A stretch of 64,000 bases of DNA from Echinicola arenosa (GTDB taxonomy: Bacteria; Bacteroidota; Bacteroidia; Cytophagales; Cyclobacteriaceae): assembly GCF_014841125.1 (NCBI RefSeq), contig NZ_JACYTQ010000007.1, positions 1 to 64,000 of the forward strand, written 5' to 3'. A program made the position numbers and the translations under genes. Below are positions 1 through 64,000 of this stretch, piece by piece. Positions within the stretch are counted from its first letter, which is position 1. Each line of letters starts with the position of its first letter. Under the pieces are notes generated by a model that was given only the letters and a program-made list of their open reading frames with translations, did no database searches and was not told the origin of the DNA.

Positions 1-219
1 ATAAACCAGCACCTTTAACAACATCTTGGGATGATAGCTGCTGGACCCGTTCTCTGAGTATCGGCTATACACCTCACTCAGATCTATCCGCTCAATGATC
101 TGGTGAACAACACGGCCTGGATGGTGGGCTGGAATCAATTCGTCCAAACTTGGGGGAAGGAACATCAGCTGGTTGGGATTGTAGTCTTTAAAAGCTATAT
201 TTAAGTCTTGTTTTTTCAC
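1..219 (-). CDS. IS1182-family transposase, N-terminal fragment
   Basis: Reading the minus strand from a GTG at 219 gives 73 codons open to the window edge, beginning MKKQDLNIAFKDYNPNQLMF. It continues with LPPSLDELIPAHHPGRVVHQ and a YHPKMLLKVLVY motif. This is the N-terminal (DUF772-type) domain of IS1182-family DDE transposases, which cut and rejoin the IS ends. GAGG lies just upstream of the GTG. The DDE catalytic residues would be beyond the window, so I cannot say whether the gene is intact. It is truncated only by the window edge. Confidence 0.8.
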   Translation of the reverse strand, partial: MKKQDLNIAFKDYNPNQLMFLPPSLDELIPAHHPGRVVHQIIERIDLSEVYSRYSENGSSSYHPKMLLKVLVY

Positions 220-250
220 ACCTCAAAATATCCATTTTGAGTTAAACAGG

Positions 251-280
251 AAAGGCTAGCCGAGAAATCAGCTAGCCTTT
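251..280. terminator. Hairpin between transposase start and IS end
   Basis: AAAGGCTAGC (251-260) and GCTAGCCTTT (271-280) form a perfect 10-bp stem with a 10-base loop. It lies just upstream of the transposase start, inside the inferred IS end. Such hairpins in insertion sequences commonly stop transcription entering from outside; that role is inferred. Confidence 0.55.
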
Positions 281-318
281 TAAACTATCTACTTTTGAGA
301 CAGCCTCTATTATTTAGA

Positions 319-341
319 GGTCCAAATTTCAAATTTGGACC
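319..341. repeat. Perfect 11-1-11 palindrome
   Basis: The arms GGTCCAAATTT (319-329) and AAATTTGGACC (331-341) are exact reverse complements around a single C at 330. It lies about 14 bases outside the inferred IS end. It could be an insertion target, an operator or a hairpin; the sequence alone does not decide. Confidence 0.6.
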
Positions 342-545
342 AGCTCTAGGGCTCAAGATCAATCCGAAATAGGAAATTGCCCACAGATAAAATGGATGGA
401 CACAGATGTATGAAGAGTCTGGAGTAAATGTCTGTTTTCGATTTACAATAATTTTAGTGTGAAAAACAGCATTCTTGCAATGAATTATCGAATCCAATAA
501 ACCACTGATGAATAGCTGTACATTTCTTGTATTTCTTATCCAAAC

Positions 546-581
546 GAGTAATTTTGTTACTCATGAGTAATTTTTTTACTC
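546..581. repeat. Two tandem hairpins sharing a 14-bp palindrome
   Basis: GAGTAA/TTACTC pairs occur twice in a row (546-551 with 557-562, and 565-570 with 576-581). The junction TTACTCATGAGTAA (557-570) is itself a perfect 14-bp palindrome. This arrangement suits a dimeric regulator site or alternative RNA hairpins upstream of the exporter genes. No regulator gene is present nearby, so the function is unknown. Confidence 0.5.
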
Positions 582-610
582 AGTTTTGCTAAGTGCTATC
601 TGTAAGAAAT

Positions 611-634
611 GATGGGGCTGACCGGGCGGAGCTG
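611..634 (+). repeat. Polysaccharide-locus repeat, copy A
   Basis: This 24-base segment contains GGCTGACCGGGCGGAGCTG. It differs at two positions from the copy at 58941-58963 on minus and at about six from the copy at 803-826. All three lie upstream of polysaccharide export or polymerase genes and point in the direction of those genes. A regulatory role is inferred from position only. Confidence 0.5.
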
Positions 635-802
635 TGTCAAGCGTCATTGGATGTGAGTAGGGAGTCTTGAGACTGCATCTTTCGCGCAACCTGGCTCTGG
701 AAGGGGAGATCAGCCTTGGGGAAGATAAAAGCTAGGTGAATAAAGACAACGAGCTTTAGCCCTTTGACATTCAGCCTCCAGTAATTTGCTTTTGACTCAA
801 AT

Positions 803-826
803 GATGGGACTGAATGGTCGAAGCTG
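803..826 (+). repeat. Polysaccharide-locus repeat, copy B
   Basis: Contains GACTGAATGGTCGAAGCTG, a diverged version of the copies at 611-634 and 58941-58963. It ends 39 bases before the TTG start of the ABC permease, which is close to the spacing of copy C to its own downstream gene (50 bases). It could be a loading site for an elongation or antitermination factor; this is inference. Confidence 0.45.
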
Positions 827-865
827 ATTATTAAGGCCAGGGCCTAAGATAAATATTTAAGAGAT

Positions 866-1681
866 TTGCAAACTAAAGTAATAGAACCCTCCAAGGGCTG
901 GAAACTGGTAGATTTTAAAGAACTATGGCGGTACAAGGACCTGCTGTATTTTCTGACCTTGAGGGGGATCAAAGCGCGCTATGCGCAGAGTATTCTTGGG
1001 GTGGCTTGGGCGATTATTCAGCCTTTGTTTACCACTTTGGTGTTTACGGTGGTCTTTGGTAACCTTGCGAAGGTGGATTCAGATGGAATGCCTTATATGT
1101 TGTTTTCTTATTTGGCTTTGTGGCCTTGGAATTATTTCTCGGGTACGCTCACGGAGTCTGCCAACAGTTTGATCGCCAATTCGGGTATGATCACCAAAGT
1201 CTATTTCCCCAGGATGGTACTCCCTCTGGCATCGATATTTTCGAAGTTACTGGACTTTATCATTGCCTTTTTGGTGGTGATTGGCTTTCTGGTTTATTTT
1301 CAGGTGATGCCTGGTTGGGGAATAGTGTATCTTCCTTTATTGATTATCCAATTGCTTCTGACTTCATTGGGAATCGGGATGATCTTGTCAGCCATGGCCG
1401 TTCAGTATCGTGATGTAAAGCATGCCTTGAGTTTCTTAGTGCAACTGCTGATGTATGCGGCCCCCGTAGTGTACAGTACCATGGCGGTTCCAGAAGCCTA
1501 TAGGTCTTTGTATGTTTTGAATCCGATGGTTGGGGTGATTGAAGGCTTTCGCGCTGCATTCTTAGATCGCCCCATGCCTTGGGAGTGGATCTGGCCGGGA
1601 AGTATAGTAGCAGTATTCTTTTTTGTCTTTGGGATGTTTTATTTCCGCAGGATGGAAAAGGTGTTTGCGGATGTGGCTTAG
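866..1681 (+). CDS. wzm: ABC-2 type polysaccharide export permease (Wzm-like)
   Basis: This 271-residue protein is the membrane half of an ABC-type polysaccharide exporter, moving a finished lipid-linked glycan across the inner membrane. The sequence shows the ABC-2/TagG-Wzm pattern: a short cytoplasmic N-terminus, the motif SILGVAWAIIQPLF entering the first membrane helix (about residues 30-60), and about six hydrophobic helices. The length fits the family. The start is TTG at 866; an in-frame stop at 845-847 and the absence of another start in between leave no better choice. The partner ATPase is at 2930, with a sulfotransferase gene between them, an unusual break in the pair. The downstream glycosyltransferase run suggests this system exports the glycan they build. 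Confidence 0.88.
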   Translation: MQTKVIEPSKGWKLVDFKELWRYKDLLYFLTLRGIKARYAQSILGVAWAIIQPLFTTLVFTVVFGNLAKVDSDGMPYMLFSYLALWPWNYFSGTLTESANSLIANSGMITKVYFPRMVLPLASIFSKLLDFIIAFLVVIGFLVYFQVMPGWGIVYLPLLIIQLLLTSLGIGMILSAMAVQYRDVKHALSFLVQLLMYAAPVVYSTMAVPEAYRSLYVLNPMVGVIEGFRAAFLDRPMPWEWIWPGSIVAVFFFVFGMFYFRRMEKVFADVA

Positions 1682-1767
1682 GGGAGAGTAGATATTAGAA
1701 TTTAGACTTTAGATATAAAATTGGATCATATTACGATGGAACTATGTCCTTGTAACTTTTAAAATTA

Positions 1768-2571
1768 ATGAAACTATTAGGAAAGCTAAGAAGAGGTAAG
1801 GAATTTCAAAACTTAAAATCAAAAATAATTTTTCAGCTTCGAAGATTACAATATTGCCGACGAAAATTTTTTAAGAAAGAAAAGGATAAGTCAATATATC
1901 TATTCAATCATATTCCTAAATGTGGAGGTACAAGCTTAAAAAAAATACTAAACCGATGGTTTTACATCATATCAGATTATCCCCCGCATGATCTAACTTA
2001 TCCTGATCCCAAAGAACACGGAAAAGCCTTGACTGCCTTTATTAATAAAAGGCCCAATTATTTGTCGCAAATGCCTTGGGAAATAACCATAGGGCATTAT
2101 CATAAACCTGAATTTAATGTTTTCGAAAGGTTTCCTAATTGGAGGGAAATAAAGAATGTTAAAATGATAACATTTATAAGAGATCCATTAGAACATCGGA
2201 TATCCCATTATTACTTCGGTATTAGAAAAGGGCATTCTTATTTAAAAGGTACAAACTTAAAAGAGTACATCTTAAATAGAGAGTTAAACTTTATATCAAA
2301 AAGCTTAGGATGTACTATTGGAAACTATAGAGAAGTTTTAGATAGTTATTATTTTATTGGGACTGTCGAAGAATTTGAAAAGTCTATTTTTGAATTAAGT
2401 ATGATGCTAAATAGAAAAATTCCCAAAGGAATTCCTCATTCAAATAGGACTGAGAAGAATATTAAAAAGGAAGATTTACCAGAAGATTTTGTCCAAGACT
2501 TTAAGGAAAAAAACTGGTTGGATTATTTGATTTACGATTACGTTTGTGAATTAAGAAGTTTGAAAAATTAA
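1768..2571 (+). CDS. Sulfotransferase family protein
   Basis: The 267-residue product matches PAPS-dependent carbohydrate sulfotransferases (Sulfotransfer_2-like). Near residues 48-62 lies the 5'-phosphosulfate-binding loop, FNHIPKCGGTSLKKIL, and near 130-145 the 3'-phosphate-binding segment, TFIRDPLEHRISHYYFG. Both are hallmarks of the family, which moves sulfate from PAPS to a sugar hydroxyl. There is no signal peptide or membrane anchor, so it should act in the cytoplasm on the glycan precursor. It lies between the exporter permease and ATPase genes, so the exported polymer is probably sulfated. Codon use is more AT-rich than in the flanking exporter genes, hinting at separate acquisition. 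The exact substrate is unknown. Confidence 0.8.
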   Translation: MKLLGKLRRGKEFQNLKSKIIFQLRRLQYCRRKFFKKEKDKSIYLFNHIPKCGGTSLKKILNRWFYIISDYPPHDLTYPDPKEHGKALTAFINKRPNYLSQMPWEITIGHYHKPEFNVFERFPNWREIKNVKMITFIRDPLEHRISHYYFGIRKGHSYLKGTNLKEYILNRELNFISKSLGCTIGNYREVLDSYYFIGTVEEFEKSIFELSMMLNRKIPKGIPHSNRTEKNIKKEDLPEDFVQDFKEKNWLDYLIYDYVCELRSLKN

Positions 2572-2630
2572 AACTGACTATCCGCAATGTTGCAGGTAAC
2601 CAAATTCAATACTTTTTTCCATTATTGATC

Positions 2631-2868
2631 TTTTCTACTTTTTATTCAGGTAATATTTATTCTTGATGGTCATCATGAATGCTTTGCATTTCCATTTATG
2701 AAAAAGTAGGCAAACTTGCCTGTCGACAGGCAGGAAATCTAGGCCATGGAGCATCCCGTACAGTGGTCGGGACAGGTCCTTCAAATAGAGAAAATTTTGC
2801 TTTGGATTACGGTTCTTTTGACTCAGTTTGATTTTGTACTATTTGCTGTCGGCTAAAAATGAGTAGTG
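2631..2868. repeat. Dispersed palindrome-rich repeat, copy 1
   Basis: This intergenic segment is closely similar along its length to 22594-22864 and to the left half of 15822-16208. Shared blocks include TTTATTCAG, a CATCATGAATGCTT/GCATTTCCAT hairpin, a central palindrome, a second CCCG...CGGG hairpin, TTCAAAT, TTTGATTTTGT and GGCTAAAAATGAGT. In this copy the central palindrome is TGCCTGTCGACAGGCA (2717-2732), different in sequence from the other copies but equally self-complementary. The copy lacks the right-end sequence of the other two. No coding potential is seen. Confidence 0.8.
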
Positions 2869-2929
2869 TTTGACAAAACTGTGATGGAAAAAATAAATCT
2901 ATGCAATAGGCCAATTAAAGGAAAATTTG

Positions 2930-4201
2930 ATGTCAAAAACCATCATTAAAGTAGAAAACCTGTCCAAGAGGTATCGTTTAGGATTAAAGGAAAAGAAATC
3001 CAAAACCTTGGCGGGGCAGGTGGCCAATATCCTTAAGTCTCCTTATGATAATTACCAACGGCTCCGAAAGTTAAGCCGATTTGGGGAAGAGGATGAATCC
3101 ATCTTTTGGGCGCTGAAAGATGTAAACTTTGAGGTGAAGGAAGGGGAAGTGCTGGGCATTATCGGGAAGAATGGTGCCGGTAAGTCTACCTTGCTGAAGA
3201 TCCTTTCCCAGATCACCGAACCCACCAGCGGAAAAATCACCCTTCATGGCCGTGTTGCTTCCCTGCTGGAAGTGGGGACGGGATTTCATCCTGAGCTGAC
3301 TGGCCGGGAGAATATCTATATGAACGGGACCATCCTCGGCATGACAAGACGCGAGATCGACCGTAAACTGGAGGAAATCATTGATTTTTCGGGTGTAGAG
3401 AAATTTATCGATACCCCGGTGAAGTTCTATTCCTCGGGCATGAAAGTACGCTTGGGTTTCTCCGTGGCGGCCCATCTAGAGCCGGAGATTTTGATCATCG
3501 ATGAGGTGCTAGCCGTGGGGGATTATGAATTTCAGCAGAAGTGCCTCGGTAAAATGGAGGATGTAAGCAAAAACCAGGGCAGGACGGTGCTCTTTGTGAG
3601 TCATAATATGTCGGCGGTGCAGAATTTGTGCAGTAGGGGGATTTTGCTGAGGAAAGGAGAAATATATGTGGAAGGGATAACAGAAGATGTACTTAAAAAT
3701 TATATTGGAGGCAATTCTAGTACCAACTTTTTAGATCTTGAAAAGAATAAAATCAAAGGTGAAGGGAATCAAAAAATAGATTTAAAAGCCATTACAATTT
3801 CTGGAAGTTTGGACGAAGAATTACCGGTGTTTCCAATGAAAGAACTTTTTATTTCATTGGGTATTGATTTTATAGAAGGCTTTAAAAACCAAGGAGAGCG
3901 GATTGATATCCGTATTGATAATCGCCTGGGACAACGACTCATCTGGTGCAGTACAAAGGCCGATAATAAGCTTGACTTGAAATCCGGAAAATTGACGTTC
4001 AAAATTCCCCAATGTCCATTGGTTCCCGATGAATATGTGCTTACAGTTTTTATTCACGATGGACACGACGTGGCCAATTGGTATCCTCATGTAATGATTT
4101 TTAAGGTAGAAGACGATACATATTTTGATTCAGGCATGACTATTCCCAATGGGCAAACCAACTTTATTTATCCATTTGAATTGATTAACTCCCACAAATG
4201 A
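2930..4201 (+). CDS. wzt: Polysaccharide ABC exporter ATPase with C-terminal Wzt-like domain
   Basis: The 423-residue product powers the Wzm-like permease at 866. An ABC domain fills about residues 1-250: Walker A GKNGAGKST (79-87), the YSSGMKVRLG signature (about 168-176), Walker B ILIIDE (187-192) and the switch histidine in SHN (225). Residues about 275-420 form a beta-rich extension like the Wzt carbohydrate-binding domain, which in known systems recognises the chain end before export. ATG at 2930 is preferred to TTG at 2927 because AAAGGAAAA lies upstream at the right spacing. The first third has higher GC than the C-terminal domain, as expected for a conserved ATPase fused to a glycan-specific module. 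The stop overlaps the next start by four bases. Confidence 0.9.
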   Translation: MSKTIIKVENLSKRYRLGLKEKKSKTLAGQVANILKSPYDNYQRLRKLSRFGEEDESIFWALKDVNFEVKEGEVLGIIGKNGAGKSTLLKILSQITEPTSGKITLHGRVASLLEVGTGFHPELTGRENIYMNGTILGMTRREIDRKLEEIIDFSGVEKFIDTPVKFYSSGMKVRLGFSVAAHLEPEILIIDEVLAVGDYEFQQKCLGKMEDVSKNQGRTVLFVSHNMSAVQNLCSRGILLRKGEIYVEGITEDVLKNYIGGNSSTNFLDLEKNKIKGEGNQKIDLKAITISGSLDEELPVFPMKELFISLGIDFIEGFKNQGERIDIRIDNRLGQRLIWCSTKADNKLDLKSGKLTFKIPQCPLVPDEYVLTVFIHDGHDVANWYPHVMIFKVEDDTYFDSGMTIPNGQTNFIYPFELINSHK

Positions 4202-4920
4202 TAAAAAAGATACGAGATAAACTGTTTGGAATAAATAAACTAGGCTATTTGATCGCCGCAGAGGGAAAGCGGAATAGGGAACTTTCCAGTTATAATATGA
4301 GAGAGCTTAAGGCGATTGAACTCTTAAAAAGCTATTTTCCTGAGGGTTTCCTTTTTGAAACGGGCTTTTCAATTTCATTCCAGACGATACAGCACATTAT
4401 CAATGACCTAATCATTTATAAGCCTAAGGTTATTCTTGAATTTGGTTCAGGACTTTCTACCCAAATACTCAGCAATTATATCAACAAACATCAGCTCGAT
4501 ATCAAAATTATTAGTATTGATGATAATCAAGAATGGCAGAACGCTTTAATGCAGGTTTGTAAAGGGGTGGATTTCCATACCTTTCCCCTGAAGGATGAGC
4601 ATCCTTATTCTTACGGTGGTAAGGGGAAATGGTTTGATATTCCGGTTAATCATCCCATCAATTCACTGGAATTTGATTTGGTCATTGTAGATGCTCCTAA
4701 AGGAGGATTGGGTAAGCAGTCAAGGGTAGGGTTTGTTCCTTTTGTGAAAGATAAACTATCAAACGCCCCAATCATTTATTTGGATGACACTCACCGCCAA
4801 GATGAAAAGGAAATTGGTCAGTTTTTGATGAAAACCATTCCGGCATTTGTAGGGAAGACGATAGGATTCAATTATACTCGCTACTCTTTTGTGGATAAAT
4901 TACATACTTCACCTTCATGA
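4198..4920 (+). CDS. Putative SAM-dependent methyltransferase
   Basis: This 240-residue protein has the layout of a class I methyltransferase: motif I VILEFGSGLSTQIL (about residues 80-93), an acidic strand end IISIDDNQEW (about 102-111) that could bind the SAM ribose, and DLVIVDAPKGG (about 160-170) in the motif IV position. It overlaps the Wzt-like gene and the next glycosyltransferase by four bases each, so it is probably translationally coupled. It may methylate a sugar, perhaps as a chain terminator, since Wzt-type exporters often read a methylated end; that link is inference. No membrane segment is seen. Confidence 0.6.
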   Translation: MIKKIRDKLFGINKLGYLIAAEGKRNRELSSYNMRELKAIELLKSYFPEGFLFETGFSISFQTIQHIINDLIIYKPKVILEFGSGLSTQILSNYINKHQLDIKIISIDDNQEWQNALMQVCKGVDFHTFPLKDEHPYSYGGKGKWFDIPVNHPINSLEFDLVIVDAPKGGLGKQSRVGFVPFVKDKLSNAPIIYLDDTHRQDEKEIGQFLMKTIPAFVGKTIGFNYTRYSFVDKLHTSPS

Positions 4921-6032
4921 TTAGTACAAATCCTTTAGTTTCCATCCTGATTCCCAACTATAATAAGGCTCCCTATGTACGGGACACATTGGATTCTGTG
5001 CTTAACCAGACTTATCAAAACTGGGAATGCATCGTGGTGGATGACCACAGTACAGATGATTCATGGGAGATTTTGGAGGAATTTGCAGCGAAAGATAAAC
5101 GGTTCAAAATATATAAAAGACCAGACGATTTGCCAAAGGGAGGGAATGTATGTAGGAATTATGCTTTTAAGTTGTCAAAAGGGGAATATATCAATTGGTT
5201 TGACAGTGATGATTTGATGAAAGAAGAATTAGTTGAAAATCGTGTAAAAGTTATAGAAAATTTCAACTTAGAATTTACTGTTTTTGGAGGAGTAATATTC
5301 AATGCAGACGTAATCAGGCAAATTGGTATCAATGAGCCGATCATTGGTTTAAATTCATTTGTTAAATATTTTATTCTGCTTAATCCACCTTGGTGTACAT
5401 TGTCATGTATGTATAGGAGAAAATTTTTAGAATCAAAAAACTTAAAGTGGGATGATTCTTTATTAGGACTTCAAGATGTCGATTTTAGCTTGTCATGTTA
5501 TATGGTTTCCTCTAGAATAGGTATCTCAGTTAATTATTACGATTTTTATTGGAGAGAATACGAAGATAAAAATAGAGCAGGTAGAAATCATACTAGTTTT
5601 GTCAAGCTTAAAACATTAACGAGAATTCTCAAAAAATTTAATTCAATCCGCTTAAAACTAAACTGTAATAAAATTCATGAGGCATTTAAATTGGTTTTTC
5701 ATGAGTTACTTTACTTAACAATGAAGAGATTTAGCTTTTATTGGTTTAGGGTTTATATTTTCCCCCTATTTATGGAAGGATTATTTTCTTTAAAAGAGAC
5801 AATTTATATCTTTAATGAAATAATTATTTTTTACATTTTTAGATTTTTTGGGGCAAAGTATAATTTTAGGAAAACTTTAAAATCATTTGAATATGAAGAT
5901 ATCAATTTATTGAAAGTCGAGAGGATCCCATTTCCTGTCCAGCAGGATCATTTAGAGCCATACTTTAAAAGGTTGACAGGGGTAAAATGGGTTGACTTTA
6001 ATTCTATAAAATTGACTGTTCATGAGAAATAG
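4917..6032 (+). CDS. Family 2 glycosyltransferase
   Basis: The 371-residue protein starts with the GT2 GT-A fold: VSILIPNYNKAPYV (8-21), the nucleotide-binding VVDDHS (40-45), and the metal-binding DSDD (96-99). These enzymes transfer a sugar from a nucleotide donor to a lipid-linked acceptor on the cytoplasmic face. The C-terminal 150 residues are rich in aromatic and basic residues and may touch the membrane. ATG at 4917 overlaps the preceding stop. The second half is markedly more AT-rich than the first. Donor and linkage cannot be told from sequence. Confidence 0.85.
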   Translation: MISTNPLVSILIPNYNKAPYVRDTLDSVLNQTYQNWECIVVDDHSTDDSWEILEEFAAKDKRFKIYKRPDDLPKGGNVCRNYAFKLSKGEYINWFDSDDLMKEELVENRVKVIENFNLEFTVFGGVIFNADVIRQIGINEPIIGLNSFVKYFILLNPPWCTLSCMYRRKFLESKNLKWDDSLLGLQDVDFSLSCYMVSSRIGISVNYYDFYWREYEDKNRAGRNHTSFVKLKTLTRILKKFNSIRLKLNCNKIHEAFKLVFHELLYLTMKRFSFYWFRVYIFPLFMEGLFSLKETIYIFNEIIIFYIFRFFGAKYNFRKTLKSFEYEDINLLKVERIPFPVQQDHLEPYFKRLTGVKWVDFNSIKLTVHEK

Positions 6033-6984
6033 TCAGAATCAGGTGTCATTTTGTACAATTGTGACACTAAATTACATGCCCTTCGCCAAAACTCTTTTTC
6101 AATCAATTAACAGATTTGATAAAAAAGCCAAATTTGTAGTATTGATTGTTGATGAGAGGAAAGGTAGGAGTATCCATAATGATTTCGATTGTATTAGTTT
6201 AGATGAATTGTCATTTTTTCCTCAAGTTAATGTACTGAAAAAAAAGTATTCACCATCAAGTGATGAGTTAAGGTGGTCGTTAAAGCCTTACCTAATGAGG
6301 TATTTACTTGAATATAAAAAAACTGAAATGGTGTTTTATGTTGACAGTGATATATATTTTTATTCATGTTTTAAATTTCTATACGATACTCTAAATAATT
6401 GCCCAATTTTGCTATCTCCACATTGGGGATGTATGGATCCAAAAAAATCAGAATCTTATTTTTCAAGATTACTTACAGATGGTGTTTACAATGCAGGTTT
6501 TATTGGTGCTACTATGAAAGGGATTCACGCGCTAAATTGGTGGGGAGAAATGTGTCTGTATTCTTGTGAGAAAAGCAAGCTTAAAGGGTTTTATGATGAT
6601 CAAAAATATTTAGATATAATACCTATTTATTGTCCCGATTCTAGAATCATTGAACATAGGGGCTGTAATGTTGGTGAATGGAATCGCTTTGAGTGTGAAA
6701 GGATTATGGATGGGGGAAAGCTACTTATCAATAATGAATTTCCTATCATATTTATTCATTTTAGTAACATTGGTTATTTGGTAGAATATGATAAAGTTTT
6801 AATCCCTTTTTTAAAGGAGTATTCACAGAAACTTATGGAAAATGGTTTAAGTTTTAATTTTTATCAATCAGGTGTCAATTATTTAAAAAGAAAAAAATTG
6901 AGGTCACTGAATTTGTTCCAAAGAATTTACAGGAAAATTATAGGAGAAAGAAAATTTAATGAATTACAAAAATGGGACATATGA
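6022..6984 (+). CDS. GT8-like glycosyltransferase
   Basis: The 320-residue product is a GT-A fold transferase of the type annotated as nucleotide-diphospho-sugar or GT8-like transferase. It starts with SFCTIVTLNYMPFAKTLFQS, has a DxD-like metal site in VFYVDSDIYFY (near residue 110), and a DQKYLDIIP segment followed by a conserved GCNVGEWN motif. It is clearly related to the protein at 7802-8788, which has the same blocks (YYIDPDIKLY, DQKWVDLAP, GCNMAWWN). Its ATG overlaps the previous gene by 11 bases. The AT-rich coding resembles the second half of the previous gene. The donor sugar is unknown. Confidence 0.75.
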   Translation: MRNSQNQVSFCTIVTLNYMPFAKTLFQSINRFDKKAKFVVLIVDERKGRSIHNDFDCISLDELSFFPQVNVLKKKYSPSSDELRWSLKPYLMRYLLEYKKTEMVFYVDSDIYFYSCFKFLYDTLNNCPILLSPHWGCMDPKKSESYFSRLLTDGVYNAGFIGATMKGIHALNWWGEMCLYSCEKSKLKGFYDDQKYLDIIPIYCPDSRIIEHRGCNVGEWNRFECERIMDGGKLLINNEFPIIFIHFSNIGYLVEYDKVLIPFLKEYSQKLMENGLSFNFYQSGVNYLKRKKLRSLNLFQRIYRKIIGERKFNELQKWDI

Positions 6985-7796
6985 AGAAAACTTATGATAT
7001 TTCTATAATTATCCCTTTTTATAATACAGGACAATTTCTGAGAGAAGCAATCAATAGTGTTTACTTATCTAATACTTACAATAGCGATAAAATAGAGATA
7101 GTGATTGTCAATGATGGATCAGATGAAGAGAATTCTATAGAGTGTCTCGAAGAAATAGGTAGGTTGGAAAGCGTTAAAGTGATTACCCAGATGAACAAAG
7201 GACCTGCCTCGGCAAGAAATGTAGGAGTAAAAGAATCGACGGGTTCATTATTATTATTATTGGATAGTGATAATAAAATTTCACCTGATTTTATTAGTAA
7301 GTCCATTTCAATTCTAAACCAATTTCAAGAAGTCGGGGTCGTTTACTCCAATGTAACCTTTATTAGTGATAATTCAGAAAAGAGATTTATTACTGGAAAG
7401 TTTGATTTAGATAAATTGTTGATCGGTAATTATATAGATACCTGCTCCATGATAAGGCGAGAAGTATGGGAGGAGGTTAATGGTTTTAATGAAAGAATAG
7501 CTGGTTGTGAAGACTGGGATTTTTGGCTAAAAGTAGGTCAAACTAACTGGAAATTTCATTTTATAGATGAACTTCTTTTTGAATATAGAATTAGAGATTC
7601 CTCCCATACAGTCTTAGTGGATACATTTTATAAAGACCAGATTAAAAAAGAAATTGCTTCAAATCATTCTGAATTTATATATCAAAGATATAAATACTAT
7701 TATCGGCTAAATAAGCGGTTCAATGAAAACCCGCTTCTCTATTTTACTAAAATAATCTTTAGTAAATACATACTTCGCAAGGAGTATAAGCCATAA
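6981..7796 (+). CDS. Family 2 glycosyltransferase
   Basis: GT2 enzyme of 271 residues with the core blocks ISIIIPFYN (7-15), VNDGS (43-47), KGPASARNVG (73-82) and the metal site DSDN (95-98); a GCEDWDFWLK segment near residue 165 supplies the usual catalytic-base region. I chose ATG at 6981 because it forms an ATGA overlap with the previous stop; ATG at 6972 would add three residues. It belongs to the glycosyltransferase chain of the ABC-export locus. Substrate unknown. Confidence 0.82.
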   Translation: MKKTYDISIIIPFYNTGQFLREAINSVYLSNTYNSDKIEIVIVNDGSDEENSIECLEEIGRLESVKVITQMNKGPASARNVGVKESTGSLLLLLDSDNKISPDFISKSISILNQFQEVGVVYSNVTFISDNSEKRFITGKFDLDKLLIGNYIDTCSMIRREVWEEVNGFNERIAGCEDWDFWLKVGQTNWKFHFIDELLFEYRIRDSSHTVLVDTFYKDQIKKEIASNHSEFIYQRYKYYYRLNKRFNENPLLYFTKIIFSKYILRKEYKP

Positions 7797-7801
7797 AATA
7801 T

Positions 7802-8788
7802 ATGCAAAATCATAGGATAATTTTCACCCTTTGTTCCAATAACTATTTGGCGCATGCAAAGACTTTGGGTGACTCCATTAAAGAGCATGCTCCTGAATGC
7901 AAATTTATAATTGGGCTAGTGGATGATTGGGACGACGAGGTTGATTACCAGTCTTTGGGAGCTGATGAAGTACTGAAGTTTGATCAGTTAGGTGTGGAAG
8001 CTTTCCCAGAAATGCTTGCGCGTTATAATATTATCGAGTTCAATACTGCTGTAAAGCCATATTACATTGAGTATTTCTTTAATAAGCATGGAGAAGATAC
8101 CAAAGTGTATTATATCGATCCAGATATAAAGCTATACCATAGCCTAGATTCCTTACATGAGCACCTTGATCAGTATCCAATCATTCTAACTCCTAACCTC
8201 ACAGTTACTCCCCAGGGCGTGGTGACAGGTGAGCTGGCCTCATTACGGCATGGAATGTTTAATCTGGGGTTTATTGGATTGAAACATTCAAACCAATCGA
8301 AGAACTTTGTTCACTGGTGGCGCGATAGGCTTCGAAGCCATTGTAAGATAGATAAGGGCCGAGGCATTTTCGTGGATCAAAAATGGGTTGATTTGGCTCC
8401 GCTTTTCTTCAAAGGAATTTACACTTTAAAACATCAAGGCTGTAATATGGCTTGGTGGAACTTCTCCGAACGTGACTTAAAAAAGGACCAAAAAGGCTAT
8501 TATGTAAACAATGCTGACCAAAGGCTGATTTTTTTCCACTTTAGTGGGTTTGATCCCAATGGCAATCAGACTACCGTAAGAATGAATAACCATTCGTTTA
8601 AATTGGAAGATTATGGTGAGTTAAAAGGGATTTTCAAGGATTATTCAGCAGAACTAAAGGCAAACGACTACGATGCTATCTCTAAGTTAGTTCCAAAACT
8701 AGCTTTTTATAAGGAGCCAAATGGAATGACAATCAAGATAAAAAGACGACTCGGATGGATAAAAAAAGGGTTGTTGGGGAAAGTATAA
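7802..8788 (+). CDS. GT8-like glycosyltransferase
   Basis: A 328-residue paralogue of the protein at 6022-6984. It opens with IIFTLCSNNYLAHAKTLGDS, carries the DxD-type YYIDPDIKLY near residue 105, and retains RHGMFNLGFIGL, DQKWVDLAPLFF and GCNMAWWN. Base composition is more balanced than in the AT-rich copy, so the pair probably diverged before arriving here rather than by recent local duplication. It should add one sugar to the growing repeat in the cytoplasm. No signal peptide. Confidence 0.77.
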   Translation: MQNHRIIFTLCSNNYLAHAKTLGDSIKEHAPECKFIIGLVDDWDDEVDYQSLGADEVLKFDQLGVEAFPEMLARYNIIEFNTAVKPYYIEYFFNKHGEDTKVYYIDPDIKLYHSLDSLHEHLDQYPIILTPNLTVTPQGVVTGELASLRHGMFNLGFIGLKHSNQSKNFVHWWRDRLRSHCKIDKGRGIFVDQKWVDLAPLFFKGIYTLKHQGCNMAWWNFSERDLKKDQKGYYVNNADQRLIFFHFSGFDPNGNQTTVRMNNHSFKLEDYGELKGIFKDYSAELKANDYDAISKLVPKLAFYKEPNGMTIKIKRRLGWIKKGLLGKV

Positions 8789-8789
8789 T

Positions 8790-9776
8790 ATGGAGGGAAT
8801 AAGTGTAGTAATATGCACCCATAATGGAGCCAGTCGTCTACCAGTTACCTTGCAGCACATTTGCCAGCAGAAGTGTGCCTATAGTTGGGAATTGATTGTA
8901 GTGGACAACTGTTCGACAGATAATACTACAGCAGTGTGCACATCTTTTCTTAAAGAGCAGAAAATAAATTGGGTAATTGTCCACGAATCTAAACAGGGGT
9001 TGGTGCATGCTAGGCGGTGTGGGCTGGAAAATAGTAAGTATGATTTTATTCTTTTCTGTGATGATGATAATGCGTTGTTTGACAGGTATTTACAACATAG
9101 TTTTGAGGTGATGGCAAAAAATCCTCAGATTGGAATATTGGGCGGTTTTGGATCGGCAGTCATTGAGGGTGAAAAGCCGGAGTGGTTTGACCAGTACAGC
9201 CACAGTTATGCGGTGGGGAAACAGGCAATGTCTAACGGTAAAATAAGCTCTTCTAAAGCAGAAGTATATGGGGCAGGAGCCATTGTTCGAAAGGAGCCAA
9301 TAAAGAAGTTGTTCCGGAAAGGTTTTGAAACAGCCATGCAGGGAAGGTCTGGAAAGAAACTGGGAGCAGGGGATGATGTGGAATGGTGCTATATCTTTCA
9401 GTTACTGGGTTACGAGATTTGGTTTGATGACAGGTTACGATTTGATCATTATATTCCAGCATCCCGTTTGACATGGGAGTATTATCTAAATCTTAAAGCA
9501 GGAATTGCATCCGGAGCCGGTTTATTATATCCATATGGTTTGTTTTTGGATACTAAAATAGCCAACACGCCTTCTTTTTGGAAGGCTTATTTGGGTCGAA
9601 TGGTTAAAAGTTTTTTGGTTTGGGTAAAATCCTCATTGATAGTGTTACTTCCTTTTAAGATATCTTCTGAGCGACAATTAGCTCATCGGATCATTAGTGC
9701 CCAGTGTAAGGCATATCTGGTTGACGCTTTCCGTACCAAAAGACATTATGATCAGTTAAAATCTATCCTTCTTTAG
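8790..9776 (+). CDS. Family 2 glycosyltransferase
   Basis: The 328-residue protein has GT2 motifs ISVVICTHNGASRL (4-17), VVDNCSTDNT (37-46), QGLVHARRCGLE (69-80) and a DDDN metal site (91-94). After the catalytic core come RSGKKLGAGDDVEWCY (about 190-205), a typical GD/ED acceptor-side motif, and a hydrophobic stretch (about 270-290) that may anchor it to the membrane. It begins one base after the previous stop. Substrate not predictable. Confidence 0.83.
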   Translation: MEGISVVICTHNGASRLPVTLQHICQQKCAYSWELIVVDNCSTDNTTAVCTSFLKEQKINWVIVHESKQGLVHARRCGLENSKYDFILFCDDDNALFDRYLQHSFEVMAKNPQIGILGGFGSAVIEGEKPEWFDQYSHSYAVGKQAMSNGKISSSKAEVYGAGAIVRKEPIKKLFRKGFETAMQGRSGKKLGAGDDVEWCYIFQLLGYEIWFDDRLRFDHYIPASRLTWEYYLNLKAGIASGAGLLYPYGLFLDTKIANTPSFWKAYLGRMVKSFLVWVKSSLIVLLPFKISSERQLAHRIISAQCKAYLVDAFRTKRHYDQLKSILL

Positions 9777-9784
9777 TGTATTCT

Positions 9785-10636
9785 ATGGAATCCCAACCTG
9801 TTTTTTCGGTTATTATTCCTTCATTTAATAGGGCATATATTATTGGTCGTGCCATACAATCAGTGCTAAATCAGTCTTTTCAAAATTTTGAACTGATCGT
9901 CGTGGATGATGGGTCAGAGGATAATACTAAAGAGGTGGTGAAAGATTTTGTAGGTGAGAGGGTTAGATATTTTTTTCAAAATAATGCAGGAGTTTCGGTT
10001 GCTAGAAACAAAGGAGCCAAAATGGCAAAGGGAGAAAATTTGATTTTTTTGGATAGTGATGATGAATTGGAACAGGAGGCATTGCGGAAATTTAATACAG
10101 CCATGCACCATGCTGATATAGTTCAAGCTGGGTATGCTATTATAAATACAAACCAAGTTGTTCTAAAAATGCCGGAGAAAGGCAAGTTTATAAGTAAATT
10201 GCCTGGAAGTTTTTGTATTAAAAAATCAACTTTTGAGAAAGTATCGGGATATGATGAACAATTGACATACAGCGAGAATACAGAGTTGTTTCATAGACTG
10301 GTTTTACAGAAAGCAAAAATTCAAGTAGAGCAATTTATTAGTTTAAAATATTACAATAATGACCATGGAGGTTCGAAGAATAGAGCAAATAAAGTAGCCA
10401 GCTTAAGGTATATTTTAGAAAAACATGTCGATTCATTGAATAGCAGGGTGAAATTTCTCTATAGCCAAATCATTGGGGTTGAAAGTTTTAAAGAGGGAGA
10501 TTACCAGGTTTCTAGAGAATTTTTGTTTAGGTCTTTGAAGCTTCGTCCGTTGGCTTGGAAATGCGTTGTTAGAATTATTCTATCTTACATAAAACAACCG
10601 CTTCAAATTTTGAGGGTTAAAACTATGAAAGATTGA
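9785..10636 (+). CDS. Family 2 glycosyltransferase
   Basis: GT2 protein of 283 residues: FSVIIPSFNRAYIIGRAIQS (7-26), VVDDGSEDNT (39-48), NAGVSVARNKGAKMAKGE (67-84), and LDSDDE (89-94). I prefer ATG at 9785, which puts the first strand six residues in; a GTG at 9776 overlapping the previous stop is possible. It keeps the reading direction and close packing of the chain. The substrate is unknown. Confidence 0.83.
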   Translation: MESQPVFSVIIPSFNRAYIIGRAIQSVLNQSFQNFELIVVDDGSEDNTKEVVKDFVGERVRYFFQNNAGVSVARNKGAKMAKGENLIFLDSDDELEQEALRKFNTAMHHADIVQAGYAIINTNQVVLKMPEKGKFISKLPGSFCIKKSTFEKVSGYDEQLTYSENTELFHRLVLQKAKIQVEQFISLKYYNNDHGGSKNRANKVASLRYILEKHVDSLNSRVKFLYSQIIGVESFKEGDYQVSREFLFRSLKLRPLAWKCVVRIILSYIKQPLQILRVKTMKD

Positions 10637-11544
10637 CACGGATCGGAGGTTTTTTAATCACCTATAACCGACCACAAGTCGTAGTGGATACCATAACAAA
10701 ACTTGAATCACAAACGATTCCTCTTGAAGTAATTTGGGTAATTGATAATTCCACCAATAATGAAACAAAAGAGAGTATCTGTGCACTCAATAATAAAAAA
10801 ATTCGCTATTACCGAGTTGGTTATAATGCTGGTCCTGCAGGAGGAGCAAAGATAGGGCTGCGGGAGTGCTTGAAGGAGAATGTAGATTGGATTTACTGGG
10901 GAGATGACAATGATCCGCCAATATTTCCTGACTCATTAGAAAGGCTGATAAGAGAAGTATCAAAGGAAGCTGCAAAATGTTCAATTGGCATTATTGGTAC
11001 GGTAGGACATTTCTTTGATAATAACTTAGGGGTTATCAAAAAGACTCCTTCTCATTTACTTTTGGGAAATGGTTTATTGGAAGTAGACTGCATTGCAGGA
11101 AATATGACCATGATGGTAAATAAAAGGGTTTTAGAGGCTGGAGTTTATCCGGATCCTGACTTGTTTTTTGGATTTGAAGAACTGGATTTTTGCCTTCAAG
11201 TAAAGAAACAGGGCTTTGGAATCTATGTTGATAAAGCACAATATAGAGAACTAAGAAAACACTTTAATAAAACCGATACAAACAGGAGCATCTATAAGAA
11301 AAAGACTTTTAATAGTCTTCCAAGAGAATATTATAGTGTGCGCAATTTACTCTTCATTGCGTCCACAAATGGTTATAAAGAGATGAAGACAAGATTGATT
11401 ATAAAGTGTATGGCTAAATCACTCTTTGGGTTTAGATATGGAATAAAATATGGGACCAAAAATGCCAAATATGTATTAATGGGCCTATTTCATTTTTTGA
11501 TTGACAAAAAGGGGGAGACTATGACGTTAAAGAATGGACATTAA
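10633..11544 (+). CDS. Family 2 glycosyltransferase (rhamnosyl/galactofuranosyl-like)
   Basis: The 303-residue product resembles the GT2 group containing rhamnosyl- and galactofuranosyltransferases: GGFLITYNRPQVVVDTITKL (5-24), VIDNSTNNET (36-45), NAGPAGGAKIGLRECLKE (65-82), then the metal site GDDND (90-94) and a GFEELDFCLQVKKQG acceptor motif near 178-192. The start is TTG at 10633, overlapping the previous TGA; an in-frame stop at 10618-10620 and the fold beginning at residue 5 leave no other start. The NAGPAGG motif is typical of the subgroup; the actual donor is unproven. Confidence 0.82.
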   Translation: MTRIGGFLITYNRPQVVVDTITKLESQTIPLEVIWVIDNSTNNETKESICALNNKKIRYYRVGYNAGPAGGAKIGLRECLKENVDWIYWGDDNDPPIFPDSLERLIREVSKEAAKCSIGIIGTVGHFFDNNLGVIKKTPSHLLLGNGLLEVDCIAGNMTMMVNKRVLEAGVYPDPDLFFGFEELDFCLQVKKQGFGIYVDKAQYRELRKHFNKTDTNRSIYKKKTFNSLPREYYSVRNLLFIASTNGYKEMKTRLIIKCMAKSLFGFRYGIKYGTKNAKYVLMGLFHFLIDKKGETMTLKNGH

Positions 11545-12439
11545 AATTTCAGTCATCATTCCTGCGTATAACCGAGAGAAATTCATCGGTAGGGCGATAG
11601 AAAGTGTACTTGACCAAAGTATTCAGGATTTTGAGTTGATAGTTGTAGATGATCAATCCTCTGATGATACGCTTGGAGAAATAGTACGTCATATTGATGA
11701 AAGGATTAAAGTCATTCAGACTTCTAAGAATGGGGGGAATGCTGTGGCCAGAAATGAAGGAGTGCGGAACTCATCAGGTGACCTTATTTTCTTTTTGGAT
11801 AGTGATGATTTTTATGATAAAAATTATCTAAAAGAAATGATTGATTTTATTCATGTACATGGGGAACACGATTTCTTTTGGTGTGGGATAAACTTGGTCG
11901 ATGAATCAGCAAGGAAGTTTGGAGAGCGATTTTGGACTCCCAATGATACTTTGCCCAGCAATACTTTCTTTGATTTGCTACAAATTGGTACAAACAATGG
12001 CATTTGTTTCAAAAGGAAGGTGTTCGATTCCATTGGATATTTTGATGAATCCATCCGTGCAGCTGTTGATCGTGATTTCCTTCTGAGAGTTTCTAAATCT
12101 TTCTCAGGAGTTGGACTCAAGAAATTTTTGGTTAATTGCACCATTGGCGAACATGATTCGGTGAGGAAGAATTATGAGAATCAAGCCAATGCTTATCATG
12201 TAATTGTACAAAAACACAATTCTGTGATAAAAAGTGAGCTCTCACGGAAGAAAAATTGGTTTCATAAATGCATGTGGCTCCACTTTTATGCAGGTAATAG
12301 ATTAAGAGCTATGGTTTATTTCTTTAAAGTTCCCTTTAATTTTACCTCTACCTTTCTCTTTCTGGTTTTTAGTTTTCTTCCAATTCCGCTTGGGAAAAAA
12401 ATACATCAAAAATTTGGAAGTAAAGGTATTCAACAGTGA
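11534..12439 (+). CDS. Family 2 glycosyltransferase
   Basis: GT2 enzyme, 301 residues, with ISVIIPAYNREKFIGRAIES (4-23), VVDDQSSDDT (37-46), GGNAVARNEGVRNSSGD (63-79) and LDSDDF near 86-91. A RAAVDRDFLLRVSK segment near 175-188 fits the catalytic region. The C-terminus has a hydrophobic stretch before a basic tail. It overlaps the preceding gene by 11 bases and the next by four. Substrate unknown. Confidence 0.84.
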   Translation: MDIKISVIIPAYNREKFIGRAIESVLDQSIQDFELIVVDDQSSDDTLGEIVRHIDERIKVIQTSKNGGNAVARNEGVRNSSGDLIFFLDSDDFYDKNYLKEMIDFIHVHGEHDFFWCGINLVDESARKFGERFWTPNDTLPSNTFFDLLQIGTNNGICFKRKVFDSIGYFDESIRAAVDRDFLLRVSKSFSGVGLKKFLVNCTIGEHDSVRKNYENQANAYHVIVQKHNSVIKSELSRKKNWFHKCMWLHFYAGNRLRAMVYFFKVPFNFTSTFLFLVFSFLPIPLGKKIHQKFGSKGIQQ

Positions 12440-13551
12440 AAGTACTTTACCTTATAGATACCTTGCAAACAGGTGGGGCTGAGAAAAGTTTGCTATCCAT
12501 TACAAGGGGATTTAAAGAAGTTACGCCCGTTTTTTGGGTGATCTTCAAGGGGAATCATCGTCTACTAAATGAATTCCTTGAAGCTGGAATTATTGTAAAG
12601 ACTTGGGGGTTTTCGACCTCAAGTTCGTGCAGAATGATTGCGGAGAAATTGAATGAACAGATTGCAGAATTGAAGCCAGATATTGTCCATGCCTCATTAT
12701 TTCGTTCAGAAATGATTTCCCGGAAATTGCAAGGTGAATTTTTATTGGTAAACAGTTTGGTCAATAATTCCTATCATTGGAGAAGGTACAGAAAGCTATC
12801 GGTAAAGTCCTTTCTTTCTCTCTTATTGGTTCATTTTAGGGATTATTTTACTTCGCGCAGAGTAGATTATTGGTTTTCCAATTCTGGTTATTTGGGGGAA
12901 GTACACCAAAAGACTTTAGGTATTCCAAACGACAAAATAACCACCATTCCTAGAGGAAGGTCAAGTGAAGAATTTATCCTTAGAAAACAAAAGCATCAAG
13001 ACAGTGCTATCTTTATCACTGTAGGAAGGTTAATTCCAAGAAAGGGTCATTCGGAGTTGTTGCGGGCTTTTAGAAGTATATCTACAAAATATCCTACATC
13101 CCAGCTTTGGATAGTAGGGGAAGGACCTGATTTGAATAAATTAACAGCTTTGGCAAAGAAGCTGCAAATCAGCGACTCAGTTACTTTTTGGGGAAATAGC
13201 AACCAAGTTTCGAAACTACTTTCAGAAGCAAACTTTTTCGTTTTTCCAAGCCATTATGAGGGCTTTCCTGGTGCATTGATAGAGGCCATGTTCTCCAAAA
13301 TTCCCATCATTGCTTCAGCTATTCCAGAAAATAAATCTTGTGTTCCATCAGATTTAGGCTTATGGTTTGAAGTATTTAACTGGAAAGACATGGCATATAA
13401 AATGGAGGAGGCCATTGAAAGCGATAGATGGGAGTCAATGACCAATGAAGCCCATCGCCATGCTTTAGAATTATTAGATGTACGAGCTATTTCTACACAA
13501 TATGAAAAGGCATATCAACTACTTCTGGAAAAACGCGCTCTGAAAAAATGA
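12436..13551 (+). CDS. Family 4 glycosyltransferase
   Basis: A 371-residue GT-B fold retaining transferase. The N-terminal half opens with KVLYLIDTLQTGGAEKSLLS, the usual acceptor-side glycine loop. The C-terminal half has FITVGRLIPRKGHSELLRAF and the donor-binding E-x7-E element in PSHYEGFPGALIEAM. GTG at 12436 overlaps the previous TGA in a GTGA arrangement. First of three consecutive GT4 genes that end the chain. Donor unknown. Confidence 0.86.
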   Translation: MKVLYLIDTLQTGGAEKSLLSITRGFKEVTPVFWVIFKGNHRLLNEFLEAGIIVKTWGFSTSSSCRMIAEKLNEQIAELKPDIVHASLFRSEMISRKLQGEFLLVNSLVNNSYHWRRYRKLSVKSFLSLLLVHFRDYFTSRRVDYWFSNSGYLGEVHQKTLGIPNDKITTIPRGRSSEEFILRKQKHQDSAIFITVGRLIPRKGHSELLRAFRSISTKYPTSQLWIVGEGPDLNKLTALAKKLQISDSVTFWGNSNQVSKLLSEANFFVFPSHYEGFPGALIEAMFSKIPIIASAIPENKSCVPSDLGLWFEVFNWKDMAYKMEEAIESDRWESMTNEAHRHALELLDVRAISTQYEKAYQLLLEKRALKK

Positions 13552-14663
13552 AAATTCTTCATTTGATCCAAAAGCCCCAGCTCCGTGGCGCAGAGGTGTT
13601 TGCAGCCCAATTGGCACAATTCCAAATGAGAAGCGGTCATGATGTTCTATTGGTCTGTATTTTTCAAGGGAGCGACCAGCTTCCATTTGATGGAGAAATA
13701 GTTTACTTAAACTGTCTTAAAAAAAATAGATTTTGGGAATTTTCAGGATGGAAAAAGATCAAAAAAATCATTAATGATTTTCATCCTGAGATCATCCAAG
13801 CCAATGCTGCTGACACCTTAAAATTTTCAGTATTAAGTAAGGTGATTTATAAATGGAAAGTCCCAATTATTTATAGGAATGCAAATAAGATGGGTGATTT
13901 TATAAGGTCAGGCTGGCATTATAGGTTTAACCAATTCCTTGTTAAAAGAATTCAAGGAGTAATTTCTGTTTCCGAATTATGTAATCAAGATTTCAAAGAG
14001 GTTTTTGGGAAACTATCAATTCCAGATTGTACAATTTATAATGGGGTTTCAACCATAGAAATAGACCATAAAATGTTTGGTCATCTTCCTGAAATCCTTA
14101 GAGGAAAAGAGTATGTATTAATGATAGGGGCTTTTGTGGAAGAGAAAAATCATAAGGGAATTCTTCCCATATTTGATCAAATCCATAAGAGCTACCCAGC
14201 TCAGTATTTGGTATTAGTAGGGACAGGAGGATTAGAGCAAGAGATTAGGAACGAAGTTGAAGGAATGGATTGCAGACAAAATGTAATCTTCTTGGGTAAT
14301 TCTAAAAATGTTTTTCCAATCATTCAAAAAGCTCAAGCATTATTGGTCCCCAGTAAAATAGAAGGTTTACCTGGTGTGATTCTAGAGGCGATGTACTGTA
14401 AAACTCCGGTTTTGGCATATGATGTTGGAGGTATTGGGGAGGTTGTTAGAAACGGCGAGACAGGGTTTTTAATACCTTTTGAAAATAGAAAGGATTATTT
14501 TTTAAAATTACAAGAGCTTCTTGCTGATGAAGGGGGGAGTCATTTGATTTACATTGATAATGCTTATACTGAAGTGATTTCAAGTTTTAATATAGAAGTT
14601 TTAGCAAATAGCTTTTTAGGTTTTTATAATACAGTGCTGTCGGAAATCAAAGCGAAAGGATAA
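13548..14663 (+). CDS. Family 4 glycosyltransferase
   Basis: GT4 enzyme of 371 residues. It begins KILHLIQKPQLRGAEVFAAQ, with a Rossmann first strand and acceptor loop, and carries the E-x7-E donor motif in VPSKIEGLPGVILEAMYC followed by YDVGGIGEVVRNGETGFL. ATG overlaps the previous stop by four bases, so translation is probably coupled. Conserved motifs are complete; the sugar is not predictable. Confidence 0.86.
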   Translation: MKILHLIQKPQLRGAEVFAAQLAQFQMRSGHDVLLVCIFQGSDQLPFDGEIVYLNCLKKNRFWEFSGWKKIKKIINDFHPEIIQANAADTLKFSVLSKVIYKWKVPIIYRNANKMGDFIRSGWHYRFNQFLVKRIQGVISVSELCNQDFKEVFGKLSIPDCTIYNGVSTIEIDHKMFGHLPEILRGKEYVLMIGAFVEEKNHKGILPIFDQIHKSYPAQYLVLVGTGGLEQEIRNEVEGMDCRQNVIFLGNSKNVFPIIQKAQALLVPSKIEGLPGVILEAMYCKTPVLAYDVGGIGEVVRNGETGFLIPFENRKDYFLKLQELLADEGGSHLIYIDNAYTEVISSFNIEVLANSFLGFYNTVLSEIKAKG

Positions 14664-14667
14664 ACCA

Positions 14668-15798
14668 GTGAAACAAAATAGAAAGACCCGTGTGCTCCAT
14701 TTGATCAAGTCCTTGGGAAGAGGAGGTGCGGAAAAGTTGATTCCTGAAACAGCCGCATTACATGATCAAGAACAGTATGCGTTTCACTGTATTTATTTTT
14801 ATAGGCGCCCAAGCAATATTCAAGATGAGTTGGAGGAAGCTGGTATTCAGGTAACTTTTTTGCCCTCCAGTAATTTGGGGCTGGCAAAAATGATCCGGCC
14901 AGTGGCCGAATATGTACGTGAACACCAAATAGACCTCATTCATTGTCACCTTCCTTGGGCTGGGGTTTTGGGAAGGCTGGTGGGGGTAAAGTCCAGGATT
15001 CCAGTGGTATATACCGAACATAATATGTGGGAGAGGTACAATATGCTTTCACGTTGGATGAATAAATTGACGTTCGATCAGCAGGATTTTGTTATTCCTG
15101 TTTCTGATGAAGTGAAGTCTAGTATACTCAAAAGCTACCACGTATCTTCCAAAAGCCCAGAAATTCTAACCATTGCTAATGGGGTAAATACAAATACTTT
15201 TCAACGATCAGAAGAGAAGGGGCAGGCTATCCGGAAGAAGTTGGGAATTCCAAAGGATGCCATTGTAATTGGTCAGGTGGCAGTTTTTCGGGTGCAAAAG
15301 AGATTGGGTATTTGGGTGAAAGTGGCCAAGTCCATTTCCCGGAAGTTTAGCAGTGTTCATTTTATACTGGTTGGAGATGGTAGTGAAATGAGGGCAGTGA
15401 AAGCTCAAATAGGAACAGCAGCATGGAGCCAGAGAATTCACTTGGTAGGAACGCAGGCCAACGTTTTGCCTTATCTATCAGCCATGAATATTTACATGAT
15501 CACCTCGGCATTTGAAGGACTTCCGGTAGCCATGTTGGAAGGCATGGCTTGTGACCTTCCGGTTATTGGTACTAAAGTAGGGGGGATTGGAGAGGTTATC
15601 AGAGAGGGAGTGGAAGGCTATTTGGCCCCAAAAGATGAGCCTGAAAAATTGGTGGAGGGCGCTGAAAAATTGATCGAAGATCACCCTCAGTGTCGTGAAA
15701 TGGGCCATAGAGCACGCCAAAGGGTAGAGGAGAACTTTAGCTTGGAGCAGATGGTGTCGAAGGTGGAGGAAGTGTATCAGAGCGCTTTGAGGACATAA
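14668..15798 (+). CDS. Family 4 glycosyltransferase
   Basis: GT4 enzyme of 376 residues, starting from GTG at 14668 four bases after the previous stop. It opens TRVLHLIKSLGRGGAEKLIP, has an HCHLPWAGVLGRLVG segment in the acceptor domain, and the donor motif in ITSAFEGLPVAMLEGMAC, followed by TKVGGIGEVIREGVEGYL. Its base composition is closer to the exporter genes than to the AT-rich middle of the locus. Last gene of the chain; a copy of the dispersed repeat follows. Confidence 0.87.
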   Translation: MKQNRKTRVLHLIKSLGRGGAEKLIPETAALHDQEQYAFHCIYFYRRPSNIQDELEEAGIQVTFLPSSNLGLAKMIRPVAEYVREHQIDLIHCHLPWAGVLGRLVGVKSRIPVVYTEHNMWERYNMLSRWMNKLTFDQQDFVIPVSDEVKSSILKSYHVSSKSPEILTIANGVNTNTFQRSEEKGQAIRKKLGIPKDAIVIGQVAVFRVQKRLGIWVKVAKSISRKFSSVHFILVGDGSEMRAVKAQIGTAAWSQRIHLVGTQANVLPYLSAMNIYMITSAFEGLPVAMLEGMACDLPVIGTKVGGIGEVIREGVEGYLAPKDEPEKLVEGAEKLIEDHPQCREMGHRARQRVEENFSLEQMVSKVEEVYQSALRT

Positions 15799-15821
15799 GT
15801 GTTCAATCTAACTTTAAATTT

Positions 15822-16208
15822 CCTGTTCTTTTATTCAGTGATAAAATAGTTTTTAATGGTCTTCATGAATGCTTCGCATTTCCATTGATGAAAAGAGCCA
15901 AATCCCGAAAGCTATCGGGACTAGGCCATGGAGCCTCCCGCCACTGGCGGGCAAGATATTCAAATTGAGCAGGCTATGATTCGAAAACATTCTTGTTTAT
16001 TCAATTTGATTTTGTGCCAGTCGCTTTAGGCTAAAAATGAGTGGATATAGATCTCGATAGTGATTGGGATCGGCTCTTTAGGATGAGGAACCGACCTGGT
16101 AAATGAGTGGGCCTTCCCCGCAAGCTGGCTACTCGCTAAAAACAGTCATTGACTGTTTTCTTTACGCTCGCCCCTCCACTGCGCGAGCTAACTCATTTTC
16201 TTAACGCC
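15822..16208. repeat. Dispersed palindrome-rich repeat, copy 2 (long form)
   Basis: The left 230 bases align with the copies at 2631-2868 and 22594-22864. The central palindrome is TCCCGAAAGCTATCGGGA (15903-15920), and the second hairpin is CCCGCCACTGGCGGG, where the other copies keep only the CCCG/CGGG ends; the pairing is retained. The right part is expanded by about 120 bases compared with copy 3, but both end in GCTAACTCATTTTCTTAAC, which pairs back to the internal AAAATGAGT. The rest of this intergenic region, to 16459, is AT-rich and I see nothing in it. Confidence 0.8.
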
Positions 16209-16459
16209 CAAATCAACTGTCCCAAAAACGAATTCTCCAAAGGCCAGCCAGATGAATTCAGTTGAATAATTCTTTTTCTAAATTTAATTTTAAAAGATTG
16301 TTCCACCGGCATATGATTTTCTTTATTAAATACTTCTTTTGATTGATTTACTGGAAATAAACGGGATAGCTGTAAAACAAATTTTGAGAAACATAAATAC
16401 TTTTTCTCATGTAGTTCTCTGTATTTATGTTCAAATTATGGGATGAAAATTAGTTTTAA

Positions 16460-17695
16460 ATGATAGGCGGGATAGTACTTATCTTGATACTTTATGGGGT
16501 GACACAGCCTTTGTTGACCAGTTTAAAGGGAAAGCAAAAGGCAGTAAATCTCCAAGTGCTGAACAACCTGTATTGGTACCACATGCTTTTTGTGGCTATT
16601 TATTATACTTATGGTCAGTTTAGAAACTCAGATTCCCATGCCTATTATCATAATGCCGAATTTCCAGAAGTAGGTTGGATGGAGTTGTTTTCCAATGGAA
16701 CACATTTTATTGAATGGTTGGCTTTTCCCTTTGTCCAATACCTGCATTTCAATTATGAAATGATGATGGTTTTATTTGGCTGGTTGGGGTATATCGGTTT
16801 TTTATTTTTTTACCTATTCTTCAAAGAGAACCTAAACCTGAGGATCAAGTTCCAAGGTTATGACATTGTTACCTTGTTGATGTTTCTTCCCAATATGCAT
16901 TTTTGGACATCCTCTTTGGGAAAGGGAAGTGCCATATTTTGTGGAATAGGCATGTTGGTGTATGGGCTTTCTTATCCGGGCCATAGGAAGGTGATATTGG
17001 CAGTGGGTGGCTTTTTGACTTATTTTATCAGGCCCCATATTTTCTTTGCGATCATGATCGGAATGGGATTGTCTTTTTTATTGGGAAGGGAGAAGATGCC
17101 ACTATACCAAAAGGTCCTTTCTGTAATTATAGGGATTACTATTTCGGTGTTGATATATGATAAGTTGCTTATTTACCTCCGGTTGGATGAGGACAATGTC
17201 TGGGAGAGCTTTGTGAGTCAGACTGGTTTTACCGCGGGCCAACTTCAGCATGCTGGTTCTTCAGTGGATATGCGGAGCTATAGTCTTCCTGTCAAACTAT
17301 TTACTTTTTGGTTTCGGCCTTTGTTTATTGACGCCCCCAATTTCCTGGGCATCTTCGTATCAGTAGAAAACCTATTCTGTTTGGTTTATTTCACCAAGAT
17401 CTTTCAGCGGGACTTTTTAAGTTTTATCCGTCAAGCTTCTGCTATGGTGAAGATGTCTGCCGTGGTTTTTATCAGTATTTCGTTTTCTATGACATTTGTG
17501 ATGTCCAATTTGGGTATCATTATCCGTCAAAAAAGCATGATCATGTATTTTATGTTTTTTGTGGTGGTAGCCTTCTTGGATTGGAAAGAAACAAAAAGGT
17601 TGAAAAGACGGATGAAGTATGCCCAGCTCAGGACACAAAGGAAAAGAGAGCTTGAAAAGAAATGGGAAGTAATGAGAAAAGGTCAGGGCGTTTAA
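16460..17695 (+). CDS. Multi-pass membrane protein, paralogue of 20009-21154
   Basis: The 411-residue protein has about ten hydrophobic helices and a highly charged C-terminal tail. I do not recognise a named family. It is clearly homologous to the protein at 20009: both share FLPNMHFWTSSLGKGSAIF (there YLPNLHFWTAGVGKEALCF), an FWFRPLFIDAPNF block (there YWFRPLFFDAYNW), and a late SNLGIIIRQKSMIMY (there SNLGIMMRMKSLYML). Size and topology would suit a polysaccharide polymerase or ligase-like enzyme, and the neighbour is a deacetylase, but no O-antigen ligase motif is recognisable. Function unknown. Confidence 0.7.
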   Translation: MIGGIVLILILYGVTQPLLTSLKGKQKAVNLQVLNNLYWYHMLFVAIYYTYGQFRNSDSHAYYHNAEFPEVGWMELFSNGTHFIEWLAFPFVQYLHFNYEMMMVLFGWLGYIGFLFFYLFFKENLNLRIKFQGYDIVTLLMFLPNMHFWTSSLGKGSAIFCGIGMLVYGLSYPGHRKVILAVGGFLTYFIRPHIFFAIMIGMGLSFLLGREKMPLYQKVLSVIIGITISVLIYDKLLIYLRLDEDNVWESFVSQTGFTAGQLQHAGSSVDMRSYSLPVKLFTFWFRPLFIDAPNFLGIFVSVENLFCLVYFTKIFQRDFLSFIRQASAMVKMSAVVFISISFSMTFVMSNLGIIIRQKSMIMYFMFFVVVAFLDWKETKRLKRRMKYAQLRTQRKRELEKKWEVMRKGQGV

Positions 17696-17787
17696 GAGAT
17701 GAGGATAGAGGAGGTGATCATTTCTATCGTTCAATGTTCGATTGCTGATGAGTTAGCCCATTCGGATAATTTTAATAAGAATATACC

Positions 17788-18768
17788 ATGTCCTATTTAG
17801 TGATATCGCTTGACTTTGAACTGCATTGGGGGATTTTTGACAAGGTCAAATTGGAGGATAAGGGTGATTATTTCCAACAGACCAGAAAGATGATCCCTCA
17901 AAAACTGAGCTTATTGGAGCAATATCAGGTGGCTGTAACTTGGGCTACCGTGGGGATGCTTCTGACGGAGAGTCTGGAAGAGTGGGGGCATTACAGTCCG
18001 GATTTACAACCAGCATATTCCAATATGGCCAACTCTCCTTATCAATGGGTGAAGCAGCACGGTTATTTCCCCGCCTATCATTCTGCTATGGATCTAGTAA
18101 AAGGAATTCTAAATACTGCTGGTCAGGAGTTAGGCAGTCATACTTACTCGCACTATTATACCATGGAGGAGGGACAAAATTTAGAACAGTTTCGGGCTGA
18201 TCTAAAGGCAAATCAAAGGGTTTTTCTTGAAAAGGCAGGCCTTGTTCCCAGATCTTTGGTGTTTCCAAGAAATCAATATGGTTTGGAATACTTAAAAGTT
18301 TGTAAGGAAGAAGGGTTTACCAATGTCAGGATTAATCCATCTGATTGGTTTTGGAGGTCACCTCAAAGTGCGGGGATCATTCGAAAGACTTTTCGTACGG
18401 CTGATACATTACTACCTCTTGGGAATCAAACTTCATTTTCACTCGATTCCATTCAGGTCAATGAAGAACTTCCCGTTCAATTACCATCATCTAGGTTTTT
18501 AAGGCCTATTCATAAAGGGTATAAGACACTTCAGAAAGCACGATTGGGAAGAATTATAAGCGAAATGACCTTTGCCGCTCAAAATGATCTAATATATCAC
18601 CTTTGGTGGCACCCTCATAATTTTGGGTACAAGACCACCGAAAATTTAAAGGATCTCACCATTATTTTGGAGCATTATCAATCTCTTCATCAAAAATATG
18701 GAATGGAATCTGTCAATATGGGGCAGCTGACGGAAATGCTTCATGGAGTGGAACGAAATAATGAGTAA
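17788..18768 (+). CDS. Polysaccharide deacetylase family protein
   Basis: The 326-residue protein has a NodB-like fold: VISLDFELHWGIFD near residues 4-17 supplies the first catalytic motif with its aspartates, and ELGSHTYSHYY near 113-123 is the metal-binding H-x3-H motif. Family members remove acetyl groups from N-acetylated sugars in polysaccharides. There is no signal peptide, so it may be cytoplasmic, like several Bacteroidota members acting on biosynthetic intermediates. ATG at 17788 follows a 92-base gap. It lies between two paralogous membrane-protein genes and next to a GNAT gene. Substrate unknown. Confidence 0.78.
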   Translation: MSYLVISLDFELHWGIFDKVKLEDKGDYFQQTRKMIPQKLSLLEQYQVAVTWATVGMLLTESLEEWGHYSPDLQPAYSNMANSPYQWVKQHGYFPAYHSAMDLVKGILNTAGQELGSHTYSHYYTMEEGQNLEQFRADLKANQRVFLEKAGLVPRSLVFPRNQYGLEYLKVCKEEGFTNVRINPSDWFWRSPQSAGIIRKTFRTADTLLPLGNQTSFSLDSIQVNEELPVQLPSSRFLRPIHKGYKTLQKARLGRIISEMTFAAQNDLIYHLWWHPHNFGYKTTENLKDLTIILEHYQSLHQKYGMESVNMGQLTEMLHGVERNNE

Positions 18769-18893
18769 GTCTGCAGGTGATTCAAAAATATTTCGATTAT
18801 CCGTTTCCTCCAAAAAGATCAATAACCCAAATTCTTTATGGGATTGGTCAGGGCTTTTCGGTAACCAGAGAAAGCTCAAAGACGAAGCTACTC

Positions 18894-18928
18894 CAGTTTC
18901 TATCCTCTTATTGACAGAATAGAAACTG
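18894..18928. terminator. Bidirectional terminator between convergent genes
   Basis: CAGTTTCTAT (18894-18903) pairs perfectly with ATAGAAACTG (18919-18928) across a 15-base loop, followed on + by TTATTGTTTT. It separates the deacetylase (+) from the GNAT gene (-). Confidence 0.6.
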
Positions 18929-18939
18929 TTATTGTTTTA

Positions 18940-19911
18940 CTAAAATAATTCTAGGTCTCCCAAACTCATAGAGAAAGCTTCCTCCTTAAAAAAGTCATTG
19001 AATTCCTTTTCCTCTAGGGTCATATTTCTCAAAGTAAGCAAAGGGCCTATTTTGGCTTTGAAGAACCTGACCTTTCCAAAAGATCGAATTGGAACGGCGG
19101 ATCCGGCAGAATAAGAAATAAAGTCAATAGGGAATTCTGCTAATAGCTTTTTCAATTGGGACTGCAAATGTTTCTGGTTGATCAAAGATTCTTTCTTTAA
19201 AGGATAAAGTTCTGTGATTCGCAATTCATTTGACCAAGGGTAAGATTTAATTCTAAAAATGCATAGGTAACTTTTTTCATCGCTTATGTATCCATAATTA
19301 AACAGTGGATTTTGGGCGTAACGCCATTGAAGAAATTCCAAGCTAGTTCTAGTGGTAAGGAAATTACTTTTTTTAATATCCTCTAAGGGTATTGCTTTTA
19401 GTCTGGACCAATCCATTGGAGTTAAATCAATAGGCTGAACAGATTTGGTTAAAATGCCCATTAATAAATGAATAGGCCTAACAATAGCAATTCTTAACGG
19501 TAATTTTCCTTTTTTTTGCCATCCCATCTTCAGGTAACCAGGCAAACTTTTTTGGTTAGGGGTGTTGAATACGAATGAAAAACCTTTCTTGCTGGAGTCC
19601 TCCATTAATCCCAAACTAAGTTTTTTGAAAAGACCTTTTCCTTGGTAATGGGGATGGACTGCGGTATCTACAGCACGCAATGCTTTAAGTTGTATTTCAT
19701 CTTTTGTCCATTCCCATGGCATATATGCCCGGACTCCTATCAATTTATCATTGTCCTCCGCTACCCAAACAGGTGAGACCCCAAAAGGACTCTGGAGGTG
19801 CTTCCATTCCCATAATGCTTGGCTTTTGGGAATTAAGCTTTCACCGAGGGAAACCTTTAATAAATTGACGATTGTGGGGATATCTGAGGCCTTGGCTTCT
19901 CTAATCTGCAT
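18940..19911 (-). CDS. GNAT-family N-acetyltransferase
   Basis: This 323-residue protein begins MQIREAKASDIPTIVNLLKV, typical of the GNAT fold, and has the acetyl-CoA pyrophosphate-binding loop HPHYQGKGLFKKLS near residues 92-105. The C-terminal half is longer than in minimal GNATs and may hold a second, degenerate GNAT-like lobe or substrate domain. It would acetylate an amino group, possibly of a sugar given the neighbouring deacetylase and membrane genes, but this is inference. It is the only minus-strand gene between four + genes. Confidence 0.72.
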   Translation of the reverse strand: MQIREAKASDIPTIVNLLKVSLGESLIPKSQALWEWKHLQSPFGVSPVWVAEDNDKLIGVRAYMPWEWTKDEIQLKALRAVDTAVHPHYQGKGLFKKLSLGLMEDSSKKGFSFVFNTPNQKSLPGYLKMGWQKKGKLPLRIAIVRPIHLLMGILTKSVQPIDLTPMDWSRLKAIPLEDIKKSNFLTTRTSLEFLQWRYAQNPLFNYGYISDEKSYLCIFRIKSYPWSNELRITELYPLKKESLINQKHLQSQLKKLLAEFPIDFISYSAGSAVPIRSFGKVRFFKAKIGPLLTLRNMTLEEKEFNDFFKEEAFSMSLGDLELF

Positions 19912-20008
19912 AGGTCCAAAATAAGTCGATTTCTATGATTATTTTCTAGCTTGTCCTGTTTTTTATTCATCTAAAAGTTCATTTTTGTTCTTGATACCCT
20001 AAGTCAAT

Positions 20009-21154
20009 ATGCTACAGTACTTCTTTGTTTTTCTGCTTCTGCTGTTATTGGTGTTTTCAAATTGGAGTTTGGGAAAAAAGGGGATTCTCCCCAGAAAAGC
20101 AGTTGGGCATTTACATTTACTTCTTGTAGTCCAGTTGATTTTCGCCTTTATCTATCACCAATATATCAAGGCCAATGGTGGTGATGCTGTTGCGTATTGG
20201 AATTTAAATGGTCCACTGGCCAATCCTGATGCCCAAGGGTGGTGGGATTACTTTGGGATAGGCTATCCTTTTATGTATTGGCTCAATTATATCCCCTCTT
20301 CCTACCTGTCCTGGGGTATTTTGACAGGGAATTTATTGTACAGTTTGGTTGGCTTTTTGGGCTTTAGGTATTTGTTTATATTACTTTATAAGCATTTCAA
20401 AACAGCCAAATTTATTTTTGGTGTCCCTTGGGCTGTGCTCCTTTTGTACCTTCCCAATCTACATTTTTGGACTGCTGGAGTTGGTAAAGAAGCTTTGTGT
20501 TTTTTTAGCCTAGCCTTATGTTTGTGGGGCTTGGATAGAAAGAACCTTACCTACCTAGTACTATCAACGGCCCTTGTTTTCATGGTGCGTCCCTATTTGG
20601 CTTGGGTATTTATTTTCTGTCTGGGTATGGCCGCTGTTTTCTTTGATTCTGGCTTTAAGAAAGGTAAATTAATTGGTGGAGGACTTTTGCTTCTTTCACT
20701 AGGGGCAATACCTGTACTTTTTGTGCATGTGGGAGTGGATAGTTTTGATATTGAGGGTGTTTATTCTTTTATTGGAAGACAGTTCAATATGCTTTCAAGT
20801 GAGAGCGTGGGATCCAGGGTGCCTATGGTCAATTATTCGTTAGTAGAAAGATTGGGAACATATTGGTTTAGGCCATTATTTTTTGATGCCTATAATTGGA
20901 GCACCCGAATCGCTTCTATAGAAAATGCAGTTTTTATTTTAATGCTTGTGGCTGTGAGTTTTAGAGCAAAGCTAGCCAATTGGACAGAGGTACCTTTCTG
21001 GATGAAGTTTGGCATTTTAGTATTTTTAGTTACCACGATGCTTTATGCGAATACCCTAAGTAACTTGGGAATTATGATGCGGATGAAAAGTCTGTATATG
21101 CTTTTTCCCTTGATTTTGATAGGAAGTATGCATGAGAGAGAACAAAGTGTTTAA
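20009..21154 (+). CDS. Multi-pass membrane protein, paralogue of 16460-17695
   Basis: The 381-residue protein is almost entirely hydrophobic, with about ten predicted helices, and lacks the charged tail of its paralogue. It shares the three conserved blocks described for 16460-17695: LPNLHFWTAGVGKE near residue 148, YWFRPLFFDAYNW near 287, and SNLGIMMRMKSLYM near 351. The conserved Arg-Pro and Lys/Arg pairs between helices suggest a catalytic rather than purely structural role, as in membrane glycan polymerases; this is inference. No named family recognised. Confidence 0.7.
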   Translation: MLQYFFVFLLLLLLVFSNWSLGKKGILPRKAVGHLHLLLVVQLIFAFIYHQYIKANGGDAVAYWNLNGPLANPDAQGWWDYFGIGYPFMYWLNYIPSSYLSWGILTGNLLYSLVGFLGFRYLFILLYKHFKTAKFIFGVPWAVLLLYLPNLHFWTAGVGKEALCFFSLALCLWGLDRKNLTYLVLSTALVFMVRPYLAWVFIFCLGMAAVFFDSGFKKGKLIGGGLLLLSLGAIPVLFVHVGVDSFDIEGVYSFIGRQFNMLSSESVGSRVPMVNYSLVERLGTYWFRPLFFDAYNWSTRIASIENAVFILMLVAVSFRAKLANWTEVPFWMKFGILVFLVTTMLYANTLSNLGIMMRMKSLYMLFPLILIGSMHEREQSV

Positions 21155-21451
21155 GCATTTGCTTTTGGATTTTAGGAAAGTGTATTGATAGGCTTTACCA
21201 AATTAAGAAAACTACCATAAGGCTAAAAACAATTCTACTATACATCAGGAGATTGGGCTGGTTTATGAACATAGGTATAGTTTTGATTTACTGAAAAAGG
21301 TGGTTAAGCGCTTGTTTAGGGCTATTTATATATTCCTGTTAAAATATCAGCAATAGTGGCTTGATATTTTTCGTTTGTTTTAGTGTTTATTCAATAAATT
21401 AGTTAATAAATTAAATAATATGTAAATATTTTGCTGTTTTGTTGCTGAAAT
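21155..21451. other. Non-coding AT-rich spacer
   Basis: Nearly 300 bases between the membrane-protein stop and the promoter of the tRNA-like unit. I see no gene or strong hairpin. Confidence 0.4.
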
Positions 21452-21481
21452 TTGAATTTATAAATCAATGTATTACCTTTG
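21452..21481 (+). promoter_or_regulatory. Bacteroidota-type promoter of the tRNA-like unit
   Basis: TTG at 21452-21454 and TACCTTTG at 21474-21481 are exactly 19 bases apart, matching the Bacteroidota housekeeping promoter consensus TTG-N19-TAnnTTTG at every defined position. A transcript would start near 21488, about 30 bases before the first tRNA-like sequence. A terminator at 21789-21819 closes the unit. Confidence 0.7.
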
Positions 21482-21516
21482 AAATGTAAACAGAAAGACA
21501 AAAGGTCTTTATATAC

Positions 21517-21600
21517 TGTAGGGTGTTGAAATTGGCATCCCGATAGCTATCGGGACTGTCTCGGGGTCAAAAAATACTTGTTTTGACTTTCGCACTACAG
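21517..21600 (+). pseudogene. Degenerate tRNA-like sequence (first of a tandem pair)
   Basis: TGTAGGG (21517-21523) pairs at six of seven positions with CACTACA (21593-21599), like an acceptor stem. The next 14 bases (TGTTGAAATTGGCA) and the later CTGTCTCGGGG (21556-21566) are identical to the second copy. Between these blocks the anticodon-stem 5' side is replaced by an 18-bp perfect palindrome, TCCCGATAGCTATCGGGA (21538-21555). A TCAAAA/TTTTGA hairpin follows, and there is no TTCGA T-arm. It therefore looks like a decayed copy that may still be transcribed from the promoter at 21452. Confidence 0.55.
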
Positions 21601-21633
21601 TAAAAGATTTTAAGTTTTGTATTTATACTACAC

Positions 21634-21757
21634 TGTAGGGTGTTGAAATTGGCAGACAAGCCCTCCTGTCTCGGGGGTGGGGGTCAATGGAAAAAGCAAA
21701 TATCGAGCTCGTGTTTTGCCTAACTACCCCGTGGAGGTTCGAGTCCTTCCCCTACAG
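21634..21757 (+). tRNA. Class-II tRNA-like gene with GUC anticodon and 55-base variable arm
   Basis: A cloverleaf can be drawn with every stem paired. Acceptor: TGTAGGG (21634-21640) with CCCTACA (21750-21756), then G73 at 21757. D-arm: TTG/CAA with a Leu/Ser-type loop, AAATTGGCAGA. Anticodon stem: CCCTC/GGGGG around loop CTGTCTC, giving anticodon GUC (21668-21670). T-arm: GGAGG-TTCGAGT-CCTTC. The variable region (21678-21732) is 55 bases, far longer than the usual class-II arm, and has GGGG/CCCC and GCAAA/TTTGC pairing. GUC, C38, G73 and the 2-71 G-C pair are Asp identity elements, but the scaffold is Leu/Ser-like and position 37 is a pyrimidine. CCA is not encoded. Whether it is charged is unknown. 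Confidence 0.6.
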
Positions 21758-21788
21758 CAGGTTATTTTGGGTTTATTGTTAATTGACT

Positions 21789-21819
21789 AAAGCTATGGGA
21801 TATTGTTTCATAGCTTTTT
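21789..21819 (+). terminator. Intrinsic terminator of the tRNA-like unit
   Basis: AAAGCTATG (21789-21797) pairs with CATAGCTTT (21809-21817) over an 11-base loop and runs into TTTTT (21815-21819). It lies 32 bases after the second tRNA-like gene and fits the end of a transcript from the promoter at 21452. Confidence 0.7.
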
Positions 21820-21885
21820 GCGTTTTAGGACAATAGTTTTTTGTTTAGCTGGAAAAGATGGATATAGCTGAGATATAGACAAAAT

Positions 21886-21930
21886 AAAAGGTCTTAGAAT
21901 CACTTTAAAGTAGTGAACCTAAGACCTTTT
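21886..21930 (-). terminator. Terminator of the small secreted protein gene
   Basis: A 12-bp perfect stem (21886-21897 with 21919-21930) has an inner CACT/AGTG pair and lies 15 bases beyond the stop of the minus-strand gene at 21946. U-rich sequence follows on the minus strand. Confidence 0.65.
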
Positions 21931-21945
21931 CTTGGTTTAAAAAAA

Positions 21946-22329
21946 TTAGCATTGAAGGTTAAGGTGCATTTGGCTGCAAATATTTTTGAACAGCAGTTTG
22001 ATTTGTGGAGTAAGTTTTGATTCGTATGAATAATAGGAAGGAGCTTTTATAACACACTTAGTGCTTTTTTCATTTTGAAACAGCTTGTTTTTAGAAGCTT
22101 TTGAGAAGCTGATGGCACTAAAGAGCGTTTTTGGATCCTCTTTTAAGCAATCACTGTTTGATTCATAAGATGCGGAAAGCAATTGTGTGTTTTCTAAAAA
22201 CTGGTTACCAATGGCGTAAGTGGCTTGGTGGGATTTATAGGTGAGCTTTTTGGCTTCTTGTGGAAAGACAGCAACAAATCCTCCAATTAAAACAATGATT
22301 AGGAATTTAATTTTAGTTAAGGTTTTCAT
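21946..22329 (-). CDS. Small secreted protein of unknown function
   Basis: This 127-residue protein opens with MKTLTKIKFLIIVLIGGFVA, a good Sec signal peptide (basic n-region, hydrophobic core, likely cleavage around residue 23-25). The mature part of about 100 residues is rich in Ser, Lys and Asn and contains four cysteines that could form disulfides in the periplasm. I do not recognise a family. It has its own terminator and seems monocistronic. It is more likely real than not because of the signal peptide and terminator. Confidence 0.6.
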   Translation of the reverse strand: MKTLTKIKFLIIVLIGGFVAVFPQEAKKLTYKSHQATYAIGNQFLENTQLLSASYESNSDCLKEDPKTLFSAISFSKASKNKLFQNEKSTKCVIKAPSYYSYESKLTPQIKLLFKNICSQMHLNLQC

Positions 22330-22593
22330 AGTTCAATCATAAATGGGCATAGGCCCTGTTAAAAATTTTGTACAGCAATCAATTCATTTGGTGGTTCATT
22401 AATGTGCCATGTTTATCAATGTTGATATTGTAAAGGTATTGATAATCAACGGGTAATAAAATACCAGTATCGCGGTATTTTCGCAGGTAATGGTTGTGAG
22501 GTTCTATAAGTGAATATGGTTTAATTAGATGAATGCTATTTTGAATTGAGGTCTATTTTAGTCATTCGGCTTCTAAGAGAATGTTTGGTGTAT
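22330..22593. other. Non-coding spacer
   Basis: No gene seen. The right part leads into repeat copy 3; the left part should contain the promoter of the small secreted protein gene, but I could not find a full consensus match. Confidence 0.4.
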
Positions 22594-22864
22594 TCTGTTC
22601 TTTTATTCAGGTATATATAGACTTTTAAAGGTCATCATGAATGCTTCGCATTTCCATTGATGAAAAGAAGCAAATCCCGATAGCTATCGGGACTAGGCCT
22701 GTGGAGCATCCCGTACAGTGGTCGGGAGAGGTTCTTCAAATAGAGAAAATTTTGCTTTCGATTACGGTTCTTTTGACTCAATTTGATTTTGTGCCAGTTG
22801 CTGTCGGCTAAAAATGAGTGGATCTTGCTTGTCCACTTCGCAAGCTAACTCATTTTCTTAACAC
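22594..22864. repeat. Dispersed palindrome-rich repeat, copy 3
   Basis: Aligns end to end with copies at 2631-2868 and 15822-16208. Its central palindrome is TCCCGATAGCTATCGGGA (22675-22692), identical to the palindrome inside the degenerate tRNA-like copy at 21538-21555. The right end folds as AAAATGAGT ... CTTGC ... GCAAG ... ACTCATTTT, a nested hairpin. No reading frame of note. Confidence 0.8.
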
Positions 22865-23403
22865 CTTCTGCAGTTTTTCAAAACCATATGCTCCAAGGGC
22901 CTTTTATTATAAATTTCATACTACTTTAGGTAATTTAATGTTCAAAGGTTCGGAAATTCAGGCTATATAATATGTTCTTGGTTAACTAAATATTAAAAGG
23001 TTAATATATTTCAAAGCTTTTTCTTGTATGGGCACTTTCAGCCTTATCTTTTCACTCTTTGATCTTATTGTCGCAAATTGAATTTGTTGTTTAAATCTTG
23101 CCTTATTGATTGAATATTAAGCCAATGGCTTTTGTTTATCTATCAGATTGGTTCATTACGTATTCTTTATTATAAAGAGATCTGTAAACTATGGACAAAG
23201 TTAAATAGGAATAGGACTCCTTTTTGGTTATGGGCCTACTTCGATCAGGTGGTTTCCGGTTTCCGGAAAATAACATTTAAAACTTTAAATTGATAGGTGT
23301 AATAATTGCAAGTGTTTGAACGTAAATGGTTTAAGTAGCCTGTTGATAAGCAAGTGAATAAATTGTTTAAAATCTTTGGTTCAAAGGAGCTACATTTGTT
23401 ACT
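22865..23403. other. Non-coding region upstream of dnaB
   Basis: About 540 AT-rich bases with no credible gene. A short palindrome-like TTTCCGGTTTCCGGAAA lies around 23250-23270. A TACATTTG at 23391-23398 looks like a -7 box but is too close to the dnaB start to be convincing. Confidence 0.4.
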
Positions 23404-25002
23404 ATGGCAGAAGGAAATACCACAGGAAGAGAACGTACATCGTACAGAAGAAAAAACAGTTTAGAGGCTGGCTTGGTCAATGGGGTAGGGAAGATCCCCC
23501 CTCAGGCAATTGATTTGGAAGAGGCGGTTTTGGGGGCTTTGATGCTTGAAAAAGAAGCCATCACGGCTGTGGTGGATATTCTAAAGCCGGACAGTTTTTA
23601 CAAGGATGCCCATAAAGAGATTTATGATGCGATTTTGATGCTTTTTAACGAAAGTGAGCCGATCGATCTTTTGACTGTTACGAATAAGCTGAGAAAAAAT
23701 GGTAAACTGGAAATTGCTGGTGGCGCTTTTTATATTACGGAACTAACCTCCAAAATATCCTCTGCGGCCAATATTGAATACCATGCCAGAATCATCACCG
23801 AACAGGCCATGAAACGGCATATGATCCGGATATGTTCAGAGATACAGCGTGAAGCATATGAGGAAACTACGGATGTGTTTGAACTATTGGATACGATGGA
23901 ATCCTCTCTTTTCGAAATTTCCGAAAATAATATCCGTAAAAACTATGCGGACATGAAGTCCATTATGCGGGAAGCCATTACTGAGTTGGAGGGCAAGAAA
24001 GACTTGGCAGATGGACTGACAGGGGTACCAAGTGGCTTTACAGCTTTGGACAGGGTAACTTCTGGGTGGCAAAAATCCGATTTGGTGATTATAGCGGCTC
24101 GTCCTGCCATGGGTAAAACAGCTTTTGTCCTTTCGGTGCTTAGAAATGCCGCGGTGGACCATAGCCGTCCTGTAGCGATTTTCTCTCTGGAGATGTCAGC
24201 AGTTCAGTTGGTAAACCGTTTGATATCCTCAGAAGCTGAGCTGGACTCAGAAAAAATCAAAAAGGGTAATCTGGCTGATTATGAGTGGGAGCAGTTGATC
24301 CATAAAACCAGCAAACTGTCATCGGCCCCTTTGTTTGTGGATGATACCCCGGCATTATCCATTTTGGAGTTAAGGGCCAAGTGCCGTCGTTTGAAAGCGC
24401 AAAGTGATATCCAAATGATTGTGATCGATTACTTGCAGCTGATGTCTGGGGATTCAAAGTCAAGCGCCAGTGGCAACAGGGAGCAGGAGATTTCGAGTAT
24501 TTCTCGTGCATTGAAGAAAATTGCCAAGGAACTTGAGGTTCCGGTGATTGCACTTTCCCAGCTTTCCAGGGCAGTAGAAACCAGGGGAGGAGATAAGCGG
24601 CCACAGCTTTCCGATTTGAGGGAATCTGGAGCGATCGAGCAGGATGCGGATATTGTAATGTTCCTTTACCGTCCTGAATATTACGGTATCAATGAAGATG
24701 AGGAAGGAAACAGTACTTTGGGAACTGGCGAGGTAATTATTGCCAAGCACCGTAGTGGTTCTTTGGAAACGGTAAGGCTTCGCTTTATAGGTAAATACAC
24801 CAAGTTTGCTGATCTTGAGCTCAATGTTCCATATCAGCCACAGGCCCAGGAAGCCATGTATGGTAATAAATTCCCATCAGCAGCAGGCGGAAAAGGCTTT
24901 GATGATTCCAATATGATCAGAATCCAAAGTAAAGCCAATGGACCGGATGAAGATGATGCTTTCCCAGGAGGATTGGGCAGCAATGAGCCTGCACCATTTT
25001 AA
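23404..25002 (+). CDS. dnaB: Replicative DNA helicase DnaB
   Basis: The 532-residue protein is the hexameric helicase that unwinds DNA ahead of the replisome. An N-terminal DnaB domain (about 34-140, IPPQAIDLEEAVLGALMLEK) is followed by a linker and a RecA-like ATPase domain from about 205. Walker A is ARPAMGKTAF (232-241), Walker B MIVIDYLQLM near 343-352, and the arginine-finger region follows LRESGAIEQDADIVMFLYR. The N- and C-terminal tails are slightly longer than in E. coli, as common in Bacteroidota. No intein is present. Confidence 0.97.
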   Translation: MAEGNTTGRERTSYRRKNSLEAGLVNGVGKIPPQAIDLEEAVLGALMLEKEAITAVVDILKPDSFYKDAHKEIYDAILMLFNESEPIDLLTVTNKLRKNGKLEIAGGAFYITELTSKISSAANIEYHARIITEQAMKRHMIRICSEIQREAYEETTDVFELLDTMESSLFEISENNIRKNYADMKSIMREAITELEGKKDLADGLTGVPSGFTALDRVTSGWQKSDLVIIAARPAMGKTAFVLSVLRNAAVDHSRPVAIFSLEMSAVQLVNRLISSEAELDSEKIKKGNLADYEWEQLIHKTSKLSSAPLFVDDTPALSILELRAKCRRLKAQSDIQMIVIDYLQLMSGDSKSSASGNREQEISSISRALKKIAKELEVPVIALSQLSRAVETRGGDKRPQLSDLRESGAIEQDADIVMFLYRPEYYGINEDEEGNSTLGTGEVIIAKHRSGSLETVRLRFIGKYTKFADLELNVPYQPQAQEAMYGNKFPSAAGGKGFDDSNMIRIQSKANGPDEDDAFPGGLGSNEPAPF

Positions 25003-25042
25003 GAAAAGCTGAAAGAATTAGAACATAAAAGTCATAGATACA

Positions 25043-26044
25043 ATGAGAGCCATCACCCTTAACCTTGATAAACCCACAGGAATTTCATTGGAAGAAGTAA
25101 GTTTGCCTGACTTGAAACCACATGAAGTGAAAGTGCAGTTAAAGGCAGCAGCTTTGAATCACCGGGATGAATGGTGCAGACAAGGTAGGTATCCGAATAT
25201 CAGTAATGGGGTGGTTTTAGGTTCTGATGGGGCTGGAATAGTGGTGGAAGTGGGTTCAGATGTTGAATCGTCATGGCTTGGAAAAGAAGTGATAATCAAT
25301 GCAGCTACTTTTTGGGGAGAGGACCAGAAGGTTCAATCAAAAGATTTTCAGATCCTAGGGATGCCATCCAATGGCACCTTAGCAGAATATGTACATGTAG
25401 AGGCCAGTAGGTTATGTGAAAAACCTTCCCATTTAAGCTTTGAAGAAGCGGCGTCTTTACCATTGGCAGGACTGACGGCTTACAGGGCTTGCTTCTATCA
25501 TGGTCAGTTACAGCCTGGGATGACAGTATTGGTGACTGGAATTGGTGGAGGTGTAGCGCAGTTTGCTGCCCAGTTTGCTGTTACGGCCGGTGCAGAAGTA
25601 TATGTGAGTAGCAGTGATAAGGCTAAGATAAATAGAGCAAAAGACTTTGGGGTCAAGGAGGGCTTTGATTATAAAAATGAGTCTTGGATAGAGGATGCTC
25701 TTTCCCAAACAGGAGGGATGGACCTGATTGTTGATTCCGCTATGGGAGATACACTTCCTGATTTGATTAAACTTTTGAAACCAGGAGGGAAATTGGTTTT
25801 TTATGGTGCTACTTTAGGGAATCCACCGATGTTGGACGCTAGAAGGATTTTTTGGAACCAACTGACCTTGCAAGGGACTACGATGGGGAGTGATCAGGAT
25901 TTCAAGGATATGGTGACATTCGTAAACGAAGAAAAAATCACTCCATTGGTAGATTCCGTCCGGCCACTTGAAAAATCTCTGGAAGCTTTTGAATTAATGA
26001 AAGCGGGAAAACAAACAGGGAAATTGGTAGTTAAAATTGATTGA
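25043..26044 (+). CDS. MDR-family zinc-type alcohol dehydrogenase/quinone oxidoreductase
   Basis: A 333-residue medium-chain dehydrogenase/reductase. The N-terminal GroES-like domain has AALNHRDEWCRQG near residues 36-48, and the nucleotide-binding domain has VLVTGIGGGVAQFAAQFA near 162-179, an altered Rossmann loop. The classical catalytic Cys-His-Glu zinc set is not evident, so a quinone-oxidoreductase-like NADPH enzyme is more likely. The substrate is unknown. It follows dnaB by 40 bases and may be co-transcribed with it. Confidence 0.85.
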   Translation: MRAITLNLDKPTGISLEEVSLPDLKPHEVKVQLKAAALNHRDEWCRQGRYPNISNGVVLGSDGAGIVVEVGSDVESSWLGKEVIINAATFWGEDQKVQSKDFQILGMPSNGTLAEYVHVEASRLCEKPSHLSFEEAASLPLAGLTAYRACFYHGQLQPGMTVLVTGIGGGVAQFAAQFAVTAGAEVYVSSSDKAKINRAKDFGVKEGFDYKNESWIEDALSQTGGMDLIVDSAMGDTLPDLIKLLKPGGKLVFYGATLGNPPMLDARRIFWNQLTLQGTTMGSDQDFKDMVTFVNEEKITPLVDSVRPLEKSLEAFELMKAGKQTGKLVVKID

Positions 26045-26052
26045 ATCCAAGT

Positions 26053-26081
26053 AAAATGCCTGGTTTAGTCCAGGTCATTTT
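26053..26081. terminator. Hairpin between convergent genes
   Basis: AAAATG-CCTGG pairs with CCAGG-(T)-CATTTT across a six-base loop, with one bulged T. It overlaps the last codons of the minus-strand TPR gene and lies just after the oxidoreductase stop. Confidence 0.5.
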
Positions 26082-26397
26082 CAAACAGAAAGTTTTGGTA
26101 GGCATTTTTCAACTCTCTTAAAGCGTGCTGATTTTCTTGTTTGTCAGCCAGTTGGATGCCAGATTCATAGGTTGCTTTTGCTTTTTCAAGTTCCTCTAAT
26201 TCAGTGAATAAGGCTCCGGCGTGATAATAAGTAGGTAGGTAATCACTGTGGTCTGACAGCAGTTTTTCAAAATAACCAACCGCCTGGTCAGGATCTGTTT
26301 TTTGGTATTCCAGGGCCAAAGCATAAAGGTTGAATGGGTTGTCTGGTTCTTCTTTTGCAAATTGTAACAGTTGCTCAATTCGGGAGGAATTGCTCAT
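26065..26397 (-). CDS. Small TPR-repeat protein
   Basis: The 110-residue protein contains about two and a half tetratricopeptide repeats: NPFNLYALALEYQKTDPDQA, followed by YLPTYYHAGALFTELEELEKAKATYESGI. TPR proteins serve as protein-binding scaffolds. No signal peptide, so cytoplasmic. It is divergent from etfB. The partner is unknown. Confidence 0.8.
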   Translation of the reverse strand: MSNSSRIEQLLQFAKEEPDNPFNLYALALEYQKTDPDQAVGYFEKLLSDHSDYLPTYYHAGALFTELEELEKAKATYESGIQLADKQENQHALRELKNAYQNFLFENDLD

Positions 26398-26471
26398 AAA
26401 TAGGTTTTTTAATTATAGTTGGATTCCTTAAATTCACGGGAAATTTATAGAAAATAAATAAAATAATATAT

Positions 26472-27209
26472 ATGAAAATTCTGGTTTGTATTACCCACGT
26501 ACCGGATACAACATCCAAGATTCAATTTACTGACAATAATACCCAATTCGATAAAACAGGTGTTCAGTTTATAATTGGACCATACGACGACTATGCCTTG
26601 GCTAGGGCGGTAGAGCTCCGTGATCAAACGGGAGGAAGCCTTACTGTGTTGAATGTGGGAGAGGCCGAAACTGAGCCGACCTTAAGAAAAGCTTTGGCGA
26701 TTGGTGCTGATGAAGCCATAAGAGTCAATGCATTTCCTTCAGATTCACTTTTTGTGGCCAACCAAATCGCTCACTATGCCACAGAAGGTGGCTATGATTT
26801 GATTTTAATGGGAAGAGAATCTATCGACTTTAATGGTGGTATGGTACATGGTATGGTAGCAGAAATGCTGGGAATGCCATCTATTTCACCAGTGATGAAA
26901 CTAGACCTAGAGGGAGAAACAGCGAAGCTTGCCCGAGAAATAGAAGGAGGGAAGGAATATTTGGAAGTAAATCTCCCTTTTGTGGCTGGCTGTCAAGAGC
27001 CTATTGCTGAGTGGAAAATCCCTAATATGAGAGGGATCATGTCTGCTAGGACCAAGCCATTGAACGTGGTGGAAGCTGTCAGTGAGGACGCTGCCACTAA
27101 AACCATTTCTTATGAACTTCCTCCTGCTAAAGGAGCAGTGAAGCTGATTGATAAGGACAATGTTGAAGAATTGGTCCAACTTTTACAAAATGAAGCGAAA
27201 GTGCTTTAA
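26472..27209 (+). CDS. etfB: Electron transfer flavoprotein beta subunit
   Basis: The 245-residue EtfB begins MKILVCITHVPDTTSKIQFT and contains GPYDDYALARAVEL and the LLMGRESIDFNGG segment typical of the AMP-binding beta subunit. With EtfA (27 bases downstream) it accepts electrons from acyl-CoA and other dehydrogenases through FAD and passes them to the quinone pool. Length and motifs are normal. Confidence 0.95.
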   Translation: MKILVCITHVPDTTSKIQFTDNNTQFDKTGVQFIIGPYDDYALARAVELRDQTGGSLTVLNVGEAETEPTLRKALAIGADEAIRVNAFPSDSLFVANQIAHYATEGGYDLILMGRESIDFNGGMVHGMVAEMLGMPSISPVMKLDLEGETAKLAREIEGGKEYLEVNLPFVAGCQEPIAEWKIPNMRGIMSARTKPLNVVEAVSEDAATKTISYELPPAKGAVKLIDKDNVEELVQLLQNEAKVL

Positions 27210-27235
27210 TTCCCATTATTTTAAAAGAGCGTAAT

Positions 27236-28201
27236 ATGTCTATTTTAGTATATATCGAGCATGCGGATGGTGCTATAAAAAAAACATCCTTGGAAGCGGT
27301 ATCTTATGCTACAGCTTTAGCAGAAAAAGAAGGTAAAGAAGTTGTAGCAGTGGCTTTGGGGACAATAGATCAAGGGGCACTTGCAAAGGCAGGTAGTGCC
27401 GGTGCTGCTAAAGTATTGCAGGTAGAGGATGATAAGCTTAATGCAGGCATTATTCAGGCCCATGCCAATGTTGTGGCTCAGGCTTTTGAAAAAGTAGGTG
27501 CAGACACTTTGGTACTGGCCAAGTCTTCATTGGGAGATGCTGTAGCCGCTAGGTTGACGATCAAGCTAAAAGCCGGGTTGGTTTCAAATGTGGTGGCATT
27601 GCCCGAAACAGATGGTGGTTATAAGGTGAAGAGAAGCATCTATACTGGAAAAGCGTTTGCTTATTCAGAAATCACCACTGCCAACAAAATTCTTGCTGTA
27701 AAGAAAAATGCAGTTGCCTTAAAGGCTGATGGTGCGGATGCGAGTGTTGAAAAATTGGAAGTGACATTGTCAGATTCGGATTTTGCTGCTAAAATCACTT
27801 CCACAGATAAAGCCACTGATGAGATTTCCTTACCTGAAGCGGATATTGTTGTATCTGGTGGTAGGGGCATGAAAGGGCCAGAAAACTGGAATCTTATTGA
27901 AGATTTGGCGAAGGCCATGGGAGCGGCAACTGGATGTTCTAAGCCAGTTTCGGATAGTGGTTGGAGACCTCACCATGAACACGTTGGACAGACAGGTGTG
28001 AAAGTTGCACCGAGTTTGTATGTAGCGGTTGGAATTTCAGGTGCTATTCAGCATCTTGCAGGTGTCAATGCTTCTAAATATATTGTGGTGATCAATAAAG
28101 ATCCTGAAGCCCCATTTTTCAAGGCAGCAGATTATGGAATTGTAGGGGATGCTTTTGAAGTTTTGCCTAAATTAACTGAAGCTGTCAAGGCGATAAAGTA
28201 A
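27236..28201 (+). CDS. etfA: Electron transfer flavoprotein alpha subunit
   Basis: The 321-residue EtfA has an N-terminal domain pairing with EtfB and a C-terminal FAD domain marked by VVSGGRGMKGPENW, SRPVSDSGW-type sequence (here CSKPVSDSGW), GQTGVKVAPSLYVAVGISGA and INKDPEAPFFKAADYGIVGD. It holds the redox-active FAD. It forms an operon with etfB. Confidence 0.96.
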   Translation: MSILVYIEHADGAIKKTSLEAVSYATALAEKEGKEVVAVALGTIDQGALAKAGSAGAAKVLQVEDDKLNAGIIQAHANVVAQAFEKVGADTLVLAKSSLGDAVAARLTIKLKAGLVSNVVALPETDGGYKVKRSIYTGKAFAYSEITTANKILAVKKNAVALKADGADASVEKLEVTLSDSDFAAKITSTDKATDEISLPEADIVVSGGRGMKGPENWNLIEDLAKAMGAATGCSKPVSDSGWRPHHEHVGQTGVKVAPSLYVAVGISGAIQHLAGVNASKYIVVINKDPEAPFFKAADYGIVGDAFEVLPKLTEAVKAIK

Positions 28202-28212
28202 ATAGCTAGCTA

Positions 28213-28818
28213 GTGGAGAATACTGTAGAATTAGAAATATTAGGTCTTTCATCCAATCACTCTCAGTCAGGGTCTTTTACCTTGGTCATGGGCGAAACCA
28301 CAGGTACCAGAAGGTTACCTATTGTGATCGGTATGTTTGAAGCCCAGGCTATTGCCATTGAAATTGAGAAGATTGTGCCCAATAGGCCAATGACGCATGA
28401 TTTATTCAAGTCTTTTGCTTCTAATTTTGAGTTCTCTGTTGATCATATTCTTGTTTCTGACATGAGGGAAGGGGTTTTTTATGCCAAGATTGTCTGCAAG
28501 GATGGAAAGAAGACCGTAGAAATCGATGCTCGGCCGTCTGATGCGATTGCCATCGCGGTAAGGTTTGATGCACCGATTTACTGCGAACAAAAAGTGATGT
28601 CAGAGGCAGCCATTGAATTCAATGAAGAAGATGAGTCCAAAGAGGCTGAGACCCAAGCGAGCAAGAAGAGCAAGAACAGCCCTGCAAAATCACAGCAACA
28701 TGAGGCATTGAAAGATTATAGTTTGGATAAACTGAACCAGATGCTGGACAAAGCCATCAATAGTGAAGATTACGAAAGAGCTGCAAGGATTAGAGATGAA
28801 ATAAATCGGAGAAATTAA
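28213..28818 (+). CDS. Bifunctional nuclease-like protein (DUF151) with C-terminal UVR motif
   Basis: The 201-residue product starts at GTG 28213, 11 bases after etfA. Residues 1-135 are the BFN/DUF151 domain: LPIVIGMFEAQAIAIEIE and RPMTHDLFKSF, ending IDARPSDAIAIAVRFDAPIY. A charged linker leads to a UvrB/UvrC (UVR) motif at about 165-200, LDKLNQMLDKAINSEDYERA. This architecture is standard in Bacteroidota; plant members have nuclease activity, but the bacterial role is unclear. Co-transcription with etfBA is likely. Confidence 0.88.
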   Translation: MENTVELEILGLSSNHSQSGSFTLVMGETTGTRRLPIVIGMFEAQAIAIEIEKIVPNRPMTHDLFKSFASNFEFSVDHILVSDMREGVFYAKIVCKDGKKTVEIDARPSDAIAIAVRFDAPIYCEQKVMSEAAIEFNEEDESKEAETQASKKSKNSPAKSQQHEALKDYSLDKLNQMLDKAINSEDYERAARIRDEINRRN

Positions 28819-28828
28819 ATTTAAAAAT

Positions 28829-28857
28829 TAAACCTGGGTTTTATGCTCAGGTTTTTT
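28829..28857 (+). terminator. Intrinsic terminator after the etfBA/DUF151 operon
   Basis: AACCTG (28831-28836) pairs with CAGGTT (28848-28853), extended by G-C/G-U pairs, and runs into T6. It lies 12 bases after the DUF151 stop. Confidence 0.75.
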
Positions 28858-28946
28858 ATTGCCCATCCTTTTATAAAACGATTATATTTACTGTTTGTAG
28901 TTTGGTTTTACTGCCAGTTATTTAGGCTGGAATACTTTATTTGCTT

Positions 28947-30233
28947 ATGGATTATATCAGGGGCTTGATAGGAATCATCGCACTTTTGGGAGTAGCCTTC
29001 CTTTTTTCCACCAACAAAAAAGCAATAGACTGGAAGCTTGTCGGGATTGGGGTGATCTTACAGGCTGTATTTGGTTTTTTGATCACTAAAGTCGAGTTTG
29101 TTGAAAATATATTTTCAACCATTAGCAGAGGTTTTGTCAAGCTTTTGAGTTTTGCCCAAGCTGGAGCTATCTTCTTGTTTGGCGATCTGGCCACAGACTC
29201 TTTTGGGACAATATTTGCCTTTCAGGTTTTGCCTACCATTATTTTCTTTTCTACTGTTTCGGCTGGACTTTATTACCTCGGGGTTCTTCAAAAAATTGTA
29301 TATGGGATTGCTTGGGTGATGTCCAAAACCATGCGGCTTTCCGGTGCGGAAAGTTTGTCCGCTGCAGGAAATATTTTTTTGGGTCAAACCGAGGCTCCAC
29401 TCTTGGTGAGGCCGTTTATCCCGGCAATGACCAGGTCAGAACTGATGTGTTTGATGACAGGAGGGATGGCCACCATAGCAGGAGGGGTACTGGCCGCTTA
29501 TGTGGCTTTTCTGGGAGGTGATGATCCAGCGGAACAAAGTCGTTTTGCCTCCTATTTATTGGGAGCAAGTATCATGAACGCACCTGCCGCGATCGTTATT
29601 TCCAAGATCATTATTCCTGAAACCAATAAAGAAGGATTGAATGATAAATTGGTGGTCAATGAAGAAGGCTTAGGGGTGAATTTAATTGACGCCATGTCGA
29701 TTGGTGCGGCTGATGGACTTAAGCTAGCATTAAATGTGGGGGGGATGTTATTGGCTTTTATTGCTGTGATTGCAGCATTGAACTATATTCTCTCAGGTGT
29801 TATTGGAGACTTTTTAGGGCTTAATGCGTATGTAGTAAACTCTACCAATGGCCAGTTTGAAGGGTTTTCTCTAGAGTATATTTTAGGTCAAGTCTTTAGA
29901 GTCTTTGCTTGGCTAATGGGAGTGGAGTGGCAGGATACGCTTCAGGTGGGGTCCCTGCTGGGACAGAAGACGGTTATCAATGAGTTTGTCGCTTATTCAG
30001 GGCTTTCCGAAATGAAGAATGCTGATTCCCTTTCTCCAAAATCCATTGTTATTGCGACCTATGCCTTGTGTGGTTTTTCCAATTTTAGTTCTATTGCCAT
30101 TCAGGTGGGAGGTATTGGCAGTATAGCTCCCAATCAACAGGGAAACCTTTCTAAGTTGGGGATGCATGCCTTAATGGCCGCTACTTTGGCTTGCATGATG
30201 ACAGCCACCATTGCAGGTATCTTGTTTAGTTAA
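28947..30233 (+). CDS. Concentrative nucleoside transporter (NupC/CNT family)
   Basis: The 428-residue membrane protein imports nucleosides with Na+ or H+. It shows the CNT hallmark GQTEAPLLVRPFI near residues 145-160 and a second inverted half with GYSGLSEM-like and YALCGFSNFSSIAIQVGG motifs near 340-400. About ten hydrophobic segments fit the family topology. I chose ATG at 28947; TTG at 28941 would add two residues. It is flanked by terminators, so it is probably monocistronic. Confidence 0.9.
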   Translation: MDYIRGLIGIIALLGVAFLFSTNKKAIDWKLVGIGVILQAVFGFLITKVEFVENIFSTISRGFVKLLSFAQAGAIFLFGDLATDSFGTIFAFQVLPTIIFFSTVSAGLYYLGVLQKIVYGIAWVMSKTMRLSGAESLSAAGNIFLGQTEAPLLVRPFIPAMTRSELMCLMTGGMATIAGGVLAAYVAFLGGDDPAEQSRFASYLLGASIMNAPAAIVISKIIIPETNKEGLNDKLVVNEEGLGVNLIDAMSIGAADGLKLALNVGGMLLAFIAVIAALNYILSGVIGDFLGLNAYVVNSTNGQFEGFSLEYILGQVFRVFAWLMGVEWQDTLQVGSLLGQKTVINEFVAYSGLSEMKNADSLSPKSIVIATYALCGFSNFSSIAIQVGGIGSIAPNQQGNLSKLGMHALMAATLACMMTATIAGILFS

Positions 30234-30406
30234 ACCCGAAATATGCAATGGAGAAAATCTATTGCATCCTGAAACGGCTTTAAAATCAGTCGCTGTACTG
30301 CTGTTTTCGACATCATCATAGCGATGTTATGCCTAAGTCTCCAAGCAGCCTGATTTTCTTGCATTTTCAGTCCTCATAACGAATTTTATGGTATTCCGGA
30401 TTAAAA
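30234..30406. other. Spacer after the nucleoside transporter
   Basis: No gene. The stretch has a mixed-composition, partly self-complementary look (for example ATATGCAATGG ... TCTATTGCAT) and may be a remnant of an interspersed repeat, but no second copy is in the window. Confidence 0.35.
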
Positions 30407-30446
30407 AAAATGGCGCTTTCAAATAATTATTTGAAAGCGCCATTTT
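30407..30446. terminator. 40-bp perfect palindrome, bidirectional terminator
   Basis: AAAATGGCGCTTTCAAATAA is followed directly by its exact reverse complement (30427-30446). A-tracts on one side and T-tracts on the other make it a terminator in both directions, between the convergent transporter and cyclophilin genes. Confidence 0.8.
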
Positions 30447-30462
30447 CTAAAGAAAGTTAATA

Positions 30463-30900
30463 TCAATCTTCAGAAATAGTAATCTTTTCGATTTTATCAC
30501 CTTGTTTGATTTGATCGATTACATCCAAACCTTCAACGACTTTACCAAAGCAAGTGTGGTTTCTGTCCAGGTGGGAGGTGTTGTCCCTGCTGTGACAAAT
30601 AAAGAATTGGGATCCTCCAGTGTTTCTTCCAGCGTGAGCCATGGATAAAACACCTCTGTCATGGTATTGGTTGTCACCTGTGAGTTCACAATCTATGCTA
30701 TAGCCAGGTCCTCCCGCTCCAGTTCCGTTGGGGCAACCTCCTTGAATGACAAAGTTTGGAATTACCCTGTGAAAAGTCAGTCCATCATAGAACCCTTTTT
30801 CAGATAGAGAGATGAAGTTTTCTACAGTTTTAGGAGCATCTTTCTCATAAAACTCTACCTTCATCGTGCCTTTTTCTGTGATTATTTCAGCCGTTTTCAT
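30463..30900 (-). CDS. Peptidyl-prolyl cis-trans isomerase, cyclophilin type
   Basis: The 145-residue cyclophilin catalyses proline isomerisation during folding. Motifs: TVENFISLSEKGFYDGLTFH, then RVIPNFVIQGGCPNGTGAGG (with the catalytic Arg and Gln), and GRNTGGSQFFICHS. I start at ATG 30900: a frame open further upstream would run across a TATATTTG promoter box at 30918-30925, and the cyclophilin fold begins at MKTAEIITEKG. No signal peptide, so cytoplasmic. Confidence 0.93.
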   Translation of the reverse strand: MKTAEIITEKGTMKVEFYEKDAPKTVENFISLSEKGFYDGLTFHRVIPNFVIQGGCPNGTGAGGPGYSIDCELTGDNQYHDRGVLSMAHAGRNTGGSQFFICHSRDNTSHLDRNHTCFGKVVEGLDVIDQIKQGDKIEKITISED

Positions 30901-30917
30901 ATTGTTATTTTTTGATG

Positions 30918-30925
30918 CAAATATA
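30918..30925 (-). promoter_or_regulatory. Promoter -7 box for the cyclophilin gene
   Basis: Minus-strand TATATTTG matches TAnnTTTG exactly; 19 bases further upstream the -33 position reads CTG rather than TTG. It implies a very short leader before ATG 30900 and helps fix that start. Confidence 0.45.
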
Positions 30926-31062
30926 GCAAAACTTGGCATTTAAGCAGGGTATGGACCAAAAATGCCTAATGAAAATGTACAATATGATTAGGGGTAAAAT
31001 TATAAAATCTTCAAATTGGTCTTTTTTTTGATTAAATTAAATTCAACCAAACTAATTTAATC

Positions 31063-31332
31063 ATGAATAACAGAGAGAAATTAGAGAAAATGGATAGGGC
31101 ATTGAGACTTTTGGATGACCTGAAACACAGTCAAGTGGCACTGATTGAGAAGGCATCGCAGTTACAGCTCGATGCAATGGAGTTTAATTTTTCTAATATG
31201 GAAAAAAATATGGGAGACCTATATTCGCGGTATAGTGAATCCCTTGATATGCTGGACGAAGAATTGGAACGGTTTGAAATAAGAAGAAATAAATTTGAGA
31301 GGGAGAATGGCTTGGATAAACCTGAGGCTTAA
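31063..31332 (+). CDS. Small coiled-coil protein of unknown function
   Basis: The 89-residue protein is almost wholly helical and charged, with heptad-like leucine spacing from MDRALRLLDDLKHSQVALIE to the C-terminus. No named domain is recognised. It ends at a strong shared terminator with pckA and is the only gene on its strand here. Likely real because of the tight terminator and balanced coding composition. Confidence 0.65.
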   Translation: MNNREKLEKMDRALRLLDDLKHSQVALIEKASQLQLDAMEFNFSNMEKNMGDLYSRYSESLDMLDEELERFEIRRNKFERENGLDKPEA

Positions 31333-31334
31333 AA

Positions 31335-31363
31335 AAAGAAAGCCGGCACTGCCGGCTTTCTTT
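31335..31363. terminator. Bidirectional terminator between coiled-coil gene and pckA
   Basis: A 13-bp perfect stem, AAAGAAAGCCGGC/GCCGGCTTTCTTT, around a three-base ACT loop lies three bases after one stop and two bases before the other. Confidence 0.85.
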
Positions 31364-31364
31364 C

Positions 31365-32963
31365 TTATGCTTGAGGTGCACCCGCTAGAATATCCAGTGA
31401 GGCACTATCTGCGTATTTTTCAAAGTTTTTGATGAATTCGGCTGCTAGTTGAGCCGATTTTTGGTCATAGGCCAATTGGTCCTCCCAAGTATCCCGTGGA
31501 TTCAGGATTTGTTCGGGTACATTTGGGCATGTTTGAGGTACGGCTACTTTGAAGGTGTCATGAGTTTTGAAAGATACATTATCCAATTTTCCTTCTAATG
31601 CTGCTGTGATCATGGCCCTTGTATAGGAAAGCTTCATTCTGCTTCCTATGCCATAAGGACCACCTGTCCATCCTGTATTGACAAGCCATACATTTACATT
31701 ATGGTCTTTCATCTTTTTTCCGAAAAGCGAAGCATAATAGGTCGGATGAAGGGGCAGGAATGCTGCCCCGAAACAAGCTGAAAAGGTACTTTGAGGTTCA
31801 GAAACCCCCATTTCTGTCCCGGCTACTTTAGCGGTATACCCTGAAATGAAATGGTACATGGCTTGGCTAGGGTTGAGTTTGGAAATCGGTGGAATGACCC
31901 CAAATGCATCTGCTGTTAAGAAGAAAATATTTTGGGGGATTGTCCCTAATGGGGGATTGATAACATTTTTTATATGGAAAAGCGGATAGGCCGTTCTGGT
32001 ATTTTCAGTGACACTTCTATTGCTATAATCAACTTTTCGGGTATCAGGCATGAACCTGGTGTTTTCTATGATGGCACCATACTTAATAGCATCCCAAATT
32101 TCAGGTTCTTTTTCTCGGGAAAGGTCAATGACTTTTGCGTAGCAACCTCCTTCGAAATTAAAGATGCCATTGTTGGTCCATCCATGTTCGTCATCCCCTA
32201 TTAATTGCCGTTCCGGATCCGCCGAAAGCGTGGTTTTACCAGTTCCAGAAAGGCCAAAAAAGATTGCCGTATCGCCTTTACTGCCTATATTCGCTGAGCA
32301 GTGCATGGACAATACTTTTTCTTCCAGTGGAAGCAAATAGTTTAAAACGGAAAAGATTCCTTTTTTGATTTCACCTGCATAAGCGGTTCCCCCAATCAGA
32401 ATAATTCTTTGGCTTAGGTTAATAATAGTGAAATTTTTCCCTCTTGTTCCATCTACCGAAGGATCTGCTTCAAATTCCGGGGCACAGATAATTGTGAAAT
32501 TAGGATCGAAATCATCTAATTCTTCTTTTTTTGGTCGCAAAAACATATTGTAGCAAAAAAGGTTGTGCCATGCCAATGTATTGTAGACACGGATGTTCAA
32601 CCTGTATCTACTGTCAGCTCCCGCAAAAGCATCTCTGGCATAGAGCGTCTTGTTTTGGAGAAAATCCAACATCTTATGGTAGATGCTTTCAAAGTGCTCT
32701 TCAGAAATTGGAAGATTGATATTGCCCCACCAAATGGAGGTTTTTGTTAGTTCATCTTCAACAATAAACCGATCCTTGGGTGATCTGCCGGTGTACTGGC
32801 CTGTGTCAGCCATCAGTGCCCCGACATCCGTGAGGCTACCTTCGTGGTTGGTTAAGGCCTCTTCAATTAATTCAGATGGACTGAGATTAAGTTTAATTAG
32901 TCCTTGATTTATCTTTTTTGAAATAGATAAATCCTTGCTAAGGGTTTGGCTCGCGTTAATCAT
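31365..32963 (-). CDS. pckA: Phosphoenolpyruvate carboxykinase (ATP)
   Basis: The 532-residue enzyme converts oxaloacetate and ATP to phosphoenolpyruvate, the first committed gluconeogenic step. Motifs: GRSPKDRF (59-66, substrate-binding), the PEPCK signature region GGTAYAGEIKKGIFSVLNYL (191-210), the kinase-type Walker A GLSGTGKTT (237-245), and GWTGGPYG near 430. The length matches bacterial ATP-type enzymes. Divergent from the peptide transporter gene. Confidence 0.97.
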   Translation of the reverse strand: MINASQTLSKDLSISKKINQGLIKLNLSPSELIEEALTNHEGSLTDVGALMADTGQYTGRSPKDRFIVEDELTKTSIWWGNINLPISEEHFESIYHKMLDFLQNKTLYARDAFAGADSRYRLNIRVYNTLAWHNLFCYNMFLRPKKEELDDFDPNFTIICAPEFEADPSVDGTRGKNFTIINLSQRIILIGGTAYAGEIKKGIFSVLNYLLPLEEKVLSMHCSANIGSKGDTAIFFGLSGTGKTTLSADPERQLIGDDEHGWTNNGIFNFEGGCYAKVIDLSREKEPEIWDAIKYGAIIENTRFMPDTRKVDYSNRSVTENTRTAYPLFHIKNVINPPLGTIPQNIFFLTADAFGVIPPISKLNPSQAMYHFISGYTAKVAGTEMGVSEPQSTFSACFGAAFLPLHPTYYASLFGKKMKDHNVNVWLVNTGWTGGPYGIGSRMKLSYTRAMITAALEGKLDNVSFKTHDTFKVAVPQTCPNVPEQILNPRDTWEDQLAYDQKSAQLAAEFIKNFEKYADSASLDILAGAPQA

Positions 32964-33263
32964 AAATCAATAAAGCTATTTGGGTTATACTAAAAAGGTA
33001 TTGGTACAAATATAGGAGGATTTGTTTGACTCACTATTAGAAATCGTTTAAAAATGTGCTTTTTCAAACGATTTCGAAGGGGTTTTTAATGCGGTAAAGA
33101 AGTAATTGTGAATGCTTGAAACAAGTGGGATTTGCACCTGATTGATGTCTAAAACGATTAACTCTTTTAGTAATTCAGGACTAAGTTTATGAATACATTA
33201 TGAAAAAATCTCTTATCATTGTAGTTTCTAATAATAAACTTAATTCAGGAATTATATACCCAA
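32964..33263. promoter_or_regulatory. Divergent regulatory region, pckA / peptide transporter
   Basis: On minus, TATATTTG (33007-33014) matches the -7 consensus about 44 bases before pckA, although the -33 position is poor. A long hairpin (33041-33074) lies just beyond. No convincing promoter for the transporter was found. A short open frame from 33200 overlaps the transporter start and is not convincing. Confidence 0.4.
33041..33074. repeat. Hairpin in the pckA upstream region
   Basis: AAATCGTTT-AAAAA (33041-33054) pairs with TTTTT-(C)-AAACGATTT (33060-33074), a 14-bp stem with one bulged C and a five-base loop. It sits at about -30 to -65 from the putative pckA start of transcription and could be an operator for carbon control; inferred. 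Confidence 0.45.
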
Positions 33264-34847
33264 ATGTTAAAAAACGAAGATTCAAGCAATACGGATTTAG
33301 AAAGAGGATTTGATGGTCCATCAATTTTTGGCCATCCCAGAGGCTTAATGACTTTGTTTTTCACAGAAATGTGGGAACGCTTTAGTTATTATGGCATGAG
33401 GGCCCTTTTAATATTATTTATGACCACTGCGGTAGTAGAAGGAGGGCTTGGTTTTGATGATAAGACTTCAGGAGCTATCTACGGCTTGTATACCATGGGT
33501 GTTTACCTTTTGGCACTTCCAGGAGGTTGGTTAGCAGATAGACTTTTTGGCTTGAAAAGATCTGTTTGGTATGGTGGTATCATCATAGCTTTGGGTCACT
33601 TTACGATGGGCTTGCCTGGTATTTTAAGCTTGTTTGGCGAAGGACATGGAAATTCTTTGACACTGACACCACTAGATACGACTTCATTTTTTTTAGGCTT
33701 AATTTTGATCGTGGTCGGTACAGGCCTTCTAAAACCGAACATCAGCTCTATTGTAGGTCAACTTTATCATGAGGGAAGTTCCAAAAGAGATGCGGGCTTT
33801 TCAATTTTCTATATGGGAATCAATATCGGCGGTTTTATTGCTCCTATTATTTGTAGCTCATTCAAAGAGGTAGATTGGCACTTGGGCTTTGGGGTGGCCG
33901 GTTTTGGAATGGTTTTAGGGCTAATTCAGTATAAGCTCACAGCTGGAAATTTGGAGGGCAAGGGAGAGTTGGCTCCTGCAGAATCACCCGAAGAAATAGC
34001 CAGCAGGAAAAGATTGGGCTTGTTTACTGGTATTACAGTAGTTGTTATAGCAGCACTCATATTTTTGATGTTTCAAGATGTGATTTCCATAAATGCATCA
34101 GCTATTGCAGAGGCATCTTACACCGTTATTGGCATCGTAACTGTTTTGTTCTTTATTTATGTGATATTTTTTGGTGGAATTAGTAAGGATGAAAAGAGGA
34201 AAGTGCTTGCTATTGCTATTCTATTATGCTTTGGAGCATTGTTTTGGTCCGGGTTTGAACAAGCTGGTTCTACTTTGAACTTATTTGCTGAAAGATTTAC
34301 AGACCGAACAATACTCGGTTGGGAAATTCCTACAGGTTATTTCCAATCGGCAAATTCGATGTTTATAATAATTTTTGCTCCTGTATTTGCAGCTTTATGG
34401 GTTTGGTTGGCAAAAAAACATTTGGAGCCTAGCTCACCGATGAAGTTTGCATTTGGGTTAATTCTTTTAGGCGTAGGTTTTTTGGTGATGTATTTTGCCG
34501 CAAAAATCGCGGCATCAGGAGAAATGGCTGCTCCAAGCTGGCTAATGTTTACCTATTTGTTCCATACTTTTGGTGAATTAAGTTTAAGTCCTGTTGGTTT
34601 AAGTTTGACCACAAAATTGGCTCCTAAGAAATTCCAAGGACAAATGATGGGAATGTGGTTTATCTCTGTGGCTTTGGGAAATCTGGTTGCAGGTATTATA
34701 GCTGGGGAGGCCAGCGGTGGAACTGAAGAAGCAATTTCCCAAATGCCAGACCAATATATGATGATTGTCATGACCGTAATGGGTGCTGGTGTTTTATTGC
34801 TATTGATCAGCAGACCACTGAGGAAATTGATGGGGAATGTGAGATAA
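33264..34847 (+). CDS. POT-family proton-dependent di/tripeptide transporter
   Basis: The 527-residue membrane protein belongs to the POT/PTR family, which imports di- and tripeptides with protons. It begins with a conserved block FGHPRGLMTLFFTEMWERFS (22-41; the ExxER-type proton motif is EMWER) and contains YMGINIGGFIAPIICS near 185-200, the PTR2 signature region. About fourteen hydrophobic segments, slightly more than the basic twelve, are typical for bacterial POTs. Confidence 0.92.
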   Translation: MLKNEDSSNTDLERGFDGPSIFGHPRGLMTLFFTEMWERFSYYGMRALLILFMTTAVVEGGLGFDDKTSGAIYGLYTMGVYLLALPGGWLADRLFGLKRSVWYGGIIIALGHFTMGLPGILSLFGEGHGNSLTLTPLDTTSFFLGLILIVVGTGLLKPNISSIVGQLYHEGSSKRDAGFSIFYMGINIGGFIAPIICSSFKEVDWHLGFGVAGFGMVLGLIQYKLTAGNLEGKGELAPAESPEEIASRKRLGLFTGITVVVIAALIFLMFQDVISINASAIAEASYTVIGIVTVLFFIYVIFFGGISKDEKRKVLAIAILLCFGALFWSGFEQAGSTLNLFAERFTDRTILGWEIPTGYFQSANSMFIIIFAPVFAALWVWLAKKHLEPSSPMKFAFGLILLGVGFLVMYFAAKIAASGEMAAPSWLMFTYLFHTFGELSLSPVGLSLTTKLAPKKFQGQMMGMWFISVALGNLVAGIIAGEASGGTEEAISQMPDQYMMIVMTVMGAGVLLLLISRPLRKLMGNVR

Positions 34848-34887
34848 AAAGAAAAGGGAGCCAATCGTGATTGGCTCCCTTTTCTTT
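34848..34887 (+). terminator. Terminator of the peptide transporter
   Basis: A 19-bp perfect stem (34848-34866 with 34869-34887, loop GT) begins directly after the stop codon and is A/T-tracted on both sides, so it also serves the minus-strand small gene at 34907. Confidence 0.85.
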
Positions 34888-34906
34888 ATGCTTTTATTAA
34901 GCTGAA

Positions 34907-35053
34907 TTATTTGCCTTTTTTTCCTCCTTTGAAAAGAGTATTCCTAACATCCACAGAGGAAACACCTGCTCCAATTCCAATAAGTACACATACAATTAAT
35001 AAAAACAGTTGGGCTCCAGAGCCCAAAGGAGAATTGAATATTTCTAGCAACAT
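34907..35053 (-). CDS. 48-residue single-span membrane protein
   Basis: Minus-strand ATG at 35053 to TAA at 34907 encodes MLLEIFNSPLGSGAQLFLLI, continuing with VCVLIGIGAG and ending in a basic tail, LFKGGKKGK. One hydrophobic helix (about 15-32) with a positive C-terminus is a classic small membrane protein. It ends 19 bases before a shared bidirectional terminator and its downstream side is clean, which supports expression. No family recognised. It may be co-transcribed with nothing; the acidic-protein gene next to it has its own terminator. Confidence 0.55.
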   Translation of the reverse strand: MLLEIFNSPLGSGAQLFLLIVCVLIGIGAGVSSVDVRNTLFKGGKKGK

Positions 35054-35132
35054 GTTATTAATGTTTAAATGATGGTCTTAATTTTTGCGCAATTTAACAC
35101 CTCAAAAACATAGTACAAAGGGATCAATAAAA

Positions 35133-35165
35133 AAACTGGATTGTGTCAGCTACACAACCCAGTTT
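35133..35165 (-). terminator. Terminator of the acidic-protein gene
   Basis: AAACTGG-A-TTGTGT (35133-35146) pairs with ACACAA-C-CCAGTTT (35152-35165), one mismatch, five-base loop, eight bases beyond the stop of the minus-strand gene. U-rich sequence follows on minus. Confidence 0.7.
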
Positions 35166-35172
35166 AATGTTT

Positions 35173-35376
35173 TTAGTCAATTTCGTCATCGAAGTCGTCA
35201 AAGTCTTCTTCGAATTCATCTTCTAGGTCATCCTGATCAAAGTCAATAAGACTTTCATCTACCAGGTCTTCGTCATCATCAATTTCGAAAACATCTTCTT
35301 CAAAGTCGGTAATGAATTCTTCGTCTTCCTCGAAGTCGTCGAATTCGTCATAATAGTTGTCTGATGCTCTTGCCAT
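35173..35376 (-). CDS. Extremely acidic 67-residue protein
   Basis: The product begins MARASDNYYDEFDDFEEDEE and continues as a near-continuous Asp/Glu and Phe pattern to its last residue; well over half the residues are Asp or Glu. The repeating D/E-D/E-F spacing suggests low-complexity rather than a folded domain. Possible roles are metal or basic-protein binding, or a nucleic-acid mimic, but none can be assigned. It has a proper start and a dedicated terminator, so expression is likely. Confidence 0.65.
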   Translation of the reverse strand: MARASDNYYDEFDDFEEDEEFITDFEEDVFEIDDDEDLVDESLIDFDQDDLEDEFEEDFDDFDDEID

Positions 35377-35473
35377 AATGTTATATTTTAAAATGAATTT
35401 AGGCAGGATTGTTTGTGCTATTTACAATAAAAAATTATTCGATACAATAGGTGTTTTTCAAAAATGCTGAAAG

Positions 35474-35830
35474 TCAATTGAATATTTTACTTAGGTATTT
35501 CGATACCAATGGTTTGCTTAAAAACCTCTTGACTTGATTATAAGAATGGGCCCTATTGATATCTCTTTGGTCTATGGAACTAGATAGAATGTAAATTTCA
35601 GTCTCTTGTTGATCACAGCTATATCTTTCCAGAAAATCCCAGCCGCTCATTTCTGGCATGTTCAGATCCAAAAACAAATAGTTGGGGTTGATAGTATTGA
35701 TTTTACCCAATGCTTCAGCTGCTCCACCAAATTTAAAAATTTGACAGGGCATCTTTATATGTCGGGCGATAAGACTTTCAGTAACAAAAATGCTGATAGG
35801 GTCATCATCTATTAAGACTACTTTTACCAT
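35474..35830 (-). CDS. Stand-alone response regulator receiver (CheY-like)
   Basis: The 118-residue protein is a single receiver domain without output domain: the acidic pair IDDDP (7-11), phosphoacceptor Asp in FLDLNMPEMSGWDFL (Asp55), a Ser in the switch position (YILSSS, about 82-87) and the conserved Lys in FLSKP (about 105-109). It would be phosphorylated by a separate histidine kinase, not encoded nearby. ATG 35830 is preferred to TTG 35839. It is divergent from the EPS priming transferase. Confidence 0.85.
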   Translation of the reverse strand: MVKVVLIDDDPISIFVTESLIARHIKMPCQIFKFGGAAEALGKINTINPNYLFLDLNMPEMSGWDFLERYSCDQQETEIYILSSSIDQRDINRAHSYNQVKRFLSKPLVSKYLSKIFN

Positions 35831-36339
35831 GATGTGCAAAATATATAATCTGAAAGAATAAAAGATATATGTAAAAGTATGTGTTTATTGGCTAAAAACC
35901 ATGGCTTTAAGTCAAGTTTATTCAAGCCAATCAATGGATTTCATGTGAAGCGAATGTTAAAAGTATATGATATCAATAATTGGAATTGAATTGCTTTTGA
36001 TTCTGGTGTAATACACTTACATATTTGGTTCATTCATTTTTAAATATTAAAAAATGCTTTTTAAAATAATTAATATGTATTTTGTTTGCATTGTAGCTTG
36101 CAATCATTTAAATTAGCATAAAAGATATAAGGTACTGCTAGTCAGTATGTTGTGCTTTAGGTAAACTACGAGATAACCATTACAAACGTAATAAAAACGT
36201 GTATGAATAGATTTATACGGTAATGAAAGCATAGTTTAAGCTAAACTGCTCTACTTAACAGTAGCTATGATTGTCTTTTATTTTCAATGTTTAAAACTGA
36301 ATTTGTTTAAAGGATTAATAAATTTTTACAGACATTATT
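35831..36339. promoter_or_regulatory. Leader of the second EPS locus (+ side)
   Basis: No gene in these 509 AT-rich bases. A weak promoter candidate is TTG at 35997-35999 with CATATTTG at 36020-36027 (spacing 20, one mismatch to the -7 consensus). It would give a leader of about 300 bases. The leader holds AGTTTA-AGC-TAAACT (36233-36247) and CTACT-TAAC-AGTAG (36251-36264), enclosed by CATAG/CTATG (36230-36234, 36265-36269), a compact multi-hairpin fold. A regulatory leader is plausible but unproven. Confidence 0.35.
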
Positions 36340-37725
36340 ATGAATAGTTCTAATAAAATTGTCGCGGGTTTTTTCTTGATTTGGGATGTACTCACACTAG
36401 GATTGACATTCCTTGTTTCCATTTACTTATATAAAGAAAATGGCTTTCAAACCTTGGATTGGGTTATGTTTTTTGCATTAACTTCACTATGGTTTGTAAT
36501 TGTTATGTGGAGAAGATTGTACTACTTTGACTTTAACAGTGATTTTAGTAGTCGGATAATGAATTACTTGAAATCGAGTGCGATTTTGGTAATTATGTTG
36601 GGTATAATATATCTGGTGTTTACCTTTCCACCTACTTTTAGGAAAGTAGTTTTGTCTTTTTCAATAGGATTCCCGCTTATAGGTATTGTGACTAACTTTT
36701 TTATTTTAAGTGTGATAAATAGGCTTAAAAATAATGGAGGAACTGGCAAGAATGTTTTAGTGACTGGAGTAGGGGACATGGTAGGAAAAGTAAACACTTA
36801 TTATAATGAACATCCGAGCATGGGTTACAATATCAAAGGTCTGGTGAAATATAATACCCTGGCAGAAGCTGAGGCAACTGATCTCGGTGTTCCCTATGTA
36901 AGTGATGTAAACAGGATGGGGGATTACATTAAAGATAACCAAGTGGATGAGATCATAGTGGCGTTGCCCGTTCAGTGTTCTGAGGAAATAAAGAAAATCT
37001 TGAGTACAGCGGATTATCATGGTACTAGAGTGAAATTTGTGCCAGATTACCAGGATTTGCTAGGGACTGGATATAAGGTAACCAAAAGAGGTGGTTTGGA
37101 CATGGTTAGTTTCAGGCAAATGCCTTTAGATGATAGATTGTCTTTCTTTATTAAGGAGTGCTTTGACTGGTGCTTTTCTAGTTTGGTTTTATTGTTTTTG
37201 TCTCCTGTTTTCTTGGTTATAGCTATATTGATAAAATTGGATTCCCCGGGATCTGTATTCTTTTGCCCCACCAGGATAGGCAAGGGTGGAAAGCCATTTA
37301 GAGTTTTCAAATTTAGAACAATGAGTGTCAACGATACTTCAGGTACTGCTTCCACAGTTAAAGATGATCCGAGGATTACAAGAATTGGTAAGATCTTGAG
37401 GAAGTATAGTATAGATGAATTACCTCAGTTTGCCAATGTATTTATGGGGGACATGAGTGTAGTTGGGCCAAGACCTCATCGGACTTTTCTAAATCAAGAA
37501 TTTCAGGAAAGCGTGGATAAAGCTATGGTTAGGCACTACTTTAAGCCAGGTGTGACTGGTTGGGCTCAGGTAAATGGCTGGAGAGGTCCAACAGAGACTG
37601 ATGAACAAAAGCAACAGAGGATTTCACATGATTTATGGTACTTGGAGAACTGGTCAATGAAATTAGATATTAAAATAATCTATTTAACTGTTTTTGGCAA
37701 GAAAACTCATGGGAGCGCTTTTTGA
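36340..37725 (+). CDS. Exopolysaccharide polyprenyl glycosylphosphotransferase (priming enzyme)
   Basis: The 461-residue protein starts repeat-unit synthesis by moving a sugar-1-phosphate onto undecaprenyl phosphate. About four membrane helices occupy residues 1-120, a Rossmann-like domain follows (KNVLVTGVGDMVGKV near 138-152), and from about 265 a membrane hairpin leads into the catalytic domain: TRIGKGGKPFRVFKFRTM, YSIDELPQFANVFMGDMSVV, GPRPH, and KPGVTGWAQVNGWRGPT. It is of the WcaJ/PssY two-domain type. It should prime the Wzx/Wzy pathway encoded on minus. The first sugar is probably glucose or galactose, which is inferred. Confidence 0.9.
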   Translation: MNSSNKIVAGFFLIWDVLTLGLTFLVSIYLYKENGFQTLDWVMFFALTSLWFVIVMWRRLYYFDFNSDFSSRIMNYLKSSAILVIMLGIIYLVFTFPPTFRKVVLSFSIGFPLIGIVTNFFILSVINRLKNNGGTGKNVLVTGVGDMVGKVNTYYNEHPSMGYNIKGLVKYNTLAEAEATDLGVPYVSDVNRMGDYIKDNQVDEIIVALPVQCSEEIKKILSTADYHGTRVKFVPDYQDLLGTGYKVTKRGGLDMVSFRQMPLDDRLSFFIKECFDWCFSSLVLLFLSPVFLVIAILIKLDSPGSVFFCPTRIGKGGKPFRVFKFRTMSVNDTSGTASTVKDDPRITRIGKILRKYSIDELPQFANVFMGDMSVVGPRPHRTFLNQEFQESVDKAMVRHYFKPGVTGWAQVNGWRGPTETDEQKQQRISHDLWYLENWSMKLDIKIIYLTVFGKKTHGSAF

Positions 37726-37866
37726 TAATACTTTTATAATATTGGAAATAGTCAAATTTTTAGATGTAAATAAAAGAGGTGTTTGAGCTATGAAATTTTC
37801 ATATAATCGACCTAAATGCCAGTTATGTATAATTTAGTGTGGGTTGGTTAACAAATAATTTCCATT

Positions 37867-37906
37867 CATATAGAGCCTTGTTCTTCCTAGAGCAAGGCTC
37901 TATATG
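37867..37906 (+). terminator. Terminator after the priming transferase
   Basis: CATATAGAGCCTTG (37867-37880) pairs perfectly with CAAGGCTCTATATG (37893-37906), a 14-bp stem with a 12-base loop followed by GTTTTAG. Confidence 0.7.
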
Positions 37907-38473
37907 GTTTTAGTATAGAAAATAAGTGTGGAACAAACACTCACTTTGTGGATTTTATTCCACAATTTTTTTTGATTATTGAATTTAGTTTTTAAATAAA
38001 TCCTAATTTTCTTACAAGTAAATTTTAATTATTTGAATAACTTAAATTGTTTTTTGTGATTAATACAATTTTTTAAATTTTAATTATTACAATATTTTAA
38101 TTAAATATATAATAATTTAGTGGTGTGTAGTTTTTTTTATAATTAAAGATATTATTTTTTTATATATGTTAAATTTTTTTGTTTTGTTTATGATTTCGAA
38201 TTGTTTGTTTACAAAAATACACTGTTTATACCTTTTATTAAAAATTGCAATAACATCCTAGTTTTTGGTGGTATGGTAATTGGCAACATGGAGATGGATA
38301 TAGCTTATTCACCCTAATATTTAAGCTTTCCAATAAGATCTGTTTAACACCTTAACCATTATTATCACAGAAATGTTTGAACAAATAAGAGAAGGACCTA
38401 ATTGTTGGTCAAAAAGCTAGATTTACACAACACTTGAAATTGAAATCACCTAACCAAAAATTTATTTAATTTA
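37907..38473. other. Very AT-rich non-coding stretch
   Basis: More than 550 bases with long A and T runs, especially 37960-38190. No open frame or clean promoter found. It is the upstream region of the lyase-like lipoprotein; the extreme AT content is typical of silenced or recently exchanged DNA around surface-glycan genes. Confidence 0.4.
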
Positions 38474-39709
38474 ATGAAATCTACAATCAAAAATTGCTTT
38501 AAGAGTACGCTCTTAGCACTTACCACAGTGTCTTTAATTTCCTCTTGCCAATTGGATGAGTCTCAGAATATGGAAATTCAAGAAGAAGATAATGCAATAC
38601 ATGCGACTACTTTGCTTTCTAATTTGTTGTTTTCAGAAGATTTTGAAGGAAGCAATCCATTGAGAACAGTAAAAGTTCAAACTAGTACTGGCTATGGGTA
38701 CAAAGTAGTATCATCAAATCCGTTTCTTGGAAACAAAGCGGCTCGATTTGAATTAAGATCTGATGATGAACTTGCCTCTAATGGGACAAGGGCTGAAATG
38801 TTATTTGCAAGAGTACCTGAAGGAAGAGAAAAGTGGTATAGTTTTGCCGCCTACTTCCCATCAGAAGATTTTAAATATGATGCAGGTAATGAATGTATTA
38901 GTCAGTGGCATCAAGGAATGGGGAGCCCAGCACTTTCTTTGAGAATTGCAAAAGACAAATTCTATATTAGAACCCTTCCTACTGAAAAAGGAGACAATTG
39001 GAAGAACCTGTATTTTGGAAGCGTAATAAAAGATACATGGAATGAGTTTGTGATCCACGTCGTTCATGCGGAATCTTCTAAAGGATTGATAGAAATATGG
39101 AGAAATGGAGAGAAGGTCTTGACCTACAATGGACCAAATAATTATGATGAAGGGAAATTACCAACTTGGAAACTAGGAATCTATAAGTCTAAGTGGAATT
39201 CTGGGACTACTGATACAAGAAAAAGAGTGGTATATTATGACAATATAAAAATATCAGGTAAAGAAGGGAGTTTATCTCAAATGATATCTGATTTTAGCTT
39301 TGCACAATTGCCATCTCTTACTGGTGACTTCAATGATATCAGCCTTTCAGTTGTAAATGCGGAAGAAGAAACTATTTTTGGAAAACTGGATAAGGGGGGA
39401 ATTATCAGGTTTCATGATTTAGGAACAACAAAGCTTAATATAAAAGCCAATGTAGATTCCAAAATTGAAAGCGTTAGATTCAATTTATACCAAGAAAAGA
39501 AAAATGGAAGCTATGAGAAAATTTATTCGCATGTGGATATAAATGCTCCATTCGCACTATTTGATGATGATGGTAAAGGTAATTATTATTATGGAAGCCG
39601 GCAATTAGATTATGGAAAGTACAAGATTATTGTAACAACTTATATGGATACAAGAGAAACCATCCCTGTTGGAGATGTTTATACTTCCACATTTAAAATA
39701 TATAAATAA
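38474..39709 (+). CDS. Secreted polysaccharide-lyase-like lipoprotein
   Basis: The 411-residue protein has a lipoprotein signal, with the lipobox LISSC giving acylated Cys25, so it is probably surface- or periplasm-anchored. Residues about 50-265 resemble the heparin-lyase-I-like / PL20 polysaccharide lyase fold (LLFSEDFEGSNPL, RAEMLFARVPEGREKWYSFA, ISQWHQGMG, a jelly-roll closing with VVYYDNIKISG). The C-terminal 140 residues look like an Ig-type beta domain. It lies beside a uronate-forming dehydrogenase gene, so it may trim or release the locus polymer. Substrate unproven. Confidence 0.72.
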   Translation: MKSTIKNCFKSTLLALTTVSLISSCQLDESQNMEIQEEDNAIHATTLLSNLLFSEDFEGSNPLRTVKVQTSTGYGYKVVSSNPFLGNKAARFELRSDDELASNGTRAEMLFARVPEGREKWYSFAAYFPSEDFKYDAGNECISQWHQGMGSPALSLRIAKDKFYIRTLPTEKGDNWKNLYFGSVIKDTWNEFVIHVVHAESSKGLIEIWRNGEKVLTYNGPNNYDEGKLPTWKLGIYKSKWNSGTTDTRKRVVYYDNIKISGKEGSLSQMISDFSFAQLPSLTGDFNDISLSVVNAEEETIFGKLDKGGIIRFHDLGTTKLNIKANVDSKIESVRFNLYQEKKNGSYEKIYSHVDINAPFALFDDDGKGNYYYGSRQLDYGKYKIIVTTYMDTRETIPVGDVYTSTFKIYK

Positions 39710-39715
39710 TAATGT

Positions 39716-39757
39716 TTAAAAGTAAGGGCAGGTTAATTAACCTGCCCTTACTTTTAA
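39716..39757. terminator. 42-bp perfect palindrome, bidirectional terminator
   Basis: A 21-base arm (39716-39736, core AAGTAAGGGCAGGTTAA) is followed without loop by its exact reverse complement (39737-39757). It divides the + lyase gene from the 22.5-kb minus-strand locus. Confidence 0.85.
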
Positions 39758-39774
39758 TTTTAGTATGTCTAAAC

Positions 39775-41082
39775 TTACCAGCATAGCCCTATGTAATTAG
39801 GCATGGTTTCTAATTTAGGAATTCTCACCAAGTCTATTAAGCTTTCTTTTTGGGAAAGTTCTTCTAAGAAAGGGTCTGGATTGAAATTTTTGTGATTGAG
39901 CAGAATTACATCTGCTTCATTTATTGCCTTGGACGGGTCATCAGTGATCAAGTCAGATAAATGAGGCAAATGCTCTTCAATAAAAAGTTTGTTTGCTCCC
40001 ACTAGTTTTGAAATATGAACATTGCTGTCAAAAATTGTCAGTTGAAACCCTTTACCAATTAGTTTTTCGGCCATATCAACAGATGGGCTATACCGTAAAT
40101 CATCAGTACCTTCCTTAAACGAAAGTCCCATTAGGGCTATTTTTCTTTTCCCTGTTCTTTGGATTAGTTCAAATGCTAATCTTTTTTGAGTTTCATTAGA
40201 ATCATGAACTGCTCCTAAAACAGGAGTGGATAAATAGTGATCATGGGCCAATGTAACCATTCCTTTAAGGTCTTTAGGAAGGCAAGATCCTCCATAAGCG
40301 AAACCTGGCTTAAAGTATGCCGGAGAAATATTTAAATGTGTGTCTTTACAGAATATATCCATCACTTTGTGGGAATCTATATTGAGTGATTTACATATAT
40401 TCCCTACTTCATTGGCAAAGGAAATCTTTAAAGCATGGAATGAGTTGTTCACATATTTAATGATTTCAGCCACTTCTATATCAGTTTTTTCTATAGGCGC
40501 TGGAAGGTCTTGGTACAAGGAAGCTACAATTCCTAATGCCTTGTCATTGTCCCCTCCAATTACAGTAACTGCTGGATGATAATAATCTTTTACTGCTGAC
40601 CCCTCTCTCAGAAATTCTGGGTTTGAAACTACTGAGAAATCGACATTTCTTTTCTTTTCAGAGAATTTCTCAATAATTTCTCCAAGCTTTTTATTGGTGC
40701 CAGGCATCACAGTACTCCTTACCACCACCACATGAAAATCATCTTTTTCCTTAAGTGCTTCACCTATTTGTTCTGCTGTTTTATAAATATAGTTTAGGTT
40801 TAAATGACCTTGAGGAGAAGATGGGGTTCCTACACAGATAATACTTACGGACGTGTTTAATACCGCCTCCTGTGCACAAGTTGTGGCAGAAATTTTTCCT
40901 TTATCAAATTCTTCCTTAATGATTACGTCTATATCTTTTTCAATAATGGTTGGTTTACCTTTATTGATCAATTCTGCTTTTAAATCATTAATATCAACCC
41001 CAATGACGTTGTGGCCGTTTTTTGCAAGGCACCCCAAACTGACACACCCAACGTATCCAAGCCCAAAAATTGAAATGTTCAT
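39775..41082 (-). CDS. GDP-mannose 6-dehydrogenase-like sugar nucleotide dehydrogenase
   Basis: The 435-residue enzyme oxidises the C6 of a sugar nucleotide to a uronic acid with NAD+. It has the Rossmann start ISIFGLGYVGCVSLGCLAKN (3-22), VGTPSSPQGHLNLNYI, NPEFLREGSAVKD (154-166), and the catalytic Cys267 in FAYGGSCLPKDL. Overall it resembles AlgD (GDP-mannose dehydrogenase) more than UDP-glucose dehydrogenase, including LSFKEGTDDLRYSP and the C-terminal GLCW. It would supply GDP-mannuronate or a related uronate. Last gene of the minus-strand run, five bases after the DUF354 gene. Confidence 0.85.
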   Translation of the reverse strand: MNISIFGLGYVGCVSLGCLAKNGHNVIGVDINDLKAELINKGKPTIIEKDIDVIIKEEFDKGKISATTCAQEAVLNTSVSIICVGTPSSPQGHLNLNYIYKTAEQIGEALKEKDDFHVVVVRSTVMPGTNKKLGEIIEKFSEKKRNVDFSVVSNPEFLREGSAVKDYYHPAVTVIGGDNDKALGIVASLYQDLPAPIEKTDIEVAEIIKYVNNSFHALKISFANEVGNICKSLNIDSHKVMDIFCKDTHLNISPAYFKPGFAYGGSCLPKDLKGMVTLAHDHYLSTPVLGAVHDSNETQKRLAFELIQRTGKRKIALMGLSFKEGTDDLRYSPSVDMAEKLIGKGFQLTIFDSNVHISKLVGANKLFIEEHLPHLSDLITDDPSKAINEADVILLNHKNFNPDPFLEELSQKESLIDLVRIPKLETMPNYIGLCW

Positions 41083-41087
41083 AGTTG

Positions 41088-42107
41088 TTAGTTTTTATAT
41101 TTTAAAATTTGTTTTTCCATAAATAAGATCATGTCATCCCATTCTTTCAGTAATTTCTCCCTTGTTTGGGATTGTTGTTCCTTACTGAAACCGTTGGCAA
41201 CAAGTTGGTTGATTGGGGTTATTGCTCTTTTACTTGGTTCGTGCTTAAGTAAACCCTTTTCTGCTAAAAGTTTATTGGCCTTCATTTCCCTGATACCACA
41301 ATAGACACTAGGTACTCCTAGCATGGCTCCCTCTCTGGCCATGCTATCTCCTGATGAGATGATTAGTTTGGAATAATAGATTAATGAGTGTATGTCTTCT
41401 ATTGGTTCTTGAAGAATTGTCCAGTTATCCGGAAACTTATCTTTTATTGTTTTGTCCTCGAGTGATAATAGATAGGGGATTGAGTTGTCCAAGTCACCGG
41501 AAATACTACAGACAATGGCATCTTCTTGATCATAATAGTTGAACGACTTATTGCTTACTTCCCTGACAAATACATATTCGTAAGGTTTTATATCATAAGA
41601 TTTTAGTACTTCTGGATTGGGTTTAAAATAGGTTGGACTCAAGTAACTCCATTCCTTTAGACAATTAAAAACTTCCACCTTCTTGCTTTCTTCCACGATT
41701 GGTGGAAAGAATAGCTTGTTTGATAAGATTTCATTGATCTTATTGATTCCTTTTCTTTCAGGGTCATCATAAAACTGGACAATGGGCGTTCCTGATAACT
41801 TACAGGCCAAAGCAAGTGGAGCACTACTTGCGGCGGCACAAATATCAATTTTTTCCTTTTTAATTAACTTCAAAAAATCGGAAGTCCTTTTCACATTGCC
41901 CTGCCAGAAAATTGACCACTTTGTTCCCCTACTACTACCTATTTTATATTTGGTAAAACCAGGATATTCCTTGTCAATTATCTTGGGGAGCTTTCCTCTA
42001 TCCAAATAGCAAATTATCACTTTCCAGTTTTGCTCTTTTAGTTTGTTAGCAAGCCCCTTAAAAAGGTTTAACTGGGCAGGATGTTTGATGTCAATTAGAA
42101 TGTTCAT
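41088..42107 (-). CDS. DUF354-family protein, possible GT-B glycosyltransferase
   Basis: The 339-residue protein starts MNILIDIKHPAQLNLFKGLA, the DUF354 opening, and has the GT-B-like layout: a middle TPIVQFYDDPERKG and a C-terminal SSGDSMAREGAMLGVPSVYC that resembles the UDP-binding loop of MurG-like enzymes. Function is not established for the family. ATG 42107 is preferred to an upstream TTG at 42119. It lies between a GT2 gene and the sugar nucleotide dehydrogenase. Confidence 0.7.
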   Translation of the reverse strand: MNILIDIKHPAQLNLFKGLANKLKEQNWKVIICYLDRGKLPKIIDKEYPGFTKYKIGSSRGTKWSIFWQGNVKRTSDFLKLIKKEKIDICAAASSAPLALACKLSGTPIVQFYDDPERKGINKINEILSNKLFFPPIVEESKKVEVFNCLKEWSYLSPTYFKPNPEVLKSYDIKPYEYVFVREVSNKSFNYYDQEDAIVCSISGDLDNSIPYLLSLEDKTIKDKFPDNWTILQEPIEDIHSLIYYSKLIISSGDSMAREGAMLGVPSVYCGIREMKANKLLAEKGLLKHEPSKRAITPINQLVANGFSKEQQSQTREKLLKEWDDMILFMEKQILKYKN

Positions 42108-42301
42108 ATGGTTTGTCAAATGCTTCAGTGCAGTACTTTTGATAGAATCTTAAAATTTATAAAGATCTATTGTGCTACTTAAAAACCAATTAACTATGTT
42201 TTTTGGTTTTTATCTACAAAATCAAATAAGGTGTTAAATACAATTATGATTGTAAAATACATAAAAATAAGTTTAAAAAACAAAAAAATATATTTTAAAT
42301 A

Positions 42302-43288
42302 TTATTCAAAACTGTTTTTCTTTTTCCTTTCCACATATATTTTCATAAAAGGGGAAAGTATATAAAATAGAAAAAACCATTTTAAAGAATAATAGTTAAA
42401 TGATTTGGAAAGGAGAAACTTAGCGAGCTGTTTTCCATCTTTATACTCTTTTGTTTTGTATTTTCTCATACAAAGAGAGTAGAATTTTTTTGAAAGTCTC
42501 TTATTATATTGGATAAGTAATAAACCTTGGTCTTTATACTTTTCTATGTAGTCTTCTCTACCATTTAGAACTTGTTCATGACACTGGCAAGCAAATTCTG
42601 ATAGAAGTCTTTGTATAAGTATTTTATCTGTTTTTGTGCTTGCTCCATCCATGTGTAAAAATCTTTTGTAAAGAACTTCAGGAACTATATAAAAATCACA
42701 TACTCTACTCATTCTACACCATAAGTCTCTATCCTGAGCAAATCTGAATTGGGGTCTATATCCTCCTACTTTATCATAAAATTTTCTTCTGAACATTACT
42801 TCTCCATGGGTATAGGGGTTTTTATCTAAAATTGATTTCTCCATGGACCCATGAAATTTTTCTTGATTGATTTTTTTCTCACTTAATGGCTTTCCTTGCT
42901 TATCTAATCTCGTATTAAGGACGGTGCACCCCACTACACCTACCGTTTCGAATTGAAGGAAAGGAATGATTTGTTTGTCTATTCTGTCAGCTGTGGAAAT
43001 ATCTCCAGACCCATGGACCGCCACAAACTCTCCTTTAGATAACTTAATGGCATTAATCATTCCCTTCACAAAGCCTATATTGCTTTCATGTTTTATAAGT
43101 TTTATTCTAGGACTTGATAATTCCATTTTTTTTAATTCTTCATAAGTTCCATCTGTTGAGCAATCATCAAAAATGATTATTTCAATATTGGGATAGGTTT
43201 GATTGATCAAGCTTTCAATAGATGATGTTACATGATTTTTCCTATTGTAGAAGCCTGTTATAATACTTACAAGTGGTTGTTCGGACAT
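42302..43288 (-). CDS. Family 2 glycosyltransferase
   Basis: A 328-residue GT2 protein: VSIITGFYNRKNHVTSSIES (6-25), IFDDCSTDGT (39-48). In place of the usual LDSDD it reads AVHGSGDIST, so the metal site is altered but keeps one Asp. FRFAQDRDLWCRMS near 180-193 supplies the ED-type motif. A C-terminal aromatic-hydrophobic stretch precedes a basic tail. A gap of about 190 bases separates it from the DUF354 gene. Confidence 0.8.
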   Translation of the reverse strand: MSEQPLVSIITGFYNRKNHVTSSIESLINQTYPNIEIIIFDDCSTDGTYEELKKMELSSPRIKLIKHESNIGFVKGMINAIKLSKGEFVAVHGSGDISTADRIDKQIIPFLQFETVGVVGCTVLNTRLDKQGKPLSEKKINQEKFHGSMEKSILDKNPYTHGEVMFRRKFYDKVGGYRPQFRFAQDRDLWCRMSRVCDFYIVPEVLYKRFLHMDGASTKTDKILIQRLLSEFACQCHEQVLNGREDYIEKYKDQGLLLIQYNKRLSKKFYSLCMRKYKTKEYKDGKQLAKFLLSKSFNYYSLKWFFLFYILSPFMKIYVERKKKNSFE

Positions 43289-43475
43289 TATAGAATATGT
43301 TAAATTCAGGGTTAGATTAAAGAAGACGATTTGATTACTTAGGCTTTTTGTTAAAAAATTGAAGATTGGGTATGAAATCCAATATTATATATAATTCCTT
43401 TTGAAGTAGTTTTAGATTCGACCTTAGTTTGAAATTAGACTTTTAAAAAAGTTAAAATATAATTGCTTCAAATGT
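43289..43475. other. Short AT-rich spacer
   Basis: 187 bases between the murB paralogue and the GT2 gene, with no recognisable site. It may contain a secondary promoter, but none matches the consensus well. Confidence 0.3.
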
Positions 43476-44333
43476 CTAGATTACTCGTTGCTCGATTTCC
43501 AAGTCTATACCAAACTTTTCTCTCACGTTAATTTTAATTTGATCAATTAATTGAAGTATATCATTACCTGTGGCTTCACTATGGTTAATTATAAAACCAC
43601 CATGTTTTTGGGAAACCTGAGCCCCACCAATTGTTAAGCCTTTTAGACCAAGCTCATCTATCATTGTCCCAACATAAAAGCCCTTAGGCCTTTTAAACAC
43701 ACTCCCTCCATTGGGAAACTCCCTAGGTTGTTTTAACCATCTCGCTTCTTTAGTCCGTTCCATTTTTTCCTTGATCTGGATTGGATCACTTTTTCTAAGT
43801 TTTAACCAGGTCTTGAGAACAATTTTGTTTTTGTTTTTTTGGAAAAAACTGTTTCGATATTCAAAGTTGATTTCCTCTTTAAGAATTTCTTTGACCTTCA
43901 TGTCATCGAGATCCAAGTACCTGACCTTAACAAGTATATCTTTTATTTCTTCTCCGCTGGCTCCAGCATTCATAACCACCGCTCCTCCTAAAGAACTTGG
44001 TATGTCATAGAATATTTCTAAACCAGTAAGTGAATGAGTTAAAGCAAGTTCACTTAAAAACTTCATGCTTACACCGCTTTCTCCAATTACGATGTCCTGT
44101 TCAACAGATGTTTGGGCAAAAGTCTCGCCCATGATAATAAACGTTTGATCGTAGAAAGGTTTTGATAAAATAATATTATATCCACCTCCAATAATTACCA
44201 AATCATCTATTGGTGTTTCTTTAAATATTTTGATTAAATCGGTTTCATTTTCCGGAAAAATAGCTTTCTTACAAATAGCATTAATTTTATAACTATTGAA
44301 GTCTTTAAGATTTAAGTTGTCATGTATTTTCAT
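43476..44333 (-). CDS. murB: MurB-like UDP-N-acetylenolpyruvoylglucosamine reductase, EPS-locus paralogue
   Basis: The 285-residue FAD enzyme is type II MurB (Bacillus/Staphylococcus-like). It has the FAD loop IIGGGYNIILS (46-56), IPSSLGGAVVMNAGASGEEI (110-129), the catalytic Arg in FEYRNSFF and the catalytic Ser in NGGSVFKRP; the terminal LEIEQRVI supplies the late Glu. It reduces the enolpyruvyl product of MurA to a lactyl ether. A different, type I MurB is at 63110, so this copy is probably not the cell-wall enzyme. It is separated from the murA paralogue by a flippase gene. Confidence 0.85.
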   Translation of the reverse strand: MKIHDNLNLKDFNSYKINAICKKAIFPENETDLIKIFKETPIDDLVIIGGGYNIILSKPFYDQTFIIMGETFAQTSVEQDIVIGESGVSMKFLSELALTHSLTGLEIFYDIPSSLGGAVVMNAGASGEEIKDILVKVRYLDLDDMKVKEILKEEINFEYRNSFFQKNKNKIVLKTWLKLRKSDPIQIKEKMERTKEARWLKQPREFPNGGSVFKRPKGFYVGTMIDELGLKGLTIGGAQVSQKHGGFIINHSEATGNDILQLIDQIKINVREKFGIDLEIEQRVI

Positions 44334-44386
44334 AAGACTTATTGGATAGATGAGTGAACAATTTTCCCTTAATTATTATTGACAAA

Positions 44387-45685
44387 TCAGGTACTTTTGA
44401 AAACCTTATTTTTTATACTTTCTATAAATGTAAAATCCTCTTTTTTGTAGCGAATAATCTCTTTAATTGGGATTTTACATAATTTTGAATAAATAAATAG
44501 AAACAAAATGGCAGCAAAAGTATAGCTGACTGTTGAAGCAAAAGCAGCTCCTTTTGCTCCATAAGTAGGAATAAGTAAAATATTTAAGATTACATTTATG
44601 ATTAGAGCAGGAACCATGGCTTTAAGAGAAATCCAAGGTTTGCCCTTACCTGCTAAATCCATATTGAGTACTTTAAAAATAGTAAGTAATAATACTCCAG
44701 GGATTAAGATCACCAATACTTCAGCGCTTGGTGCAAAACTTTTGCCATAAAGCAAGTTGATGATGGTTGAAGCATTGAGCACTAGTATTATGGACGCTAG
44801 ACCTATTATCAGGCAAGAAACCCTTAGCAATTGCGCTACTTTGAGGGAAAACTTTTTACCATCTTTGGCTGTGGCACTTCTGGCAAAGATTATAGTGCTA
44901 AGTAACATTGGGATATGCCATAAATATTCTACTAAAGACTGTCCTTTGCTATAAATCCCAGTTTCAAAATCTGATGACATTTTATCCAATATTACTACAT
45001 CTATTTTGTAGTTCAAATTTATAACCAGAAGTGCAATGGCATAGACTGAACCTAAGGACAACATTGATTTCAATATCTTCCAATCAAAATCAAATAACTT
45101 TACACCTTTGAAGTCTGCAGTTTTTAATAAAACTACGGACATTACCAATGGACCAATAATAGCTGACATCATGGCTCCATCTATTGACATTTTTAATGCT
45201 ATCACAAATAGAATTGTTGCGAGCATGGTAATGAATTTAGGAAGCCAATTAACCTTATTGAATTTAACTATTTCATTTTTTCCCAAAAATAGTCCAGAGA
45301 TGTATGTGGTTAATAGATTAAATGGAATGGGAGCAATTGCTAGCAATACTAGAAAGTTGTTTTCTGAAGATTTCGAGAAGTACTTAATCAGTAAATAGGA
45401 AGAAATTAGACAGAAAATAGTACTAAGCCACCAAAGTTGTATGATGGAAGATTGTATTTTTTTCTCGTCGTAGATTTTTTGGCCTACATAATATGCAGTG
45501 GATTGTCTTATGCCCAAGGAACCTATGGTCATGAATATAGATGGGTATACAGCAAGGGCAGCAATGGTTCCGTTAAGCTCTGGACCTAACCATCTTGCAA
45601 TCACGATGGTCCTAACCAGAGAAAACGTAATTACTCCGCCCTTGCTTAAAGCTACACTAGCGAGATCTTTTATGAAACTTGCCAT
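44387..45685 (-). CDS. Wzx-type flippase (second copy)
   Basis: The 432-residue membrane protein belongs to the polysaccharide export/MATE-like flippases. It has about twelve helices and begins MASFIKDLASVALSKGGVIT. It would flip a lipid-linked repeat unit outward. It lies between the MurA- and MurB-like genes, and its ATG overlaps the murA paralogue stop by 16 bases, so the three form a block. The locus also has a Wzx-like protein at 53763; the two are only distantly related. Confidence 0.82.
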   Translation of the reverse strand: MASFIKDLASVALSKGGVITFSLVRTIVIARWLGPELNGTIAALAVYPSIFMTIGSLGIRQSTAYYVGQKIYDEKKIQSSIIQLWWLSTIFCLISSYLLIKYFSKSSENNFLVLLAIAPIPFNLLTTYISGLFLGKNEIVKFNKVNWLPKFITMLATILFVIALKMSIDGAMMSAIIGPLVMSVVLLKTADFKGVKLFDFDWKILKSMLSLGSVYAIALLVINLNYKIDVVILDKMSSDFETGIYSKGQSLVEYLWHIPMLLSTIIFARSATAKDGKKFSLKVAQLLRVSCLIIGLASIILVLNASTIINLLYGKSFAPSAEVLVILIPGVLLLTIFKVLNMDLAGKGKPWISLKAMVPALIINVILNILLIPTYGAKGAAFASTVSYTFAAILFLFIYSKLCKIPIKEIIRYKKEDFTFIESIKNKVFKST

Positions 45686-46983
45686 TCTGTTTCTTCTTCC
45701 TCAATTAAAATCTTAACACCTAAGTGTTCTAGTTTGTCTTTTAATTTATTATAGCCTCTTAATGCCATTTCCACATTGTATATTTCAGATGTGCCCTCTG
45801 CCAAAAGAGCAGCAATGACAACAGCCATGCTACCTCTTAAATCTGTGGAATATGCTGAGCAGCTAGATGGCCGGAAACCTTTGCTTCCAAAAGTTGTAAT
45901 AGAGCCTTTTTCCCAATTAATTTTTTCAGGATAAAACTTAATAAGTTCTTCGCAATATTTGAGGCGTTCAGGATATCTATAATCAAAGATTCTACTGATA
46001 CCATCTGCATGCAAGCCTAGTAGGGTATAGAAAGGTTGCATGTCAGAGATAATACCTGGGTGTGTACCAGACGCTAATTCAAATGGCTGAAGCGTACCAT
46101 TAACCAAACATTCTGGAGATACCCTGACATTGGTTGAGTTTCTATAAAAGTCTATGCCAGCTTCTTTCAAATGAATTAATGGAATTTCCATTGAAGAAAA
46201 GGGAACATCTTCGATTAAAACATCTCCACCTGATAATATCCCATAAACGATCCATGTAAGCGCTTCGATTCGGTCAGGCATTACTTGAAAAATTGATCCT
46301 TTCAACTCCGATTGGCCTATTACTCGAATAAAACTATTACCGACTACTTCAATCTTAGAACCAATAGATCTAAGAAAATCAATTAAGCATTCGATTTCAG
46401 GAGATATATAAGCGTTTTTAATAGTTGTTTCTCCTGCGATAGTGGATGCAGAAATCAGCGCATTTTCTGTCCCACCAATAGTGGAAATTGGAAAATTAAT
46501 TTCTCCAGCTTTGAAACCTGATGGCGCAATAACTTCAATGTAATCAGGCCTTTCGATGATTTGAGCTCCGAGTTTTTCCCAAACCATTAAGTGCAAATCG
46601 TAGCCTCTATTCCCAATTTTACATCCCCCCGGATAGGGTATCTTTGCATTTCCAGACTTTTTTATCAAACCTGGTACAAGAAGATAAGTTGTACGTATTG
46701 GATAATTATAACTATCCAATATAGAAGATACTAATTTGTCAGAATCTATGGTCAAAGCTTCATTTATTTTATCAATTTTTACTTCTCCTCCATTTTTTCG
46801 TATGAAATCAATTTTATAATTAGCGTCAACTAATTCCGTAGGAAAATTTTCTAGTTTTACTTGACCATCTGAAATTAGGGCTGCGGCTAAAAGTCGTGTA
46901 GCAGCATTTTTAGCACCACTAACTTTTACTCTTCCATGTGGAATTTGGCCGCCAGTAATTTTTGCGGTTACATTTTTTCTCAT
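45670..46983 (-). CDS. murA: MurA-like UDP-GlcNAc 1-carboxyvinyltransferase, EPS-locus paralogue
   Basis: The 437-residue protein has the two-domain EPSP-synthase fold of MurA, which adds enolpyruvate from PEP to UDP-GlcNAc. Active-site residues are kept: KN of SGAKNAA (Lys25, Asn26), the PEP-binding Cys121 in PYPGGCKIGNRG, the Asp in ISDMQ (standard form PTDMQ), and the late Arg in DLRGSMAVV. Cys121 would make it fosfomycin-sensitive. It is about 18 residues longer than E. coli MurA. Location between glycosyltransferases, flippase and a MurB paralogue points to sugar-nucleotide supply for the exopolysaccharide. Whether another murA exists elsewhere cannot be seen here. Confidence 0.85.
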   Translation of the reverse strand: MRKNVTAKITGGQIPHGRVKVSGAKNAATRLLAAALISDGQVKLENFPTELVDANYKIDFIRKNGGEVKIDKINEALTIDSDKLVSSILDSYNYPIRTTYLLVPGLIKKSGNAKIPYPGGCKIGNRGYDLHLMVWEKLGAQIIERPDYIEVIAPSGFKAGEINFPISTIGGTENALISASTIAGETTIKNAYISPEIECLIDFLRSIGSKIEVVGNSFIRVIGQSELKGSIFQVMPDRIEALTWIVYGILSGGDVLIEDVPFSSMEIPLIHLKEAGIDFYRNSTNVRVSPECLVNGTLQPFELASGTHPGIISDMQPFYTLLGLHADGISRIFDYRYPERLKYCEELIKFYPEKINWEKGSITTFGSKGFRPSSCSAYSTDLRGSMAVVIAALLAEGTSEIYNVEMALRGYNKLKDKLEHLGVKILIEEEETEWQVS

Positions 46984-47137
46984 GATATGTAGTTATGTGT
47001 GAATAATTTAAATAAAAGGTTGAGGGGGTGGAGAATGCAGAATTTACACCTTCTTGGTGGGAGACTTCTCCTAGGCTAGTTGAAAAAATGTTCAACTAAA
47101 ATTTAAAAGTTGGGCTTATTGAAGAGGGGTAATAAGG

Positions 47138-48184
47138 TTATTTCAAAGCTTTTAGGTATATTTCTTTAAGTTTTTTAGCCACGTTTGGAAGATCTAAACC
47201 AAGCTCCAACAATCTACTTCTTCCATGACATTCCTTCTCTTCCAATAGATTGACGATATTGTTTACTAAATCTTCTGTGTCAAACCCTGTAATTCGGTAA
47301 CCTTTTGTGGAATCAACTAGGTATCGGACATCTCCTACTTCTGTAAATACGCCTTTACAATTGCATGCCATAGCTTCTTTTACTACGTTGGGAGATCCTT
47401 CTTGTAATGAGCACATGACAAGGACATCTACAGAGTTTAAGTATTTATAGATTTTCTTGTGCGCAATAGGGTAGGGAGCCAACACTTCAATGCCCTTTGC
47501 TTTTAATATGGGAGTAGCTTTTTTTACTAGATCGTAATTTTTTCTTGGATCATTAGGGTTACCTAGAAAAAGCACATATTGAACATTTTCTTTTAGGTCA
47601 AGTTCATTTCGGAAACTGGACTTTGAAGGTGAGAAAGAATCGATGTTCACTCCATTAGGGAGAATGTGGGATTTCTTCTTTTGCCAGACCACTTTTTCAA
47701 TATTAGGAGATTTTGAAATTACCCTTTTTACAAAGGGTTGGATCATTAGGGTTAGGATGGTTAAATAGTTTAAGCTGGGCTTCGCTTGAGAAAGTTTTTC
47801 AACTCTTCCGTAAGCATCCGTTCCCATTAGAGATAATACTATTGGAACCTTGGGCTGACAAAGAACTGCAACCCAAGCAGAAAGAGTGAAGTGAGCATGG
47901 ATCAGGTCAAATTTATTGTTTTTGAGAGTTTCTTTTAGTCTTTTTATATTTGATACATACCCTCTGATACCTTTGCCGATTACTCTAAAATAAGTTACAT
48001 CTATATTTTCGTTTAACAAAGAATCTCCTTGTACCTTAATAAAGGGGGCTACATCAAAGTTTTTGAGGTTACCTGATGAGACAAATAGAACCTTCAATTT
48101 TTTTTCAGTTCTATTATCTTCTTGAGTTAGCTCATTAATTGATGCCATCGTTACTTGTGTTGATTGGGATGAAGTGTCATACAT
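47138..48184 (-). CDS. Family 4 glycosyltransferase (tandem copy 1)
   Basis: The 348-residue GT-B enzyme is closely related along its length to the next gene at 48319: both have KVLFVSSGNLKNFD, IKVQGDSL, FDLIHAHFTLSAWVAVL and the donor motif CSLQEGSPNVVKEAMA. Only the first 30 residues differ. It retains the E-x7-E pair. It probably adds a sugar of the repeat unit. The pair is a local duplication that has diverged. Confidence 0.85.
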   Translation of the reverse strand: MYDTSSQSTQVTMASINELTQEDNRTEKKLKVLFVSSGNLKNFDVAPFIKVQGDSLLNENIDVTYFRVIGKGIRGYVSNIKRLKETLKNNKFDLIHAHFTLSAWVAVLCQPKVPIVLSLMGTDAYGRVEKLSQAKPSLNYLTILTLMIQPFVKRVISKSPNIEKVVWQKKKSHILPNGVNIDSFSPSKSSFRNELDLKENVQYVLFLGNPNDPRKNYDLVKKATPILKAKGIEVLAPYPIAHKKIYKYLNSVDVLVMCSLQEGSPNVVKEAMACNCKGVFTEVGDVRYLVDSTKGYRITGFDTEDLVNNIVNLLEEKECHGRSRLLELGLDLPNVAKKLKEIYLKALK

Positions 48185-48318
48185 GATGTTTGTAGTTAGG
48201 AACAGAAATCACTTAACAGTTAAAAGAGTGAATGATAGTAGAGAAAGTCGAAAAAATGGTATACTCAATAGAGATACAGGGTGAGATAGTAGTTTCTAGC
48301 TATTATGGGATAATAATT

Positions 48319-49398
48319 TTAAAGTGATTTTATGTAGATGTTTTTAAGTTTATTTGCAACACTTTTGGTATCCAGCCCCAAGGATTGGAGCTTTTTTCTT
48401 CCTTCACAGGTGCTCATCTTATCTACCATAAGTATTTTCTTGATTAAGTCATCCTTATTATTTTCTGTAATTGCATAGCCAGGAGTATTATTAACTAATT
48501 TTTGAACATCGCCTACATTAGTGAATACTCCCTTACAGTTCGAAGCCATGGCTTCTTTTACTACGTTAGGAGATCCCTCTTGAAGGGAACACATGACAAG
48601 TTGATCAACAGAGGATAGGTACTTAACTATTTTTTCATGGTTTACAGGATAAGGAGCAATAATTTCAAAACCCTTGAGTTGTAGTTCGTCTTTACAACTT
48701 TGTAATAATTTAAAGTTCTTATTTGTGTCTTGAGTACTACCTAAAAAGAGTATATGTTTTTTATTGTAACTCAATCCTAATTCCCTTTTAAAATCAGTTC
48801 TTTTTCCATCAAATTTTATAAAATCAACACCATTAGGGAGTATATAGGATTTTTTCTTAAGCCATACATACTTATCAATGTTGGGAGATTTGGAAATGAT
48901 TGTGGTTACAAAAGGTTGAATAAGATAGGTTAAGGTAGTTAAATAGTTACTCACCAATGGGATTTTCCAAGAATTCTTGATTCTCCCCAATGCGTCTGTT
49001 CCCATTAATGACAAAACAAGTGGCGTTTTTGGGAAGGTAAGCACAGCAACCCATGCTGAAAGCGTAAAATGTGCGTGTATTAGATCAAAATCATATTGCT
49101 TGATTATCCTTCTGAGATTTCTAATGTTCCGGATATATCCGAGGAAACCCTTACCTTTTATTTTAAAATAAGTTACTTGAATGCCTACTTCAGCCAATGA
49201 ATCTCCTTGAACTTTTATAAATGGGGCTAGGTCAAAGTTTTTTAAATTTCCTGATGATACAAATAGAACTTTTTTAGGCCTGTCATTCGAAGTTTGGACA
49301 AGAGCTCTCTCACTTAGTTCTACAGTAAATAGATCTTCCTTTTGTTCTTCTATCACAACGTCATCCAAATAGTCATTTTTTTTAATTAATGGGTCCAT
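48319..49398 (-). CDS. Family 4 glycosyltransferase (tandem copy 2)
   Basis: The 359-residue GT-B protein is the paralogue of 47138-48184, sharing KKVLFVSSGNLKNFDLAPFI, LVLSLMGTDALGRI and CSLQEGSPNVVKEAMASNCK. A charged N-terminal extension of about 40 residues (MDPLIKKNDYLDDVVIEEQK) precedes the fold and differs from the other copy. Both copies keep the E-x7-E donor residues, so both are likely active and may use related donors. Confidence 0.85.
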   Translation of the reverse strand: MDPLIKKNDYLDDVVIEEQKEDLFTVELSERALVQTSNDRPKKVLFVSSGNLKNFDLAPFIKVQGDSLAEVGIQVTYFKIKGKGFLGYIRNIRNLRRIIKQYDFDLIHAHFTLSAWVAVLTFPKTPLVLSLMGTDALGRIKNSWKIPLVSNYLTTLTYLIQPFVTTIISKSPNIDKYVWLKKKSYILPNGVDFIKFDGKRTDFKRELGLSYNKKHILFLGSTQDTNKNFKLLQSCKDELQLKGFEIIAPYPVNHEKIVKYLSSVDQLVMCSLQEGSPNVVKEAMASNCKGVFTNVGDVQKLVNNTPGYAITENNKDDLIKKILMVDKMSTCEGRKKLQSLGLDTKSVANKLKNIYIKSL

Positions 49399-49545
49399 TC
49401 AATTGATTATTAAGGTTAGTAATGGAAAAGTAGTTTTAAACAAATAAGTTGGTGGTGGCTTAAATGTGTTGGTTTTCAGTTAAATACGAAAAAAGTGTGA
49501 TTTGCAGATTATACCTACAATATATATATTATAAATCTCTAATAA

Positions 49546-50454
49546 CTAATTTTTTTTAAAAACAGTTTTGGTGTTTGAATGCCAAACTCCAGTTATTCTA
49601 CAAATGTTCTCAGCTTTAGAACCTCCTTCTAAAAAACCGATTCTTGGAATAGCGTACTTTTCTTTAAGGAGGTTTCTGGTTATGGGAATAGGAGTTGTTG
49701 CAAAACCTAGTTCAAAATTATGCCTTTTAAGCATATCAATTTCTCTTGATCCGAAATCTCCATTGGGATAGGCAAAACATTTGATCTCTGAATCTGTCCA
49801 CAATTCGACCTTTTGCTTTGAAATTTTAATTTCTTCTTCTAGCTCTTTGTCAGTACATCTTATCAAAATAGGATGGGAATGACTATGTGCACCTACTGTA
49901 ACATAATCAGACTTAATTATTCTTTTTACTTCATCTATTGTCATGGCTTCTCTTTTCGATAAGATTTTTTTCCTTATTTTGTTCACTATTTCCAATCGTT
50001 TTTCATTTGGAAGAAGTTTTAGTTCCTCAGAAGAAGGGTAATTTAAATTAGATTTTGAAGCTTTTTTTACAATGGAGAACCAGAAAGAACCTTGCTCTAC
50101 CGCTTCTGTTGCTAGAAAAATGGAAATGGGGACTTTGTGTTGATCAGCTACAGCTGCCATGTTTTCAACATTGGAAGCCCATCCATCATCTACCGTGATC
50201 ATTACAGACCCTTTAGGGAATTTTATTTCTTCGTTTAAAATCTTGTAATAATCGTCCAAGCTTAAAAAATTGAAGCCATTTCTCTTAAGCCAGTTAATTA
50301 CGAATTCAAATTCATCTTTGGAAGGGTTGTGAAAATAGATGGATAATATATGATCACCATTTAGTGCCGCTTTCTTTGCTTTATTGACTTTACCAGACAG
50401 AATTAAAGATTTTGCTACAAAATAGGCAAAGAAGTTTCTAATGCTTTTTTTCAT
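49546..50454 (-). CDS. Polysaccharide deacetylase family protein
   Basis: The 302-residue protein has the NodB catalytic motifs: VMITVDDGWASNVENM (motif 1, a variant of TFDDG), then GAHSHSHPIL (motif 2, metal-binding), and CFAYPNGDFGSREIDML (motif 3 region). No clear signal peptide, though a hydrophobic N-terminal segment (residues about 6-20) may tether it. It would remove N-acetyl groups during or after repeat-unit assembly. ATG 50454 is used rather than TTG 50457. It lies eight bases after the GNAT-like gene stop, so it is operonic. Confidence 0.85.
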   Translation of the reverse strand: MKKSIRNFFAYFVAKSLILSGKVNKAKKAALNGDHILSIYFHNPSKDEFEFVINWLKRNGFNFLSLDDYYKILNEEIKFPKGSVMITVDDGWASNVENMAAVADQHKVPISIFLATEAVEQGSFWFSIVKKASKSNLNYPSSEELKLLPNEKRLEIVNKIRKKILSKREAMTIDEVKRIIKSDYVTVGAHSHSHPILIRCTDKELEEEIKISKQKVELWTDSEIKCFAYPNGDFGSREIDMLKRHNFELGFATTPIPITRNLLKEKYAIPRIGFLEGGSKAENICRITGVWHSNTKTVFKKN

Positions 50455-50465
50455 CAAACTAAAAA

Positions 50466-52121
50466 CTAGAGGTTAAAAAAATGTGATTCATAGATTTTGT
50501 GCTCGTTCCAGAGTTTCAATAAATAATTGTCATTTTCCCTTATCTGAAGTTTTAGATCTTTATCCAAAGAATAAGTTTCATTAACGTGGTTTGCAATGCA
50601 AATTATAAAATCGACTAGTAAAGTGAAACTTTCCTTGGAGTGTAAGGAAAATAACAAAATGTCTTCATTTCTAATAATGTCTTTTCCTTCTTCCCTCTCA
50701 CCGGATTTTGTATTTGCAGGAACATACCAAAGGACTGCAGCTAGTTTACCTTTATCTATCAAGGTGAATGATTCATGTCCTAGCTCCATTCTTTTCATGC
50801 TATCCCATAGAAAATCTTTTCTAGTTATGGATGATTTTTTTGGATCGAAGAGAAAGAAATCCTCAAGTTTGTTTGGCCGGATGGGTTTACAAGGGATTTC
50901 TAGCGGTAGTTCATTGATCTTGATGTTATAAAAGACATTTTTTTCAGGTCTTTTGGATGGATCAATAATATCTGTTGTCACTTCAAAGTCATCTTCAGAC
51001 TGAAAGGTATGTTTTGCCTTTTCCTTTTTGTTTTCTAATTCCAGAAAGAAAGCTTTTCTTTTTTGTGTATTAATATTGTTCTTCTTTAGAATTATTTTTA
51101 AATGCCTTGCGAAGTATCCTCTTATTTCTAATTTCTTTTTGGTCCATTCAGAGCATATTGTGAGTTCATGAGTTTCTAGAAAAGCATTGGCTAGCATTCC
51201 TTTGTAGCCATCAGCTCCGCCAGGGGTTAAGTCGAAAATTTCCGTTTCCTCTCGGCATACCAGTTTTCCTAGCATGAAAAAATGAAGTATTCCTGGAGAA
51301 TATTTGGCATAGCTAGGAGAGTGCGTATTTATGCCCTGTAGATGAACTACTTTGCTACTCATAAAGCCTACATTTGAGGCAATGATCTCTTTGTCTAGTC
51401 TTAATATTGTTACATGAAGAATCCCTTTTTTAAATGCATCGATTATAAATTGTTTTCTATTGGGTTCATTTTGAAAAGTGAGTTTGTCGAACATGGCTCC
51501 TTTTCTAAAGTCGCTTTGAATGATGAGTTCATCCAATATAGACTTAAAATCCTCAATCGAAGTTATCCGTTCAAAGGTTAATTCTCCTTTACGCTTAAGT
51601 CGGTTAATTTTTTCTTTTTTGTTCTTTTTTTTGAGTTCCTTGTCAATTTTTTCTTCATCTCCAATCATAATAGGTTGGAGGTGCTTTTTTAAAAATGTTT
51701 TGTTTTTCCAAGATTTTTTATTTTGACACCATGCTAGTGGAGTATGCGCTGGAACATATTTTAACTTTATAGTATAGTTGGGGAATTCTTTGGTTACTCT
51801 ATCAAGTGCCTTTGTTATAAACAGATCATTAGACTCGATAGTACTTAACCAAGTTTGATATTCAGCTTGCGTAATTCCAGGTACTCTTAATACTTTTTCA
51901 TCAATGGTAAGTAAGAAAAGACCAGACATATGGTTCCCATCCCAGTCGGTCAGGATGATTGGACGGTAATCATCGAGGTAATTTTCAAACCATGATAAAA
52001 CAAAATCTTTGCTTTGAAAAATGGTAGCCCAAGGACAAGCCGAATAGAGTTTATCCCAAGCTTTTAGGAAATCTTCTTGTGCTAATAAAGTGAAAGCTTC
52101 TTTATTTTTAATTAATTTCAT
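50466..52121 (-). CDS. GNAT/FemAB-like acyltransferase (CelD/BcsL type), copy 1
   Basis: The 551-residue protein has a FemAB/CelD-type (Acetyltransf_6-like) core: an N-terminal FLKAWDKLYSACPWATIFQS and a central region where IIASNVGFMSSKVVHLQGIN leads to PGILHFFMLGKLVCREETEI and FDLTPGGADGYKGML. A C-terminal extension of about 150 residues (from about 400) has no recognisable domain but is also present in the neighbouring paralogue at 52176. It may acylate a free amino sugar, which would fit the adjacent deacetylase; inference. Confidence 0.72.
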   Translation of the reverse strand: MKLIKNKEAFTLLAQEDFLKAWDKLYSACPWATIFQSKDFVLSWFENYLDDYRPIILTDWDGNHMSGLFLLTIDEKVLRVPGITQAEYQTWLSTIESNDLFITKALDRVTKEFPNYTIKLKYVPAHTPLAWCQNKKSWKNKTFLKKHLQPIMIGDEEKIDKELKKKNKKEKINRLKRKGELTFERITSIEDFKSILDELIIQSDFRKGAMFDKLTFQNEPNRKQFIIDAFKKGILHVTILRLDKEIIASNVGFMSSKVVHLQGINTHSPSYAKYSPGILHFFMLGKLVCREETEIFDLTPGGADGYKGMLANAFLETHELTICSEWTKKKLEIRGYFARHLKIILKKNNINTQKRKAFFLELENKKEKAKHTFQSEDDFEVTTDIIDPSKRPEKNVFYNIKINELPLEIPCKPIRPNKLEDFFLFDPKKSSITRKDFLWDSMKRMELGHESFTLIDKGKLAAVLWYVPANTKSGEREEGKDIIRNEDILLFSLHSKESFTLLVDFIICIANHVNETYSLDKDLKLQIRENDNYLLKLWNEHKIYESHFFNL

Positions 52122-52175
52122 TTTGATCTGTTCAATTTGATTTGGAAAAAAATATGCTAAATGAAAGCAGTGAAT

Positions 52176-53708
52176 CTATTTATTAATTATTACCTCGATA
52201 TGGGAAATGATTTGATCTTTAAAAGGCTCTATTGATGGATGAAAGTAGGTGCTTAGTATTTTGGGTTTTTCCACATCTTCACTTGGAGCCTCAAACCAAA
52301 CACAAGCTTCCAATAGATCATTTGAAGATATAGTGTAAAAATGATGGCCTTCTTCAATATAAGAAGCTGCTTTTTGAAGATATTCCCATTTAGTAAAATC
52401 AGAATTTTTATCAGAAAAGCAAAGTAGAGCAGCTAGGCTATTTTTCGAGAATTCATGATTTTCTAATAAAAAATCATTATGCTGATCTGCCTTATGTAAG
52501 GAAATATTTATTGAGTTTATTAGCTTAATAGGCTTGTTTTTTAACATGTATTTCATACGCTTTATCTTAAGTTTAAAGCTCATTGGCCTGATATTAAACT
52601 TAAGAAGGGAAGTATGTAATAGTTTTCTGATACTCTTCTTTAATTTGAATGATGGGTTTTTGCTAATAGTTAATTCTATCACTTCATCACTGCTAGTAGA
52701 GATGCGCTCCTTGTATGCATCATAGCCAGGTGTTAAATCAAAGACGTTAAAGCCTTGGTCTTTCATAAGCTGCCCCAATAGGAAAAAATGAACCAAGGCC
52801 GGGGAATGTTTGGCATAAAATGGTGAGTAGGAAATCAATCCTGCCAAATGAACCCATTTTTTATCTTTCATACCAATAATGGAACTTATAATTTCGTTTT
52901 CCAAAATTAACACTGATACATGGAGTAGATCTTTTTCAAAGAGAGATTTAAGAAAGAGAGGTTTATTGGGCTCTTTTTTGGAAGGTAATTTATTAAACAT
53001 ATAAGCCTGTCTAAAATCCAAAAACACCAAAACTTCTTTTAAAACACCATCGAATTCTTTAGAATCTGTTATTTCTTTAAGCTCAATCTTTCCTACTCTA
53101 CTGATTCGATTATATTTAGCTTTTAGATGCCTTTTTTTAAATAGTTTTTGTTCATCGGTTAGACTAAAGTCCATTAAGGGTCTATGATTTGCTAATGGAA
53201 CCGCATGGTTATTCCATTCTTTTGATTCTGTTATTACATTTACAATAGTAGAATCCGGAATAAACCGAAGAAACAAATTACTCTTTGGAAATTCTTCAAA
53301 CAATATTTTTAAAGCACTGGATATAAAGTAGTCACTATCCTCCCTTTTTGAAATCCAGACTTGATATTCTGCATCGTATGCCCCAGCTCCTATAATCCTT
53401 AGTGGAAATTGTTTTTCAATGCCTTTCTTCTTCTTTTTGGTAGCAAGACACAGCAGACCTAGTAGTTTGTCATCTTGTATTAAGAATACAATGATTGGGG
53501 AATATTCATTTGCATTGACTTGATACCAAGTAAGTATAAATTCCTTCTTTTGAAATACTGTAGCCCACTCACAGTCTTCATATAGTTTGTCCCACTTTTC
53601 TTGGAAGATGTTGTCATTCAAAAGTGAACAAGCGTTATCTTGGATGTAAACTTGAGGTTGGTGTTCAATGCTGGTCTTATTACTAAAAATATAACTTAAC
53701 ATTTTCAT
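52176..53708 (-). CDS. GNAT/FemAB-like acyltransferase (CelD/BcsL type), copy 2
   Basis: The 510-residue paralogue of 50466-52121 keeps the same blocks: WDKLYEDCEWATVFQKKEFI, EIISSIIGMKDKKWVHLAGL, SPALVHFFLLGQLMKDQGF and NVFDLTPGYDAYKERIS, plus the C-terminal extension ending in a LEACVWFEAPSEDVEKPK-type strand. The first 40 residues are unique. Two copies suggest two acylation sites or two acyl donors. No membrane segment, cytoplasmic. Confidence 0.72.
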   Translation of the reverse strand: MKMLSYIFSNKTSIEHQPQVYIQDNACSLLNDNIFQEKWDKLYEDCEWATVFQKKEFILTWYQVNANEYSPIIVFLIQDDKLLGLLCLATKKKKKGIEKQFPLRIIGAGAYDAEYQVWISKREDSDYFISSALKILFEEFPKSNLFLRFIPDSTIVNVITESKEWNNHAVPLANHRPLMDFSLTDEQKLFKKRHLKAKYNRISRVGKIELKEITDSKEFDGVLKEVLVFLDFRQAYMFNKLPSKKEPNKPLFLKSLFEKDLLHVSVLILENEIISSIIGMKDKKWVHLAGLISYSPFYAKHSPALVHFFLLGQLMKDQGFNVFDLTPGYDAYKERISTSSDEVIELTISKNPSFKLKKSIRKLLHTSLLKFNIRPMSFKLKIKRMKYMLKNKPIKLINSINISLHKADQHNDFLLENHEFSKNSLAALLCFSDKNSDFTKWEYLQKAASYIEEGHHFYTISSNDLLEACVWFEAPSEDVEKPKILSTYFHPSIEPFKDQIISHIEVIINK

Positions 53709-53762
53709 TAAAGTTAGAAATTAAGATGATAAAATTTAGCGATAGGTTATGGGCCTACTTTA

Positions 53763-55319
53763 TCAAGAATTGCTGCTTGACTTATTGGTTATTGCTCTCA
53801 ATTTAGGGCCGATCATAGATGTAACCATTTCTTTGTCAGAGCTATTCATAAAAATAAACCAGGACATAATTGTCACAATTAAAAAGACAATTGTGCCAAC
53901 TACAAACATGATAAACCAATTGGATATGTTAACCAACTGATTACCAATCGAAGCAAAGAAAAAAGAGCAAATGAATAGGAAAATACCCCCAAGTAGAGGT
54001 ATGTAGAATTCTAATTTGCTAATATTTAATATTTTACTAGAGTACCAAGGAGTGAAAATTCCATTTTTTGCCGTAACGGCTATTGCTCCTGCAAGAGCTA
54101 CTCCCCAAAAGCCAAAATCAAAATAAGTAACGAATAGGATTGCTAAAATAAGGTTTACGATTCCCATTCCTGCCGTTACCAATCCAGGAACTCTCACTTT
54201 ATTCAAAGAAGTATTAATTGGAAACAAAGGCAGGACCCCTAAATTAATGACTAGATGACACAGCATGATGATCATCAATGATGAATATTGAGCATACTCT
54301 GGGCCTAACCAAAGCGTGAGTAATTGGTTGGATAATCCACAGATAATCCCAGTCATTATCCCCACGCCAATTGCAAGAAATTTCACACCTAATTTCCCTA
54401 TTTTAATAACATCATCAATTCGGTTATTGGCGAAAGATATTAAAAGCATTGGTCCTATTAGATTACTAAGCACACTGGCCATTGTTCTGATCAAGACGTT
54501 CCATTGCAGGACGGCTGAATACTTTCCAGTAGCTTCTGCCCCAAAAAATTTGTTTACCACAAATATGTCTACCTTAAGAAAAAGTAAAAAACCAATTTGA
54601 TTCACAATAAGCCAACCTCCCATGCTAACCAATTTTTTTAGTATTGGAAGCCTGAAATGTTTCATTGAAATGATTAGGTCAGGAGTTAGCTTTTTCCAAT
54701 AGTTTGTAGCGTATAGGAATGATGTTACTGCTCCCACAAAGTTTGCAATCCCCACATACTTTAATGATGGCTCAAATATGCTAAAACATAGTACGATAGT
54801 TATTATCCTAAAAACAACCCTGTTTATGTCCACAATCTTTCTTAAATCCAATCTGTTATAAGCATACATAGATGTGCTAAATATGCTACTCATTAGGGAG
54901 AGCAAGTACCCTGCAAATGTGAAACTGAATAAATAGTATGCATCAGTAACTAGTTCATTAGGAACTTCAAAAATATTGGTCAAATCTAAAGTGATATAAA
55001 AAAGTAGTGGTATTTGGACAAGGATAAGAGTAACCATTGCAAAGAATGCTGTGTTAAAAGTCTGATTTGCACTTATCCAGTTTTTCTTTTGAATATCAAT
55101 GGTAATAAACCTTGTAATGGCTCCATTAATGGATATGGTTATAATACTAATGTACTCGGTAAAAACCATAGCCAGAGGAACAAGACCATATGCAGCTACT
55201 CCTATGTATTTAATGAGATAGGGGACAAGCCAAAGTCCTATGACGATATTTACCCCAAATGAAATAACATTCATTGTGAGGTTTTTAGGGAACTGTCTTT
55301 TAAAAGGCTTGTTATTCAT
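53763..55319 (-). CDS. Wzx-type polysaccharide flippase (first copy)
   Basis: The 518-residue membrane protein has about fourteen hydrophobic helices and the polysaccharide-biosynthesis (MATE-like) pattern, starting KNLTMNVISFGVNIVIGLWL with a following MVFTEYISIITISINGAITR. It flips lipid-linked units to the periplasm. It is longer than the second flippase at 44387 and not closely related to it. It is neighbour to the pyruvyltransferase and Wzy genes, as in many Wzx/Wzy loci. Confidence 0.85.
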   Translation of the reverse strand: MNNKPFKRQFPKNLTMNVISFGVNIVIGLWLVPYLIKYIGVAAYGLVPLAMVFTEYISIITISINGAITRFITIDIQKKNWISANQTFNTAFFAMVTLILVQIPLLFYITLDLTNIFEVPNELVTDAYYLFSFTFAGYLLSLMSSIFSTSMYAYNRLDLRKIVDINRVVFRIITIVLCFSIFEPSLKYVGIANFVGAVTSFLYATNYWKKLTPDLIISMKHFRLPILKKLVSMGGWLIVNQIGFLLFLKVDIFVVNKFFGAEATGKYSAVLQWNVLIRTMASVLSNLIGPMLLISFANNRIDDVIKIGKLGVKFLAIGVGIMTGIICGLSNQLLTLWLGPEYAQYSSLMIIMLCHLVINLGVLPLFPINTSLNKVRVPGLVTAGMGIVNLILAILFVTYFDFGFWGVALAGAIAVTAKNGIFTPWYSSKILNISKLEFYIPLLGGIFLFICSFFFASIGNQLVNISNWFIMFVVGTIVFLIVTIMSWFIFMNSSDKEMVTSMIGPKLRAITNKSSSNS

Positions 55320-55387
55320 TTTGATTCAATTATTAGGTGCAAATTGGTGAAGAATACGTCTTGTGAAATTGTGTTAGAAAGAAATTA

Positions 55388-56602
55388 TCATGCTGGTAGT
55401 GCATTGATTTCTTTAAGGATAAAGTTGATTTGATCTTCAACCATTTTGCTGCATTCATCAACTTTTTGGTCAATCTTTTTTACTAAACCTCCATATGAGT
55501 TTAAGATATAATCCACCTTTGCATCTATTTCATCAATGATTTCTGAATTTTTTCCCCAATTGCGGTTTCTAGACTCAATGATGAGATCTGCTAAATCCAG
55601 TCCTCTTCCGATCACACCTGAATACTTCTCACTATATGCTAGAGAAATGGCCGGTTTTCTCATAAAAAATGTAGATACAGCGGCATGCATCCTACCAGTA
55701 ATCACCAATTTAGAACCACCTAGTATCTGTCGAGCTTCTGCTGGCTGTAATTCGTTGGTTATCGGCACGACATTTTGGGATTCCTGTTTCGAAAGGCCTT
55801 GAAGGATTTTATTGATACTTACTCGATCATCAGATTTAGGTGGCCCTAAGACATGTCCTAGCAAAATGATCATGTGCTTAGGGAACTTTTGTTTTACAAG
55901 ATTGATAATTCCTATCCAAGTTTCAGTATAACCTCTTTGGTCTGAGGTATATTTGCTCCATAAACCAGATGGAACTAGTGTAATATATTCTTTACCTTCT
56001 GTAGGCAATTGTTCTATAATTTCACCAAACTGTCCTTGGTTGGGGAGGGCCAAAAGAGCAAGATCTCTACTTTTGATAACGTCTTTGATCCCCAATCCTT
56101 TAGAGAATTCAAAACTATTGTCATCCCTTGTGATGATAGGGATATTTTTGTACAGCCTTTTGGTGATTAATTTGGTTGTACCTGAAAATGGACCGAATGA
56201 TTGACCTGCCAATATCACTCTGCATTTTTTATTGATTGAGTGATAAATTGAACCTCTTAAAATAGCTCCCTTTTTATAAGTTTCTGATAGGTCATCTCCC
56301 CCAAGAATGATCATCATGTCAAAATGGTCTGTTATACTTGATATAGATGGATCTTTTCCAAGAATGTACTTTTTGAATTTCTGTCCAATAGAAATATCTC
56401 TGCTGTGCTGAGATTCAAAAGGTTTTATATCCTCTAGTTGAGTTCCTTTTTTTATTCTATCTAAATTGTAATTATCACATTCACAATATATCTCAGTGTC
56501 ATTGAGAAATGGCTTAATTCTGCTTATCAAATTGATTGCCATCATTGCGCTTCCATAATTAAGGGTGGTGGCAATGTGTGTGATCAAAATTTTCTTGGTC
56601 AT
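55388..56602 (-). CDS. Polysaccharide pyruvyl transferase family protein
   Basis: The 404-residue protein belongs to the PF04230-type polysaccharide pyruvyl transferases (CsaB/WcaK/GumL-like): KILITHIATTLNYGSAMMAI (4-23), IILGGDDLSETYKKG (near 95-109), and TGRMHAAVSTFFMRKPAISL near 301-320 (family C-terminal motif). It would add a PEP-derived ketal pyruvate to a sugar, giving the polymer negative charge. With MurA this locus would use PEP in two distinct ways. Annotation is by family; activity not proven. Confidence 0.8.
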   Translation of the reverse strand: MTKKILITHIATTLNYGSAMMAINLISRIKPFLNDTEIYCECDNYNLDRIKKGTQLEDIKPFESQHSRDISIGQKFKKYILGKDPSISSITDHFDMMIILGGDDLSETYKKGAILRGSIYHSINKKCRVILAGQSFGPFSGTTKLITKRLYKNIPIITRDDNSFEFSKGLGIKDVIKSRDLALLALPNQGQFGEIIEQLPTEGKEYITLVPSGLWSKYTSDQRGYTETWIGIINLVKQKFPKHMIILLGHVLGPPKSDDRVSINKILQGLSKQESQNVVPITNELQPAEARQILGGSKLVITGRMHAAVSTFFMRKPAISLAYSEKYSGVIGRGLDLADLIIESRNRNWGKNSEIIDEIDAKVDYILNSYGGLVKKIDQKVDECSKMVEDQINFILKEINALPA

Positions 56603-56620
56603 AAAAAATAAGGAATAAAG

Positions 56621-57514
56621 TTAGTTTTGTTTAATTTTTAAAATCAGCTTTTTAATAAAGTTGGGGGTTCTGTTTAGGATGTATAAAGTTTTCCATTTAT
56701 GGCTAATATCCTCATATTGATTTATGTATTTAAACTCTTTTTCAATTTTGCGACTTTCATTTGTAAATCCACCCCAAGAGTATCGCTTCCCTTTCATAAT
56801 TGCTTTTTGGGCAATGAATTTATTTAAGTCTTTATTGGATTCCGAATAGAGGTCGCTCCATGATTCCTTACAAGTGTCTTTTTTGCCTGCCCTTAAAGCA
56901 ATATTACTTTGTTCTTTATTATATAGAACCAATACTTCAGGAGTAAAAACAACAGGATAGGAAATTGCAACTTTGGTCCACATGAATACATCTTCCCCCC
57001 CAATCATACCTTCTGGAAAATATCCAACCTCTTCAAATACTTCTTTTTTTACAATTGTGGCTGATGTCCAAGAGATAGGGCTAGAAATAGATAGTTTGAA
57101 ATAATTTGCCACTAAACCTTCCTCGAGATGAGAATTAGGTGTTATGAGCCTTTTTTTGAATTCCATCTCATAAGAACTATTAAACATTCCGGCTTGAGGG
57201 TACTGAACGATTAGAGAATGCATTTTTTCCAAATATTTTTCAAACCATGTATCATCGGCATCCAAGAAAGCAATGTACTGATAACTGCTTTTTTTTATAC
57301 CGTAATTTCTAGCGCTCGAGACACCTCCATTCTCTTTGGAAAAGATTCTAATTCTATTGTCATTAAATTTTTTTAATACTTCTAAACTTTTGTCCGTTGA
57401 TCCATCATTTACAATGATGATTTCAAATTCCTTATAAGTTTGGTTGAGAACTGACCTTATGGTTTTTTCTATATGTTGTTCTTTATTGAATAAAGGAATT
57501 ACTACACTGAACAT
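56621..57514 (-). CDS. Family 2 glycosyltransferase
   Basis: A 297-residue GT2 enzyme: MFSVVIPLFNKEQHIEKTIR (1-20), IIVNDGSTDKS (33-43), NGGVSSARNYG (61-71) and the metal site LDADD (near 83-87), with GMIGGEDVFMWTK as catalytic-base region. I use ATG 57514; GTG 57532 would add six residues and overlaps its own AAAGG. Typical of the repeat-assembly enzymes in the locus. Confidence 0.85.
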   Translation of the reverse strand: MFSVVIPLFNKEQHIEKTIRSVLNQTYKEFEIIIVNDGSTDKSLEVLKKFNDNRIRIFSKENGGVSSARNYGIKKSSYQYIAFLDADDTWFEKYLEKMHSLIVQYPQAGMFNSSYEMEFKKRLITPNSHLEEGLVANYFKLSISSPISWTSATIVKKEVFEEVGYFPEGMIGGEDVFMWTKVAISYPVVFTPEVLVLYNKEQSNIALRAGKKDTCKESWSDLYSESNKDLNKFIAQKAIMKGKRYSWGGFTNESRKIEKEFKYINQYEDISHKWKTLYILNRTPNFIKKLILKIKQN

Positions 57515-57585
57515 TTTACCATCAAACTGCACCTTTGAAGAATTTTTGGTTAGTTATTTTTTTAATTAGAAAAGTTGGGATTGAT

Positions 57586-58890
57586 TTAATTACTAAGGCT
57601 TTTTGCGACAGTCTTTTCATGTGGCACAGGAGGAACTAATTGTCTATAGCGAGTTTTTTTGAGTTTGACACGTTTTTTCAATTTATATTTTCTACCATGT
57701 TTGGTGGCAGTGAGCAATAGCATCAATAATGGACCAAAGGTAAAAGTGCCTATAAACCTACCAGGTAGGAGCACCACAAGAAACATAGCTAAAAGCGGAT
57801 AGAATATTTTTCGGTTTGGTTTGCTTATTGAGTTATTTCCAAGAAGCAAATAGTAAGAAAAGAAAGCAAAGAAGATGAGGAAACCGACTAAACCAGTGCT
57901 GTATATTATCATATTAATATCACTGTGAATAGGTCTAGGAATGCCAAAATACCTTACCCCGAAACTTTCGGTGTCAAATAACTGAACCCCAAAAAATAAT
58001 TCCATGGCACTTTGTTCTCTATTATGATGGTCCCACAGGAATATTGTTTCCCTCACTCTACCTTCATTTTCGTAAGTTTCAAGATTTTGTATTCGTTCCC
58101 TTTCAGCCATTTGTTCACGAAGTGGCTTTTCATAAAGGGGATAAGCTAGAACAAGTATAGTTGCCATAAAAAATAAGATCATAGCCATTTTAAAAATAAC
58201 CTTTGTATTAAACGCGCAGTAAATTAAAATGGCTACCACGATCATTCCAATGGAAGTTCTTCGAGTGATTACAATTAAAATAGCTATGTTAACGCCGATA
58301 ATTATAGCATCAACAATCTTGATGAATGTAGATCTTTCTCTTTCTTCCAATATATATTGAATACCCATAAAAATTAAGATAGGGGCAATATACATTCTTG
58401 AGTGAGTCAGGAAACCATCTGTAAAACTGGCTGAGTAGGAATAGCCTACATTAAATATATTGGCGTAAATGACATATACTGGAATCAAGGCTAGCATGAA
58501 CCTATTATAAGGTTCAAACTCCTCAATAAAATTAGTAGTCTGCCCCACATGTCTTCCTACTAATAACATTGATACGGTTACTATAATAGAGAAGGTTATT
58601 TTTGCAGATTGGATAATTTCACCGTGATTGAAGATGAGCAAGCTCAAGAGGAAACCTGTAAAAATCAAAAACATTAGGTCTGTGTTTTTAATGACCTTGT
58701 TTCTAAACATATAGATCAAAACTAAAGTAAAAGGTAGTACATACCTTACAATAGCAAAGACCTTATATTGATCATAGAATCCATCAAACATGTCATATAA
58801 AAGGTAAAAGATGACAACATGGTAGATGAATTTCTTTTGGTCATAAATAAATGAGGCTATTAATAGTATGGCGAGTATTACAATGATCAT
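57586..58890 (-). CDS. Wzy-like O-antigen/EPS polymerase
   Basis: The 434-residue membrane protein has about eleven hydrophobic segments and a large extracytoplasmic loop between about residues 255 and 315 (PLYEKPLREQMAERERIQNL...), followed by FGVQLFDTESFGVRYFGIPR and IHSDINMIIYSTGLVGF, the O-antigen ligase/polymerase pattern. It would join repeat units in the periplasm. A basic cytoplasmic tail (KYKLKKRVKLKKTRYRQLVP) closes it. A 23-base repeat ends 50 bases upstream of its ATG. Confidence 0.78.
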   Translation of the reverse strand: MIIVILAILLIASFIYDQKKFIYHVVIFYLLYDMFDGFYDQYKVFAIVRYVLPFTLVLIYMFRNKVIKNTDLMFLIFTGFLLSLLIFNHGEIIQSAKITFSIIVTVSMLLVGRHVGQTTNFIEEFEPYNRFMLALIPVYVIYANIFNVGYSYSASFTDGFLTHSRMYIAPILIFMGIQYILEERERSTFIKIVDAIIIGVNIAILIVITRRTSIGMIVVAILIYCAFNTKVIFKMAMILFFMATILVLAYPLYEKPLREQMAERERIQNLETYENEGRVRETIFLWDHHNREQSAMELFFGVQLFDTESFGVRYFGIPRPIHSDINMIIYSTGLVGFLIFFAFFSYYLLLGNNSISKPNRKIFYPLLAMFLVVLLPGRFIGTFTFGPLLMLLLTATKHGRKYKLKKRVKLKKTRYRQLVPPVPHEKTVAKSLSN

Positions 58891-58940
58891 TTTTTATCTA
58901 TTTTATTGTCATTTTTTTAAAAAATTCAAAAGGATTGATA

Positions 58941-58963
58941 CAGCTTCGCCCGGTCAGTCCCAT
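58941..58963 (-). repeat. Polysaccharide-locus repeat, copy C
   Basis: On minus this reads ...GACTGACCGGGCGAAGCTG, two differences from the copy at 611-634. It lies in the wzc-wzy gap, oriented with the genes and 50 bases before the wzy start. A shared site in front of export or polymerase genes of two separate loci suggests a common control factor; inferred. Confidence 0.55.
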
Positions 58964-59000
58964 AAGGAACTTAGCGTTCGAAAAAAATCTGAGAGGTAAT

Positions 59001-59026
59001 CCAGGAAGTGTTTGAATCCTTCCTGG
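59001..59026 (-). terminator. Attenuator-like hairpin between wzc and wzy
   Basis: CCAGGAAG (59001-59008) pairs perfectly with CTTCCTGG (59019-59026) across a ten-base loop. No T-run follows directly on minus, so it is more likely a processing or pause hairpin than a full terminator. It precedes repeat copy C in the direction of transcription. Confidence 0.4.
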
Positions 59027-59103
59027 TTTAATAAAAAATGGTTTTGGGTTTGTTGCTAACTAGCAATAATGGATGTTAAGAGACGGGAGAACAGCTTTTG
59101 TTG

Positions 59104-61521
59104 CTATACTGCTGCTCTACCACTTCCTTTGAATACTTTGTCTAGAACATTGGACTTTTTGTCGTCAGAATAATAGCCATATCCATATCCTCCGTAGTTC
59201 AGGCTCTTCGTACTTACATCATTGAATACTGCATAAATATTTTTCAGTCCTTTGCTTTCGCGTAAAAAGTTAATGTCTTCAATAAAGGAAAACTTACTGT
59301 AATTATACCTTAGAACACAAAGGGTCAAGTCTACCTGTCTTAGTATGGAGAGTGTTTCACTTGTCAAGCCAAGTGGAGGTGTGTCTAAAACAATAACGTC
59401 ATAGCTTTTCTTCAATTCGAGCAACATTTCTTCAAATCTAGGCTTTACTAGAAGTTCGGCAGGATTGGGAGGAGTGGGCCCAGCCAAAACCACATCTAAG
59501 TTAGGGAATGATGTTTTCTGAATGACTGCATCGATATTATCCACTTGATTACTGAGATAGGTAGATAAGCCTAAGTTGTTAGTTAGTTTGAAATCATCAA
59601 ATATTTTAGGCTTGTGAAGGTCACAACCTATCAGTATCGTTTTTTTATCACTTATTGAATAGGCCGAAGCAAGGTTCATTGATGTAAATGTCTTTCCTTC
59701 ACCTGCAATTGTTGAAGAGATTGCAATGGTAAGGTGCTTATCTTTAGGGACAATGAAGGTGATATTTGTTCGCAAAGCTCTAAATGCTTCAGCTATACCT
59801 GATTTGTTTCTATTAAACACTACAAGGCTTTTATCGGTTTTATTGTGACCAATTGATGTCAGTAATGGTGCTGTCAACTTTTTCTCCAGCTCTTTTCGGT
59901 CTTTAATTCTTACGTTAGTGAAAATTATAATCGAGATAATGATAATTGGAATTAAAAAGCCAAGTGCAGTTGCGAGAATATAGTTTGTTAATGGTTTCAA
60001 TTTAAGTGGAACAAAAATTGGAACAGCATTCTCAATTATTTTATCAGGAGCAGAATTAGATACCATGGCTATGGCAGACTCTGCTCTTCTTTGCATTAGA
60101 AAAGTATAGATGTTCTCGTTGAGCGTGAATGATCTTTGGATTCTTAATAGGTTCTGCTCAGTTACAGGAAGTCGGCTAAACTCGGACTCGGTTTTTGCTA
60201 GTCTTCGCTCGAGATCAGAAACTGTCATTTCTGAATTTTTGTTGACATTTCTGAGAACCTCTTTAATAGATTCGTTTAGATCAGATATTTTTTTGGTAAC
60301 AGCAATTACGCTGGGAGAAGAATTAGATTGTGTAGTCAAATATTGAGACCTTTCGGACTGCAAAAGAATCAGGTCCTCTATTAATCGGTTTAGTATAGGG
60401 TCTTCAATTCCGATACCAGAAGGTAAAATAATGTTATCATAACTTTCTCTCACGAGATAATCTTGAAGTTGCTCATAATACTGCTTTTTGAATCTTTCTT
60501 GGGAAAGCACAGTCTCAAGTTCAGTGATTTTAGTAAAGATTGTATTACCTTCACTTCCTATATTATAGGTCCTATTGTTACTTCTGAACCTTTCTAATTT
60601 ATTCTCAATAAAAGATAGAGAGTCAGATACACCGGAAATTTGATTGTCAATGAAGTCTACGGTTTTACTGGCTTGAAGATTTTTCTCTTTTAGTCCATTG
60701 TCGAGGAACGTAGCCATTAATTCATTGATATATCTCCTGCCTTTTTCTGGAACTGTAGTTACTAATTCTATACTTAATATAGAGCTTAGGGCATTTACTT
60801 GGGCTACAGTATAATTGTCACCAACATATTGATTTACTAAACTTGTCCGATCTCTGAACTGTACCAAATAATCCCCGGACTCGGTTTGAGGAACAGAAAC
60901 TTTAAATCGGGCAAAAGGTAGTTCTACCCATTGATCAAAACTGAAGCTTTTCGGACCAAATCCAGGGTGTTCATAAAGGAGCGAGCGTGATTTATCTGGA
61001 TTGAACTTTTTGTACTCGCCTTCAGGAAAGTTTACAGAAAAGGATTTATTGTTATTCCAAGATATCTCAAAATCACTTTCAGTTAATTGTGTATGCTCCC
61101 AATCTACTACCACTTGGAGAGCAGATTCTTCATATACCTCCTTGTTTTGAAAAGTACCTAGTTCATAGTATTCAACGTCAAAATCCAGCTTATCCAGAAC
61201 TTCATTAGCCAACGGTCTTGATTTTAAGATATTTATCTGGTTGAAAATCCTGTTGGATAAGGGAATACCACTTACAGGAACATTTCCAGTTAAGTCAAGT
61301 ACATTACCACTGGTCTCTGCTTCAATCATTAACCTTCCCTCAACTTTGTACTCTGAAGGGTTGGTTAGGTTATAGAAATATGCTCCAGTTACTGCAAGGA
61401 GGACAGAAGCAACGATATAGGGCCAGAATTTGAGGTATTTTCCCAAAAATTCTTTTATGTCGAGGTTGTTTGAATTATCCTCGGTGTAATATTCAAACTC
61501 GGTATTGTTGTTCATGTTCAT
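59104..61521 (-). CDS. wzc: Wzc-like polysaccharide co-polymerase and tyrosine kinase
   Basis: The 805-residue inner-membrane protein controls chain length and export. An N-terminal Wzz domain has helices near residues 32-50 and 510-530, with a coiled-coil periplasmic part. The cytoplasmic bacterial tyrosine kinase has Walker A AISSTIAGEGKTFTSMNLA (near 595-613), Walker A' ILIGCDLHKPKI (near 627-638) and Walker B VIVLDTPPL. The C-terminus has the usual Tyr-rich tail (GGYGYGYYSDD) for autophosphorylation. It pairs with Wza five bases upstream. Confidence 0.93.
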   Translation of the reverse strand: MNMNNNTEFEYYTEDNSNNLDIKEFLGKYLKFWPYIVASVLLAVTGAYFYNLTNPSEYKVEGRLMIEAETSGNVLDLTGNVPVSGIPLSNRIFNQINILKSRPLANEVLDKLDFDVEYYELGTFQNKEVYEESALQVVVDWEHTQLTESDFEISWNNNKSFSVNFPEGEYKKFNPDKSRSLLYEHPGFGPKSFSFDQWVELPFARFKVSVPQTESGDYLVQFRDRTSLVNQYVGDNYTVAQVNALSSILSIELVTTVPEKGRRYINELMATFLDNGLKEKNLQASKTVDFIDNQISGVSDSLSFIENKLERFRSNNRTYNIGSEGNTIFTKITELETVLSQERFKKQYYEQLQDYLVRESYDNIILPSGIGIEDPILNRLIEDLILLQSERSQYLTTQSNSSPSVIAVTKKISDLNESIKEVLRNVNKNSEMTVSDLERRLAKTESEFSRLPVTEQNLLRIQRSFTLNENIYTFLMQRRAESAIAMVSNSAPDKIIENAVPIFVPLKLKPLTNYILATALGFLIPIIIISIIIFTNVRIKDRKELEKKLTAPLLTSIGHNKTDKSLVVFNRNKSGIAEAFRALRTNITFIVPKDKHLTIAISSTIAGEGKTFTSMNLASAYSISDKKTILIGCDLHKPKIFDDFKLTNNLGLSTYLSNQVDNIDAVIQKTSFPNLDVVLAGPTPPNPAELLVKPRFEEMLLELKKSYDVIVLDTPPLGLTSETLSILRQVDLTLCVLRYNYSKFSFIEDINFLRESKGLKNIYAVFNDVSTKSLNYGGYGYGYYSDDKKSNVLDKVFKGSGRAAV

Positions 61522-61526
61522 TGCTT

Positions 61527-62348
61527 TTAGTTGTTATTGGTGGCATTATAGATCAAAACTCCTAATGTAAGTGTGGTGACCAAGAGCTGGAAAGTCTGTA
61601 TAAAAGTAGCTCCTGTTCCTAATTCTCTGACTTTCATAGGTTCTACATAGATAAGGTCATTGGGCCTTAGGAAGTAAAAATCAGATTCCATTATTCTATC
61701 ATCCAAAAGGTCAATTTTATATACCTTGGATCCCTCAGGATATTGTCTAATTAATGTGACTTTATCCCTATTAGCTACTATTGTCATTTCTCCTGCATTT
61801 GCAATAGCCTCAAATATTGTTACTCTATTCTGTAAAATTGTATATTTTCCAGGTCGGTTGAATTCACCCAAAGCACTGTACCTTATCCCCCCAAGTCGCA
61901 CTCGAACGAATGAATCTGCGGTTTCATTTAGGTATTTAACAACTTCATTTTCTACCAATGTTTTGGCTTCGGAAGTAGTTAGCCCCAATAAGTTCAATTC
62001 TCCTAAAACGGGAAGTTCAATTAAACCATCATCATCTAGTGTGTAACCAGTCATAAAATAGATGTCGCCTCCATCAGCTAGACCGCGCATTGCATTACTA
62101 CTATTTGCAGCAGCGGGATCATTAAATAGAAGGTTTAACTCGGGGCTTGTGGTTCTGATGTTAATATCTATTACGTCGTTTGCTTGTAATTTATATTCTT
62201 CGATTTGGTGAACTTTCATGCCACTTGAACTTGCTACCATTTCTTCAGACTTCTGCTCTTGCATGTAGATTAGTCTTTTATTAGAAATACAGCTAAAAGA
62301 GAGCATACAGGTGATGCAGAAAACAATGTAAATTCTTAAGTGTTTCAT
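61527..62348 (-). CDS. wza: Wza-like outer-membrane polysaccharide export lipoprotein
   Basis: The 273-residue protein is the outer-membrane polysaccharide export (OPX) component. The lipoprotein signal ends at lipobox LSFSC (Cys20). It then has the poly-export domain (LQANDVIDINIRTTSPELNL) and one or two SLBB-type domains (SALGEFNRPGKYTILQNRVT). The C-terminal LLVTTLTLGVLIYNATNNN is a hydrophobic helix in the place of the Wza pore-forming segment; the protein is short, typical of Bacteroidota OPX proteins. First gene of the minus-strand run. Confidence 0.9.
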   Translation of the reverse strand: MKHLRIYIVFCITCMLSFSCISNKRLIYMQEQKSEEMVASSSGMKVHQIEEYKLQANDVIDINIRTTSPELNLLFNDPAAANSSNAMRGLADGGDIYFMTGYTLDDDGLIELPVLGELNLLGLTTSEAKTLVENEVVKYLNETADSFVRVRLGGIRYSALGEFNRPGKYTILQNRVTIFEAIANAGEMTIVANRDKVTLIRQYPEGSKVYKIDLLDDRIMESDFYFLRPNDLIYVEPMKVRELGTGATFIQTFQLLVTTLTLGVLIYNATNNN

Positions 62349-62630
62349 TATTGAATAGTTGAATAAGAATGATAAAAATTATGGTATTCGATTGTGTCTT
62401 AAAGGTAAAAAAAAAATATTCTATAAAACAATTTTAAATTAAAAAAAATGATGTTTGTATACATAAAAAAGTCGAAAGTTGTTTTGTGGGTCGATTTGAG
62501 CACTTTTTAAACACTTTGTTCCATTTTTTAAGAAATGCTGTTTTTCGATTGTTTAGCCCTATTTTGATACAATTACTTTCGGACTTTTTAATTCTTATGT
62601 ACTTTTGGGAGCAATTAGATACTAAGAATA
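62349..62630. promoter_or_regulatory. Divergent intergenic region, wza operon / deaminase
   Basis: 282 AT-rich bases without a gene. On +, TACTTTTG (62600-62607) matches the -7 consensus 23 bases before the deaminase ATG; at the -33 position (62578-62580) the sequence is TTC rather than TTG. No consensus match for the large minus-strand operon was found, so it may use a different promoter or factor. Confidence 0.4.
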
Positions 62631-63113
62631 ATGATAAGACCGGATTTTGACGATATTTTTATGGAATTGGCAGTGAATCTGGCAAAAAGATCACATTGTA
62701 TTAAAAAGCATGTTGGGGCTGTATTGACTAAAGACACTAGAATAATTTCAATTGGTTATAATGGCCCTCCTCCTGGCACGCATAATTGTGATGAAGAATT
62801 TCCTGAAACTGGATGCAGCAGAGATAGCAAAGGGAGTTGTTCTTTGGCCTTGCATGCAGAGCAGAATGCTATATTATACGCTGTTAAAAACAACGCCTCC
62901 GTGGAAGGTTCTACACTATATGTGACTTTAGCGCCTTGCCTGGCATGCGCCAGGATTATTTATTCGATGGGAGTAGCTAAGGTTATTTATATGTATTCCT
63001 ATGCAGAATACAAGGGACTTCCTTTTGATGAAGGTGTGGAGTTTTTGAAAAAGTTTGGTGTGTTGGTAGACAAGTATGAGAAGGAAATTACTTTTGAAGA
63101 TGTATTGATCTAA
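62631..63113 (+). CDS. dCMP deaminase-like zinc enzyme (ComEB type)
   Basis: The 160-residue protein deaminates dCMP (or a related cytidine) to feed dTMP synthesis. The zinc site is HAEQNA (catalytic His and Glu, near residue 76) and PCLACA (two Cys, near 104-109). The insert CDEEFPETGCSRDSKGSC has extra cysteines and is typical of dCMP deaminases, which bind a second zinc or effector there. Its stop overlaps the murB stop by four bases, tail to tail, without room for a terminator. Confidence 0.88.
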   Translation: MIRPDFDDIFMELAVNLAKRSHCIKKHVGAVLTKDTRIISIGYNGPPPGTHNCDEEFPETGCSRDSKGSCSLALHAEQNAILYAVKNNASVEGSTLYVTLAPCLACARIIYSMGVAKVIYMYSYAEYKGLPFDEGVEFLKKFGVLVDKYEKEITFEDVLI

Positions 63114-64000
63114 ATGAAGTTTACTTCAGGGTGTAATAATATGTTAAACTTCTTTTCTACATCCGTTTGTATTTTCTCTGAAAGTGCTTTAATCGCCTCT
63201 CCATCTCCATCTCCATAATTAACTAGAACTAATGGCTGGTTTTTATGCACTCCTATAGATCCGAAAGTACGTCCTTTCCAACCTGCTTGCTCAATAAGCC
63301 AGGCTGCAGGAACTTTTACTTCTTTTGACTGCGGATATCCAGGAATAGTTGGATGTAAAGCTTTTAACTTTTCAAAATGTTCAAGACTCACCACCGGGTT
63401 CTTGAAAAAACTTCCTGCATTGCCGATCAGTTTTGGATCTGGCAACTTGCTTTGTCGGATAGATATGATCGCTTTACTGATATCGTCGATGGTAATCCCA
63501 ACTTCCGAAATACCCATTTCCTGAAGAGTTGTCTTTATAGCTCCGTAAGTAATATTTGGAGATGGGTGTTTTGAAAGTCTGTATGTGACATGTGTGATCA
63601 CATATTTATCACGAACAGTATTTTTAAAAATACTTTCTCTGTACCCAAAATTGCATTGATCATGATTGAATATTTCGACTTCCAAGGTTTCCCGATTGAC
63701 AGCTTCAAGGTGATCAAAAACTTCTTTTATTTCTACTCCATAAGCACCAATGTTTTGCATGGGTGAAGCTCCAACGGTACCTGGGATCAAAGATAAGTTT
63801 TCTATTCCGGCCCAGTTTTGATTAATGGCATATTGGACGAAGTCGTGCCATATTTCGCCCGCACCAACTTTTACCCATATATTATTTTGATTCTCTTTTT
63901 GAACAGTAATGCCTGTAATATTCATTTTTATGACCATAGCATAAATATCCTTGGTAAGAAGGATGTTGCTGCCTCCACCTAAAATAAATACTGGAATTTT
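63110..64000 (-). CDS. murB: UDP-N-acetylenolpyruvoylglucosamine reductase MurB (type I), partial
   Basis: The frame runs in from beyond the window end: codons from 64000 down encode KIPVFILGGGSNILLTKD, the FAD-binding loop, so the N-terminus is missing. It continues with LSLIPGTVGASPMQNIGAYG, the YRES Arg, the catalytic Ser in GNAGSFFKNP, and the C-terminal LHPEVNFI with the conserved Glu. This is type I (E. coli-like) MurB, unlike the type II copy at 43476. It is most likely the cell-wall enzyme. About 297 codons are visible. Confidence 0.92.
   Translation of the reverse strand, partial: KIPVFILGGGSNILLTKDIYAMVIKMNITGITVQKENQNNIWVKVGAGEIWHDFVQYAINQNWAGIENLSLIPGTVGASPMQNIGAYGVEIKEVFDHLEAVNRETLEVEIFNHDQCNFGYRESIFKNTVRDKYVITHVTYRLSKHPSPNITYGAIKTTLQEMGISEVGITIDDISKAIISIRQSKLPDPKLIGNAGSFFKNPVVSLEHFEKLKALHPTIPGYPQSKEVKVPAAWLIEQAGWKGRTFGSIGVHKNQPLVLVNYGDGDGEAIKALSEKIQTDVEKKFNILLHPEVNFI

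Follow-up and report, generated by a model that had tools for sequence, protein, structure and literature searches.

A MurA, flippase and MurB module of Bacteroidota glycan loci as a likely source of lactyl-ether sugars for exported polysaccharides

MurA and MurB turn UDP-GlcNAc into UDP-MurNAc at the start of cell-wall synthesis. In the 64-kb stretch of DNA analysed here (hereafter the window), homologues of both enzymes are encoded with a Wzx-type flippase, and this trio is in all likelihood the core of a mobile or transferable module whose product is a lactyl-ether UDP-sugar destined for an exported polysaccharide. The two enzymes are extra copies that form separate clades, keep their catalytic residues and recur linked to each other, and the sugar pocket of the MurA is altered. 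From these features we infer the class of substrate, the product of the reduction and its use in a polymer.

An open reading frame check found the trio, all on the minus strand, where the first-pass annotation had placed it (Table 1), and the 16-base overlap that it described between the murA and flippase genes is there. Two GT4-type paralogues stand upstream of the trio, and a GT2 glycosyltransferase, a DUF354 protein and a nucleotide-sugar dehydrogenase stand downstream. Farther upstream are a deacetylase, two PF13480 proteins, a second flippase, a ketal-pyruvyl transferase, a GT2 glycosyltransferase, the Wzc-type and Wza-type proteins and a multi-TM protein without family match, which is a Wzy candidate. 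The trio thus lies between glycosyltransferase genes in a polysaccharide locus, as had been claimed. No Mur ligase was found among the 20 locus proteins scanned.

Table 1. Features of the trio and its surroundings in the window
Feature	Coordinates	Strand	Basis
MurA-like enolpyruvyl transferase, module subfamily I, 437 aa, Cys121, Arg336	45670..46983	-	EPSP_synthase 153.9 bits, alignment, tree, predicted fold
Wzx/MATE-type flippase of module, 432 aa	44387..45685	-	Polysacc_synt_3 45.4 bits, hydropathy
Type II MurB-like FAD reductase of module, 285 aa	43476..44333	-	MurB_C 112 bits; R160/S211/E281 present
GT2 glycosyltransferase adjoining murB, cluster c3	42302..43288	-	family match, locus clustering
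DUF354 protein, accessory	41088..42119	-	family match
Nucleotide-sugar 6-dehydrogenase, accessory, possible uronic acid source	39775..41082	-	family match
Wza-type export protein of enclosing polysaccharide locus	61527..62348	-	Poly_export, SLBB
Wzc-type chain-length protein of enclosing locus	59104..61521	-	GNVR, AAA_31; Wzz below cut-off
Housekeeping type I MurB, truncated by window edge, outside module	63110..63937	-	contrast
Ketal-pyruvyl transferase, PF04230	55388-56602		family match

The genome itself (5.39 Mb, 20 contigs, completeness rating 100%) holds one further MurA, on another contig (C17:85758-87041), so that the second murA anticipated by the first-pass annotation does exist. The one further MurB is the distinct type I copy that it had seen at the right edge of the window. 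A third PF00275 gene besides the two MurAs is presumably aroA. In trees, the module copies grouped with homologues from polysaccharide loci of other genomes and apart from housekeeping copies, with 35 rows in the MurA clade (100/99) and 37 in the MurB clade (SH-aLRT 100 in a quick tree of 75 of the 122 rows). The MurA tree carried warnings of long branches meeting and of a bootstrap that had not settled. One MurA, a 240-aa fragment (L051), was excluded from this tree and from the residue counts.

Of the 38 distinct genomes whose module-family MurB we examined, 36 are Bacteroidota. A module murA was present in 37 of the 38, and it lay one to four genes from murB in 36; in G041 the two are on separate contigs, with murB adjoining the flippase, and L063 is the sole genome without a module murA. 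Before counting, L060 was dropped since its locus is identical to L038, and L043 and L053, met a second time as G451 and G421, were each counted once. When the module MurB was run against 84,980 species genomes, 33 of the loci kept were at 48-62% identity; a gap followed, the remaining 47 kept loci being Bacillota records at 43% identity or less. Seven plasmid records carry a MurB at 33-36% identity, outside the module family. With at most eight first-look candidates scored per genome, the module proved rare, with hits in 12 of the 295 family genomes and in one of the 296 genomes of a phylum sample. Flanks taken from this survey are those of eight of the 12 family hits, the window included (all but G473, G484, G537 and G587). 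In nearly all loci seen, the paralogues sit in a glycan locus with flippase and glycosyltransferase genes, and this recurrence across many genera led us to reject a chance neighbourhood.

The module MurB passed the TIGR00179 MurB cut-off (214.9 bits for 144.5) and missed PRK13905 by one bit (258 vs 259). R160, S211 and E281 are kept in 37 of 37 module MurBs, and the type I loop is absent from every one of them, with gaps at Y190 and Y254; L063 is among these 37 and was omitted from the list of module-specific MurB residues. The initial assignment of a type II enzyme with catalytic Arg and Ser is therefore borne out. The window flippase passed Polysacc_synt_3 (45.4 bits vs 23) and has ten TM-like stretches by hydropathy. 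Its family recurs as a partner of the module, in line with the earlier view that the locus has its own flippase, and glycosyltransferases of clusters c3 or c5 recur close to murB. The deacetylase and acyltransferases (the two PF13480 proteins), which had been put forward as possible modifiers of the amino group, were not retained as core parts: at 30% identity and 60% coverage, a threshold that distant kin would escape, nothing from outside the window fell into their clusters. In cluster c19, four loci gave a weak match to a deacetylase that did not reach the cut-off. Nor is the 6-dehydrogenase a constant partner, as clusters c7 or c13 occur in just 14 of 36 loci (10 kb flanks; 34 kb for the window), so that a uronic-acid acceptor is only a guess. 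One more 6-dehydrogenase was noticed on the murB contig of G041.

The window MurA has the Cys121 and intact active site first reported for it. Indeed, K22, N23, R91, C115, R120, D305, R331, D369, R371 and R397 (E. coli numbering), which we take to be the ten catalytic and PEP positions, are kept in 35 of 35 module MurAs. AlphaFold2 predicted a two-domain enolpyruvyl transferase fold for the window MurA (pLDDT 90.2), with MurA as the best Foldseek hits (TM ~0.87). The pocket is another matter. Position 327 is Arg in all 35 module MurAs and V, I or M in all 50 comparison MurAs (26 + 23 rows plus E. coli); Arg336 of the window MurA is given this place by alignment only. Position 329 is Pro in 35 of 35, and loops 159-163 and 302-304 are changed. 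Eleven of 30 module-specific positions lie near the UDP-GlcNAc pocket against 10% expected (P 4e-5, positions treated as independent), the pocket positions being those of UniProt. A docking paper partly backs these positions. One of the 45 positions that separate the subfamilies described below lacks an E. coli counterpart and did not enter the pocket enrichment.

These observations bear on an alternative that is also the first-pass reading, namely that the module has the ordinary acceptor, MurA-I making UDP-GlcNAc-enolpyruvate and MurB making UDP-MurNAc, so that plain N-acetylmuramic acid enters the polymer and the extra copies serve flux and regulation only. We regard this as possible, if somewhat doubtful. 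In its favour, nearly all module rows retain R120, D123, L124 and H125 on the UDP side together with the residues that contact PEP, and muramic acid is known chemically in a capsule, that of Vibrio vulnificus. All three module MurAs scanned passed the NF006873 subfamily cut-off of 297 (318.8, 323.9 and 397.1 bits), as did the MurB that of its equivalog TIGR00179. The same three, however, missed the TIGR01072 MurA equivalog cut-off of 392.7 (305.6, 309.8 and 383.0 bits, the last close to the gate), whereas both housekeeping MurAs scanned passed it (own 441.6, E. coli 612.1 bits). Arg327, Pro329 and the changed loops also speak against the ordinary acceptor, as does the split of module MurA into two discrete subfamilies, with identity of 0.69 and 0.72 within and 0.37 between, against a single pool of MurB and Wzx, for which the identity comparison (L040 excluded) showed no such bimodality. 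The acceptor may thus be UDP-GlcNAc, giving MurNAc, but another UDP-sugar appears somewhat more likely.

The subfamilies also differ in their surroundings. The window-family flippase occurs in 20 of 23 subfamily II loci and in four of 14 subfamily I loci; in eight of the latter 14, an ABC transporter cluster, of which one scanned member is HepA/MsbA/PglK-like, takes its place. A hexapeptide acetyltransferase adjoins murA in most subfamily II loci, L213, a locus outside our Fisher test, being without it. The two subfamilies probably use different acceptors. We are not sure that they share a single origin, since one subfamily II MurA is about equally near to matched Bacillota MurAs (35-41% identity) and to subfamily I (34-41%), and since the tree carried the warnings given above. 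An extended reading, on which we are evenly divided, is that MurA-I and MurA-II are two new enolpyruvyl transferase families, each with its own UDP-sugar, and that for at least one of the two this is not UDP-GlcNAc but, for example, a UDP-hexuronic acid bound by the invariant Arg336; both would draw on one reductase and one flippase pool to make previously unassigned lactyl-ether sugars for exported glycans.

Two further explanations take the paralogues away from a polymer sugar. A reserve peptidoglycan route, used for example under stress, would rely on the same reactions and would resemble the second MurA of many Bacillota; indeed, eight of nine Bacillota genomes searched had at least two MurA-type matches above 210 bits. 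We nevertheless reject it as very unlikely, on the setting beside flippase and glycosyltransferase genes, the patchy occurrence in family and phylum samples, the altered pocket and the tree, in which module MurA falls outside a group of 22 Bacillota MurAs spanning several copies per genome. Close kinship to Bacillota MurA2 (MurZ/MurA2) is rejected on the separate module clade, subject to the long-branch warning. The MurA homologue might instead act on a non-sugar acceptor, the locus making a small secreted compound. NikO, the enolpyruvyl transferase of nikkomycin synthesis, acts on UMP (PMC6801904), and this structural neighbour shows that the MurA fold can be diverted to another acceptor, as may also be the case in the module. 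Yet the loci hold export proteins, flippases and glycosyltransferases, and NikO (96 bits) is more distant in sequence, since each of the 32 distinct MurA sequences matched outscores it. We therefore reject close kinship to NikO and consider this explanation extremely improbable.

A lactyl-ether sugar for the polymer is the best reading because the paralogues are additional, group with polysaccharide-locus homologues and keep the residues for enolpyruvyl transfer and reduction. This part of the earlier proposal, a muramic-acid-like sugar nucleotide, is supported; its identity as muramic acid is unproven, as the acceptor may not be UDP-GlcNAc. Phosphoenolpyruvate would donate its enolpyruvyl group, which the MurA-like enzyme would attach to a UDP-sugar at a hydroxyl, and the MurB-like flavoenzyme would reduce the product, leaving a lactyl ether. 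The acidic sugar would be built into a lipid-linked repeat unit by a neighbouring glycosyltransferase; turning this unit across the membrane would fall to the linked flippase, and its polymerisation and export to the Wzy/Wzc/Wza system. The module shares fold, PEP and catalytic residues and FAD reductase residues with housekeeping MurA and MurB, but differs in its clades, its pocket at and around 327, its place in glycan export loci and its presence in addition to the housekeeping pair; its MurB is type II, whereas the housekeeping copies in these bacteria are of type I. The ketal-pyruvyl transferases of EPS (PF04230) likewise equip an exported glycan with an acidic group that comes from PEP, but belong to another family and form a ketal, not an ether.

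Sugars of the expected class are found in O-antigens, capsules and marine EPS: 4-O-lactyl GlcNAc is reported from Proteus vulgaris O15, lactate groups from deepsane, a marine EPS, and R-lactic acid from Pseudoalteromonas. None of these producers belongs to the Bacteroidota. The titles and abstract openings searched held no MurA/MurB-like gene pair tied to a lactyl-ether sugar, and the literature searched gave no published polymer structure of any carrier species.

At the position of the fosfomycin Cys, the housekeeping MurA has Asp in 30 of 30 genomes inspected, which include five carriers, and the module MurA has Cys in 35 of 35. The polymer step may therefore be open to chemical blocking without stopping growth. 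Several bacterial surface polymers are known from chemistry to contain lactyl-ether sugars, and the module is a concrete candidate gene pair for these sugars as well as a means to predict such polymers from genomes. It would also illustrate how the two opening steps of cell-wall synthesis can be copied and re-aimed: some Bacteroidota apparently carry, in slime-polymer clusters, a second, altered MurA/MurB pair for a lactic-acid-bearing acidic sugar and not for the cell wall.

The first-pass annotation had described a MurA-like gene, an overlapping Wzx-type flippase gene and a MurB-like gene inside a polysaccharide locus, and all three proved to be real, intact and on one strand. In the window, this module is flanked by two GT4-type genes and one GT2 gene, and the surrounding locus encodes Wza- and Wzc-type proteins, a second flippase, a ketal-pyruvyl transferase, a deacetylase and two PF13480 proteins. 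A Pfam scan of 20 proteins encoded in the 36-64 kb interval found no Mur ligase. That the locus has two distinct flippases may reflect the production of two polymers or the insertion of a module. A secreted-looking PF14099 polysaccharide lyase, encoded next to the locus on the opposite strand, could cut the polymer made there. Several ORFs of a 13-ORF run elsewhere in the window resemble glycosyltransferases of the fetched loci, and the run is probably another polysaccharide locus.

Positions of the module genes, neighbouring features and related genes in other contigs
Feature	Location	Remarks
murA-like gene	window 45670-46983	intact; same strand as flippase and murB
Wzx-type flippase	window 44387-45685	intact; 16 bases in common with murA
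murB-like gene	window 43476-44333	intact; same strand as murA and flippase
Second flippase	window 53763-55319	
Two large paralogous PF13480 (GNAT/FemAB-like) proteins	window 50466-53708	551 and 510 aa; in exopolysaccharide locus
DUF354 protein	window 41088-42119	adjoins module
PF14099 polysaccharide lyase	window 38474-39709	
Run of 13 same-strand ORFs	window 2927-15798	
Further MurA of the window's genome	C17:85758-87041	
Module-type MurB of Desulfofustis glycolicus	L063:1720-2574	52% identity
Own housekeeping MurA of the window's genome	L041:7747-9054	Asp at fosfomycin-reactive Cys site, as in 29 relatives

Lack of any other murA in the window's genome (5.39 Mb, 20 contigs, rated 100% complete) would have spoken against the first-pass interpretation, but one further MurA was found on another contig, C17, along with a third PF00275 gene, presumably aroA. 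Its one further MurB is of type I and lies at the window's right edge. Among 29 relatives, MurB occurred at one place in 27 (as two neighbouring pieces in G012) and at two in the window's genome and G002. Searching 98 genomes with the window MurA gave a second MurA in five, namely the window's own, G002, G038, G041 and G044. The last four were 36-40% identical to the query, as against 25-31% for ordinary MurAs (33% for one fragment), and G018 gave no match to the window MurA in this search. In G402, the Flavihumibacter MAG carrying locus L072, the single MurB found was of the module type; a housekeeping copy may be absent from the assembly or have been replaced.

In the trees, the 35 module MurAs grouped in a single clade (100/99) that excluded the comparison MurAs, namely 26 housekeeping ones of the order, 22 from Bacillota, one from Desulfofustis and one from E. 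coli; the program warned that long branches met and that the bootstrap had not settled. The 37 module MurB rows likewise formed one clade, on the type II side (SH-aLRT 100 in a quick tree). Since the housekeeping MurBs of the host bacteria are type I, the module MurB did not arise by recent duplication of the host's gene.

When 84,980 species genomes were scanned with the module MurB, at least 33 loci were obtained at 48-62% identity; a gap followed, and the other 47 among the listed matches were Bacillota records at no more than 43%. Thirty-one of the 33 were named as Bacteroidota, the others being a Desulfofustis isolate (L063) and a short contig from a MAG labelled Gallicola (L051), an assignment that could be wrong. 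With L060 and L038 merged into a single record, and with the window, G038, G002, G041 and G445 included, the set came to 38 distinct genomes with module MurB. Module MurA was present in 37, lying one to four genes from murB in 36; in G041, murA and a GT2 gene share one contig, and murB and the flippase another. Only L063, whose MurB is of the module type, had no module MurA. The module is patchy (12/295 genomes of the same family and 1/296 of a phylum sample, with an E-value limit of 1e-70). In the MurA tree, carriers from different orders sat together, for example Chryseobacterium and Sphingobacterium (100/99) or Moheibacter and Sphingobacterium alkalisoli (98/94), suggesting horizontal spread. 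Burkholderia cenocepacia plasmids (hits H2-H4) also encode a MurB, of type II and at 34% identity; a gene with a carbamoyltransferase domain is listed under that match.

Module MurAs fell into subfamily I (13 rows, including the window; 0.55-0.99 identity) and subfamily II (21 rows; 0.59-0.86), with 0.34-0.41 between them. No such split was seen for MurB (0.58 and 0.60 within, 0.56 between) or Wzx (0.51 and 0.53 within, 0.50 between). A subfamily II MurA (from L037) was 35-41% identical to Bacillota MurAs, about as close as to subfamily I, which counts against a single origin of the two, whereas Arg 327, Pro 329 and other module-specific residues common to both count for it. A hexapeptide acetyltransferase gene (CysE/EpsC-like) directly followed murA in 17/22 subfamily II loci and 0/14 of subfamily I (Fisher P 3e-6); L213, a subfamily II locus added after this test, lacks it, making 17/23. 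Every Wzy-type locus requires a flippase, so that its presence alone proves little; the informative point is its position adjoining murA-murB. The window's Wzx family occurred in 20/23 subfamily II loci, and L054 and L058 had another Wzx-type cluster (L054 member scanned). In subfamily I, it occurred in 4/14 loci and another Wzx in 1/14, while 8/14 had an ABC transporter cluster (HepA/MsbA/PglK-like in the one member scanned, from L068) and L073 had a 510-aa protein without family assignment at the transporter place. L040, of subfamily II, has no flippase nearby but one beside murB in its genome. Several subfamily II loci also carry genes for sulfate activation (CysN, CysD, APS kinase and CysQ; L038 scanned, L058 and L061 by clustering) or sulfotransferase-type genes (L037 and L045 scanned, L048 and L058 by clustering), so some polymers are probably sulfated.

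All 35 module MurAs kept K22, N23, R91, C115, R120, D305, R331, D369, R371 and R397 (E. coli numbers), and all 37 module MurBs kept the reductase residues R160, S211 and E281. The predicted structure of the window MurA has the MurA fold (pLDDT 90.2). On the sugar side, V/I/M327 was replaced by Arg in 35/35, with E329 changed to Pro, T304 to Ser, E325 to Asp and D159 mostly to Pro. Treating positions as independent, 11 of 30 module-specific positions lay within three residues of the UDP-GlcNAc pocket (10% expected, P 4e-5), as did 12 of 44 separating the subfamilies (P 4e-4); the pocket positions are those we take UniProt to list. Module MurAs scored 305.6, 309.8 and 383.0 bits, below the MurA equivalog cut-off of 392.7, and housekeeping MurAs 441.6 and 612.1, above it; all five passed the looser subfamily model NF006873. 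These sequence-model scores agree with an altered sugar side. A docking study names R91, R120, K160, V163, D305 and V327 among the pocket residues (PMC11628175).

The enzyme families set the class of chemistry. MurA would transfer an enolpyruvyl group to a UDP-sugar and MurB reduce it to a lactyl ether; the resulting sugar would enter a lipid-linked unit, to be flipped, polymerised and exported. We infer the acceptor and the product, as well as the latter's use in the polymer. Plain UDP-MurNAc, close to the muramic-acid-like sugar first proposed, seems a somewhat doubtful product, and chances are about even that at least one MurA subfamily uses a UDP-sugar other than UDP-GlcNAc. A uronic acid acceptor is attractive given Arg336 (E. 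coli position 327) and the nucleotide-sugar 6-dehydrogenase clusters (c7 and c13, one member each scanned) in 14/36 loci, although these are not universal and the contigs examined were cut.

Proteus vulgaris O15 reportedly contains 4-O-lactyl GlcNAc, going by a reference title. Our search of titles and abstract starts, among best-ranked matches and with subscription journals sparsely covered, found no published description of this gene layout, which is weak evidence of novelty. Published work describes deepsane, a lactate-bearing marine exopolysaccharide, and R-lactic acid in Pseudoalteromonas (PMC5852497, PMC3210612), and one account, whose main text does not use the term MurB, treats MurA, NikO and ketal pyruvylation (PMC6801904).

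Asp occupied the Cys115 site of housekeeping MurA in 26/26 genomes of the order, the window's included, and also in carriers G002, G038, G041 and G044, that is, in 30/30 with five carriers. Asp at this site is described as rendering E. coli MurA fosfomycin-insensitive (PMC4790336). In contrast, 35/35 module MurAs have Cys at this site, and fosfomycin may thus act on the polymer step alone in these bacteria.
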